Of a stretch of DNA of 64,000 nt, positions 1 through 64,000 are shown piece after piece (the first letter of the stretch is position 1; each line of letters starts with the position of its first letter). Made by a program: the position numbers and the translations under genes. The notes under the pieces are model-generated. The model had not been told where the DNA came from and searched no databases. It saw only the letters and a list, made by a program, of their open reading frames with translations. Source of the stretch: Antedon mediterranea (taxonomy: Eukaryota; Echinodermata; Crinoidea; Comatulida; Antedonidae); the NCBI RefSeq assembly GCF_964355755.1, contig NC_092671.1:38333304-38397303 (forward strand), written 5' to 3'.

Positions 1-281
1 AAGACTAAAATAATCTAGTAAATTCTATAGTGTTTTAAAGGTGTGTGGACATTTTAGATCAAAAACTGTAAAAAAAATCTTGAAGTTTAAAACAATCTTC
101 TGGAAAAGATTATTAAATAAGACCAATTATTAAATGGTAATTTTTATTTTTTAATAACACAAAAAATAAAGAAAAATATAAAAGTAAAAGAAACACTGAA
201 AATAGGATTACGCTACATAAACCAAAGACTGAGATTGTAACTTTGAACGGTTTTGATATGTAAAAATTTGGGGTTACGGTA
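1..281. other. Gene-free AT-rich flank
   Basis: No reading frame with recognisable protein content, RNA gene or clear repeat was seen here. The stretch ends at the ACGGTA direct repeat that marks the left edge of the first palindrome-rich element. Confidence 0.5.
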
Positions 282-1090
282 TGTTATGCGCGATTTGAAC
301 GATTTGCGCAATTTGAAATTGCGCAAAAAAATCTTTGCGCAATTTGAAATTGCGCAAAGAATTCTTGCGCAATTTAAAATTGCGCAAGGATTTTTTTGCG
401 CAATTTCAAATTGCGCAATCAACTTGCGCAATTTCAAATTGCGCAAGAAAATCTTTGCGCAATTTTAAATTGCGCTGCACAATTTGTAAATTGCGCAAGG
501 TAGTTCTTGCGCAATATGACACCTTTGCGCAATTTGAAAACGAACTGTAAATTTTCCCATACATGGCTAGGCTAGGCCTAGGCAGAGGAGTTTAAAATTT
601 AGTATTTTATTATATAAATAAGACCATTTCAATGAAGATAATGTTTAATACTCACTTTTTAAGTTTTTAATATTAGTTTAGCAAGGCCATGTAACCTAGT
701 CAGTATCAGTAGTCCAGACCCTAGCTAGGCTAGAGTAGTAGGCTATAGCCGGCCGCGCCCGCCTGGTGGAACACCACCGCTTCGTTTTCTTTCGTCGGTT
801 CTTCGACGGTATCAGTCTGGACGGTATGCTAACTTATAACAATATTTACACTACTAAAATAAGGAAATGCAATATTTATCTTTAATTTTGAATCATTCTT
901 AGAAATTACTATAAAAATATGGGTGTGCATGATTTCACAATCTGTCGAAAAACCTTGCGCAATTTGCAGATTACTTGCGCAATTTAATACGTTGCTTGCG
1001 CAATTTGAAACACATGTTTCAATTCAAATTGCGCAAGGATTTTTTTTGCGCAATTTCAAATTGCGCAAATCGTTCAAATCGCGCATAACA
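282..1090 (+). mobile_element. Palindrome-array TIR element, copy A (809 bp)
   Basis: The element starts TGTTATGCGCG and ends CGCGCATAACA, and the inverted ends continue for about 45 bp (GATTTGAACGATTTGCGC and onward). Just inside the left end (about 300-545) are repeated palindromes of the type GCGCAATTTGAAATTGCGC. A smaller set lies at about 945-1075. The centre is AT-rich, with a CTAG-rich patch and a GC-rich hairpin-forming stretch (GGTGGAACACCACC) near 765-820. ACGGTA flanks both sides, consistent with a 6-bp target duplication. No transposase frame is visible, so this looks like a non-autonomous DNA element. Superfamily unknown. Confidence 0.8.
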
Positions 1091-2461
1091 ACGGTATTTG
1101 GCTTTTAAAATTGAGCAGCTGTTTTTGTTAAGAATAAAGATTTACACCTTCGCTTTGAATAAATTAATGATGATAATGAATTGATTTCTAATAAATATTT
1201 TAATTTTTTTCGTTAATAAAATAGTAATGAATAGGGCCTAGTAGGCTAGGCCCAGTCATAAATTATAGTAATCGGTGGCTACCAACCACAAAAATTAAAA
1301 AACACAATGTAGGTAAATTGGATGAGAAACAATTAAATTCCAGTCTAAGCTAGAGAGACAGCTTAACCATGCCTTTTGGGCGTTGCTGTAATGTACTGGT
1401 GGTACTGGCATTTACCAACGGTTCGTTAATAATAGGCCTACCTAGCCTAGTAGAGGGAGTAGTTAGGCCACGTTTAAGATGTTGGCAATCGCAGGAGACA
1501 AAAGGAACAGGCTAGCTTGGTTAGAATCTGAAAAATAAATAAATTAAATGTCTAAATACGATCCAATACACGTATACTTACTCAAGTATTTAATAGTAAA
1601 ATTGTCCTTAAAACACAAGAATAGATAATTTTACTAGTAGCATGTTAATGATTTTTGTAAACCACCTAAATTCAATTTTAACACATGACATCACAATAGG
1701 GGAATCCCCTGCTGCTCTCCTAGGTGGCGCGCTTTAATTTGTTTTATTAGGCCGGAAGAGTAGAAATATTAAGGAGGAATTGCCGAATTGCCTAGCTAGG
1801 TCTAGGCTGGTTTAGGACTGTATTATATTGTTTTTAAATCTAGCCCCATGAAAAAGGTATGAATAACATGTTCAATATAGTGATATATGATTTTGATGCA
1901 ACCGATTATACGCATTTTGAACTTTAACTAGGCCTACCTAGGCTACTACTAACTAACTAAGCCTAGCCTACTTTACTACTTACTTACTACTACTCTAGCT
2001 AGGCTACTCTGTACTACTACTAGGGCCTAGGCTAGGTGGTACCCTAGTCCCTAGGCTAGTTCTAATAATAGAAATAGTATACTAGGCCGCAGGCGATACT
2101 AGCTAGGCCTAGGCTAGCTAGTCTATAAATAGAGTCTAGGCCTAGTTAGGTACGGTAGGCTAGCTAGCTAACTAGCTAGAGCCTAGTAGGCCTAGGCCCT
2201 AGCTAGGCCTAAACTAAGCCTTTTTTGTGCTAATGCACTTTCGCACCACTAAGCTTACCCAATTTAAAAACATTCACCAGCTGCGCGGCGGTGAAGGTGA
2301 GTGACAGTTAAGTTAAGTCTTTTAGGTGTAACTTCAGTACTTAGCACCGCACTTTTTTAAGCCTAGCTTAACTCTAGGCCTTTCTCAGACTGACCTCAGT
2401 CAGGGCAGGCCTTAAGCCGATTTGTTCCCGCGAATCAAAAGCGTCAGCTTACATATGCATG
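1091..2461. other. Gene-free spacer, CTAG/GGCC-rich
   Basis: No coding region was recognised. About 1920-2220 is dominated by overlapping CTAG, TAGGCCTA and GCTAGC palindromes, far denser than in random DNA of this base composition. The rest is AT-rich. Short CTAG-rich patches recur elsewhere (about 7090-7180, 14520-14610, 16500-16570, 17220-17380), so this looks like a compositional habit of the genome rather than one element. Confidence 0.6.
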
Positions 2462-3260
2462 TGTTATGCGCGATTTGAACGATTTGCGCAATTTGAAATT
2501 GCGCAAAAAAAATCCTTGCGCAATTTGAATTGAAACATGTGTTTCAAATTGCGCAAGCAACGTATTAAATTGCGCAAGTAATCTGCAAATTGCGCAAGGT
2601 TTTTCGACAGATTGTGAAATCATGCACACCCATATTTTTATAGTAATTTCTAAGAATGATTCAAACTTAAAGATAAATATCGCATTTCCTTATTTTAGTA
2701 CTGCAAATATTGTTATAAGTTAGCATACCGTCGAAGAACCGACGAAGGGAAACGAAGCGGTGGTGTTCCACCAGGCGGGCGCGGCGCGGGCGGCCGTCTA
2801 TACTACTCTAGCCTAGCTAGGGTCTGGACTACTGATACTGACTAGGTTACATGGCCTAGCTTAAACTAATATTAAAAACTTAAAAAGTGAGTTTTAAACA
2901 TTATCTTCATTGAAATGGTCTTATTTATATAATAAAATACTAAATTTTAAACTCCTCTGCCTAGGCCTAGCCTAGCCATGTATGGGAAAATTTACAGTTC
3001 GTTTTCAAATTGCGCAAAGGTGTCATATTGCGCAAGAACTATCTTGCGCAATTTACAAATTGTGCAGCGCAATTTAAAATTGCGCAAAGATTTTCTTGCG
3101 CAATTTGAAATTGCGCAAGTTGATTGCGCAATTTGAAATTGCGCAAAAAAATCCTTGCGCAATTTTAAATTGCGCAAGAATTCTTTGCGCAATTTCAAAT
3201 TGCGCAAGGATTTTTTTGCGCAATTTCAAATTGCGCAAATCGTTCAAATCGCGCATAACA
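2462..3260 (-). mobile_element. Palindrome-array TIR element, copy B (799 bp), inverted
   Basis: This is the reverse complement of copy A over nearly its full length. The short palindrome set is at 2480-2600 and the long set at 2995-3250, with the same GC-rich hairpin core near 2725-2800. ATGCAT lies immediately outside both ends if one extra complementary base is allowed to the TIR, giving a 6-bp target duplication different from that of copy A. The two copies are therefore probably separate insertions that happen to face each other. No protein is encoded; short open frames here are by-products of the repeats. Confidence 0.8.
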
Positions 3261-3498
3261 CATGCATATTCATGTTTCCATCTTCCAAATCCCTCTCTAC
3301 GCATGCGTATAATATGATGCTTTCGATTCACACAAACAACTTCATCTAGTTCTAGTGGAAAATCGGCTTTTTTAAGCTAGTAGTAGGACTATATAATGGA
3401 ATAGTCTCATACCGCAAACTCACATGCAAAACAGAGGTTATCTTTAATTTTTTTGTCAACTAAAAATGCAGTTTTTATTCTTTACAGACAGTGACAAC

Positions 3499-6474
3499 AT
3501 GGCATCCAGGATTTCTTCATTGAGATATTCCTCAATATTTTACAGATGCAGATTTCTTGTACCTCAGTCATCTAGCTGCCAACATTTAAGAACTTGTAGA
3601 CTGATGTCAACTGAAAACTCTTTAGAAATAAAAATTAAATCTTCAGATACACCAGAAACACTTTTAAATGTTATTCAAGAAAATAAACTATCTGGAAACC
3701 AAGCGTCCTTATCGCTAACGAGAGTGATACAGCTTCAGAACGCCATACCACAGGTTGACACGTTTACGAAAGACCCAATATTTGAAGAACTCTGCAACCA
3801 GATAACAAAAGAAAAATACAAAATTTCAACTGAGAGTTTAGTTCTTTCACTTATTAATTTATGTCAAATTAAGACAAAGTCAGTTATGTCGTTAATTTTA
3901 ATGCTTGAACCAGAGTGCCGGCGACGTCTTCGTCTGATGCAGGTTCGCCATCTTATTTTTTTTATCATCAATCACGGTGCTCTCAAAGCAGTCAATTGTG
4001 ACAAGATTGATGCGTTGGTAGCAGAAACAGCTGACATGTTGGAAAGTAGGCTCAAAGATGTGGTTGGAGTTAAAAATCTGGTTCAACTTTTAATACATTC
4101 TCCACTGGTATCAACAACTCTGCCAAATAAATTAGAACGACATATGGTCTCCTTAATGGATTACTTCAGCTTTTCTGATTTAACAAAATTCTGTGAAGCT
4201 ATGGTAATCAATAAATTTCCAACTGGTGTCTTATTGAAGACAATGTCTTTTAAAATGACGTCTATTCCAGAGGAATGGTCAGTCAATCAGATCTATGAAG
4301 TTCTCAAATGTTTTGATGCATTGGGTTTTAAAAACAGAAGTGTCATAATGGCATTTAGTAAATTTCTTCGGTCCGAAATTGCAAACTGCGCTCTCACAGA
4401 TGTTATAAATATTGCAAACATGTTTTCACGTCTTAGAATGTCAAATATCGAGTTTCTCGCTGAAGTTGAAAAGTTCATAGGAAAACAAATCGCAAGCGTT
4501 TCATTCCGTGACTTGAGAAACGTTCTGCAGGCGTTCTTTGTTCTGCGATTTGTTCCAAGTGAAGAGTTTGTGGATACTTTAACGAAAGAGCTCTTAGCTG
4601 GATGGTTGGATCTCAAACCATATTTACAACTAGAGCTTGCCTGGTGCATGATGGGTTTGAATATATTACCCAAAGTACTTTTGGAGAAAGTTGTTCAGTT
4701 GAATACAGGTAAGTTTATTTGTTCATTCACAATAACACGTTTACTTTTTTATTTTGATTTAGAATTTCCGAGTCAAAAAAGTTGAATAAACGATGTCATA
4801 AACTATATATTTAACCAATTGATGCAGTGTATTTTGTTGAGCTCTTATATATCATTCATGTGTTTTTATTGTATTTGGCCAGGTGCCAAAGTATTACCTT
4901 GTTGCTCAATGTTCAGTCAATGCTTTTTACTCAATGCTATTTAACTTATTTTTCTGATATTCAGATGATTTTAGTCCAGGTCTAGCAACCAAATTTCAGC
5001 ATCTACTCAACTATGCCAAAATGGAAACATCGAGTAACTTACAGAGCTTGGTGGAAAAGGATGTTAACCTACGACATATACAGCAATCTGTTAACCTACG
5101 ACCTATACAGCAATCAGTTATGAATACTCTTATTGATGTGATAAATAAACAACACATATCAACAAATGTCGTAACACCTAGTGGACATGTTATAGGTAAG
5201 TACTTTGTACACCTGGGTGGAGAGGCAAATGTAAGTAACATGTCTTGCTGCCTAAGGATACAAGCAATGCAGCGAGAGTTGGATTCAAACCATGATCTCA
5301 CAATCAATAATCCAACGTCCAACACACTGCACCACACTCCAGTAAATTATATGAATATGATTTATAAAATTAATACTATTTACAAATAAATAATGTTTAT
5401 GCTTTATAAACAGATTTTCAAATATTATTGGATGACCATAAGATGTCAGTTGATCCTACTCAAAGTGAACAAGCACCCTCAAGGTTGGTCGTTTCCTTAA
5501 TTTTTTCATACATTTAATATTCTTAGTTCTAGATTCACCTAAATATTTTTAAAGACAGCATTTTGGCACACGTGGCATGCCATATAAGCTGGAATTATCT
5601 AGAAAGTGGTACAGCATTAGGAATATAATACAGACTTGTGCGTGGCAAGTTTAATCGTATAAAATTAATTAATTAATTTTTACTTATGAAGTTATCGCCA
5701 AAGTCTAGAACCATATTTGGTATTTTAACTGAAAGTAATTGCTTTATTTTTGTGACTTTCAAAATAAATCTTTTTTTTTAAATTTCCATTTTCTCTAGAC
5801 TTGCTATATTAGTTCATGGACCAACAAGTTATTTAAATGCAGGCGAGATGTTTGTGGGACCGGTTAAAATGAAGCGAAAACAATTAACAGATTCTGGATA
5901 TATATTAACCGAGGTACAGCAAACAGTTCTGTTTTGATTGGTTTATTGTCCAGCAGTATTAAATAATGATTAACAATAGCAACAGCTTTCTTCTACCAAG
6001 TGTTCTGTTATGAAAGTACGAAAGCCTAATCCTGCCACATTTGAATATAAATACTGTATAGCTAATTTAGAAATACAGTACTGTAGCAAAAAAAATAAAT
6101 CTAACATTTTTTTTTTGCTGTCGAGATTTTGACATAGGAAAAAAATAAATAAACATTTTTTTTACATGTCTAAATTTAGACATAGCAAAAAAAAATTTGG
6201 TTTGTTTTGTTTTTTTGCTATGACGAAATTTAGACCACATCTATATTTATATTCATGATGTGACAGGATTAGGCTTTCGTATGGGCTTTTACTCTGTATG
6301 CAGAAATACACACGCATCTTACTTTTGCTTAGACATTTAGAGTAAATATACAGTTTAAATTTTTTTTTTTTAAATCTACAGATTGGATATCGTGAATGGT
6401 ATGCGATGAAAACAGAGGTTGAAAAGAAACAGTTTATTAAGAAAAAGCTGGAGAATGATTGTGATTTTTATTAA
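3499..6474 (+). CDS. FAST kinase domain-containing protein with C-terminal RAP domain (gene 1)
   Basis: Five coding exons join in frame: 3499-4708, 4965-5195, 5414-5483, 5799-5913, 6382-6474, giving 572 residues. The start at 3499 is preferred over 3466 because a splice acceptor (TTCTTTACAG) lies between them. The N-terminus (MASRISSLRYSSIFYRCRF) is Arg/Ser-rich and lacks acids, like a mitochondrial presequence. The middle is Leu-rich helical repeat sequence typical of FASTK proteins. The last two exons encode a RAP domain (LAILVHGPTSYLN, then GYREWY and a Lys-rich end). In animals the family acts in mitochondrial RNA processing, stability and translation; RAP is a putative RNA-binding, endonuclease-like fold. 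Which FASTKD paralogue this is cannot be said. A possible poly(A) signal (AATAAA) lies near 6524. Confidence 0.87.
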
Positions 6475-6609
6475 GATATTATTAAGTCTGTATATAAATT
6501 TCACTGAAGTTGAACTGCAATTTTAATAAAACTTTAATCAATTGAGTACAGTATAGTAGACATAGCATGAGAGATGGGAAAAAACAAAACGTTGTTGACA
6601 GGAAAACAG

Positions 6610-6730
6610 ACGTTAAGCTGTGTGTGAAAAAGTATGTGTTCAAATATGGTAGTGATATGACATCATCATATCCATATTTGGGCACATCACATTTTTTTGT
6701 CGAATAAAGTTTGATAGTATAGACAGAGCT
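6610..6730 (+). mobile_element. Small palindromic MITE, partial copy
   Basis: The right half ends GTATAGACAGAGCTT and contains the family core (GGTAGTGATATGACATCATC, then a TTTGGGCACATCACA-like stretch). The left terminus is degraded. It abuts the TTAA that starts the next element. Confidence 0.6.
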
Positions 6731-6733
6731 TAA

Positions 6734-7359
6734 AGCCCCATTCCCTACGTTTTTTAGATATAATTTAAGATCACAAACTATATTTAATGTAAAAATAATA
6801 CTATATGGTCCTATTGCGATAACTTTTTTCGTCTTTAAACTCTTAAAAATGTGAAAAATAAATCGATTCTAATAATTATAGCGGCCCGCTATAAATCCCA
6901 AAATGCATTGCGCGCGGATTGATATTTTTGTTTTTCACCTGTAATTCGCCCACTTTTCGATCGATCGTGAAGCCAAAACAAATGGAAGACTCCTAACTTT
7001 TCAGCGAAAATATCGGGTTTTCCCCAATTTGTATCAACGGAGTCTGGCAAAAATAGAAAGACAATTAATGCAGCAACTATGCAACGTCAGGCTAGGTATA
7101 TAGCTAGCGTACGATGTTTGTACGTTATCGATGTTTACCAGCTAGGCCTACAAAACTAAGCCTAGCTAGGCTAGGCCTAAGACCGTCCACGAGAAGTCGA
7201 TCGCCGCGAGCTACTTAGGTAGTGCATTGTTTCTCACTTTTTATCATAATTTACCATAAAACGTACATTTAAGACAAGGAATGACATGGTTTAATGTTTT
7301 TAAAGTGATATATATGTATTATTTTCCAAAAAACGTCCAAAATTGCAGGGAAGGGGTCT
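6734..7359 (+). mobile_element. 626-bp TTAA-flanked element, copy 1
   Basis: TTAA stands at 6730-6733 and 7360-7363. The ends AGCCCCATTCCCT and (reverse complement) AGACCCCTTCCCT form imperfect 13-bp inverted repeats. A copy of identical length lies at 14343-14968 in the opposite orientation. It has no open frame of note. TTAA target choice is typical of piggyBac and Kolobok elements, so a non-autonomous relative of one of these is likely. The interior includes a CTAG-rich patch. Confidence 0.8.
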
Positions 7360-7363
7360 TTAA

Positions 7364-8031
7364 GATACAGTAGAACCAGCCAGGCAATGAAGTATTGTAC
7401 TCAATTGCAATAGAATGCCTTCATTATTATGTTAATCACAATGGTATTGATAATAAAGAAACTATATGTAGAAGAAAGTAGTCATTTAATATTGTCATTG
7501 TCATAAAAGGAGCTGACTAAATAATAGTTTTTGGGACTATTATAAGCATTTTTTTTTGTACTTTTGGCGTTCCATACCTGCATATTGCTGACAAAATCAA
7601 CAAACATGGCCAACACGTGCTGCGTGTGCGAGCGGTGACTGGGGAGCTAGGCCCAGCTAGTTAGACCCGTTTTATCTCAAGTAAAGGGTGAGTATTGTTC
7701 AAGAATATATATACCTATCATCCTAACCATATTGTAGAATAGATAATAATAGTCACTACAGCTAGCCTGGTGTTGCCTATAAAATAAAATGTACACTTGG
7801 TTGGTATATATACGGTAGGCCTAAACTGTAGTCTGTTGTAGACGTGACTACAGCCGCAGCGTAGTGTAAAGTGGAGTAGTGTCGTGTACGTCGTATGTAT
7901 ATAGTCGATTCGCCCCAATGATAATAAATGGCAAAACGACCAGAATGGACACAGACAGTGTATTTTTAATATATTAAAATCTGAATATTAATTATTATTA
8001 TAAAATATAAATATTTTTTTAACAGATCAGG
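7364..8031 (+). promoter_or_regulatory. Upstream region and likely 5' UTR intron of the second FASTKD gene
   Basis: A donor (AAAGG/GTGAGTATT) at 7687/7688 and an acceptor (TTTTTTTAACAG) ending at 8025 would splice a 5' UTR exon onto the ATG at 8032. Promoter elements were not recognised. An open frame on the - strand at 7718-7918 has no recognisable content. Confidence 0.4.
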
Positions 8032-10871
8032 ATGTTTGGCAGGAGAGGGCTGGTAACAGCCAAACATTTTTTGGCCAGGTTTTGTGCTTCTCCAACATTA
8101 TTGTCCTCAACTTGTATTGCTCAGCAGCAAAGTTACTTCTTTCTCTTCAAACCTAATGATGTTCGTTGGTATTGTGCTCAGCCATGGCTTAAACTGCTAC
8201 CACCTGCAATAAACGACCCTCGTTTTATAAAGGAAAACTCCAAAGTCTCTGAGAAACAAGTTGTTCCTGTTGATGAAGGGTATGATTACAGTGTTGCGAT
8301 ACTCGAAGGTATACACGCATCTGAGACTATCGAGGACATATTTCAAGCATTTCGCGAAATCGGATCGTATATGAATGAAATTCACATTGCTAGAGCCGTA
8401 GCGCGATTGGCAGAAATGAGCCAAAGTTTACAAATTGAACCAGTTACAAATGCTGAATTAAAACCACTTCAAAGTGCATTAATTGAGAATAACAGAAGTG
8501 ATTTCACATTTATTTGTCAACTGGTTTTAAAATTTTCTGTACACATGGACAGTGAATTGTTTTTACTAACGCTGAATTCACTTCAGGTGTTAGGCTTACC
8601 GGTAAAAAGCTCATTAGTGCAAACTTTGCTAACGCAATCAAGCGAACGCTTCAACGATTTTAATCCAGAAGAGATGAAACAATATGTCAATATTCTTACT
8701 AAAATGTCTAAAGGTCAAAGTGCAGACAACCTTGTGGAAACGCTGTTGGATAGTTGCGTTGTCCTCGTTGATAAGTTTACTGAAAATTCAGAAAATATTC
8801 AACAAATTACATCAGTTCTTTTAAATCTACATGAACGATTAACAGAACAGAAACAGGAGAAGTTACTGAACAAACTGCTTGCTGTCATTGTTATTAAAAA
8901 TAACATAGAGTTCAAATCAGCAAAGTTTATCCTAAATGCCCTAGCCAGTTTGAATAAAACAAAACATCCAATCCAATACAAAGTTTTACAATTTCTTGAG
9001 GAAAACTTTAAAATCATTGACAGAAACTCTTTTACACAATTGATTTATCATTTGAATCGCTGTGGATGTGTTGGTCCCAAAAATTTACAGTTTTTCACAT
9101 CAAATATTTTAGAAAATCCACTTAAATTTTCATTTCCAAACCTAATCCAAATATCAGGAATAATGTCGTCTCATCGATTTGTCAACATCGACTTTTTCAA
9201 CCATGTTACAAAGATGGCGTTAGAAGCAGACGCATGTTTTAAAGAGTTACAGAAACTGGCTGGTATTTTTGCAGCGCTAAATCTTCGATCGATAGTCGAC
9301 CTCACTAAGTTCTGCACAAAACTTTCCCAGTTAGCATTAACGACAATAAAAGAGGATAATTTGTGTCATGATGATTGTAAACTAATCTGTTCAACAACCG
9401 CTTCTCTTGCGCAACTTGGCAACGTTCCAGAAACATTACTTCAATTCATCAATGGAGACCAGTTTCAAAAACTACTATTGAACAGTGAAGGTAATTGCTT
9501 TATTGGTAATTTTAAGTAGGCCTAAAGCTCTGTCTACACTATCAAATTTGATGTGACAAAAAAAGTGCCCATATATGGACATAATGATGTCACGTCACTA
9601 CCATATTTGGGCACATCACACTTTTTTTGTCATACTAGTTTGATAGTCCAGACAGAGCTTAAGTTTTAAGGTAAAGTAAACACTTACATAAGAATTTGCT
9701 TCAACATAATTCTCATTGTCTAATCATTTTGAATGGATGTGTATTTTTTTTTTAATAGCTTTCATTTTATCGTTAAATGGCACAACTTAAGAAGAGTTTA
9801 AAAAGTGCTAAAATACTAATTATTGATTTTGAACACTATTTTTAAAGACAAGCACATACGTCAATATTTGCACATGCTGTCGATGCTTACTGGTTCAACA
9901 TATTTGCCATCAGGACTCCCTCAAGTTGCTCATCATCAATCTACAGAAGTCCAAGATCTTATCAGAAGTGTCCTCAACGAAATAATCCCAGGGAAATGCA
10001 TTGAATGCAATGTACCCTGCACTGGTCATGTTTTGATCAACTTAGGTCAGTCATATTTAACGTAAAGTAATTATACTGTACTTATTACACAAAAATAGAG
10101 AATAATTTCGCCAGTGTAGCTTAGCAAAAGCTATAAAAACTACTTATATTATAATAAATTATGTAGCAAAAAATACAATACAAAACTATGTTGTTTATAG
10201 ACTAAAAAGTCAGTTTGATTTATAGCAATATTGTTAAACAAAATTTTAAAATGAAATTTATGTTGACGGTAATTATTAAAATTTTTGTTGCTTGTATTAA
10301 ATAATCAAGAAGATTAATTTTCTAATATGTCACATAATAACATATTTTATTATTAATTTATTTTATTTTGGACAGATTTTCTAATTGAGGGACTTGGAAA
10401 TGGCTCTCCGAGAAAGTAAGTAAATCTTTATTTATAAAGCAAGACAATTTTATTTTTATATTCTGTTTCCATGTTGTAAATAGGGATGTTTTTCATACTA
10501 CATTTTTTTTAATTGCATCAATTTCTTTATAGAACATGTTTGCTGATTGCACCATTCAGTTACTTTGCGTTTGAAAGCTCGCATCTGATTGGTCTACCAG
10601 CTGTAAAAGAAAACTACCTAAAAAACCAGGGATATTGTGTTATATGGGTGAGAATTGTCTTTAATATATCAAAGTTTATGATTAACTAATTAGTTACATT
10701 TTCAATAAGCCATCTTTGTATTATTTTTATAATTGAAATGAACTACTGTACTGTATTGAAACATTTTTTTTTATTCTTTAGATTCCGGTCCATAAATTGG
10801 AATTGATGAAAAGTACCGAAGAGAAAAGGATTTATTTAAAAGAAATTGTAAAAGATGCCCTTGCATATTAA
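8032..10871 (+). CDS. FAST kinase domain-containing protein with C-terminal RAP domain (gene 2)
   Basis: Five coding exons (8032-9490, 9848-10045, 10376-10415, 10533-10647, 10782-10871) give 633 residues. The N-terminus (MFGRRGLVTAKHFLARFC) is basic and amphipathic like a mitochondrial presequence. A long Leu-rich helical middle follows. The last three exons hold a RAP domain (LLIAPFSYFAFESSHLIGL, then NYLKNQGYCVIWIP and a charged tail). A large first coding exon, then four small ones with the same phases (1,1,2,0) and a 115-nt fourth exon, match gene 1, so the two are tandem paralogues. Overall sequence similarity is low by eye. Expected role: mitochondrial RNA metabolism. Intron 1 carries a complete MITE. 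Confidence 0.87.
9525..9660 (+). mobile_element. Small palindromic MITE, complete copy
   Basis: It begins AAGCTCTGTCTACACTATCA and ends with a near reverse complement (TTTGATAGTCCAGACAGAGC plus TT). The body is almost fully palindromic around a GATGTCACGTC centre, with two GGGCACATCACA/GTGCCCATAT arms. About 136 bp with no coding capacity. It lies in intron 1 of the second FASTKD gene. Other copies or fragments are at about 6610, 18556, 18827, 25592 and 28716. Confidence 0.75.
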
Positions 10872-11648
10872 AAATAAGAACTTAGTACTGTAGATAAAAA
10901 TTAGATAAACTGTAGTACTGTTATTGATTAACACATGAACTAAGCAATGACCAAATAATAGAGGGGGCTATCACATTTTAAAAATTTGCCAACCCCCCAC
11001 CGATAGAGGTGAATTGAAATATAAAATTACAGAGGGCGCTATGTAAATAAATCGAATACTACTAGACTGCTGTTGTGTGTGTGTATAGAAAAAATTTAAA
11101 ATGGAAAAACATAAGAAACGCATACATTTGGACTTATAATTTACAATTAATTTAGAGCTATAATGTTAAAACCAATGTTTTAGTCGGTGTAGATGTGTAT
11201 AGAGATTAAAACAATTATTGTAAAAGATTAATTTGAGTAGACTTTGACCTTTATAATTTAATATAAGAAAAATGATGTGATGGAAATTTCCACACTGCAT
11301 GTGAGGGGCAGTACCTTTACCGTTTACAAATTTCTTGCGCGTCAGACTAAACCATTTTTGGCATAGGGGTATATATAGTAATTGTTGTTAGTAGGTACTA
11401 TATATTTATGTATTTTCAATACATTATTATTTAAAATACTTAAGCCTGTATTGATTACAAATACTGTATATCTTTAAATGTAACTGGTTTTAAGATAATA
11501 TTTTGCTTAAAATACACACGCTCGCTCTCTCCCGATGAGTTTAACCCCCATTTTATAATTGTTCATGCCATTATAAACAACAAAATCAAACCTGGACGTT
11601 TAGCTGGAAGTTTTTTACATCGTTTTGTAATTTGAAACCAATAAAATA
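10872..11648. other. Intergenic, 3' UTR and promoter space
   Basis: AT-rich DNA between the second FASTKD stop and the MsrB start. No gene or structured element was seen. Promoter elements of MsrB could not be identified. Confidence 0.45.
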
Positions 11649-13758
11649 ATGAATACATTTAAGATGTTGTCTTTTATCAGATGTAATACTAAAATATTAA
11701 GAATTGTTGTACCAAGAATACAGCAATCAAGCGGTCTCCGATTTAAGAGCAACCTCGCTGCTGATGCCCAATCTTGCTCACTGACAGGTAGGTAGGCTTG
11801 TCACAGACAGTGTAAAGTAGTCGTTTATGATTTTCATACGTGGTTGTGGGGGTGAGTGGAGTGAGTCCCTTTATTAAAGCTTAGTTAGAGGTAGGGCTAA
11901 GCCTATCAATTACATTTACTTATTTCTTTCAATTTTTAATGTATATATTTTGTTTAAATGATGATGTATTATTGTTGTAGACTATATATGTTATGCGCGA
12001 TTTGAACGATTTGCGCAATTTGAAATTGCGCAAAAAAATCCTTGCGCAATTTGAAATTGCGCAAAGAATTCTTGCGCAATTTAAAATTGCGCAAGGATTT
12101 TTTTGCGCAATTTCAAATTGCGCAATCAACTTGCGCAATTTCAAATTGCGCAAGAAAATCTTTGCGCAATTTTAAATTGCGCTGCACAATTTGTAAATTG
12201 CGCAAGATAGTTCTTGCGCAAAATGACACCTTTGCGCAATTTGAAAACGAACTGTAAATTTTCAAATTGCGCAACAAAATTCTACCAGACAATCGGTATT
12301 ATAATAATTTATTGGAAACTAAATAACTCAAAATAAAACATAATAAATGCGAAGATAACATGTGTATTACAATTAAATAATATTATCACTGTAACTTGAA
12401 ATAAATCAAAATAAATGTAAAAATTAAGTTTTTAATATTAGTTTAAGCTAGGCCATGTAACCTAGTCAGTATCAGTAGTCCAGACCCTAGCTAGGCTAGA
12501 GTAGTATAGCCGGCCGCCCGCGCCACGCCCGCCTGGTGGAACACCACCGCTTCGTTTTCCTTCGTCGGTTCTTCGACGGTATGCTAACTTATAACAATAT
12601 TTGCACTACTAAAATAAGGAAATGCGATATTTATCTTTAATTTTGAATCATTCTTAGAAATTACTATAAAAATATGGGTGTGCATGATTTCACAATCTGT
12701 CGAAAAACCTTGCGCAATTTGCAGATTACTTGCGCAATTTAATACGTTGCTTGCGCAATTTGAAACACATGTTTCAATTCAAATTGCGCAAGGATTTTTT
12801 TTGCGCAATTTCAAATTGCGCAAATCGTTCAAATCGCGCATAACATATATAAACATAAATAATCTGAAAAGTTTTTTTACAGTGATATTGATTGATAGGA
12901 ATAACATTATTTTTATGTTTTAATTTTCTATTTAAATAATTTTATTTTTTGTGAAGAGTGGGCAGCGAAGGCAACAAATGCTGACTGGGAAAATGTGTTG
13001 ACGCCAGAACAGTACTTTGTTTGTCGAGAAGGGGGTACAGAACAAGTAAGTATGTTAAAACACTGGCTATTGTATTAAATATATATTTTTCCCCCTAAAA
13101 AAATAATTTTTAAAATTTTTGTTGTTGAAATGCCATTTTAATGTCATATAATGTATGTAAATGTATTAAATTGATGTTTTGTTTTCCAACAGCCATTTAC
13201 TGGTATCAATTTTAGTAATTTTGATGAAGGAGTTTACAGATGTGTTTGTTGTTCATCCACATTATTCAGGTAAGTAACCCTTCTGCAAAATAATGCATTT
13301 TATTTTTTAACAACTAAAACAATAACTGTGCAATAAAAAAGATATGCATTATTCCATTCAATAATTATTAATAATACTGAGGTATTTTTTATTGATATTT
13401 AGTTCTGAAGCCAAATACGATTCTGGCTACGGTTGGCCGTCATTCCACTGGGCCGAGAAAGATGGACCATCATGCAGCGTGATGCAAAGACAAGATACGG
13501 GAATTGCGGTCACTCAAGTTCTTTGTTCACATGTAAGTTTTTTTCATCATGAGCAAATAGCAAAGTGGGGTAGATGGTAAATTATATTGACTATATGTAT
13601 ATTGAGAATTTGTTTTATTATTAAAAAGAAATATACATTTATATTTTTATTTTTTTTAGTGCGAATCTCAGCTTGGACATATATTACAAGATTCTAATGA
13701 TTCGTCAATGGATTGTTATTGCATTAACAGTGAAGCACTCCAATTCGAACCTAAATAA
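11649..13758 (+). CDS. MSRB: Methionine-R-sulfoxide reductase B (SelR domain), probably mitochondrial
   Basis: Five exons (11649-11787, 12957-13045, 13193-13269, 13403-13532, 13660-13758) give 177 residues. Residues 1 to about 45 are basic and lack acids (MNTFKMLSFIRCNTKILRIV), like a mitochondrial presequence. The SelR fold follows: LTPEQYFVCREGGTE, PFTG, a first zinc CxxC in YRCVCC, DSGYGWPSF, a second CxxC in VLCSHC, QLGHIL and the active-site CYCINSEAL. MsrB enzymes reduce methionine-R-sulfoxide in proteins using a catalytic Cys or selenocysteine; here a normal TGC Cys precedes Ile-Asn. The usual Arg two residues before it is Cys. Intron 1 carries palindrome-array element copy C. Which vertebrate MSRB it matches is open. 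Confidence 0.9.
11989..12845 (+). mobile_element. Palindrome-array TIR element, copy C (857 bp)
   Basis: It has the same orientation and ends as copy A (TGTTATGCGCG ... CGCGCATAACA), flanked by TATATA on both sides (6-bp target duplication). The long palindrome set is at 12000-12275 and the short set at 12705-12835. The middle (about 12275-12425) differs from copies A and B by unrelated AT-rich sequence, while the CTAG patch and GC-rich hairpin core (about 12510-12580) are kept. It sits in intron 1 of MsrB. Confidence 0.8.
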
Positions 13759-14342
13759 ACTCTTGGTATTCCAGTTAATAGGAAGATTTTGCAACCTTAC
13801 GAATACGATAACACAAACGGATACGTCGCACATTTGTGAAACTTTTGAGCTGATCCCTATTTCATATTCGTAAAGCGTTTTCGTGTTGACGAATATCACC
13901 AGTCATATTCGTAACTACAAAACGAGTATAGTTTTTGATCTATTTTGCATTTTGAATCAGGAATGATTCATGATTATAATATAATTATAGATTTATTGAA
14001 AGTAATTTACTAAAATGCCAGGTCAATTTTGGTAAATAGCAGTTTTTAAAGTTCTCACTCACTTTGATGTTACACTAGGCCTAGGCAGCCAAGCACCAAG
14101 CAATACGTACCTGCGCTTCAAATTTACCGCAGTCATATTTTGGATGGCACCCTCAATACTTCGTTGCTATGCGAAACAGATTTTTACTGGCTTACGAAAA
14201 ACGAAGAGAAAAAAAGCCAAGGCGCACATAAGCAAGGGTTTTTCGTCTTAAGACATCATTTCCTGCCCTCTAGAGTTTAATTTTGCGCATGCGCAAACAT
14301 TTAGCAATTTTGTTGCTAAGACAGTTTGATAAATAAGCTTAA
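13759..14342. other. Intergenic region after MsrB
   Basis: No gene was recognised. Several scattered ATATTCGTA/TACGAATAT-like words in both orientations occur at about 13798-13912, perhaps a decayed palindromic element. The rest is unremarkable. Confidence 0.4.
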
Positions 14343-14968
14343 AGACCCCTTCTTTGCAATTTTGGACGTTTTTTGGAAAATAATACATATATATCACTTT
14401 AAAAACATTAAACCATGTCATTCCTTGTCTTAAATGTACGTTTTATGGTAAATTATGATAAAAAGTGAGAAACAATGCACTACCTAAGTAGCTCGCGGCG
14501 ATCGACCTCTCGTGGACGGTCTTAGGCCTAGCCTAGCTAGGCTTAGTTTTGTAGGCCTAGCTGGTAAACATCGATAACGTACGAACATCGTACGCTAGCT
14601 ATATACCTAGCCTGACGTTGTATAGTTGCTGCATTAATTGTCTTTCTATTTTTGCCAGGCTCCGTTGATACAAATTGGGGAAAACCCGGTATTTTCGCTG
14701 AAAAGTTAGGAGTCTTCCATTTGTTTTGGCTTCACGATCGATCGAAAAGTGGGCGAATTACAGGTGAAAAACAAAAATATCAATCCGCGGGCAATGCATT
14801 TTGGGATTTATAGCGGGCCGCTATAATTATTAGAATCGATTTATTTTTCACATTTTTAACCGTTTAAAGACGAAAAAAGTTATCTCAATAGGACCATATA
14901 GTATTATTTTTACATTAAATATAGTTTGTGATCTTAAATTAGATCTAAAAAACGTAGGGAATGGGGCT
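14343..14968 (-). mobile_element. 626-bp TTAA-flanked element, copy 2, inverted
   Basis: TTAA stands at 14339-14342 and 14969-14972. The sequence is a close reverse complement of 6734-7359 along its whole length, including the CTAG-rich patch and the GATCGATCG stretch, with only scattered substitutions. The equal lengths argue for recent insertions. No protein is encoded. Confidence 0.8.
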
Positions 14969-14972
14969 TTAA

Positions 14973-16122
14973 GCACTTTTGAAATATTATAGCTTAAACA
15001 AAAATATAAGCAAGCAAATTTTGATAAATGCCAACCCTGGGCCTACAATTAGTGAAATGAAGTGTTGAACTCAATTTGATGTACTATCTTTTGCATTTAA
15101 ATTTGTGAACTTAGAAGGGGCCTGGGCCAGCTGCCCAAATCTGCCCCAAGATCTAGTAAATAACTTCTCATTGAAAGTAATTATTTTTTTTATTGATTTT
15201 GAGAATGGTTTGAAAATCTTTCTCGTTTTACAATTTACCAGTTATTATTCTTAGCTTTAATACCGGATAGTATTGAAATAAGGTGCAATGTTCTTTGTAA
15301 GTTGTATTTCTATGCTTTTTATTGAACAGGACATTTTGACAACATTCTGATTTTCTAGAAACATTAGGAATTGAGTAAATACTTATAGCATTGTATATAA
15401 TAGTGAGTGGGACAGTGATTGTTGATGGGGAAGGGTTGATGAGTAAGGGGTGGGGCTGATAGAGAAGGGGGTGGCGCTGATGGGGTGCATAGGATAATTT
15501 GAAATGCTACTTACAAAACAGTATTAATTGTTAATATGTTTACAAACGTCTACATTTTTAATTGTTTGGGTATTTAGTTTAACATGTTGAAAGTTAAAAA
15601 CCAATTACAAATATGCAGTTATAGTTTTTGTACATAATTATATAACATACCTGAATTTAGAGTAAAACAATAGAATTAAAACTCAATACTAAAATATGAT
15701 TTACTTAAATAAATTGCTATAATTGTTGGTAAGAATTAATAAAAGTATATTATGTGATAGGTTTAGTGCTAAGGTTTGATATTTTAAATAGCCTATGGTT
15801 GATATTTGCATACACATTTTCTAAATAAAAACAGTTTACAAATGGTAAAGATTGTTATAATAATTTTCATTTTAATAACCCATTTTTAATACATTATTTC
15901 TGATACTAAAGCGTCCTGGTTTTAGTACACATTGTTTAAAAAACATTTCCCCAAAATACAAGTAAATCAAGCATTTCTTCATTGTCATGTTTATATACTT
16001 TGCAGCGTAGATCTGTTGTTAAATCTCCTGGACTGCATACATTAATGTCACCAGCAAAGTTGTTATCTACCTCCATACAGTTTTTGCTTTCATTCATTCG
16101 AAGCACACAGACTATATTTGGT
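14973..16122. other. Gene-free AT-rich region downstream of MsrB and COX14
   Basis: Probably the 3' ends of two convergent genes. The 69-codon open frame on the - strand at 15936-16145 overlaps the COX14 end in another frame and shows no family features. A degenerate GGGG(T)GG-GCTGATG tandem at 15410-15485 is the only repeat noted. Confidence 0.45.
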
Positions 16123-16302
16123 TCATGCTGATTTTTTAACATCAATTGATTCAGCTACAAGTTCATTTTTAGTAGCGTTCTTGTTCTTGAAGAACTTGTT
16201 CACTCTCTGGCCAACCAGTATTGTACCATAACCAGTCAATATCAGCATTCCAACTGTGAATGATTTGTATCCAACATCAGCCACACGTACACCAAGACTC
16301 AT
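16123..16302 (-). CDS. COX14: COX14-like cytochrome c oxidase assembly factor
   Basis: A single coding exon of 59 residues, too short for most ORF scans. The protein begins MSLGVRVADVGYKSFTVGML, then ILTGYGTILVGQRVNKFF and a Lys/Asn-rich tail. Human COX14 has the same layout: ADIGYKTF, a single hydrophobic segment, VYGGYL, an RVYHYF-like end, and 57 residues in all. COX14 is a small inner-membrane protein that helps COX1 synthesis and early complex IV assembly. Residues of about 12-31 form the membrane segment. A 5' UTR intron is likely: acceptor CCCAG just upstream of the ATG near 16317, candidate donor near 16683. The gene is divergent from PSMA2 and they may share a promoter. Confidence 0.82.
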   Translation of the reverse strand: MSLGVRVADVGYKSFTVGMLILTGYGTILVGQRVNKFFKNKNATKNELVAESIDVKKSA

Positions 16303-17134
16303 CTTGATATCTCTGCTGGGATATAAAAAGAAAGAATTGTAAAATAAAATGTTATGTTGACTGTTTCGCCAGTTGACCTAAACAAAAAATTTGATGAGAG
16401 CTTCTTACTTTAGTAAAGATCCTTATCCAATCATCAGCCTAGAGTGGGCGAAACGTCCTGGGATATCCACGTTCTGGGACGCCACGCCACCTTTTAGCAT
16501 ATTACTCTAGCTAGTACCACTCTAGTTAGGGCCTAGTAGCTAGGTAGGCCTGATAAATATATGCTACAGGCTAGCTAGGCCTATCTGTAGACTGTATATT
16601 TGGCCTATTTATATTGGTGAAAGAACTATAAAACATTCAAGCCTAATTTAATCATTTGCGTTTTTAAAATGAAACAATAATACCTTTAATAAACTAGGCC
16701 TAGGCCGTTCTTGTGTCCGTCGTGGAAAACGTGACGGAGAAATCGACAGCAGCATGATACCGCCCTCTGTTGTTTGGTGAGTCAATAATGGATCCGACCT
16801 TTAAAAAAGTTAAATTTACAAATAAAGTTGGCTCTCAGAGATGACATAAATTATGTAAAAAGTCGAGATTTATTGTAAGATTTGATTTAATATTTGACTG
16901 TTTATCAAAATCCTAATTTACTATGAGCGTGGGTCTATTTATTGAAATATATCCTGTTGGATATTGGTTTTTCTTGGTCTTTTTTATGATTGCATGTTAA
17001 GCAAGAGCTCTGAGTGGATATGATTTTGTGTGATGACTTTCGGTTTTTTCAATTTCGCATGCGAGAGTCCGAGTCAACAATCCCCCAAAGTTTTCAGATA
17101 AAAGAACAGAAACAGTACATTTATACAAATTAAG
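16303..17134. promoter_or_regulatory. Divergent COX14/PSMA2 promoter interval
   Basis: The 832 bp between the two start codons holds the COX14 5' UTR intron and upstream DNA of both genes. The GC-richer part near 16700-16800 is the best place for a bidirectional housekeeping promoter. No TATA box or named factor site was identified with confidence. Confidence 0.4.
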
Positions 17135-20100
17135 ATGACTGAACGATATAGTTTTTCATTAACAACTTTTAGGTAGGGTTTTTATCGTTTTAAAATTATA
17201 TTGATAGATTGAAATGTGCTAGCTAGCTAGCCCTAGACCTAGGCCGGCTAGACTCACGGCTAGACTAGGGAAGCGGTCTAGATTGGTCGGCCGGGTCACC
17301 TATAATAAGAGTAGAGTAGAGCGAGGATAGGACCGAAACTGGGCCGGCCTAGGTAGTACTATACTACTAGGCCTATGTTTTGTATGCAACGATTGCAGAA
17401 TTTGAAATTGTTTTATTCTTTTTGTGAAGTTCTTTTATTTATTAACTTGCATTATAAAGTAGGGCCAGAGGCCTAGACTAGAGGCTAGGACTAATATACA
17501 GTATGTCTAATTTAATTATGTATGTACCATAAAATTAACAAGTTTATCATAATATTGAAAAATAACTTGCAATTGTGCAATTTGAAGCAACTAATTTGAT
17601 TCACGTTGCACAAAAGTAAGAGTTCTTGGTTCTGCAAAGAGCAATAAGGAGCTGAAGCACAATAGGGTATGATGAATCTCATAATTCCTGACATCAAATC
17701 ATTTTTATACTTTCAGTCCATCAGGCAAACTTGTTCAGATTGAGTATGCACTCAACGCAGTTGCTGCCGGAGCATCCTCCGTTGGGATCAAAGCTTCAAA
17801 TGGTGTTGTCATAGCAACAGAGAAAAAGCAAAAATCGATTCTTTATGATGAACATAGCATTAATAAGGTTGAAATGATTACAAAGAATATTGGAATGGTG
17901 TACAGCGGAATGGGTCCAGACTACAGGTATAGTCATCATTCACAGTGATATAATTAAAATGTGGTACACTACCATATTTATTTGAATAAAAGCCTTTGAA
18001 TAAACCCCACCCCATAGAACATCATTTTGATTATACACCTCCTCTTTATTTGTAGTAGAATTCATTGATTGACATGATCTACAATATACAGTACAGCAGT
18101 TTGTTGTATTTTATCACTTTTTGTATTTTATCACTTAATTGTGTTGTATTTTTTAATATCTAGGGTGTATTTATTTGATTATACAACGCAAAAAAGTAAA
18201 TGCCTCCTCCAGGGTGTTTATTCAAATAAATACTGTATTTATTAAATGTTATTGCCTATTTTTACAGTGTGTGTTTGTGCTACTTTTACACCTACTCAGA
18301 TTATCTTTAGGCTTATTTACTGATCACAGCAAGTAACACTAATACATACCCTTTTATTAGTTTATCTTTAAATATGGACACTTAGTTCATATTTTTCTTT
18401 TGTTTAACTCTTATTTCTATCTTTGTACTTAGAGTTTTGGTTAGACGGGCACGTAAGTTGGCCCAGCAATACTATATGGTTTATCAAGAACAGATACCAA
18501 CAGCACAACTTGTACACAAAGTAGCCTCAGTTATGCAAGAATATACACAATCTGGGTAATAAAGTTTGATAAAAAAGTGTGATGTGCCCAAATATGGTAG
18601 TGATATGCCCAAATATGGTAGTGATATGCCCAAATATGGTAGTGATATGCCCAAATATGGTAGTGATATGCCCAAATATGGTAGTGATATGCCCAAATAT
18701 GGTAGTGATATGACGACATCAATTTTTTTGTCACATAAAGTTTGATAGTGTAGACAGAGCGTTAATCTTTTATTTATTAACATAATTAATTGTACAATTT
18801 ATCAAGCATTTGCTAAAACCAAATGTGTGGTGTGCCCAAATATGGTAATGATAGGCTCAAATATGGTAGTGATATATCATGACAATATATGGGCACATCA
18901 CATCTTTCTTAGTCTTAAATTATGAATATCAATTATAAGTCCATGATTTCGGTAAAATCAATCTATACTGAACTCACTGCTTCTTTATTTCTAGGTATGT
19001 CTTAGTTAGAAACTAAGTTTAAAATTTTATTAAAAACCATTTTTAATTTGATTATTACTTAATTTAATTATATTTTTTAAGTGGTGTTCGACCATTTGGT
19101 GTTTCTTTACTGGTTGCTGGCTGGGATGATGATGACCAAAAACCGTTTCTTTTTCAATGTGATCCTTCTGGTGCTTACTTTCCATGGAAAGCAACGGCAA
19201 TGGGAAAGAATTTTGTAAATGGGAAGACATTCCTGGAAAAGCGATACAACGAAGAATTGGAATTGGATGATGCAGTTCACACAGCAATTCTTACACTTAA
19301 GGTGGTTCTTTTATTTTTGTACAAAAGTTTTTTATTAAAAGCTTGGTTCCTACTTGGACACAACGTAGAGGCAACGCAATGAGTTAATCAATCACAAGCG
19401 GCAGTTCAGATGATCTATCATGATTGGTCTTGCAGTGCGCTTACGTCCTTGCATTGCGTCCAAGTGGGAAACAAGGTTGAAGTAATATACTGTTCATTTT
19501 GAGTTTTTAAGCATTGATAGAAGGGAACTCTAGTGGTCTTTTTAAGGAGCAGGAAAGGGCAGTTTTCTTTCAATATGAATTGAATTTGTTTTTTGTTTTT
19601 TTTCTCTCTTTTGTGGGGGTCACCCACATTTATTCATTCCTTTTACAAATATATATTATATAACATACATACATTTTTGTAAAAATATAAAACAATAAAA
19701 TTCAATATATTAGTTAAAAAGGCACTATATCTATACATGTAGGCTACATAAAATCGATGGAGTAAAAGTATGCTTTAAAAACGTACATTTTATGTTTAAT
19801 GCAAGTTATAGTAAAAGTACGACTATCATTTAAATTTACTTTATATTAAGAAATGTATTAAAAATTAGCTGTTTCTTTTATTATTTTTAAATCAGTACTC
19901 ACAATTTTTTATGTTTCTTTTCCTTTTGACCTTGTATAACATCCATTACAATACACCCATACACACATTGATAGACCTATTTACATTTACGAATCAGTTT
20001 AACATAGTTATTATAACATTTGTTTCATTCCACTATTTCTAAACCTTAAAGTTCTGTTCTTACTATGTTGGCTATTTACATTTGTTTGTTTACTTATATG

Positions 20101-23100
20101 TTTGACCGTGTGTTTGTTTGACCGTGTGTTTCAGTCTATGTTTTACCCTAATACATTTATTTCTATCATGTATTAGTTTTAGTATAGGCCTAGGTGTTTG
20201 TTAGTTTTATTATGTATGGCTTTATTATAGGTATGACCTTATCTTTAGCATTATTTCATATATAGAATATTATCATAGCAGATGTGTTAACAATATTATG
20301 AAAGAAACTCCTGTAAAGGGTGCTGTACCTAAAGAAATAATGGTAGGAAGAAAATCATTTACTGATTCAGAAGACAGTAAGGAGGATGAGATATATGTGG
20401 AACGTCAACCTCATCAGCCCTTTCGGAGAACGAAAGGAACAGATAAGAGACGTTAGAAAACATGCAGAAGCTATAGAAAATGTAAATATTGTAAATAGAG
20501 AGTCTTTAAATGTTTATTACACAAATGCACAAAGTATTGTAAAAAAGATGGATGAACTGAAAATGGATATTGAACTCTACAAGCCACACATTATTGGAAT
20601 TACTGAAACGTGGGGCAAGCAAACAGTAACAGACGGTATACTTTCTATTCCTGATTACGACCTTTTCCGAAGGGATCATGATGGCGAAACCTCAGCAGGA
20701 GGAGTAATGTTGCTCTGTCACAAATCCTTGCAGGCCACTTCATGCTATGTGCTAAATGAGAATCAGTTCAACGAAAGTATTTGGTGCAAAATCAAGTTAA
20801 CATTATATGAAACAATATTGATTGGAGTATCAGGCCCGTATGCAGCATTTATAATGGGGCTGCCAAGGGCCCCCAGTCAGGGTCCAGGGGCCGAAGGCCC
20901 TGCAAAAATTTGCGTTATTTGACGTTCTAAAGACCTATGTAAGACTCTCTGTTGTGGCTTGGGCTAGTTGAACGATGGACACCAGAACTTAACGCTTTCA
21001 TGATGAGGCCAACTCAGCAGGGGTGGCGCCAGGATCTTCCCGACGCGGGGGCTACATTCCCCGACGAGGGGGCTATGCGAGCAAAGCGAGCATCACTAGG
21101 CTGTGGGCCAGGGGCCGCCAAGGGCCCCCGGCGGGGGTCCAGGGGGCGAATCCCCAGGAAGCAACGCGTTCTAGCGTCATTTGAGGTCTTTTTAATCAGA
21201 TTTAGGGTAGCCATTTTTTCCATTTTTTATAATGCATAAATAAAATACTGCGTGCAAAAAAACGATGCGCGTTGACTGTTTCAATCCATATTTTTCAATT
21301 TAAAAAATAAAAGTTCAAAGAAAATTTTGAAAAATAGAGTTGGAGGTCCCGGAAATTGGACTTATTATACTTCAAAACATGAAAAAAAATATATAAGTCC
21401 CTATCATGGGTTGTGACTGAGCTAAGAAATGTTTGAAAAATAGAGATGTTAGGTCCCGGAAAATGTACTTCTTGTTCTTCGAAATATGACCAGCTTTATT
21501 GTTGGGGCTGAGCTAAGAAAATGTTTAAAACTAGAGCTGCAGGTCTTCAAAAAATTGCATTTTATACTTTGGAAACATCAGGCCTAGAGGCTTAAAAAAC
21601 GCAAGCGTAGACCTTTTTCAGTCGGGGAAAAAAGTTTATTCCTCCCAGGTGTATGCATGCATACCATCTGGACTTCCGAGTGGTGAGAAATTCATGACAT
21701 ACAGTTGGAAAATAACACATTACACATTTTGGTCCCTGGATGAAACTTGATATCGCGCGTCTCGACCCAACGTTGAACGATTCGTACAAAGGGATACCGC
21801 CAGACAAGTGCGTACCTAGCTATTGTTTAGTAGTAAGTTAGATCGCTGGCAATAATGAATGCATATAAAGTGCATAATATCACTCTGACGTACTCTCACG
21901 GTCAATGAAACGTCGCGGTTTTCTAGGCGCTGAAGCTAGCTACGAAGTGAACGCGAACGCTTTTTACTGTATATTATATTCCCCGACAAAAAGTACACGT
22001 GTTCCCTGACGTTAAGTTGTCTGTATTTCTCCAGCAAACACTTTACCGCGTACATGAAGCGCTAAGCTATTGCTTGTCGTCACATGATCGACTGCGCATG
22101 TTTTACATCGAGTTTGTAGTCAGTTCAGATTCCGTAATTTAATTACTGGTATTTTTTCATTTTATATTAGCATATTTTTGTTTGTATACCATTGATAATG
22201 TAAATTTTGTATATATACAATGATATTGTCTTTAGTTAAACAAGACAAGAAAAAATACCAACCGAGGAAATAGTGGACCTTTTGGGACTTGGGGGGGGGG
22301 GTGCGTCTGCATCCAACGCACCCCCCCTGGATACGGGCCTGAGTATGTTACCGAAGCTGTGTCAGTAGCTCAAGACAAAACAACAGAGCCCTCAATATAC
22401 TAATCGAGGAATCCATGAAGCAGAATGTAACTCATACTGACTGTTAATGGGAGACTTTAATTATCCCCAGATCAAGTGGGAGAAATATAGAGTGGAAGCT
22501 GAAGGCATAAAGGGAGATGATGCTGAGAGTTTCTACGAAACAAGCCAAGACTTATTTCTACATCAGCATGTAATTGAGACGACAAGACACAAAGAAGGAC
22601 AAAGGCCATCAATGCTTGACCTGGTATTGACAAATGATGAAAGTGCAGTTGAAGAGATACAACATTGTAGCCCACTTGGGAAAAGTGATCATGATGTATT
22701 GTTTTTTGAGTATACTTGTTCAAGAAATCCTATTGGAAGTGATGAGAAAAAATTACGGAAAAGGTGATTATGAGAAACTAAATGATTCATTTGGGAAATT
22801 AAATTGGGATGCTCTGCTTGATGATAAAAGTTGTAACCCGGCATGGGAAACATTTATGGAAATCTACAATGCAGAAACTGAAAAATATATACCTAAGAGG
22901 TCAATGAGAAAGAACATGAAACCTGTATGGCTGAAAGCTAGAATAAAGAAGAGTATAAAGAAGAAACACAAATTATACAAAAAGTACAGACAGACAAACC
23001 AGTACAAGGACTACCTTGAGTACAAGAAACAGAGGAATTTCGCAAGTGCAAACGTGAGAAAGGCACGTATAGAACATGAGCAAAAGTTAATGAAGAACTT

Positions 23101-25504
23101 TAAGAAAAATCCTAAGCCAGTATACAAGTACATTAGGGAACAACAAAAAGTAAAAGAAGGTATAACTAATCTTGTAAAAGAAGATGGAAGTTTGACCGAA
23201 AATGACCAGGAAGCAGTTGAAATGTTGAGCAAATTTTTTCAATCTGTATATACCCATGAACCAGATGGTGACCTACCCCAGTTTGATAGCAGGAACAGCG
23301 ACAACATTCTTGAAAATATTGTATTTTCGGTAGAAGATGTTCAGAAAAAATTAAATCAACAGCAACCAAACAAAGCTCCTGGTCCAGATGGTGTCCATCC
23401 TATGGTTCTGAACCAATGTGCCAGTTCTCTAGCTCATCCACTTACTATCATTTTCAAGCTCTCACTTGAGACAGGTAAATTACCAAAAGATTGGAAGACT
23501 GCAAATGTCACACCAATTTTCAAGAAAGGATCCAAGAAGAAAGCTGAAAATTATCGGCCCATCAGCCTAACATCAATACCATGTAAAGTTTTTGAATCAA
23601 TCATCAAAGACAATGTGCTTGGCTTTGTTAAAGGAAGTAGAATGCTGTCTAGGTGTCAACATGGATTCCTAAGTGGTAGGTCTTGTCTAACAAATTTGCT
23701 ACAAACATTCGAAACAGTCACTGAAGCTCTAGATAGTGGTGAAGATGTGGATATCGTATACCTTGATTATATGAAGGCGTTCGATAGCGTTCCACATCAA
23801 AGACTAATTCACAAGCTGATAGGCTATGGAATATCTGGTAAGACTATAAATTGGATAGCTGAGTTTCTGGCAGGAAGAACACAGAAAGTAATTGTAAGAA
23901 ATACAACATCCAAGCCGGTAGATGTAGTGAGTGGAGTCCCACAAGGATCAGTCCTTGGCCCAATCCTATTCATCCTCTTCATAAACGATCTTCCAGATAA
24001 AATTATCAGCGCAGACTTTAACATGTTTGCAGATGATGCAAAGATTATAAAGACCATCAAAGAAAAATCGGATTCAAGAAAACTTCAAATTGATCTTGAT
24101 AGGGCTCAGGAATGGTCAGAGGACTGGCTGCTAAAATTCAATACCAAGAAATGCGAAGTGCTCCATGTTGGTAGAAAGACAGAGAAATCAGAATATTGTC
24201 TAAATGGAGAAACGTTATTGGCAGTAAACGAAGAAAAAGATCTTGGTGTTATCTTCACTAGCGACTGCAAGCCAAGCCGACAGTGTGCTGCAGCAGCAGC
24301 TAGAGCGACGAATAGTATGAGAACTGTCAAAAGAACATTCAAAAATATTGACAAAGAAAGTTTTCAGGTCATGTACAAGGCATACATCCATCCACATATG
24401 GAATACTGTATACAGTCCTGGTCTCCTTACTATAACAAAGACAAAGAAATCTTGGAGAAGGTGCAGAGAAGAGCTACAAAGATGGTCAAGTCAATAAGTG
24501 ATCTACCATATGAAAAAAGGTTAGAATATCTTGATCTTCAACCATTCGAGACAAGAAGACTACGAGGAGATTTGATTGAAGCTTTCAAAATCACTGGAAT
24601 TCTCTGCCTGAATATGTAATACAAGCCTCTTCAGTGAACATCTTTAAGTCTAGACTTGACAACTATTTTCGGCTAGAAATGGAATCTAATAGGCACTAGC
24701 CTAAACTATTTCCATCAAACATTAAGTGTAAGTGTAAGTGTTTCAATTATGTGTTCTGCCTAAACTTAATTAAATTGAATTTGTTTGTAATTTATACTGG
24801 GTGACCTCTTCAGTCAAAGACTGATCTCCCAGAGGGCCTAGTGGCTGTGTGTACTAGTAAACCGGGGTAACCCCCTACTCGTGTCGAAACATGTACTAGG
24901 TTCTTTAAAGTGCACACGAGCTAGATGTGTACACTGGACCTACGGTTTATAGTCCTTATCCGAAAAGACTTGTTCTACTCTCAGAACCATGGAGCCAGTG
25001 AGCCTCAAACCCTTGAACCCTTGCCGATGTTATTGCTACATAATTACGGTCCCACTGTCTTTACCGCTCGGCCAAATTGATTAATATCATGGTACTTTAA
25101 CCATTGTGTTATTGTTGGCTACTAAAATGTTTAAAGTTTAAAACGGACCAAACATACTTTCTGTGCTAAATTTGTGGTGTAATTTTATTTGTGACAACCA
25201 AGGAAAAATTCAGACTATGAGTTTGACCAAATAAATTGAAATAATCGATTAAAATAAATTAATATTTTTTAAGTAGTTCATATCAGCTGCTGCTTTTACA
25301 GATTTTTTCGAGATAAACTACTTTACAAATAGTACATTCAGCATGTTTCCAAAATGTAGATTAATATTTATTATTCTTTTATTGCAGGAAAGTTTTGAAG
25401 GACAGATGACAGAAAATAATATTGAGATTGGAATTTGTAACGAGGCTGGTTTCCGACGATTACCGCCAACAGAAGTGAAAGATTATCTGGCGTCAATAGC
25501 TTAA
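17135..25504 (+). CDS. PSMA2: Proteasome subunit alpha type-2 (20S core)
   Basis: Five exons (17135-17172, 17717-17926, 18433-18555, 19082-19301, 25388-25504) splice to 235 residues; human PSMA2 has 234. The N-terminus [20 protein letters not shown] carries the alpha-subunit YSxxxTTFSPxGxLxQ signature followed by IEYA. Also kept are [36 protein letters not shown], the KATAMGK stretch and the C-terminal [11 protein letters not shown]. Alpha subunits form the outer rings of the 20S core and gate substrate entry; they have no active site. Intron 3 begins with an expanded MITE four bases after the donor. Intron 4 is 6.1 kb and holds a LINE, a nested DNA transposon and a SINE. Possible poly(A) signal near 25790. 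Confidence 0.97.
18556..18760 (+). mobile_element. Palindromic MITE with expanded 21-bp tandem core
   Basis: It starts with AAAGTTTGATAAAAAAGTGT right after the PSMA2 exon 3 donor and ends TTTGATAGTGTAGACAGAGC. Between about 18585 and 18712 the unit CCCAAATATGGTAGTGATATG (21 bp) is repeated six times almost without change. Other copies of this MITE have it once, so it was amplified after insertion. Two overlapping open frames on the - strand here are by-products. Confidence 0.75.
18827..18915 (+). repeat. MITE core fragment
   Basis: Second, shorter fragment of the same palindromic MITE in PSMA2 intron 3, with GTGTGCCCAAATATGGTAAT and a GGGCACATCACAT arm. The terminal inverted repeats are missing. 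Confidence 0.55.
19339..19475. mobile_element. Short foldback element
   Basis: The left arm AAGCTTGGTTCCTACTTGGA and right arm TCCAAGTGGGAAACAAGG are imperfect inverted repeats around about 100 bp, with a CATTGCGT/ACGCAATG-like inner pair. A related half element lies at about 41835-41932. It lies in PSMA2 intron 4. Confidence 0.5.
20298..24745 (+). pseudogene. Decayed CR1-like LINE (non-LTR retrotransposon)
   Basis: An apurinic-like endonuclease domain starts near 20490 ([24 protein letters not shown]) and continues after an insertion with [11 protein letters not shown] (22447) and [10 protein letters not shown]. The reverse transcriptase (22755-24600) has [52 protein letters not shown] and the catalytic MFADDAK. 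It is not functional: a 1511-bp element sits in the endonuclease, and frameshifts are visible near 22439, 22752 and 24597. After the last one the frame continues [20 protein letters not shown] to a stop near 24699. A TAAGTG tandem at 24724-24742 resembles the short terminal repeats of CR1-like elements. A 52-codon frame at 20298-20456 may be ORF1 remnant. The 5' boundary is uncertain. Confidence 0.85.
20831..22341. mobile_element. Non-autonomous DNA transposon inserted in the LINE (1511 bp)
   Basis: The termini CAGGCCCGTATGCAG and CTGGATACGGGCCTG form inverted repeats of 11 perfect bases (14 of 15), with AGTAT duplicated at 20826-20830 and 22342-22346. Removing the element plus one AGTAT joins the LINE frame as ILIGV/CYRS, exactly what an endonuclease should have there. 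The left part is GC-rich with two related stretches (near 20860-20905 and 21100-21160). The middle has diverged repeats of about 100 bp starting GGTCCCGGAAA. The right end has poly-G and poly-C runs. No transposase was recognised; the small open frame at 20952-21239 is low-complexity. Superfamily not assigned. Confidence 0.85.
24783..25080 (-). mobile_element. tRNA-derived SINE
   Basis: On the - strand an A-box-like TGGCCGAGCGG lies at about 25063-25074 and a B-box-like GGGTTCAAGGG at about 25010-25020, the spacing and sequence of a tRNA-Ser/Leu-type polymerase III promoter. A body follows with GGATAAGGACTATAAACCGT, GTGTGCACTTTAAAGAACC and GAGTAGGGGGTTACCCCGGT, words I recall from SINEs of several marine invertebrates. 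It lies just beyond the LINE 3' end in the opposite orientation. Family name not assigned. Confidence 0.65.
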
Positions 25505-25591
25505 AACACTATTTTTGTACTGTTTTAAAAACATATTTGTTTTCAATAGTGATTACCCAACAGAAGTGGAAGATTGTGTAGAGTCCAGCTT

Positions 25592-25716
25592 AAAGCCTTG
25601 TCTACACGATCAAACTTTATGTGAAAAATGTGATGTTCCTATATATGGTCATGATGATGTCATATCACTACCATATTTGGGCTCATCACACTTTTTTTGT
25701 CAAGTAGACAGAGCTT
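25592..25716 (+). mobile_element. Small palindromic MITE, nearly complete copy
   Basis: It begins AAAGCCTTGTCTACACGATC and ends CAAGTAGACAGAGCTT, with the usual centre (GTCATGATGATGTCATATCA) and GGGCTCATCACA arm. It lies about 90 bp after the PSMA2 stop codon, likely inside its 3' UTR or just beyond. Confidence 0.7.
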
Positions 25717-25994
25717 AAAACACTTTTTTGTACAGTTTCAAAACCTACTTGTTTTTAATAGTTTTGCTTGTAACTGTTAATCTTATAATAATAAAACATA
25801 TACCATATTACTGCATAAATGATACATTTTGAAAAGTTTATATTTTCATTTGTTTCTGCCAAAAAATCCCTATTATATATTATATTATACAAATAATGAA
25901 TGTTTATGTATAATGGTACAAATAATGGCATGAGGTGAAAGGTTATGTCCACAAATAAAAAGGTATAAATTATATATTGAGGTGAAATGCGCAC

Positions 25995-26945
25995 ATGATG
26001 TGCGTACAGGGACTTTAAAAAAAAGACCAAATTTTGACCCTTTTATTTTTCGAAATAACTGGTTACAAACACTCTATAAGATGATGGTAACGTATTATAG
26101 GCGCATATATAGCAACATTATTGCATAATAATTGATTTTAAAAAGTGGATATTTTGGCCATTTTTTGATAAAATTCCTGTACAGGGATTTTTTCCAAAAT
26201 TGGGCAAATTTCGACTCTTTTATTTTTTTAAATAACTGGTTACAAACACTCTATAAGATGATGGTAACGTATTATAGGCGCATATATAGCAACATCATTG
26301 CATAATAATTGATTTTAAAAAGTGGATATTTTGGCCATTTTTCGATAAAATTCCTGTACAGGAATTTTTTCCAAAATTGGGCAAATTTCGACTCTTATTT
26401 TTTTAAATAACTGGTTACAAACACTCTATAAGATGATGATAACGCAATATATGCGCATATATAGCAATATTATTGCATAATAATTGAATTTTAAAAAGTG
26501 GATATTTTGGCTAATTTTTAAAAAAATCCCTGTACTATAGTACAGGGATTTTTTCCAAAAACGACCAAATTTCCACCCTTTTATTTTTCGAAATAACTGG
26601 TTACAAACACTCTATAAGATGATGATAACGCAACATATGCGCATATATAGCAATATTATCGCATAATAATTGATTTTAAAAAGTGGATATTTTGGCCATT
26701 TTTCAAAGAAATCCCTGTACTATTACAGAGTTTTTTTCCAAAATTGGGCAAATTTCGACTCTTTTATTTTTCGAAATAACTGGTTACAAACACTATAAAT
26801 TGATGAAAACGCAATATATGCCAATATATAGCAATATTATTGCATAATAATTGATTTTAAAAAGTGGATATAAAAAAATGACAAAATTTCGCATAATATT
26901 TTGGCTATTTTCGAAAAAATCCCTGTACTATAGTATATAGATTTT
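25995..26945. repeat. Tandem satellite, unit about 180 bp, five copies
   Basis: The block ATAACTGGTTACAAACACTC recurs near 26055, 26230, 26408, 26593 and 26776 (spacing 175-185 bp). The rest of each unit (CGCATATATAGCAA, GCATAATAATTGATTTTAAA, AAAGTGGATATTTTGGC) is equally conserved. Units also carry a CCCTGTACTATAGTACAGGG-like palindrome, perfect near 26528 and degraded elsewhere. It lies between the convergent PSMA2 and collagen genes. Confidence 0.85.
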
Positions 26946-27836
26946 GTACATCTGTTAGTATAACTGGTTACTATGACTTGGGTCCTAGACACGATAAAAA
27001 GATGATTGTCAATAAACAGTAAGTATGGGCTCTTCAAGAGAAGATTTTATTTCACAAATTCAGTTGGTTGACTTTTTAAAAAACTGACATTATTGAAAGT
27101 GTTTAAAACAGGATTGGATTTGAAGACAGGTTTGATTACACAAGTCTCTTATATTCATTAACATACAACTTTGAGGTCACTTGATGACATAGTGCTGAGG
27201 TCAAAGTTTAAGAGTTTTATGATACAAAAATATAAAAATATATTCCAACAACAGATTTCCTAAAGTTGTATTAACTGTCTTCAACTACGCAGTATTTTGA
27301 AAAAGTAAGCAAATATAAATTATTATAGTGATTGCATAGCTTTTGATCTACCTATGAGAATACAAGTTGTATATTTTCAATTAGTTAAAAACACTTTTAA
27401 AATAATTATATTGGAAAAACTAATTTGAATAAAATACTGAATCTCTCTAGCATGATTGATGGAAAAACTGTATTCTACTACTGCACAATCTATAAACTAC
27501 TCTGCCAATGCAGCGTGAGATGGTAAAAAAGTCACTGTAAACCATAGCCTGATTTCAGCTCTTTCTAGCCAATTAGCACCATTTAATCCATTGGGGTAAA
27601 ACTAGGGTATTAATCCCCGTATTGTTACCATTCACAAGTTAAAAAGTTACATACAAAGATTATTTTTTTTTTATTAATTTTTTTTTATTTAAAAGCACCA
27701 TGTTAAAATCACTTAAAATATGTACGTCCCTAAACAATCTAATCAATTCGGCTAACTGAGACTCTTACTGACGCAGAAAGATCATCTCCTCCTGTAATTG
27801 ATGGTAGTGGTCAAAAGAGTCTGGTTAATTTGAAAT
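26946..27836. other. Intergenic and probable collagen 3' UTR
   Basis: No gene was recognised. The part next to the collagen stop (about 27660-27836) is probably its 3' UTR; TTTATT words on the + strand near 27670-27690 would read as AATAAA on the coding strand. Confidence 0.4.
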
Positions 27837-28999
27837 CTATGAGAAGCAAACTGCTCCAATTTCGAGGCCGAATTGTTGGTCTTGACTTCCGATATCAGCA
27901 ATTGCTACATCAATGATGGGTAGTCGGGTGTTCTTCTTTGTGTTATATTCAAATACAGTCTTGGCCCAATCACCGGTAGGTTCCTACAAGAAATAAAGTA
28001 TCAATATTTAGTAAATTCATTAAACAACTGATTTTACATAAATTCCCAAAAAGGAGACTTTTTACATCTGCAAAATGTAACAACTTGTAACCAGGTTTGC
28101 ATAGTGTGAAGAAAATTAACTTAAGTTTGAATAAAAAGTGAACTTGCATTTTGTTCTGTACAATAAATTTAAAAGCTTTTGGAAACTTACTTTGCAGCCA
28201 TCTTCAAGTACTGAGTATCGGAATTGTTTCTTGCCATCGGCGGTCAATTCAATTTCGCTGCTGGTCATCAATTTGATGGATTTGTCCAATTCATCATCAG
28301 CATCAGCATATCCGACAGAGTTCAAGCAGTTGAAGGTGATGTTCTGTCTGGCGTTGCTAGTAAGAAGTCTCAAGAAAGCCATCTGGGCTTGGTCGGCGTA
28401 TGCGAATTGGTATCCTCCCTTCATGTCACTGAAGTAAACGCTCTTGGCTTTGCCAAGGTAGTATTGGGCTCGTGGTACGGTTCCCTCTACCGGGGCTACG
28501 CAAGTCTCCATTGTTTTCTTGTCACAGTATACTTCAAAGGCATCTGATGAGCATCCCTGGTTAGGATCAATGAAGTATTTGCCTACAGGAGAAGAAGATA
28601 ATAATATATTATATTAATTTATTTATTTAAGTACTATAATATTAATATTAATAAAACACTGTTCTGTCAGGCTTGCTGTAATATGTATTTGCTTAATCAA
28701 CAGTGTAGCATGTTTAGCTCTGTCTACACTATCAAACTAGTTTTGCAAATAAAGGGTGATATGGTAGTGATATGACATCATCATGTCCATATAAGGGGTG
28801 GAGGCAGAAAAGCTTGTGGTGTCTTACCGCTTGGGAGGTCTGGGTAGCATTGGAAGAGGTCTTTGCATGTTCTTGCTGGACTAGCCTTGGTTCCAAGTGG
28901 AGATTTGATGGCCTGGATCTGGTAGTTCAATGATCGGAGAGCTCGGAGGATCTCAACATCTGAAAGCTCAACATTTTCATCATTGGCCTGATCAGCATA
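27837..28999 (-). other. Collagen C-propeptide (COLF1), three exons
   Basis: Exons 28828-28999, 28191-28582 and 27837-27983 (711 nt). Residues include the coiled-coil-like start ([18 protein letters not shown]), [11 protein letters not shown], the Ca-binding [29 protein letters not shown] with the conserved N-glycosylation site, YSVLEDGC and the end [16 protein letters not shown]...GAVCFS followed by TAG. Eight cysteines match the eight of human COL1A1, so both interchain-bonding positions are kept and homotrimers are possible. Confidence 0.95.
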
Positions 29000-31900
29000 C
29001 TGAAAGGTAATAACATTATTTGTATTAAAAACAATGGTACATTATATAGTTAATATATACTTAGATTTGTCTTTTCACATTCTTCGAAAACATTTAAACA
29101 ATCCATAACAATTTCTTTACATGTATAATATCTATTACTACACAATCTATAAACTAAATGAACTAAGCTACAGTTTTAGTATGTTTCATAAGTAAAACCT
29201 GTATAAGGGTAGGTGTTAATTACAATCACTTTATTTCACACAACTCCATGTTACAACACAGAAGAGGCCAGGGGCGATCATGCTTCAAACCCCTAATTTT
29301 TACAAAAACATTTTGTAGGAATAGTTTCCGTACACATATACAAGGTTTGTGAAACCTAGTCAAATTTTGATTGCAATGACAACCCAAGGTTTATAGAAAT
29401 TATAAAAAACTAAAGCAGTAGCACAATATTTTAAAACATTGCTTAAAATATCTACTCTAAGTGTACTACTACAAACATTAAAATATTGCTTCCAATTTTA
29501 TTTAACATTAATACAATAAAAACAGATTAAATCATATGTATAAGAGATATGTACAAAAAATTACAGTGTAACAAAAACTATCTAGAATACGGTACCAGCA
29601 ATGACATGAATTGGGACAATATAGCGTACACTTGTGTTAAGCTCGACAACAATGCACAGGTCACATATTAGGGACATTTATAAAACTTACAGGCTGGTCC
29701 CCATATAGATACCCTGATGGATCAGTGTTGCCCTTGGTTGAACTTGACGCCAATCTCGCTAAGTATGCAGATGCATATGCATTCTAATTTTATAAGTATA
29801 CAGGAAAAGAAGGATAGGTTAATATGAAGTATAAAAATTTATAATCCGATACTTACGTAATATTCTCCCATACTGGGTCCCTTTGGTGCGCTCTGTGGGT
29901 AGACTGGGGCTCTGTAACCGTACTAAAAAAATCCACCATACATGTTATATTTGTATTTCAGTATAATAACATTTAAGCCCAAAGAGTATGTAGTTATAAC
30001 TGCAGCATATTAGTACATATCTATTCATTACTATTGATGTTAAAACATAAATATATGTATAATATGTATATAGTAGTAAATTATAATTAAAATTATCTCG
30101 CCATTTCTTTTGGGAATATATATATTTATAGTATAAATTATAATAATACTTTACATAATAGAAATATTTAAATGTAATATTAAAAAAAAAAATAATAAAA
30201 ATATCCAACTTACAGCATCTCCTGAGGCACCCTGAAATCAAGCAAAAACAACAATTATTTAAAAAAAATACAATAACATATAATATGGTTTTCAATACTT
30301 AAGCAGTTTTTGAATAAATACTATGAACAATTATGAAAAATGAAACTTACTGGTGGACCTGGAGGTCCTGGTGGACCAGCTGGACCTGGGGTACCATCTG
30401 CACCTCGTGGACCACGGGCACCAGTGCTACCAGTTCGTCCTTGTTGACCTGGGTTACCAGCTGGACCGCTGCTACCTCGGGAACCTGGTGTTCCTCTAAG
30501 ACCTGGGGATCCAGACTCACCAGATGAGCCAGTTTCTCCTGGGGGTCCTTGTGGTCCTGGAAGACCTGGAGCTCCCATCATACCTGGATGTCCTTTGTGG
30601 CCCTAAAGAAAAATAATTGTTTTTATTACCAAAAATATCTTCAAAATTTCTATGTCAGTATTTTTATAATAAATTGTAATAGTATGCTTATGTTAAACAT
30701 AATACAGCAAGAACAATATAAATAATAAAGATAATATTGAAAATTAGGTAGACTTACAGCAGCACCTTGAGCGCCTCTAGCACCTTGAGCTCCTGGGGCA
30801 CCAGCTGGACCCTAAATTGGAAAAAACAGTTTTAAATTTTAATATTTGAATTTCTAAAAAAGGTGTAAAACATTTATAAAATATAATTTAAGCAAAGAAA
30901 TCTGTTTTATACAAACAATTTGACTTTGTATTCATAGTTTATTGATGAATGTGTAAGAATGATTTTTGCACTAAACCCAACTCGCTAATTAAACAAGTAA
31001 GATTGAAGTAAATACATACAGCTGGACCAACAGCACCACGTTCACCAGATGGACCGGAAGGTCCAGCAATACCTGGTGAACCACGGTCACCTCGTTCACC
31101 ATCAGATCCTTGTGATCCTGGGGCACCTGGTGGTCCGGCAATTCCTGGGGCTCCTGAAACTCCTGGTGCACCAGCATCTCCCTTATCTCCTCTGGCTCCT
31201 TGTGGTCCTGGTTGTCCATCATTACCTGGTTCACCCTAAAGTACAAAACAAAAAAAGTGAACATCTTATCTAACGTCAAGTCAATTTAAGAAGTTAAAAG
31301 TAAAGTATTTGCATCTGACTAGGATATAACATGGAGGAATAACAACAACGGCAACAGCAATAACAACATAGATATTTATAATATCCAAAATGCAAACTTA
31401 CAGATTGTCCTCGTTCTCCTTGCATTCCTGGCATACCAGCTGGACCTGCAGGTCCAGTTTGTCCTCTTTCTCCAGCAGGTCCTTGAGTACCTTGGGCACC
31501 ACTATCTCCAGACATACCTGGAGCACCTGGAAGACCACGTACACCAGCTGGACCTGGCATACCCTATAAATTAAAAGGAGCAATTATTCACTAAACTTAA
31601 ATTATTATCACTAAATCTGATTTAAGGCCTACTATGCAATCTAAAATATTGAACAGTACACCTCTTCTGCGTGTCCTGCAACATTTACTAAGTAAAAGAA
31701 AATATCTACATTAAATCAGGGAGATGTAAAATAAAAATTTTACATCTCCCTGATTAAATCAATCAATAGAGCATTTTTAATATAGTAATAAATATGTAGT
31801 ATACTTACCAAAATACCTGAGGGGCCGGATTCACCTGGTCTTCCTGGGGAACCAGTCAAACCCTGAAAAGCAATAAACATTGAATTAAGTAAAACAAAAC

Positions 31901-34900
31901 TGCACTTCCTTGACTATGCACTTAAGTATTATAAAAAAATTTAGGATTATGTCAATAATTATTAAAATATATTTCAAAATGTCATTTTTTTGTAATACTA
32001 CTAATAATACTGTAAGTATTTTAAATACATACTTGTGGACCTGTATCTCCTTCATCTCCCTTGTCTCCTTCTTGGCCTGGTGCTCCTGGGGCTCCAAGAC
32101 CACCTGGTCGTCCTGGGCTACCTGAATCTCCACGGGGTCCCTACAACAAAATGTACATGTAAATTAATAGTTTTCTAACCTTGTCATTAACAAGAGAATG
32201 TCTTTAGAATTGGTAAGCAAGGATTTTTAATAAACCAACGCATAGTGCCAGTTGTACACCTTATATCAACCTCTGTTGATGATGATGAGGGTTTTTTTTT
32301 TATGGTGAGGGGGTTCTGTGATGGCTAGGTAGCTCTTTGATGGGAAGAAGGCCCTGTTGTGGTGAGGTGATTATTTGATGACAAGGTTTCTCTTTGAGGG
32401 CGAGATCGCCCTGTTATGGTGAGGTGGCTATTTGATGAGAAGGTTTCTCTTTGAGGGTGAGATGGCCCTGTTATGGTGAGGTGGCTATTTGATGAGAAGG
32501 TTTCTCTTTGAGGGTGAGATAGCAAGAAACGACTTCAGAGTGTATTACTTACGGGTTGTCCATCTTTTCCTGGGGAACCAGTAGCACCAACAGATCCAAC
32601 AGCTCCCTGATAACAACAATTACATAAATCATTACTGATGTAATAAAATATACAGTAGTTAATAATCTTAGTAATGAAATACAATCTACCTAACTGTGTA
32701 ATGAAATTTTAACTTACGGAAGGTCCTTGTGGGCCGACAGGTCCCATTGGTCCTGGAAGTCCGGCAGCACCCTGTAAAACATTAAAAGATTGAATCGCAA
32801 TTAAGTTTCCACAGTCAAAGAGGGAAAATTGATATATTAGTAATAGAACTCGTAAGTACAATGAATATTGATATTAATCAAACATATCAGTTTGTAATTT
32901 GAATTTTATCTGTAAAATTAACTAAATCAATCAATCAAATATACTTGTGATTAATATACTTACAACTGCGCCACCTTCACCTCTATCTCCCTTGGGTCCG
33001 GCAACACCTGGGGCTCCCTGAAATCAAAACATTTATCATTGTAAAATAAAAAACATTTCTAGATTTATTATAGATTTATTATACAATTTTAGGTAAAAAG
33101 TTTGGCATAAAAAAATATCTAGACCAAAAGGTTTTTTCAACATATTTAATATTATATCTTGGGGTGGGTCAAACTTAAAGTCTTTCTGACTTATATGACC
33201 CTCCCAAAATGATTACTTCATTATATTTTTTATCCTGTATGTTATTATATTGTGGAAATAAATTGAAATTGAAATTACTGTTTTTGTTATAAAATGTGAT
33301 TTTTTTATATTAGTTATATACTTTACCTGGGCACCTGGGGCACCTGATTGTCCTGATGGTCCTGATGGGCCAGATTCTCCACGTTCACCAGTTGCTCCAG
33401 AGTCTCCCTTTCGTCCTTGTGCGCCAGCTGGACCCTATCATAGTTAAAAATTTAGAAGATTATATTATGGATAATGTTGCTATTTTTTGTAAAATTCTGT
33501 ACAGTAAAAAAGAATGGTAATTAACTATTTGTTTTTACTGTACAAAATGATATAATTTATAGGTTGAAAAAACTAAACTAAAACAATGCATTATGTTATA
33601 AACATTTAAAAATTATTAAATTATACTATGTAATCACAAACAGCATACACTACGAGATTTTATTATGTAAAAAAGCATAAACTACAACATTATACTAAAG
33701 CATAAACTACAACACTATACTAAAGCATAAACTACAACACTATACTAAAGCATAAACTACAACATTATACTAAAGCATAAACTACAACATTATACTAAAG
33801 CATAAACTACAACATTATACTAAAGCATAAACTACAACATTATACTAAAGCATAAACTACAACATTATACTAAAGCATAATCTACAACATTATACTAAAG
33901 CATAAACTACAACATTATACTAAAGCATAAACTACAACATTATACTAAAGCATAAACTACAACACTATACTAAAGCATAAACTACAACATTATACTAAAG
34001 CATAAACTACAACATTATACTAAAGCATAAACTACAACATTATACTAAAGCATAAACTACAACATTATACTAAAGCATAAACTACAACATTATACTATGT
34101 AAAAAAAGGAAAATTACAACATTATAATAAGTAATCACAAAAGAACAACAAAGTATATTACAACTACTTTCATCATCAGAAGTTCAACAAAAAATAGTCC
34201 TCAAACATCCTCATCCCTAAACTATGTTCTATGTATAAGCAACACAAGCTGACAAGATTTCTGATATAAATTGTTATCTTACTAAGAATTATATATTCCT
34301 CTAAACAAAGCAAAGATAGCAAAAAACCTAGATATTTGTGAGACAACTAAAAGCGCAATAAGAACATAGGTAAACTACAGGTGTACTTGTTAGCAACATA
34401 CGCAAACTGCAACGGGTGTACGATACATTTAAACTAGGCCATCCACTTGTTAGCAACATACGCAAACTGCAACGGGTGTACGATACATTTAAACTACGCC
34501 CTCACACTTGTTAACAACATACGCAAACTGCAACGGGTGTACGATACATTTAAACTAGGCCCTCACACTTGTTAACAACATACGCAAACTGCAACGGGTG
34601 TACGATACATTTAAACTACGCCATCCACTTGTTAACAACATACGCAAACTGCAACGGGTGTACGATGCATTTAAACTACGCCCTCACACTTGTTAACAAC
34701 ATACACAAACGGCAATGGGTGTACGATACATTTAAACTAGGCCATCCACTTGTTAACTTACGCGTTTACCAGTGAAGCCTTGACGGCCTGCTTTTCCTTG
34801 TAAACCTGTTTCACCCTGAGGGAACACACGAAGAAAGAGATCAAAATAAAGTGAACTTAAAATACATAATAAATCTTAGTTGACTTACTGGTGGTCCCAT

Positions 34901-37900
34901 CATACCAGTCTGTCCCATTGGTCCTGGGGCACCGCCTTCACCCTGGAGAACAAAGAGTCAATGTTAATTAGTTGGATGTCAATCAATATAAGTAAGATAT
35001 GAAGACTTGAGAATTAGGATGAAATGGTTAAAAGAAAATAGTGAAGTAAACAATGCTTGAAATGAATAGTATGAGGAAAAAATAAAAGAAAACCTGGTGA
35101 GATAACAGGACATGAATTAAGATGAATCTAAAGAAAATGTAAACAAATGAAAATTAAATAAAAATTAAATAGATAATTATTGATAGAAAGTATGAAATAT
35201 TAGTAAAATTCAGGAAAATAAAATATGTTTAAATAAGTTAACAGTAAGCAATGATTTACACTAAACAAAAATTTATAAATATATTTAATTGTAAAACGCT
35301 TAAATCTATATTTCAAACTGAATTGGATAACTAAACAAATTCCAAAGCATACTATTAATATTATATTATTATAAAATCATTACAAATACAAGTAAAACAT
35401 TTGTAACCCAAGACCAATATTTAAAACTAAAACATGGAAAATTATTTTAGCAATTGAAATTGAGCCCCAACAAAACAAAATCTATCTACATTTCATGGTT
35501 AAGTTTACCTGTTCTCCTCGGCTTCCTGGGGCACCATATGGACCTTGTTCACCAGCATCTCCCTTCTCACCTGGAAGTCCCTGGGCTCCGTTTGGTCCCA
35601 TTGGTCCAACTGGACCCTAAAACAATTGTAAAGGTAAAGCAAACTTTACATTCTATGTTCACTATCAAACTATTGTTATTTGTTTTTGATATTCTTTAAA
35701 TAATTAATGTTCTTTGATTAGTAGTTTTTTTAAATGTTCAAAAACTGAAGAGCTTTAAAATAGGTATCAATATAATACTGTTACATATATATGTAAATAA
35801 TATTTGTATCTATTTCTTTGATTGATGTTATGATGATAATTATTTATACAAAATAAATTTGTTTACTAACTCGTTCACCAGCTTTTCCTGCTGGACCTGC
35901 TGGTCCTGAAGATCCTCTTTCTCCTTGTGGTCCTCTACCTCCTGCAATACCAGCTGGACCTCTTTCTCCTTGTACACCACTCAAACCTTGTGGGCCTGGT
36001 TCTCCTCTTGCTCCGGATGGACCTGGTGCTCCTTTCTGGCCATCAGATCCTGAGCTACCTGTTCGTCCTCTTAGACCAGCAGCTCCTGGTGATCCAGCAA
36101 CTCCTCGTTCTCCTGGGGAACCTCGTTCTCCTCTTGGTCCTTGTGGTCCTGATTGTCCAGTCTCTCCCTTAGCACCACCTTCACCTGGGGGTCCAGCTTC
36201 ACCTGGGGCACCTCCTGGACCTGGGCTTCCCATGAAACCTTGTTGTCCTGGAGAGCCTGCTGGTCCTCTTTCTCCTTGTGGTCCGGCAGAACCGGCTGGT
36301 CCTGGTGGTCCTGGGTTTCCAAGTTTACCTGGCTCACCCTAATAATTTAATTAATCAAAGCAATAAATTAAGAAATCAAATAGTATGTATTGGAACAACA
36401 AATGTATACAGTATCATATTAATTGGAGATAAATTTATAAAAAAAAATAACTTACTCCTGGTCCTGGCGCACCTCGTTCTCCCTGTGGTCCTTCTGGGCC
36501 AGAATCACCCTAGAAGACAAATACTATTTTATCAGTAATACTGAAAACATTTATAAACATATATGAATACATTAACAACAAACAGAAGGAACTCTAAAAC
36601 ACCAATAACAATGTAAAACAAAGATATATACATGTTGTATCAAAGTATTTTAAAATGTATTGGTTTACTTACAACATCTCCCTTAGATCCTGGAAGTCCA
36701 GCAAGTCCAGCTGGTCCTCGTTCTCCTTGTGGTCCTGGGCTACCTGGGCGACCATCATCACCTCCTGGACCTTGTGGTCCTGGCTTTCCATCTCGTCCTT
36801 CCTTTCCTGGAGATCCTGGCATACCACGTGGTCCTGGAATACCGGCTTCACCTTGTCGTCCTTGGTCTCCTTCAGCTCCTTTCATTCCTGGTTCTCCTCT
36901 GGCACCACGTTCTCCTTGTGGTCCAGCAGATCCTGGTGCACCTCCTGGTCCTGGGGCTCCACTTGGTCCACCTGGTCCTCGTTCTCCTTGTGGTCCACTT
37001 GGTCCTTGAGGTCCTGTAGCACCAGTTGCTCCTCGTTTGCCATCATCACCAGCATCACCTGGGGCACCAGCTGGGCCACCTTCTCCTCTCATTCCCTGTG
37101 GTCCCATCTCACCTCGTTCTCCTTGAAGACCTTGTGGGCCAGTATCTCCTTTGCCACCAGCAGCTCCTGGTGCTCCAGCGGGTCCTGGTGTTCCTCGTGC
37201 TCCTTGGAATCCTGGTTGTCCTTGTGCTCCAGCGGGGCCAAGTTCACCCTTAGCTCCAGCAGCTCCATCTCTTCCTGGAACTCCAGCTTTTCCTGGTACA
37301 CCTGGTTGTCCTCCTGGGCCTCGTTCACCACGGGCTCCCTGTGATCCTGGTTGTCCTCTAGCTCCTTCACTGCCAGCCTCTCCTTTAGCTCCTCCTGGTC
37401 CTGGGAATCCTGGAGATCCAGTGGCACCAGATGGACCCTGTTAAAACAAAATTTAAAATGCATTTAAAGGTGAACAGGGTTATGTTGTAGCTATCAAGTT
37501 GGAAAACCATTATTTTGATATCATATCAAATCAAAATGAAATGAAATAATGAATATTTTAAAAAGAAATGAAAAAATACACTTACTGGTGAGCCTTGGCT
37601 TCCTGGGGCACCATCTTCACCTCGGGCACCCTATTATAAAGCAAATTATATACATAAGTCAGCTACAAATGTTATACAAATCAACACAATAAACATAAAT
37701 ATTTTATATATATATATAATTCATTTATTGGAAAGGCTAAAGAAATGAGAGTAAGTTACTTACTGGGGAACCTGAAGCACCTGATCGACCTCGTTCACCT
37801 GGAGCACCACGGGCACCCTAGAAGATAAAAAAGTACAATGTTATACAAAACAAGAAATCTATATCTTATTTAAATTTATTACAATATTTGTATGTAAATT

Positions 37901-40900
37901 TTATTCTGTCCCATGTATGATAGGAATTCATTCTTCTTTAATATAAAGGTTAAAGGTTAAAGGTTAAGCTAATATTTGGATACTAAACTATTTATTAGTT
38001 ATTTTATTCAAAATGTTTGTATTCTATCTAAATTGATGGAAAATGACTCGATAAGAGATAAGTTCCAGTTTCACAACTTTAATGAAGAGTAATGTAGAAC
38101 TTACTGGGGCTCCTGAAGCACCTGGGGCGCCTGATTCACCATCAGAACCTCGTTCACCTGCATTTCCTTTGTCTCCCTTGGCGCCTCTCATTCCCATGAA
38201 ACCCTGAAATATAGCAATATTAAAATTAGCACAGAACACAAGAATTTACAAAAACAAGAAAAGCTATAGTTACAGAGATGAAACAAACTTGGATCTTTCT
38301 TGCGTTTTTTTTTATAAATGAATATCATTTTAATCGTACTATTATTATTTATTAGTTGAATTTTGTATTATTTGTCATTTGAACATAATTTAATTGAATT
38401 TGCGCAATATAAATGAATAGATTATTATTATTATTAAAATACACATTTGTATAAGTATGACTCAAACCATTTTGTGTTACTTACTCTGTGTCCCTTTGGT
38501 CCGCTCATTCCCATTGGTCCTGGCATACCACGTGGTCCCTTTGATCCAGATGGACCCATTGGTCCTGGTGAACCATCTCTACCATCATCACCAGAGTCTC
38601 CTTCACGTCCCTGAGGTCCTGGTGGTCCCATTGGTCCGGTGGTTCCCTAAAATGTCAACAGCATATATCAATAAACATACACACTTTAGAGCTTGCTTAT
38701 ATGCACTATATAAGAATGAACTATTATCATTATTATTAAATACAAAAAGGGGGATATGAAAGCCAAAGTTATATGGAAAATTAGTTTTAACAATGTGTCT
38801 TCTTAATGATCATAAGACTGCTATGTTGAAAAGGCTGCTGGAAATGGTATTTAAAACTCATAACTTTATTAGATATTAAAACTGAATAATACTTATATCT
38901 TTCAATTATATGTCTTACTTTGAATTAAAATGTGTGTAGTAAACGAATAAAAGAACAAATAAACTTACAGGTTGTCCAATATCACCAGATTCGCCAGATG
39001 GTCCAGCAATACCTTGGGGTCCCTACAATGCAATTACAGAATACATAATTATAGTATTTAATGTAAGACAACATTTTTATTTTTATTTTCATTCATTTAT
39101 GATTTATTATATATATAGTAAATATAAAATAGTTGTAGTTGTTTAATATTACAATCATCACTAAAAGAAAAAAAAATGTAAATTGTAATACTTACTCGGA
39201 TACCAGCTGGTCCTGGGGGTCCTCGTGGGCCTGGGGGTCCAGCCTAGAGATTTAATGAATTGTATTATTTATAAAAATAATCTTTTTAAAAATGTTTTGT
39301 TTTTATTTAATAAAGAACAAACTGTCCAGATTTTTTATGAAATAAGAAATCAAATGCAATAAGCTTTTTAAAAAGGGGTCAAAAGTAAAATTTAAAATTT
39401 AGAAGAGAGTGATTGGTCCAATTTTGTAAACTACAGTAAATTTATTACAAACTGATTAAAATCATAAAGAAGTAAAATCATAGTCAGATTAATATTATAT
39501 ATAATACAGTATATTATCTTGTTTAAAATCTGGTATTCTGGACAGATAAGTCTTTAGAATTTAAATTGTTATTTTAAGTGTTAAAACAGTTGAATATCAT
39601 TCACTTAGTTCAAACAAATTAAACATTGATTATTGGATTGGAAAGATTAATTGATGCAAAGAGTCATCATTTACTAAAAAAATATTATAAAAGTTGGATA
39701 AGTGTAATATGAAAATAAAAAATTGCAATTGTGTTAAAACATGAAGCAGTTAGTAAAGTGAGTAGAAAGCTAGGCAGTTAGGGCAAAAATGGCAAAAGGC
39801 TTCCTACTTTCTAGGAGTTTTATGTGGTTATTAGATCAGATCAGATCAGATCAATCTATATTGTTTTGGCCACAGTGATGCATTTGCCATTTTCCCCCTA
39901 ACTGAGGGGCATACACGTAATGGTCTTAGATCAATAAGATCTCATTTATATAATTTTTCTACAATTTAACAGCAATGATTATTATTTTTAATGCAATACT
40001 AACAACTCCAGAAAAACAAGTCTATTTGACATGCGTTCATTTTGAAGTTTTCACTAAATGTTTAGAAATTATGGAAATAATATTAGTGTTAATGATAATA
40101 TTTAATGGTTCCAGAAGAAAAAAGTTTAAATTTCATTATTAATTGTTATGCAATTTAACTGCAATGATTATTCTTTTTTTCTTTAACACACAATTCCAGA
40201 AAAAAGTCTATTTGACATGCGTTAATTTTAAAAGTTGAATTTATTGTTAAATATCTATAATTTGTTGTAAAACCTTAATGAATTATTGTAATTTGTTGTC
40301 ACCTAATCTAAATCTAAGAGTGATGAATCAAAGATTGCACAAAAGGAGAAGGGGGAAATCCCGAATCTCGTCTCCCTGCTTCCATCCGGACATTTCCTTA
40401 CAATATTTGGTTGCATCTCTTTTACTTATCTGATATTCCAATGCACTATTCATTCATTCACAAGACAAATCCAAGCACAAGTAAATGGGTTAGTAGCGTT
40501 ACAAACACTTACAACTTGAGCCTGTGCGTAGCCGAGGGCACCACCGTACATTGGGCCGGGTCCTTTGTATCCGAAACCACCTTGGGCGGCGCTAGCGACA
40601 ACCTAAGGCCGTGTTTAAGAGGGGGAAGCAACAAAAATAAAACGGTGAATACATAGTTTACACAACAACTGACTTACAGTAACGGCACCTAAGTTTCCGT
40701 AACCAGCATAACCGGATGGGTATGCGGGTCCTTTATATTGGCTGGTCTTTCCAACGGTGGCTGCGGCAACTACTTGTACCTGTAATACAAAGCATACTCA
40801 TCTGCAATATACTGAACTCTGACTACAATTATCCCGAGAGTCAACAGAAATATTCTGGACAGCTAATGATTATTCAATTTTTTTTAACAGTTTAAAATTT

Positions 40901-43900
40901 GTTTGTGAATTGTTGATTCTTATTAATAATTTAATAACTATTTTATTTATTTAAAAATACAATCAATGATATTGATTTGAACATTTTACGAATATATTAA
41001 AACAAATACATCGATAACTTTTATATTGTATTGTATTTAAATGGTTTACAAATAAAATAAAATAAAAATTGTTTTCTTTGTTCTACCTCTCCTGGTGGTC
41101 CTGGTGGTCCTGGACGTCCTGGGTTACCTGGTGGTCCTGGGAGACCATTCAAACCATCAATACCATTGTCTCCCTATTAAAAAAAAAAACAATACAATGT
41201 CATTTTGATTAAAAGTGTAAAATTGCAATAAAATATTGTTTGCCCATTAAAATTTGTTTTAAAATCAACATTGCAACTCTAGATCTATTGAAGGTGGAAA
41301 CCTGTAATAAAAATGAAATATTAAGATTAAAATATTAAGATTAAAATATTGTAATTAAAAAGCCATAAGGTGTATTTGTACTTACTCTTGATCCTGGGTT
41401 ACCAGAGGAACCTCTTGGTCCTGTAGATCCACGTCCTCCCTAGAGTCAAAGAAGCTTTCAAGTTAGCACAAAAACCCCACAAACATAAACCCTAGCAATT
41501 TGTTACCATTACATTCGTTGCAAAAACCTAAGTGTTGTTTCTTATTAGATTTGTAAAGTTTAATATTATATTAAAAATATTGTATAAACTTATAATATTT
41601 ACATACAGTATTTTAAATTTTGCTGAATTAATTTGCTTAATGGGAATTTTCTTGAGGACTCTAAAGTATTATTATCTTACTTTAATACCTTTAATGTATT
41701 ATACACTTTTAGTTGAATTAGGCATAAATAAATAATAAATATCTAACATATATTAAAAACGCTTAGCAAAGAAATGGCATGACTATGTGGAATATCTTAT
41801 TCTAGCTAATCATTAGGACTACTATCGCAAGATGCTTTTACACACACGCGGCTAATCCATCGCTTGAGATTGGTCAAACCACTTTGCGTTGCGTTACGTA
41901 CTGGCGTTGCGTTCTAGTGGGAACCAAGCTTAAGCAAGAGTTGCTGCAACATTCAATCAGGTCAGTCAGTGTTGACTTTAATACCACAACTATGTACAAT
42001 TGTACTTTAAAACATGATTGTTTTAATCATATTACAATTGTAAATAGTTGTAATATACATGACACATGGATGGAAATTAAAGAAATATTTGAATACAATT
42101 TAGAAATCTGTATAACTAGATAATATAATTATAAATTTAAATTTTTAATTAATTTAAACCTGATGTGAATTAATACATTATGCACTACTTATTTTTATCT
42201 TGGACTTTTTCTCACAGATTAAGTAACAATTATTTGATCGTTCTAATGGATGTTTTGGGACAATTTAATTGTTTTTTGTTAATCAAAATTCCATCCATGT
42301 GACAATAATACCAATTGTTACCAACTTACTGGAGAACCTGGAGCTCCTGGTGGTCCAGCAGGACCCATTGGTAGCTACATTAAGTAGGAATAAAAATAAG
42401 AAAATACAAATTAAATAACAATGTATTAAACTCACCGCTGGTCCTGGTGGTCCAGGTGGACCTTGGACTGGTTGAAACTGTTAGAAAAGATGCAAAAACA
42501 TAATATGTTTGTCCCAACACAGATCAAAATGATAAAACCCCATCAGATAAATGTTTGACAATTGGAAAAATTGAAGAATTTTATAATTAGAATTGCACTG
42601 TAGTTTATTTAAAAGTGTACAGTATGAAATTTTCCAAAACATATTTTATTACTTATTAGTTAAAATTCCAGTTCAAGTTTGAATTTTATTATCAGAATTG
42701 CATTGTGGTTTATTTTAAAATTATTTGAAAATTTTCCAAAACATATTTTATTAATGATTAGTTAAAATTCCAGTTCAAGTTTTAATATTTCAATTTATAT
42801 TCAAAATAATTTTTTTTTGGATTCTAAAATTTTGATCTGTCATGGAATTTCCTACTTTTTGACACTCAAGGTAAATGCACTATTTTAATCTAATTTTATA
42901 TTGTTGATTAGTTAGAAATTATAATTAATATTTAAAATTAACGCCTTGAGTGTCAAGCTACAGAGTTCTTGAGTGGATGCGGAATGTGCAGATGAATGTA
43001 ACTCGTTGACTGACCCCTTCATCTTTATCAATAAATAATAAACAGTGTCTCCTCTTAAGTATTTTCCAATATTGCATTTTTGTACATTTTAAATGATTTT
43101 TTGGTTTGAATATAGCCAATTATTGCATATTATTGGATATTAAAAATTGGAATACTGTCAGGAGTAGACACTTTACAATCAAACTTATCATTAATTTACT
43201 ATTTAAACAACTAGAAGCCTACATGGTCCTATGATACACTATATAACCTTACCACTAGAGTAACTATTTAGGCAATGCTATTGTATAATAGATTATAGTA
43301 CAATTTGAAATGGTTTATTAAAGTAGTACAGCATTTTAAATTTCGTCCACCATTTTAAAATGTCTAGCACTCCTTTCACTAAATGAGCAAAACTTTGGCG
43401 ACACTCCTAAGTTTGATATGAAATTGGTATAGTGCCACCCCCCCCCCCCCCACTCCCTCAAAGATGACTTCAATAGCATATCCTTTACAATGATTTCCTA
43501 TAGATTACTCTATTTAAATACTGTATTCAAATTCTAACATTGATAATCGTTCCTTCAAACTGGTTATTTCCTAAATTGATAAACTAATGTTATATTTATT
43601 TCATACTAAGATTTCATTAATCAAATATTTTTAATAATTTATTTAAAACTAATTTCTGCAAATAATTATTATTTAAACAAAATCCAAAAGTGATAACAAT
43701 TTTAAAAGCAGGGTTTGAATTTTGGTGATTTTTTCTCATTTTTAAAGATTTTCTCAACTTCACCATAAATTTCCAGTATGTCACTGACATATTTGTTTAT
43801 ATTTGTTTGAAAATTTATATAATAAAAAATGAATTTGTTGTATTAATTCTAAACTTTTCAATAGAAAAATTATTTGCAGATTACATATCTAGCCCTATAC

Positions 43901-46900
43901 ACATTTATAATTAATTATTTTAAGTTTGATTTCTCCTAGAAATATACCATTAAAAATAAATAGTCTCTGAATTAAAATATTATTAAAACTAAACTAATCC
44001 TAAACTAGGAATGGTTTTTGCTAATTACCAAATTAAATGCTTTTTCACTTAATAAAATTCAAATAATATCGCATTGGAGCTTTTTGTGAATTATAAAGCA
44101 GCAGGCTTATAATAATGCTGGGCAACGAAAAATATATAAATCAGCATTTAATTTGTTTACATTTAATATCCTACTTAAATTACTCATTTAAAAAAACCAA
44201 CAGTGTTGATGTTTATGATATAAATTTCATTAAATTTTGCTTTTTCAAAAATTTGATATTTAACAATAATGTGGAATGATTTTGTAACAATTTATTTGTG
44301 GTTATATGGTATTGGATTTAATAGTCGATATAAATTTAATAATGAAATATTTACAATTTGAGTGTAATACGGTACAGAGTACTGTATAAATCTAAAAAAA
44401 AATATATTAAATTTGAGTGGAATATTTGTTTTAAAAAAACATCAACAGCTGCCGATTTCAAAACGGATAAAAACGAAGGGGTTCTTAATCGCAGAAGTTG
44501 CACTCACTGCACTTCCAAGTTCTGGAACTTCGCCGGGCTCGCCCTTTTGGCCCTTAGGGCCGGTTGGGCCAGTTTCTCCACCAGCGTCTCCTCGACGCGT
44601 ACTACCCTGGAATATTAATATAATATAAGAAATTAGTACAAAGAATAAATCAACTTACTCCCCCTGGGAACATATTGTTGAGATCAGCAGGCTCTCCCTT
44701 CTGGCCCTTTATGCCAGGTGGTCCATCGGGCAATACCTGATAATATATAAAAGCATTGAAATACATAGAATACAACATGTGTAATTATGATAATGATGAT
44801 AATGATGTTGATAATATGAGAATGATAATGACAGTTTAAAAATATGATCATGATGTTGACAATAATATGAGGAGAATTACAATCACAGTTTAAAAATATG
44901 ATAATGATGTTGATAATATGAGAATGATAATCACAGTTTAAAAATTTGATCATGATGTTGACAATAATATGAGGAGAATTACAATCACAGTTTAAAAATA
45001 TGATAATGATGTTGATAATATGAGAATGATAATCACAGTTTAAAAATATGATCATGATTTTGACAATAATATGAGGAGAATTACAATCACAGTTTAAAAA
45101 CATGACAATCATGTTGATAATTATATGAGGAGAATTATAAATTACAGTTTAAAAACATTCATTATAATGAATAATATGTGATATATACATTTGTAAACAA
45201 TTGTATATTAACATTACATTATGTATTTTAGATACTCAAATTAATCATTTATTTTTCTTTTAATATTGTTCAATTCAATATGAATAATAACCTGGGAAGG
45301 GCAAGTATTCCTTGCTCTTCCCAGGTTTTAATTAGCATGTTACCCTTCAAACTTACCTCTATAAATAGTTGAATAAACAGGAATCGGCAGCAATGGAGAG
45401 AGAGAGAGAGGAAAAATAAAATAATGGTTAAAATCAACATTTTCTATTGAAAATGCCACTGTATCCCTTGAGAGCAAAATGATACCTCATCGGACTACTC
45501 AGTATAGTCAGATGAAGTACCATTTGAAGTGTGTGATGACAATACCTGTTAATACATCTTAAAACATAGAGGAAAAAAAAAACATCTCTCAAAAAAGTCA
45601 GAATGTTTTACCTATTGAAAATAACTTACACTGCAAAAAAGAAGAGTCTCACAGCAAACTGCAATCGAAGATTGCAATTTGCTGCTAAACCATAGTCAGA
45701 ATATACATAAACATTTTGGTCACATAATAAATTTAACTAAAAGATCTTAATACATTGTTTTCTTCTACTCGACTTAAACTTACGACTAGCAGGAGGTGCG
45801 CATTCTACTTTTGCACAACTAATGAGAGGTCCGCCCTCTAGTGTCATCTCCTCATTAGCTGGCGACAATTCAGCACAAAGATAATTATCGCCATTGCAAT
45901 TTAAATCGGCTTGCTCAATAGAAGCCTCAAGGCCTCTGAAAACTGTTCTTCTTCCTGCTGACAGTAAACGTCCACTCTGGTCAGGAGAGAGCACTTGTGA
46001 GTCTTTGATCTCTCTGACTCCAGACCCATCTCTGTATCCTGCAACGAATGTAGTTACTTTCCATTGATTATCCAACAAAGCATCTGCTCCGGTGCTGTCC
46101 AATCCTAAATCAAAGTCAAAGTCCACCTTGGTCTTGTTAAGACCAATTATGGGTGAGCTTTCCAATGTAATATCAGTATCGTATACTTTGACGCCTGCAA
46201 GATACAATAAAACAATTCTGTTAGCTGTTGTTGTTAATATGTTGTATTTTACAATGATAAAATGGTACAATTTAGTACCAATAGTTGGCTAGTTTTTCAG
46301 CTATCAATCACTCTTTGCTGTATTTTCACTTCAATGTACTAAGATTGAAGATGTTAATAAACACTTCAATGTAATCAATGTTAATCTAAAATTGGCTGGG
46401 AAGGACTAGTGACACCTCAAAAACATATATTTAAAATCAATCACATCAATCAGCTGAAGATTCCTCAGACAAGAATGCATAAGCAGTAACATTTTCAATA
46501 ATGTTTATTTTGTCCCCAAACAAATAATAATCGATGAATGGAATGTCAAATATCAACATTGATGGGTAAACTGGAGAAATTATACAAACATAACTATAAA
46601 CCGGGTCAACCGGCTCAGCTACTGGGTCAACTGGCTAAGCTATAGTGACTGGTCTCCCCAATTTCACGGTTTTTTGTTATGTGTATACTGAAATAGACCG
46701 AATAAATAATTAAATGAAATGAAAGAACATTTACTCACCAGCACAATTAACCTGGTTAGCAGCGACTAATCGGTTTTTGGCAGTCAAAGCATAATCTGGA
46801 TCGGCATTCGGTCCTTTCTTCAATTCTGTGCAAATGTATTTCATCTTTTTGCAGCTAATGCCTTCCATACTGTAATCAACGTATACATCGCCAAAGTCAA

Positions 46901-49900
46901 TCTTGCGATTGCTCGTTCCTTTAGGAGCGATTCCTTTGCGTGATTCATATGATGTGAAGACGTTGGTTTTGGGATTGAGTTTGGGTTCCTGACAATCTTT
47001 GGTTTCACTACCAAAGACATCCAACTGCCAGAGGTCATCTCCTTCCAAACTATTGGATTCATCAGCAGGTAAAGCTGCAACATTCAGGTATAGACTGTTT
47101 CTTGGTTTGTTCTCAACAACATTTAAACCTGATGGAAAAACTGGGCGTGTCTGCAACTCTTCCATTACAATACCTGAAAAACACCAAACAATGTAAACAT
47201 CAATAGGAGTTTCAATTCTATGATTTTAATCACTTTGAAAGGTATATTACATATTTATTCATAAGTTTGGAGACTATGCTACTAGTCAATTTAAGTCTTT
47301 TTCTCTCTTGTGCAACAACTTTTATTAATTTATATTAACAATCGTATACATGATATTTCGTATATCAACACAACAACACACAATACTACTGAAAATAATA
47401 ATATTATTGAAAATTCAGTTGGTAAAATTTAAACATCTAAAACAAGTCAATTTAATTCTTTGTTGTTCAATTGTAAAATGTTGTTAAATTCAAAAACTAA
47501 ACTCACCATCTGGGCACTCCTGCAACTTGCACTTCTTGATGGTTTTCTCGTCTGGCTTTCCTGGTCTCTTCACTTTGAAGTTAAAGTCTGTGCTTGGGGT
47601 TGGTGCCTTTGACAACTCCAGGCAGGCATACTTGTACTCACCGCATCCCAATTCTCCGAAGTTATACTCAACTGGAATGTTTGGAAAATCAACACCTCGC
47701 CCTGGAGTAAGATCTTGTCCTGAATTGTAGGTGTTCAAAATCTGAGAAACTGGGTTTAATTCATCACCAGTTCCGTCTTCATTTTTGCTGCCAAAGAGTT
47801 TCACTTGCCAGAGATCATCACCAGATACTGCAGCTGAAGTGACTGGTGCAACAGCGTTTGCGTCAATTCTCACTTCTGATGGTCTGTTTCGGTTAATCTC
47901 ACCATCCATTGTCCAATCAAAGTCCTCAACAACAACGCCTAGTAATAATAATTACCAAAATTAGTTTCAAAATGGCATTAGGATAGCAACAAAACAACAA
48001 TTCAAATAAATAAGTTTACATTTTAACCACAGAGTATTTGAACAGCATTATTGAACAATTATATTCGTTTACTGTAAAAGAATAGAAAGTTTATTGCAAG
48101 AACGCAAGCATTTTTAACAAGATTATGTAACTATGTAAACTAAAATATATATTACAAAACTAATTCATATTATAGATAGAAAAATGTAATGTACCTTCAC
48201 AATCTTTGTTGGGGTAACAACTTGTAAGGACTCTGTCATCGGGCTGAGTTGTCATGGCGAAGGCTGGTTGTGGTCGTGGGCCTTGATCAACTCTTGAACA
48301 GATGTATGGAACATCATCACAGGTTTTTCCACGCATGTCCAAGTTGCTGTCTACTGGGCCTAATGTCATTGGCTCTCCAGCAGTCAATGGTCTATCAGCT
48401 GAAGACTGTGGCATGTACACAGATTCTGGGCTAACCATTGGACCTTCACCGGATGGGCTCTGACTACCGAATGTTGTCATTGTCCATGATCGTCGACTGT
48501 CGGAACTAGCACCTTCTGGGCTTGACTCAACTGTTGTTTGGACACTGATAGGGTTGTTTTGTCTGCCTTCAACAAGACTTCCACTGACTGGTTCTGTGGC
48601 TGTTCCGGTAAGGACAACCTCTGTAAAAACAAGCAACATTTATTTTTGATTAAAAAGCAGTTTATTTTTTAGAATGGAGATGACCGGGGTATTAATATGT
48701 ACAGAAGTTTCACAACATAAGAAGCTTTATAAATCCAAGATATCATTTTTTTATTATTTGTTATGTGGTTCAGTTTCTTGTAATGGAATAGTTGTCTTCC
48801 ACATTTTTGGGATTTACAGAAACCTTTGTTCCGTTGAAATCATCTAAAATTGATTTAAACATTTGTTTTAGACTGCTGATTAAAATGTTCAATGAATAAT
48901 ATATCGGTCACTAATTTCATGTTTTACAGTACCTACCATTACAATCGGCTTCTTTGCAAGAAATCAGTCTGTCCTTGTCAGGTAGAGCAGTAAATTTGAA
49001 GTCTTTTGGTTGTGGATATTGTCCCTTTGTGAATTCCAAACACATATATCTATATGGAGAATTACTGCAACCAATACCTCCGATATCAAAATCTGTCTCT
49101 GTTCGTGGGAATTTCAATGGGTCACCAGCAGTAAGAGGGAATGCCTGTTCATCTTCACTCAATGTCTGTCGCACTTCTCCGAATCGATCTCCTGTTCCTT
49201 GAGCGTTACGGCTTCCGAAAACTCCAAGATTCCACATTCCATTTCCAGATATGCTGCGAGTGTCTGGCACGGTACTGATATCGGTTTTCAGCGTAATTGG
49301 GCTTGGTCGGCCAGGAACAACAGAGCTTGGTTCATAATCGACTTCCCAGTCCATGTCATCTACAACAACACCACGACAACGGTCCTCAATATTTACGCAA
49401 TCTGTCAACTCATCTTCATCACCTCTAAACTTGAAGTCTGGTTTTGGTTTTGGTTTGGTACCTTTGTCTAGTCTAAAGCAGAGGTACTTGGCTTTGTTAC
49501 AGTTGGCCTTCAGTAGGTTTGGATTCACTTCTACGTCTCCAAAGCTCATTCTTGAATCAGCTGGGTCAAGAGTTGTTCCTGACTTTGGTGGATCCAATAC
49601 TTGTTCCTTGAAACCATATTGCCGTCCTGTACCATCACTATTTGGTGATACCCATTGTTGCATTTTCCACAGATTTTTGCCTTCAACACCAAGAGTGTCA
49701 TAGGCTGGCGTAGCCTCAAGGTTTACTTTGATGGGGTTTGTTTTCGAGCCTTCTGTCACGTAAACATCGTCTTGATTTGGTGAAAGAACGGCATCAAGTC
49801 TACGCAAAGCCACAGCTATAAAAAAAACAATACAATATATTCATTAATACATGTTTTTAAGAGCTTATGCCTCTGGCAAATATTAAGAAATTTTCAAATT

Positions 49901-52900
49901 TTTTAAATGTCATCATAAAAAATTTATAATACAATTGTCTAACATTTTTTTATCAATAAATTTATCAAAATAATACTCTTGATAAAAAAGTGATAACGCA
50001 TAATTCATCCATAAACCATAATAGACATTTTTATTCAATTATTTAAAAAAATTAAATGTAAATACAAATTAGTAAACAAATGTGAAACTTACAGTCTGAG
50101 CATGCTGGTTTCTCGCACTTGACCAGTGTGTTTTCTGCGGTGGCTTTCTCACCAATGGCAGCAAAGGCAAAGTCTGGTTGAGGGGCATCAGCCTTGGCAT
50201 ATTCCATGCACACATACTGCCCCTTTGAACAAACAGATCCCATATCAAAATCTCCTCCAACAACACCCAAAGGAAGGAATTGGCCTCTACCATTCATTGT
50301 CATGCCTTGTTGTTCTGGTGTAAGAAGTTGCTCTTTGTAACCAGATCGATCACCAGATCCATCCATGTTGTCACTTCCAAAGATTCCAACCTTCCATAAA
50401 CCAGAGCCAGTTGCACCAGCACTTTCATAGTCAGATTCTACTCTGAAGTTGTTAGTAGATACAGGAGTTTCTCGTCCAATGATGTAATCACTACCTGCAA
50501 CAGGTGGATATATGAGGTCTTTTGCAATAACACCTTCACACTGCAGTTTGGTACATTGTCTCAAAGACTGTTCATCTGGAACACCTTCAAGAACGTATAC
50601 TGGATCGGAATTCTCATTTCTTGAAATCTCAACACAAGCATATTGCAGGTCAGCACACGCCTTGCCAGTTGTATCAAATGAAACTGGAATTTTCCCGTAG
50701 GCAAGATCGGCTGGCATCAAAAGATTTTGGTCTTTTTGCCCTGAGTTCAAGGAGTTGGGAATTACTGAATTCTGTACAGTGCCAGATTCATCCGGAGACA
50801 AGTACGTTTTGAGGTTCCACAGACCACTGCCAACCACGCCAGCACTAGTGGAGTCTGTTAGTCCAGTGACATCAAGAGTTACCTTCTGGTTCTTTTTGTC
50901 CGACTTTATCTTTCCATCAACAGCAAGCTGAGTTTCTCTAATTTTTACAGCTATCAAAAATACAAAATAAAAATCCATTTAATTACAATTCATAATATCT
51001 CCGACTGAAAAAAGCGAGAGATGGGAATATTATTTTTAATAAGTTCTTAATAAGTTAAGTTACTAATATTTATTTAATTTTCACCAGGCTGCATTGTTTT
51101 ATTTGTATTGTTTCTAGTTTTAGATAACATACCTGCATTACAAGGCACTTCTTTACAAGACCTTAGGATTGGTTCATCTTGACCAAGTACAACCAAACTG
51201 TAATCCGGGACAGATCCATCTCCTTTGGTGAACTCAGCACATATATATTCTGTGCCATCACAGCCAACTGATCCTATTTCAAATTGTGTGTCAACATTAG
51301 GGTATTTCAAGTCAGGAAAACGCCTTTCGTTGGTGGTCATAGCTAGACCTTGTCCAGCGTCGTTGAGGGTCTGATAGGTGTAACGCTCTTTTTTACCAGA
51401 ACCATCTTCGTTGCGACTACTGTACATTCCCAATCGCCAGAGATTCTGTCCGCCATTTAAGATCTGGCTTTCACGGTCAAATGTTACATTGGCACTTAAC
51501 ACACCAGGAGATTTTTGTCCGAAGACATAACTCTCTGGTTCGTAGTCCCATTCAAGACCCATCATGTAAACCTCTGAAACAAGAAAATTAAATTAAAGTC
51601 ACACTAAATCAAAATAGATGGTAACAGGCTTTCTGAAATAAAAAACTGCCAGCTACTACTAAATCTAACCGCTAATTCTAACTGTGTTATGTATGATGTA
51701 CACGTGCATGTTTATGATGTGTCTACCCATAAAGCATTGAGGGAAGAAGCTTGTAATGGACTATAAGAAGGTTAATTCAATACAAACCTTTGCATGGCAT
51801 TACATCACAATCAATTAACTGAGAATCGGCTGTAAAAGAATAATCAACGCTGGCCTTTTCGTTTTTATAAAGCTCAACGCAGATATAACCAGTATCTTTA
51901 CATGCCAGGCTTGTCATGTCTACATCAGTGTTGATTGTACCAAAATCAATAGTTTCACCGGCTACAAGTGGTGTTTCAGACTGTGCTTTGGAAAGTTCGT
52001 CGTTTTTAAGTTTATATCTAGGACTGTCTGGTGTTGGAAATTCGGTTGGACTTAAAAATCTAGACATGCGCCACAGGTTCTCTCCTTCTAGGCCAACTTC
52101 GCTGTCTGGAAAAGCTTCAGTGGTCATTCTGACATCATTACTTGGTAAGTAGTCTTCGATACTACCACCAGTCACTGTCATCTCTAAACGATCAATTTTT
52201 ATTTCTGGAAGAACAAAAAAGATATGATTTGTAAAATTTATTGGTGTAAAAAAAAGTTTAATTATAACTACCGTATGTGGCAACTACTATTATGATTATT
52301 AGCATTAATTCAAGCACAATTGCAATATAATTTTTTAACAATTCTGTAATACTTCATTATCTAATTTTATAAGAAATTTACAGTAAATAATAAATGACAA
52401 AATAAATGTATAATAAAAAGGAAGATTACACACAAAAATAAAAAAAAAAAGTACAGTACAAATTTAAATAAATAAATAAATAAAAAATAAATATTATATT
52501 AACTACTTGCTAGGCAATGGAAAAAGTTAATACAAATAATAATTGAGATTTTGTTGGAGTAAATACTCTCGTTGTTATTTATATTATTATTTATTTAACA
52601 AAAATAAACATACCTGAATTGCACTTCATTTTTTTACAAGTTCTGTAGAGATCTGGGTTGCCTTTTTGTAAAGACTGGAATGGATACTCTGGCTCGGGAT
52701 TGTCACCACGCTGGATCTGAACACATGCAAATGGAAACCTGTCACATCCAACTTCGGCCATTTTGAAATCAAATTTAGCTTTTCTGAAAGAAAGATCAGC
52801 ACCTGCTCCATCGTATCTTTGCTTTGCTTGATCCTCAGAAAGTACCTGATCAACTTGGCCAAAACGAAGACCTGTGCCTTGTTTGTTCTGACTACCAAAG

Positions 52901-55900
52901 ACGGTAACTTTCCACAAGCCTTCGCCTTCTGTTAAGGTACTGTCTGTTGTTGTTGTTGATGTCATGTCAAGACTGACGCCAGTAGCACGTCCTAATACCA
53001 TAGTATCAACTGCTTCCAGGTCAAAGTCTAAACTATCTACAATCACAGCTGAAAATGGAATATGAAAAATATGTTATAGAAATTCCAAAAATGCTGCATT
53101 CTAAATCAATCTGCCATAACTAAGAACATTAAAAGTCACAATTTTCTCCCAATCTACAAAATAATTCTTAAATTCTTTTTACTTTAAAATTAAAAAGGTT
53201 TGCCAAAAGTGTGGTCTTTAAAAGTTTACAAGCTTTCTGAGGTCAAGGGTTAACTTTTGCTTATGAATAATACAGAAGATGGAAATGTTCATGGGAAAAA
53301 CAAAACAACAACAAAATTATTAAATAAAACATAAAAATTAGTACCTTGACAATCAACTGGAAAGCATTTATAGACAACAGTTTCATCTGGATCAATGTTT
53401 TCATTGGTCGGATGAATCGTAAATTCATGTTGTGATTCACGTCCTTTGGTAAGATGTAAACAGACATATTGTGCTTGTTCGCAAGTTAAATCTGTCATAT
53501 CAAGTGTGTAGGGAACAATACCAATTCTTGAGGTTGTAAATGGTACAAGTCTTGTAGCACTCTGCGGACTATTTAAAGATTGTCGTGTTTCACTGTATCG
53601 TGTACCTAGGCCGTCGTTTTGATCACTGGCGTACACCGCAAGATTCCATGAATTTACACCATTAACACCAATTGGACCTCTTGATATAATATCCACATCA
53701 AATGCCATTTCATTTTCCGGTAATCTTGGTGCTGCTTTTAAGTCACCAGGAGCTTCGGCTTCCATAGCAAGATTGACAGCTAAAAAAGACCAATGAATTC
53801 TATTTATAAGCCATTATAAACACAGTTTTAATACTTAATCATAGCAATAGCCACTGTTATTAATGTTTCAAAATTTTGATTTCAAATGTTATATGTTAAT
53901 TTAATAAACATTATTATTTAAATACAAATACATGTGCGAGTAGCTGGCAACTAACTTACTGTTATAACAACCACTTTTCTTGCAGTTAAGCTTCAAGGCA
54001 GATTCTTCAAATTTGTAATCTGGTTCTGCATCCTCATTCTTGTCTATTTTGGCACATAAAAATTTGTACTCCCCACAACCCACACCAGATAGATCAAAGC
54101 GGAAGTCTGGTACAGTGAATGAGAGTTCTGTTTTATCATTTTCTCTTTTCAGTGGCTTGCCCTGCTGATCATTATTTAATGCCTGTGGCTTATAACTATA
54201 TTTGGTGCCAGTTCCTTGCATGTTTTTGGCTCCAAATATACTAAGGGTCCATAGATTTTCGCCATCCACCTCTACTGAACTATCCGACATGGTCGCTGTG
54301 TATTTCAATGTTGTGTTATCATCCTCACCAATAACCAACGCTCCGGTACCAATGGACCAATCAATACTAGTTACTATTACAGCTGTTTTTCGATCCCCTG
54401 TGTAAGAACATCACAGCAAAAGAAACGTAAATTATTGCACTAGTAAAAAGCACCAAATAAATTGTCTCATAACATACAAAAAATCCGAATGGCATTAAGA
54501 AAAGTTGAGAATTTAGCAACTTTAGACATAGAATTTGAAAGATTTCATTTCAAAAAATTATAGGAAAGAACCAAAAACCCAAAATCATCTTATCATAAGG
54601 TGAAAGTTTTTAAAAACCCATTTTTTATTTTAATTAACCCAATGAAAGAATTATTTTGGAAGGTAAGGCAAGACAATAACAATTGTGCTTTTTTATACTA
54701 AATGGTGCAATAAAAATGTGAAGACTGAAGCATACACTTTACATTATATTAGGTGTAAGTGTACAAATTAGAAATGATAAAAGCATGCACTAGGCAAAGT
54801 AATATGGCAAGACTGGAATTAGGGCGGGTGAAGAGGGGTACAGATGAGTTTAGTTCACCTGAAGAAAGGTTGAGCATTCATATAACCCTAACTTGGCCAG
54901 GTGTTTTGTAAAACATATAAACCATATATAAATTTGGTATACGTATTTATATGCTTTTTACCTCCATATAACAATATCATAATGATGGAGATTTTATATA
55001 TAATATTCTTTACATAATAATACAATGCTTGTAGAAATAAAGAACAATTGCGTTCGGTTTCTACACACCTTGGCACTCTATTTCTACACACTGAGTAAGG
55101 CTTCCAGCATTGTCAATGCCTCGTATGGTGAAATCTATATTCGGATTTTCGCCCATCTCCAGCCTGGCACACATATATTTCACCTCAGCACAGGAGAGTT
55201 CAGACATATCAAAATTAAAGATGATGTCAGTGAAGTCCAAGATCCCATCTGGATTCAGAACCTCATCCTGTTGAGATGGCATGAGAACCGTCTCTTGTGT
55301 GCCATACTGCAAGCCAGAGCCATCAGGTTCGGTGCTTCCGAACAGAGATATCTGCCATAACCCCATTCCACTTACAGCAGCGGAAATGTCTGCTGGTAAG
55401 CCACGGAAGCGCAACTGCAAGCTGTTGTCTTGCTCATTGCTTAAAATTTGACCCAAAACTTCAACTTCAATATCTTTTATAACAACCTCTGAAAAAAATA
55501 AAGAAACAAAAATAACAATAAGTAAATTTTATTTAATATTTTTAATTTCTATATACAAAACTATTGTTTATAATCATTTGATTGGTACACAGGGAGTGGC
55601 TACAGTATTTTAATTAAATAGACCAATAGTTGAAACACATTTAATGATACAAATACAGAAAATAATCATTACATTGTTTATAAATTAATTCTAAATAATC
55701 CAATTATATACTATTTAAAGAGAATAACTTTAAGAAATATTTAATAAAGACAATAACTTCAAGAAATGTATGAAAAAAAAGAAAATCAAACATACCATTT
55801 TTACACTCTGACTTTTCACAAGTAATCAGACTGTCTCCACCATTTTCAACCAACAAGATGAAGTCAGGTTCAGGGTTCCTGCCCTTTTTAATTTCGACAC

Positions 55901-58900
55901 ATATAAATTTAAAATCATCACAACCAATCGATCCCGACTCAAAATCAAACTCAACACCCGCAAAGTTCATGGTTTCGCCAGTGCCAGCATAGGATTTACT
56001 AGATTGGTTTTGGTTGAGAATTTGAGACACATCTCCAAATCTAGCTCCAGTTCCTTCAATGTTTTCAGAACCGAAAATGGACATTTGCCAATTGTGCTGA
56101 CCTCTGATTGGATCACTGGTGTCGGCAGTAGCAACATCTGCTATTAAAGTGTGTTCACTTGGCTGACCAATCACAGCCTTGCTCTTATCCAAGTCCCAAT
56201 CCAAGCCTGTCAGGGTAATAGCTACAAAAGAACAGTCAAAATGATTAATATAATTTAATACAAATAATGTAAAATATTAGATAATATACTTGTAATTATT
56301 ATTTATTGTAATATTAGTTATTAAAAGTGATTGTGAAGTAAAGAATAATTGAAAGTATTTTTACTTACTTCTGCAGGCTATTGGGGTGCAAATGGTACCA
56401 CGAAGAGGATCATTTTCAAAGACAGCATTTTTGTGATGGAGGTTAAATTGAAATTCTGGATCATCTCCTTTCAGTAGCTGAAGACACATGTACTGTATGA
56501 CATCGCAGCTAAGGTCACGCATATCAAAGTTAAAGGTTACGTTTCCCATATTGGTTAAAGTAACACCAGTTTCAAATGAGATTGGCTCCAGTCTGGTATT
56601 ACTTTGTAGTGTGTTAAGAACCTGCTGTTCATTATAGCGGACACCATTGCCATCAGCATTGTCACTACCAAAGGCTACCACTTTCCATGAGTTGTTACCA
56701 TTGATGCCAATTAGACCTTGATTTGCAAGACTGGTATCAAATGCAAGAGGATTGGTGCTACTGCCAGGATCAAGAAGCATTTCACTGGTTGCTTTACTTT
56801 TAAAATGCACATTAATATCTGAAAAATAGAAAAATATTCATATAACTAACAAGTTTCATAATAACATTTTTCTAAAATATGCAAAATTGATATTTAAAAC
56901 AAGTTTATCGGCTTAGAATTTTTTAGTTTTTTACCAACATATTTTACAATTCAATTTACAGGAATATCTTACCATGATAACATCCAGCTTTTTCACAATC
57001 CATTTCAAGTATCCCTGTCTGGAATTCAAAATCAACACTTGAAGTCGGATTTTTGGAAATGACAGTACACAGATGTGTCCACTTTCCACAACCAGTTGCT
57101 GACAGATCAAATTTGAGATCACTAACAAATTTGAGAGATCCTCCAGCACTCAGTGATTTGCTACTGTCATTTTGTGCTAGCATTTGTTCAATGTAGTTAA
57201 AACGTTCTCCAGTTCCTTTTATGTTTGTTGAACCAAAAACACCAACTTTCCACATGTTTTCACCAGAAATTGCCGAGCTTGTCGGAGACATAACTGCTGT
57301 ATATGTTGCTGTAATGTTGTCTTTTTCTCCAATCATTAAAGCTTTAGTGCTCACTTTCCATTCGATGTTCAGAAGCACTATTTCACGTTCTAGATAAAAA
57401 AGAACAAATTATTTAAAACAGTTATAGCATGAATGATATTTATATTTATGATAATTTTGTTTTATTGCATTGTGCAAAATGAATTAGTTAAATTGTTTAA
57501 ACATTTTTAAAGATCTTACTTGTCTGTCGGCAGGTGATAAGAGATGATGCATCAGGAGAAGCTGTAACTTGAAAATTAGGAATGGCGTCTTCACTTTCAG
57601 AAAGTTCAAGGCATAAATATTTAACTTGGTCAGCTTGCAAATTAGTTGCGTCAAAGTCAACCTGAATGTCTCCAAAATTGAGTTCTTTATCCATTGGTAA
57701 TAAAGGAATGTTTTGTTTGTTTTCATTTAAGATTTGCATAATTGCTCCAGCACGTTTACCATCTCCATTTTCATTTGAACTGGCCCACATCATTAGCTGC
57801 CAAAGGCGAGTACCAGACACTCCTCGGCCCAATACTTGGTGGTTAGCTTTTACATCATTTAAAGTTATGCTGGACACAGATCCAACATCAATATCTGTCA
57901 CACTTGTATCATCAACTCTTAAATTTGATAGTACAATTTCTAAAAATAAACAAACAAAATTATGTTAATGTTTAACTTCTTGCAAACAAAACACCTGAAA
58001 ATGTAAAACATTATTCAACATGACGATGTCCTAATGAATAGATAATGATGTTGGTAAATAATGTTGATAATAATGATGTTGGGTAAATAATGTTGATAAT
58101 AATGATGTTGGTAAATAATGTTGATAATAATGATGTTGGTAAATAATGTTGATAATAATGATGTTGATAATAAATTATGTTGATAATGATGTTGATGATA
58201 TAATGTTGGATGATAATAATGTTGGTAAATAATTTTGATAATAATGATGTTGACAATGATGTAATGATATGATGTTGAGGGATAATGAAGTTGATAATGA
58301 TGTCAATAATAATGATGTCAATAATAATGATGTCAATAATAATGATGTTGATAATAATGATGTTGATAATAATGATGTTGATAATGATGTTGATAATGAT
58401 GTTGAGGGATAATGAAGTTGATAATGATGTCAATAATAATGATGTCAATAATAATGATGTTGATAATAATGATGTTGATAATAATGATGTTGTTGATAAT
58501 GATGTTGATAATAATGATGTTGACAATGATGTTGATAATGATGTTGATAATGATGTTGATAATGATGATGTTGATAATAATGATGTTGATAATAATAATG
58601 ATGTTAATGATATGATGTTGAAGATAATGATGTTGATAATAATGATGTTGTTAAGCAATTATATTTCTTACCATTTCTGCATTGGAGTTTCTTACAAGCT
58701 ACAAGTCTTCTAGATTCAGTGTTGATTTCTAACTCAAAATCAGGCTCAGGGGAATCTCCCTTGAAGAACTCCACACACAAGAAATTGCTGTTAGAGCACG
58801 ACACTTCTGTGTAGTCATATTGCAGCTTTTGAGTTCCAAAGTCCAGCATTGTAACATTTGCCAACAAATCCATGCTACTCTGTTCGCTGCTGAGAATCTG

Positions 58901-61900
58901 TTCCTTCAGCAGATATTTGTCACCAATACCTTTGTCATTGGTGCTGCCATATATGGCCGCCCTCCACAGATTACTCCCATTTACTAAGTAGTCCGTTAGA
59001 GGTCTGAATTCAATGTTTAATCTAAAATCTACATCATCATTTTGTCCATAATGTAGTATATTTTCATCTAATTGCCATGATATTCCGGTGCCCAGTGCTA
59101 TTTCTCCTAAATAACAATAAAATTTAATAATAATTTCAATGGTATAAATATGAAAAAAAAAGGAAGTAATTTTATATTGAAAAAGAATTTGAGCAGAAGT
59201 TTATCAAAAGTAATTCTGTCTATAATGAAATTGAATTGTCGAATTATTTGGTTGTACCTTCATCTTATATACGTCGGTTGAAACAAAGGGTCACCATAAA
59301 TTACACATGAATGTATGAACCAAACAATTCAATCAATTATTTTCATGATGGACAACTGCCATTTTGATAAAATCTTTGAATTTAAAGGTCATTAACTTAT
59401 TCATACTTTTAATATGGTAATTAAAAGTATCAGTTTTGTAATTTTATTTAGTTCGCCAAACTGAATTCAAGGAATGTAAGTATTAAGACAATTACCACAT
59501 AATTAGTACGTTGTCTTAAATGTAAAATTTTAGAAACTACTGTATTATTTATTGTGAAAGCAACTAACTCAAAGGACTTTATAGAATTATGATCATGAAG
59601 ATTGTTTTCAGCAAACAGGGTTAAATTTGTAAAATAAATTAAATTTTATTTTGAGTTTTACTGAAATACTGTGTTTAATTTTTAACCTTTTGTTTGTTTT
59701 TATTCAAAATTGATTTAAATAATTAAATAATAAATTTATTTTACTTGGTTTTTGTATATCTCTTACTTTATAGAAAACTTGAGTGCAAAGTCAAATGTTT
59801 TCAAAGAACAAAAGAGAAACACTAATAAAAACAAATGACATGACTTATATTGCAATGTTATTTTCATCAAAAGGTTAAAATAAAAGTGCAGTCTTTCAAT
59901 AAAACATACTATACTCTTTATCGAGTTGTAGGGTAAAAAATAATCTATTGGAAAATTATTTAACATCTTAAGAAATCTTCATGAACGTAATAGTTGGTGC
60001 ATAATGTGCATAGAATCACATTTCCATTATAATGCTTAAATATGTTAACTTTTGCATTCTTCTAAAACTATCGTTACCAGTTCCTCGTTCTCTTATTTTC
60101 AGAAGTAGATTTTGAGTGATCAGATGGTATCTTTGTATCGTTTACAATAATTAGAGAGTTTCAATACTCAATTGTTATTAATTTAAACACATCTCTCAAC
60201 CCTCTCTCACTCAAATTCAACAATAACCTCACAACAATTGTGCAACAAATAGTTTTAAATCACATGAGAAAAGATTATTTAAATAAAAACAACAAATGTT
60301 AAAATAAAAAGCAATAAATCCTAGACATCAATTTTACATTTTCTACGTAAACATTACTATTTAACTTGCCAACAAGTGAAATATGTTGTACCAAGAGTAA
60401 TTGCTTGTTATTTTACATTTGTTTATTTCCCATTTTGTTTTATAACGTTGTTGATGTTTGCTGAAAAATGAAAGGGGATAACAGACAACACAGGTCAGAA
60501 TGACAGACATCATCTATTACCAAAGCACTTGTTGCTAATAGATGGATATTACATGCAAATTCTTAATTCTACAACGAGAGAAAGGAAAATAGTTTGAGAA
60601 CACATATTTACCTTTCACATGTTTCTCTCTCCGCATCTTCAACATGCAAAGGAAATAGCTTGCTTTGCATTCTTCATATCACTTTAAGATGAAGATGTAC
60701 TGAGGAAAAACCAGCAGAAACCGAAATAAGAAATTTTGTAAGTTCATGCTTAACTTCATGCATATAAATATTGTTTACCATGCATAAAAATAATTTTCAA
60801 AAATGTTTGATTTTCACAATCTTTTGTGATGATTTTCAGTTACCATCGTGCAAATTTTAAAATTTAGGAATAACTTTTGAAACATCATGCAAAAGAGAGA
60901 AGGGAACACCAACAACATAATAATCTTCAACATAGTACAACTTTTGATTTACTTCAAAGTTAAGAATTTGTTAAAATTGTACCATATTTATAACTATCTA
61001 ATACTGGTCTGTTTTTAGAAATAACAACAAGACCCAAATTATAGTTACCATGAACCATAATTATAGTTACATTACCATTTCTGAATCTATATATTTAAGT
61101 AGAGATTATTATTCAGGTTTTATTTTAAAATAAATAATTATTATCACGAACTTTTGAAGGAATTTTATTTTAAAACTTTTAGTTAATTGTCCATGCAATT
61201 ATAAATACATGCTTTATAATCAATCGATTTTAAACTCACCTATGAAAAAAAAAGATGATATTCAAGAAAAAACCGCGGAAAAATAAATACAATGTTTGTT
61301 CGCACTGTAGAAACCAGCCCAATGATATTGAATTAATATTTCTACTAAAACTTTAAAATTAATAATTTAACAATGTAATTTAGTTGGATTAACATTCAGT
61401 TAAAATTGTTATTAAATATTAAACATTTAAAATATTAATACCGATTTCAGAACACACAAAAAAAAGAACAAAAAAATGACAATCTTTTAGGTTTTTTTAT
61501 TTTAAGCATATCCAGTTGTTGAGATATTATATAATTGCGGAAAAGGTAAAAGCTGTTAATAAATAAAAGCTGGAACAATGAAGGATGTGAATTTGTTTGA
61601 AGATGGGAGGGGTGTGGCGGGGCGGGGCGGGAGGACATACAGTGGCATTTGAAAGGAGGGTTTGATTTGGATGAATAAGATGATAATTATTTTAATACAA
61701 CCATTGCTGATACACACAATACTGGGCCATAGTTTGTTAGTGTAATTAGATGTATTCATTTTATTAGGATAATTTTAATAGGAGTATTTTAGTTTTGTAA
61801 TAAATCTATGAAATGTATAAAATTAACAAATGTACGTTGCAACTAACCTTCGCAAAAATTAATCTTAACACATGTTGTTAATGATTTTTCTTCTTGTGCA

Positions 61901-62613
61901 AGCAAGTTGAATTCGGCACTTGCGCTTTCGCTTCTCCCAAACTCAACACACACGTACGGAATGTCATTGCAAGAACTTTCCCTCAGATCAAATTCAAAGA
62001 GAACTTGTTGAAATCTTAAACTATCACCTTTGCTAAGGGTCTGGGATTGTAGAGATTCATCGAGTACTTGTTTTGTGTACGACTCTTTCTTTTCTTTTCC
62101 AGTGGATAAAGGGCTCCCCCAAACACCGACTTGCCAAAGTTCCGTGCCCGATATGGATGAGCTTTCTTCAGCATTAAAATCAATTGTTACGTCAATGGGT
62201 AGCAGATTGAGGGCGCCATTTAGCAAAGTGGTTGGCCGAACTGTTAGCTTGATATCGGTAACTGTGACAACTGTGAATTGTAGGAAATTGGCTTAAAAGA
62301 TTATTTAAATTTTTGCTTGGAAACTAAGATTAAAACTTGTGTAGGTTTTAATACAAAATAGCATTTCAAGTTTTAACTTGGGTCAATTTGGGTTAAATGG
62401 ATAATGGGAAAATTTGCTGAAACTTACCGCATGCACCACAGCACGCATCTATCCCAATAATAGGATCTCTGCAGTCAGTGATGGGACAAGTTCTTGTGGA
62501 ACAGAAAGTGGTGGCGTTGTCGCACGAACATATTGTGCATTCATCCAAATCAAACCGAGTCCCATGCAAATGAATTTTACCACCATACAAACACGGCAGT
62601 CTATCCTTGTCAG
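27837..62613 (-). CDS. SURF-module fibrillar procollagen alpha chain (sea urchin 2-alpha/5-alpha type); 5' end not found
   Basis: A 34.8-kb gene read from 62613 down to 27837. Order: VWC module, 20 SURF modules (45784-62270), minor helix (41087-44736), N-telopeptide exons (40513-40779), major helix (30214-39243), C-telopeptide (29691-29922) and C-propeptide (27837-28999). Helix exons are multiples of 9 nt, mostly 54 or 108, the standard fibrillar pattern. All exons identified join in frame except at the SURF/minor-helix junction, where a small exon is missing. Together they encode roughly 4,450 residues. Fibrillar procollagens trimerise in the ER through the C-propeptide, are secreted and trimmed, and form extracellular fibrils. 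SURF modules are known from echinoderm fibrillar collagens and fibrosurfin. The signal-peptide exon was not found and may lie past the window edge. Confidence 0.93.
28716..28799 (+). repeat. Palindromic MITE, truncated copy in a collagen intron
   Basis: It begins AGCTCTGTCTACACTATCAA and runs through GGTAGTGATATGACATCATC to a truncated right end, about 30 bp from the 3' edge of exon 28828-28999. Confidence 0.55.
29691..29922 (-). other. Collagen C-telopeptide exons
   Basis: Exons 29857-29922 ([20 protein letters not shown] then YY) and 29691-29783 ([20 protein letters not shown], then [11 protein letters not shown]). They link the end of the major helix to the C-propeptide. The segment is Tyr-rich and has Lys in APKGP and STKG, possible lysyl-oxidase cross-link sites. 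The tolloid-type cleavage site is probably near the YADQ/NDEN start of the next exon; this is inference. Confidence 0.8.
31713..31757. repeat. Intronic perfect hairpin
   Basis: Arms AATCAGGGAGATGTAAAAT and ATTTTACATCTCCCTGATT flank a very short A-rich loop in a collagen helix intron. Confidence 0.7.
32330..32522. repeat. 58-bp tandem repeat in a collagen intron
   Basis: CTCTTTGAGGGTGAGATGGC recurs near 32391, 32449 and 32507, with about 3.5 units in all. The open frame on the - strand here (repeated [12 protein letters not shown]) is a by-product. Confidence 0.75.
33673..34096. repeat. 25-bp minisatellite in a collagen intron
   Basis: About 17 near-identical units of AAAGCATAAACTACAACATT plus ATACT, with a few C/T variants (CACTATACT). 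It fills much of the intron between helix exons 34762-34815 and 33327-33434. Confidence 0.9.
34385..34748. repeat. Tandem repeat of about 60 bp next to a splice donor
   Basis: Six units with CATACGCAAACTGCAACGGG and GTACGATACATTTAAACTA, each starting ACTTGTTAACAAC or ACTTGTTAGCAAC. Two alternating variants end in GGCCATCC or GCCCTCAC. The array reaches the GTAAGT donor of exon 34762-34815. Confidence 0.85.
39244..40512 (-). other. Collagen intron between N-telopeptide and major helix
   Basis: No exon was seen. It holds a GATCA pentanucleotide run (about 39835-39855) and a dispersed direct duplication of about 80 bp (about 39967-40050 and 40151-40235) sharing GTCTATTTGACATGCGTT. The open frame at 40411-40656 is antisense to exon 40513-40602. 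Confidence 0.5.
40513..40779 (-). other. Extended N-telopeptide, two related exons
   Basis: Exon 40678-40779 encodes [20 protein letters not shown] and then [14 protein letters not shown]; exon 40513-40602 encodes [20 protein letters not shown] and then [10 protein letters not shown]. Both have a VVA(S/A)A start, a YKGP centre and a GYA-type end, so one looks like a duplicate of the other. Together they make 64 residues, far longer than the N-telopeptides of vertebrate collagen I. Lys in YKGP is the likely cross-link residue (inference). Confidence 0.8.
41835..41932. repeat. Half foldback element related to 19339-19475
   Basis: It ends GTTCTAGTGGGAACCAAGCT T, matching the arm of the PSMA2 intron copy, and shares a GCGGC...GATTGGTC internal stretch. 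The opposite arm is not clear. Confidence 0.45.
42478..44507 (-). other. Long collagen intron
   Basis: AT-rich with no recognised exon. About 42591-42785 holds two copies of a segment of about 100 bp (AATTTTCCAAAACATATTTT, then ATTAGTTAAAATTCCAGTTC). A poly-C run is at 43437-43452. Confidence 0.5.
44775..45152. repeat. Tandem repeat of about 116 bp (two related 58-bp halves)
   Basis: GATAATATGAGAATGATAAT and GACAATAATATGAGGAGAAT halves alternate, each followed by CACAGTTTAAAAATATGAT, for just over three units. The open frame on the - strand ([12 protein letters not shown] repeats) is a by-product. Confidence 0.8.
45291..45331. repeat. Intronic hairpin
   Basis: Arms AACCTGGGAAGGGCAAG and CTTGCTCTTCCCAGGTT with one mismatch around a 5-nt loop, in the intron between SURF 20 and the minor helix. 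Confidence 0.65.
45784..48620 (-). other. SURF modules 17-20
   Basis: Four one-module exons: 48195-48620 (17), 47507-47938 (18), 46739-47173 (19), 45784-46194 (20). Each has the SURF layout: a hydrophobic start, (L/S)W in the middle, an FGS-type strand, a C-x6-C pair with Y or F before the second Cys, and a closing C-x4-5-C. Module 18 begins GVVVEDFDW. Module 19 has lost its third Cys (LVAANQVNC) and gained one in the middle (ETKDCQEP). Module 20 ends [11 protein letters not shown] and a phase-1 donor. Confidence 0.9.
48937..49815 (-). other. SURF modules 15 and 16 in one exon
   Basis: 879 nt without an intron between the modules. Module 15 has [10 protein letters not shown] and a C3-C4 pair CVNIEDRC; module 16 starts [15 protein letters not shown] and ends LISCKEADC. 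The frame is continuous and both edges are phase 1. Confidence 0.92.
50093..50950 (-). other. SURF modules 13 and 14 in one exon
   Basis: 858 nt. Module 13 ([45 protein letters not shown]) runs directly into module 14 ([51 protein letters not shown]). Confidence 0.92.
51133..52204 (-). other. SURF modules 11 and 12
   Basis: Exons 51788-52204 (module 11, [32 protein letters not shown]) and 51133-51573 (module 12, [53 protein letters not shown]). Both are phase-1 symmetrical, so either could be skipped without breaking the frame. Confidence 0.92.
52614..55488 (-). other. SURF modules 7-10
   Basis: Exons 55069-55488 (7), 53960-54397 (8), 53345-53779 (9) and 52614-53048 (10). Each carries four Cys in the usual places (for example [13 protein letters not shown] and CVEIEC in module 7). 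Pairwise resemblance by eye is 7 to 3, 8 to 4, 9 to 5 and 10 to 6; for instance modules 5 and 9 share [16 protein letters not shown], and modules 4 and 8 share MIGEKDN/VIGEDDN. Confidence 0.92.
55796..57939 (-). other. SURF modules 3-6
   Basis: Exons 57520-57939 (3), 56973-57389 (4), 56369-56818 (5) and 55796-56221 (6). Module 3 keeps only two of the four cysteines: the first is Ala in [11 protein letters not shown] and the fourth is absent after LITCRQT. Modules 4-6 have all four. Exon edges are all phase 1. Confidence 0.92.
58025..58655. repeat. GATGTTGATAATAAT microsatellite/minisatellite
   Basis: A 630-bp array of GATGTTGATAATAAT and close variants fills most of the intron between SURF exons 2 and 3, ending 17 bp from the exon 2 donor. 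Higher-order blocks (GTTGAGGGATAATGAAG recurs near 58273 and 58401) are visible. Long open frames of Asn/Asp/Val or Ile/Ser are by-products. Confidence 0.9.
58672..59106 (-). other. SURF module 2
   Basis: 435-nt exon: [14 protein letters not shown] start, [46 protein letters not shown]. Phase 1 at both edges. Confidence 0.92.
59107..61847 (-). other. Long collagen intron between SURF 1 and 2
   Basis: 2.7 kb, AT-rich. No exon, RNA gene or clear repeat was recognised. Confidence 0.5.
61848..62270 (-). other. SURF module 1
   Basis: Exon with [11 protein letters not shown] start, [27 protein letters not shown] and CVKINFC. Two acceptors in the same phase are possible (62270 or about 62291); the shorter is preferred because VVTVTDI aligns with the starts of other modules. 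It follows the VWC exon directly. Confidence 0.87.
62428..62613 (-). other. VWC (von Willebrand factor C) module
   Basis: 186-nt exon, phase 1 at both ends. Residues: [20 protein letters not shown], then [20 protein letters not shown] and a CRD...CCGACG end; ten cysteines in the VWC pattern CxxCxC ... CPxxxC ... CCxxC. VWC is the usual N-terminal module of fibrillar collagen N-propeptides and binds growth factors in some chains. Confidence 0.92.
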
Positions 62614-64000
62614 CTAAAGAGAAGAGAGATTTGCATACCAACTAGTCCCTTGGATAAGCACCCACATATGTTCATTTAGTCTTTTTCAGAGAACTATAAT
62701 TTTATTATAAAATTGAATTTAGTACCATTGGGCAATGGTTTATAAATCGCGAATGTTTACGAGTGTATGTGTTCGTTCAAAAAGCGTGATGCTCACATAA
62801 GGGACACAACATGAACAAAAACAATAGAGAGGTGCAGAATTCAGAAACACTTTATTACAAACTGTGTGTGCAAGTGATAAATAGTCCTGCAAGTAAAATC
62901 TAAAAGTGTATGCACAAATAAAACAATACTTTTCTCATGTGACCAAACAGATACATATTTTTTCTGACCACTCAAAACTTCTGCAGTTTGGGAAATTTAT
63001 GAAAGCTTTTCTTTTAAAAAAAAAATCTCACTTTCAGAAAACTGATTTGATTTTACCTGTCACCGATGGCAGTATGCAGTCAAACACTCGACTGGAATGT
63101 TTGTATAAAACACCCTGACTTGAGAGAGAGGAGGAAATATGGAGATGAGATCTTAAAATCTAGACATAACAACGACATGCAAGAAACAGATAAAAGATCA
63201 ACGGGTTGCACAAGTAAGAAAGGTGGAAAAGATGGACAATGACAAAAGTGCTTTTCAGTAAACGAAGTAACATGACAAATAAATTAAGATGCACAAGTAC
63301 AAAAAATGAAATGATTAAAAGGTAATGTCATCATCCAATTGGCAATCATTAATTTAGTCACATGTCTGAAATTCAAAGGGTGCATTGGACATAACATTAC
63401 ATTATTTAGGTTTTATGGAATACGGTAGTATTTTTTGGTAAATTTGATTATCAAACAAAAAGAGTTACGTAAAGGAAAATAATACTATCAATTAATAAGA
63501 AACATTAATTTTTAATGTAAGTTATGACAATGTTGAAATCTCATGCACAAGTAAATGATGTATAATGGGCAGGGGAGTCATTTTGGAGTATTCAAATTTC
63601 ATGGGCCATTTCTATAATTTCACATTTCGAATGAAAGGAAGAATATATGAAATGAAATGATGAAATAAAAGCAATGGCTAACAGGAAAGCCATGAAAAGA
63701 AAGAGTGATGATGATTACCAGACAGTGGTCAAGGGATACAAAGTGGCAACAAGAACAACAATGTATATTTCACATAAAAAAATACAATTTATATCACAAA
63801 GACATAATATATGCTAGCAAGCAAGCAAAAAATTGTTGAGATTTTCAATTGCAATTGTTTTCCAAATTGTAGTATTTGTCATGAAAAGCCTTCTATTTTT
63901 GTTTCTGATTACATGCATCTGTTTTTTTTAAATAAAATATTTTAGCCATGAGAAAATGGAAGCATTTATTTTACTAATAAATGAAAAAAATAAATAAATA
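62614..64000. other. Upstream flank; signal-peptide exon not identified
   Basis: A possible 58-nt exon on the - strand (63057-63114) has a pyrimidine-rich acceptor (CCTCCTCTCTCTCAAGTCAG), a GTAAAA donor and fits the VWC phase, encoding GVLYKHSSRVFDCILPSVT. It lacks a start codon and is not signal-like, so it remains a weak candidate. Nothing else coding was recognised. Confidence 0.35.

Follow-up and report, generated by a model that had tools for sequence, protein, structure and literature searches.

Two alternating classes of SURF-like modules in a fibrillar procollagen gene of the crinoid Antedon mediterranea, with signs of growth by module pairs

The window analysed here is a stretch of 64,000 nucleotides from the crinoid Antedon mediterranea (NCBI RefSeq assembly GCF_964355755.1, contig NC_092671.1, positions 38,333,304 to 38,397,303), whose minus strand carries a fibrillar procollagen gene with an N-propeptide made of VWC, a long row of SURF-like modules and Gly-X-Y stretches, followed by COLFI. 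The VWC exon (62428–62620, far end approximate) lies directly upstream of the module row; Pfam recognises it in the frame 62396–62641 at E 2.5e-10, and its donor at 62428 stands just upstream of module 1. Twenty modules of 136–150 amino acids each then run from 62270 down to 45784 in 18 exons, exactly where the first-pass annotation had placed them. Each of the 18 exons is bounded by AG/GT sites and has phase 1-1, so that exon skipping would preserve the frame, and the joined module reading amounts to 2866 amino acids with no stop codon. Beyond the modules, direct reading and a pattern search locate Gly-X-Y exons at 44445–44760 (the first stretches past the array, in the minor triple helix region, with approximate ends), 41024–41173, 30321–30602 and elsewhere, and COLFI closes the gene at 27843–28960 in three matched stretches (28823–28960, 28185–28589 and 27843–27977), with Pfam E values of 1.6e-41 and 5.5e-11 plus a third match. 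Long ATGTTGATAATG-like simple-repeat arrays occupy 58014–58658, within the intron that separates modules 2 and 3, and 44780–45180, downstream of module 20. On the plus strand, at 22441–24619, there are open frames that by eye resemble a LINE-type endonuclease and reverse transcriptase.

Sixteen of the modules have an exon of their own, and the remaining four share two exons, a detail absent from the first-pass annotation. The odd-numbered single modules are 1 (61848–62270), 3 (57520–57939), 5 (56369–56818), 7 (55069–55488), 9 (53345–53779), 11 (51788–52204), 17 (48195–48620) and 19 (46739–47173), and the even-numbered ones are 2 (58672–59106), 4 (56973–57389), 6 (55796–56221), 8 (53960–54397), 10 (52614–53048), 12 (51133–51573), 18 (47507–47938) and 20 (45784–46194). 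Modules 13 (odd) and 14 (even) are joined at 50093–50950, and 15 (odd) and 16 (even) at 48937–49815.

The same order of VWC, a row of four-cysteine modules, a minor triple helix and a fibrillar collagen is described for sea-urchin SURF procollagens in the excerpts available of two papers, in which the 1-alpha long form (VWC and 16 SURF modules, deduced from the gene), 2-alpha and 5-alpha (11 SURF modules) are named (PMC2852846; PMC10817530); unlike the 1-alpha long form and 5-alpha, the crinoid gene has 20 modules. We therefore call the modules SURF-like, a name given by gene architecture and not by comparison with deposited SURF sequences. Modules 1 and 15+16, when searched against Pfam-A, returned no family at E up to 1, and a PDB search with a profile of all 20 modules returned only two chains, at E 1.2 and 1.7, which is chance level. 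The excerpts at hand of PMC2852846, PMC10817530, PMC11959729, PMC10381214, PMC7594579 and PMC2527298 do not mention an alternation of SURF modules, which may stand in the primary SURF papers.

Two classes of module, odd-numbered and even-numbered, alternate along the array, and this conclusion, already drawn in the first-pass annotation, is strongly supported. Using pairwise global scores, the parity difference lies 6.7 SD above permuted module order (none of 20000 permutations reached it), and a repeat with 5000 permutations gave 6.8 SD. The best match of a module has the same parity in 18 of 20 cases (p 0.0007), the exceptions being modules 3 and 17. Best matches had been expected at distances of 2 or 4, and this holds for 11 modules, but seven others find theirs at further even lags and the two exceptions at odd ones. 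Mean normalised scores are 0.209 between even modules, 0.157 between odd modules and 0.140 across the classes. In a maximum-likelihood tree of the 20 modules, proposed earlier as a check on whether the classes intermix, only one odd/even change is needed, compared to a mean of 7.0 for shuffled labels (none of 500 as low), with a support of only 75/59 for the branch that separates odd from even. Pairwise identities range from 18 to 41%, close to the limit for building trees, and just two of the 17 inner branches of this tree are starred. Both points would suit the view that low similarity, composition or alignment has produced an artificial alternation. This explanation is nevertheless highly improbable, since shuffling the residues inside modules abolishes the parity signal (the largest of 60 shuffles gave 0.007, against 0.043), and leave-one-out profiles built from even modules 2–18 and odd modules 1–19 place all 20 modules on the expected side, with weak margins for module 18 (6.0 bits), module 20 (3.6 bits) and module 3 (3.1 bits). 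Leave-one-out assignment by mean pairwise score is correct for 19 of 20, as high as only one in 20000 shuffled labelings.

The classes are also distinguished by residues at fixed places. Even-class marks comprise a first-strand W, an N and a G at fixed positions and, behind the third Cys, K or E, spread over alignment columns 13, 65, 118, 163 and 164, and the odd class has its own mark in an N at another place (8/10, compared to 0/10 in even modules). Residue contrasts of 5 or more number 18, against a mean of 4.7 after shuffling, with at least one of 1000 shuffles equalling 18 (maximum 21). The motifs read by eye at the outset fared unevenly. The G[TSI]G motif is kept in all ten even modules and varies in odd ones, where only 7 and 15 have it; the early [DES]W or DF is absent from all ten odd modules and from module 20, and is found in eight of the nine even modules from 2 to 18, but not in 14. 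The [VI]xG[RQE] loop, taken for an even feature, is present in six of these nine, but also in three of ten odd modules and thus is not exclusive to a class. Furthermore, NSW is restricted to modules 5 and 9 and PEP[DE][FY] to 2, 6 and 10, just as had been read, and FG[DT][IV] is confirmed in 3, 11, 15 and 19 but not in module 7, which has FTDI in its stead; module 6 carries FGDV at a different place. A sharper mark, although its pattern was chosen post hoc, is C[KE][KEL]xxC at the module end, which separates nine of nine even modules (2–18) from none of ten odd ones, is absent from module 20, and likewise speaks against an artefact.

For comparison, SURF loci were collected from the same genome (354 Mb in 18 contigs, among them those called C1, C2, C4 and C10 below), and as the searches scored the best candidates only, the list is a lower bound. 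The alternation statistic, class-profile scoring and cysteine table cover 74 modules; one partial module at C2:14.33 Mb and one split module at C2:26.89 Mb were left out when modules were assembled, and where a module is split, its pieces were united at profile boundaries rather than at verified splice sites. A first tree has 71 rows (the modules labelled T3, B06 and B15 were dropped), and a later tree and the AU tests use 46 of the 74. Other arrays comprise at least about 31 modules at C2:26.109–26.145 Mb, seven at C1:13.263 Mb, five at C2:5.82 Mb, six at C10:13.08 Mb and a few elsewhere. The 31-module array shows no alternation (parity z 0.44, p 0.31), compared to z 6.8 in the collagen array. 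Neither the C1 array (n=7; z −0.53, p 0.77) nor the one at C2:5.82 Mb (n=5; z −0.42, p 0.70) alternates significantly, both having little power, and the C10 array does alternate (p 0.019), as tandem copies must.

The long array (C2:26108993–26144650; loci L010, L011, L006, L007 and L012) is a row of about 31 SURF modules, many of them split over two exons. Fibrosurfin is known as an interfibrillar sea-urchin protein that shares SURF modules, according to the available part of PMC10817530, and it differs from the collagen array gene, which has COLFI; the non-alternating array at C2:26.11–26.14 Mb may be its nearer counterpart, and is a candidate for that role. At C1:13260352–13277930 (L004 and L005), one strand carries in succession EGF-like, CUB-like and again EGF-like domains, a set of seven SURF modules and finally many cadherin-like repeats, a cadherin-like gene with SURF modules whose domain names were given by eye and not by Pfam. 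With Pfam-A blank for the three modules tested, a SURF profile would reveal the family in further genes of this kind. At C2:5821549–5827850 (L008 and L009), four even-type modules are arranged as two pairs. This locus also has open stretches rich in Gly, two stretches that by eye are VWC-like, and a single module that most resembles module 1 of the collagen array.

Scored with the collagen-array profiles, modules of other loci are mostly odd-like, namely 29 of 31 in the long array, 7/7 on C1, the single ones on C4 and at C2:26.89 Mb, and 3/3 at C2:14.3 Mb, with several margins below 1 bit, and only C2:5.82 Mb is mostly even-like (four of five, with one odd-like). Hence the generic SURF type would seem to be the odd class, with the even class (2–18) a derived form. 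Even modules 2–18, the four from C2:5.82 Mb and two even copies from C10 form one group in the 71-row tree (SH-aLRT 84) and again in the 46-row tree (94/84), there with module B16 as a doubtful intruder, and a tree constrained to keep B16 out is as likely (AU p 0.516). Odd modules form no single group in the larger trees, but such a group is not rejected (AU p 0.377), which leaves the generic character of odd modules short of proof. Module 1 is sister to the module that follows the VWC-like stretches at C2:5.83 Mb (99/80, 46-row tree). Module 20, without most even marks, falls outside the other collagen modules and among generic ones in the larger trees, with placement among the even modules not rejected (AU p 0.305), and is here left unassigned to either class.

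Growth of the array may be traced from the similarity between its modules. Lag 4 gives the highest mean similarity of all lags from 1 to 12 (none of 20000 permutations; p 0.005 within parity) and the best match of eight modules out of 20, which favours an array of ten odd-even dimers forming five tetramers, close to the five four-module blocks first suggested. The fused exons 13+14 and 15+16, both odd-even, agree with it, and so does the grouping of 7, 11, 15 and 19 at SH-aLRT 84 in the 71-row tree, and their mean similarity, which ranks 13 of 210 odd foursomes; this is a hint that there is more four-module structure than a single event. However, the strongest pairs at lag 4 are only 4/8 (41% identity), 5/9 (38%), 12/16 (38%) and 6/10 (37%), and in 1000 bootstrap trees 4/8 are sisters in 95%, 5/9 in 97%, 6/10 in 80% and 12/16 in 37%, whereas 3/7, 7/11, 13/17, 14/18, 15/19 and 16/20 are sisters in 0% (rounded). 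The split of modules by position modulo 4 is unremarkable (rank 54 of 252 for odd modules, 29 of 126 for even modules 2–18), its labels change on the tree no less often than shuffled ones (201 and 436 of 500 shuffles as low), and its difference from the modulo 2 split has p 0.16, or 0.18 given parity. With a module 20 that is not clearly even in addition, the five-block array fails on each of these counts, and we regard the five tetramers as decidedly unlikely.

What does stand of tetramer duplication is one event, seen in the pairs 4/8, 5/9 and 6/10, which occur jointly in 72% of bootstrap trees and which, together with 7/13, are the reciprocal best pairs of the array. A fourth pair of this tetramer is missing, as 7 and 11 are sisters in 0% (rounded) of the bootstrap trees. 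A chimaeric module 7, half from 3 and half from 11, was considered as the reason, and comparison of sub-segments gave it no support. The duplication is old, since dS is 2.4 for 5/9 and beyond computing for 4/8. In an intron dot plot of the window, suggested earlier for a period of 2 or 4, module introns did not resemble each other, and the only signals came from a short inverted repeat and two AT-rich arrays of simple repeats.

A direct case of an even-odd unit, judged by its exon order, is found on another contig. At C10:13079830–13084380 (L002), exons like 8 and 9 occur three times in the order 8,9,8,9,8,9, separated by intervening sequence and provided with splice-like sites, and their DNA is about 74–80% identical to window exons 8 and 9. 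Alignment with the window runs through the 8–9 intron in two of the three units, and the intron alone as a query found no match there. Compared to the window, five of the six copies (T3 being left out) have a dS of 0.64–0.75 and a dN/dS of 0.25–0.30, and among themselves, again without T3, a dS of 0.21–0.23 and a dN/dS of 0.55–0.92. The middle unit is decaying, with an in-frame stop in copy T3 and two cysteines lost in copy T4. Trees place the copies closest to 8 and 9 and leave 4 and 5 outside, hence this copying came later than the 4/8 and 5/9 duplication. The simplest reading would be that one even-odd pair was copied out to C10 and multiplied later under relaxed constraint. The last copy runs into a stop codon at the expected donor site.

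These units bear out the suggestion that the array grew by dimers, as far as pair copying goes, but the unit copied is better read as even-odd. Besides C10, a Mantel comparison of the even and odd similarity matrices points weakly in this direction, with r 0.35 and p 0.034 for even-odd pairing and r 0.13 and p 0.26 for odd-even; it is one of five pairings run, and a mismatched one, odd k with even k+3, does equally well (r 0.37, p 0.043). A junction count, described below and made post hoc, is the third observation for the even-odd phase. Against it stand the two fused exons, both odd-even, which we read as two putative intron losses. A duplicated odd-even unit was considered for them and rejected, as 14 and 16 are sisters in 1% of bootstraps and 13 and 15 are 25% identical.

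Junctions between modules are very short and differ by class. Counted from the final Cys of one module to the first strand of its successor, they measure three residues after eight of nine even modules and two after seven of ten odd modules, the others being of 3 (1/10), 6 and 7 residues, and the one of 6 follows a module without Cys4; the contrast gives a Fisher p of 0.001, tested after the pattern had been noticed. In the C1 array, six junctions read by eye are all of two residues. Such short alternating junctions would fit a different explanation, in which single modules multiplied and selection, by requiring unlike neighbours for packing, brought about the alternation. This would also suit the closer likeness of even modules to each other than of odd ones, and the fact that the larger trees do not separate odd modules as a group from generic SURF ones. 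On the contrary, an even-odd pair multiplied as DNA on C10, the in-register pairs 4/8, 5/9 and 6/10 indicate copying of several modules at once, and even marks at several separate columns fit descent, which leaves selection upon single modules an unlikely account, if less so than the five tetramers.

All four cysteines are present in 18 of 20 modules. Module 3 (57520–57939) lacks Cys1 and Cys4, and module 19 lacks Cys3. In module 3 and in copy T4 on C10 (L002:7360–7790), Cys1 and Cys4 are missing jointly with Cys2 and Cys3 kept, which suggests from sequence that disulfides 1-4 and 2-3 are formed across the last two strands. AlphaFold2, given the 20-row alignment, confidently predicts module 16 as a seven-stranded beta-sandwich (mean pLDDT 95.7, pTM 0.89), which may be likened to the beta-sandwich domains of immunoglobulin and fibronectin-III type. 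The predicted seven-stranded sandwich would be in common, but Foldseek found no match to the model at E 0.001 or below and the best PDB structure comparison, among its best 50 matches, has Z 7.6 over 118 residues with an rmsd of 3.5, tied with unrelated entries, hence no fold family is assigned. The PDB matches listed are beta domains of small size, and many are sandwich parts of larger proteins. A relation to ApaG, whose domains top the Foldseek results, was dropped, as ApaG is absent from the 50 matches of the second comparison. A model of the 15-16 pair has pTM 0.68, too low to fix the geometry of the interface, with only two alignment rows covering the first half.

Taken together, we consider it fairly probable that the array consists of a first module, nine even-odd dimers and a last module (1 + 9x2 + 1). 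An even-type module would first have arisen from the generic type, and would then have been copied jointly with the odd module downstream of it, the two exons forming an even-odd pair, by way of the symmetric phase-1 introns. One later event would have doubled about two pairs, 4-5-6-[7] giving 8-9-10-[11]. Module 1 would be the ancestral first module behind VWC and module 20, probably, the ancestral last one. The array may fold into consecutive beta-sandwiches joined by very short links, and as these links alternate mostly between 3 and 2 residues, the repeat of such a rod would be two modules.

Echinoderm collagen fibrils carry SURF modules, for which a part in variable tensility has been suggested, as stated in the available part of PMC10817530. 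The literature examined, as far as its excerpts go, holds no description of the SURF repeat unit or fold. Judging from gene anatomy, the array might be a stiff rod with a two-module repeat, kept on or released at the fibril surface, whose repeated binding face would offer fibril-fibril contacts. A broader proposal joins the array of 1 + nine even-odd dimers + 1 to an even subtype that supplies a second kind of junction, and with it the two-module mechanical repeat of a rod in mutable connective tissue, and to a cassette that left the gene and multiplied on C10; this wider proposal is put forward tentatively, as possible rather than probable. For structural work, the two-module unit offers a definite construct (modules 8-9 or 15-16), for comparative work it offers a testable register, and C10 is a datable case of the multiplication of a two-exon cassette. 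Elsewhere in the genome, at C1:1148756–1158225, four COLFI-like matches lie in a row about 3.1 kb apart, all covering one identical portion of the domain, which sets them apart from an ordinary collagen C-propeptide.
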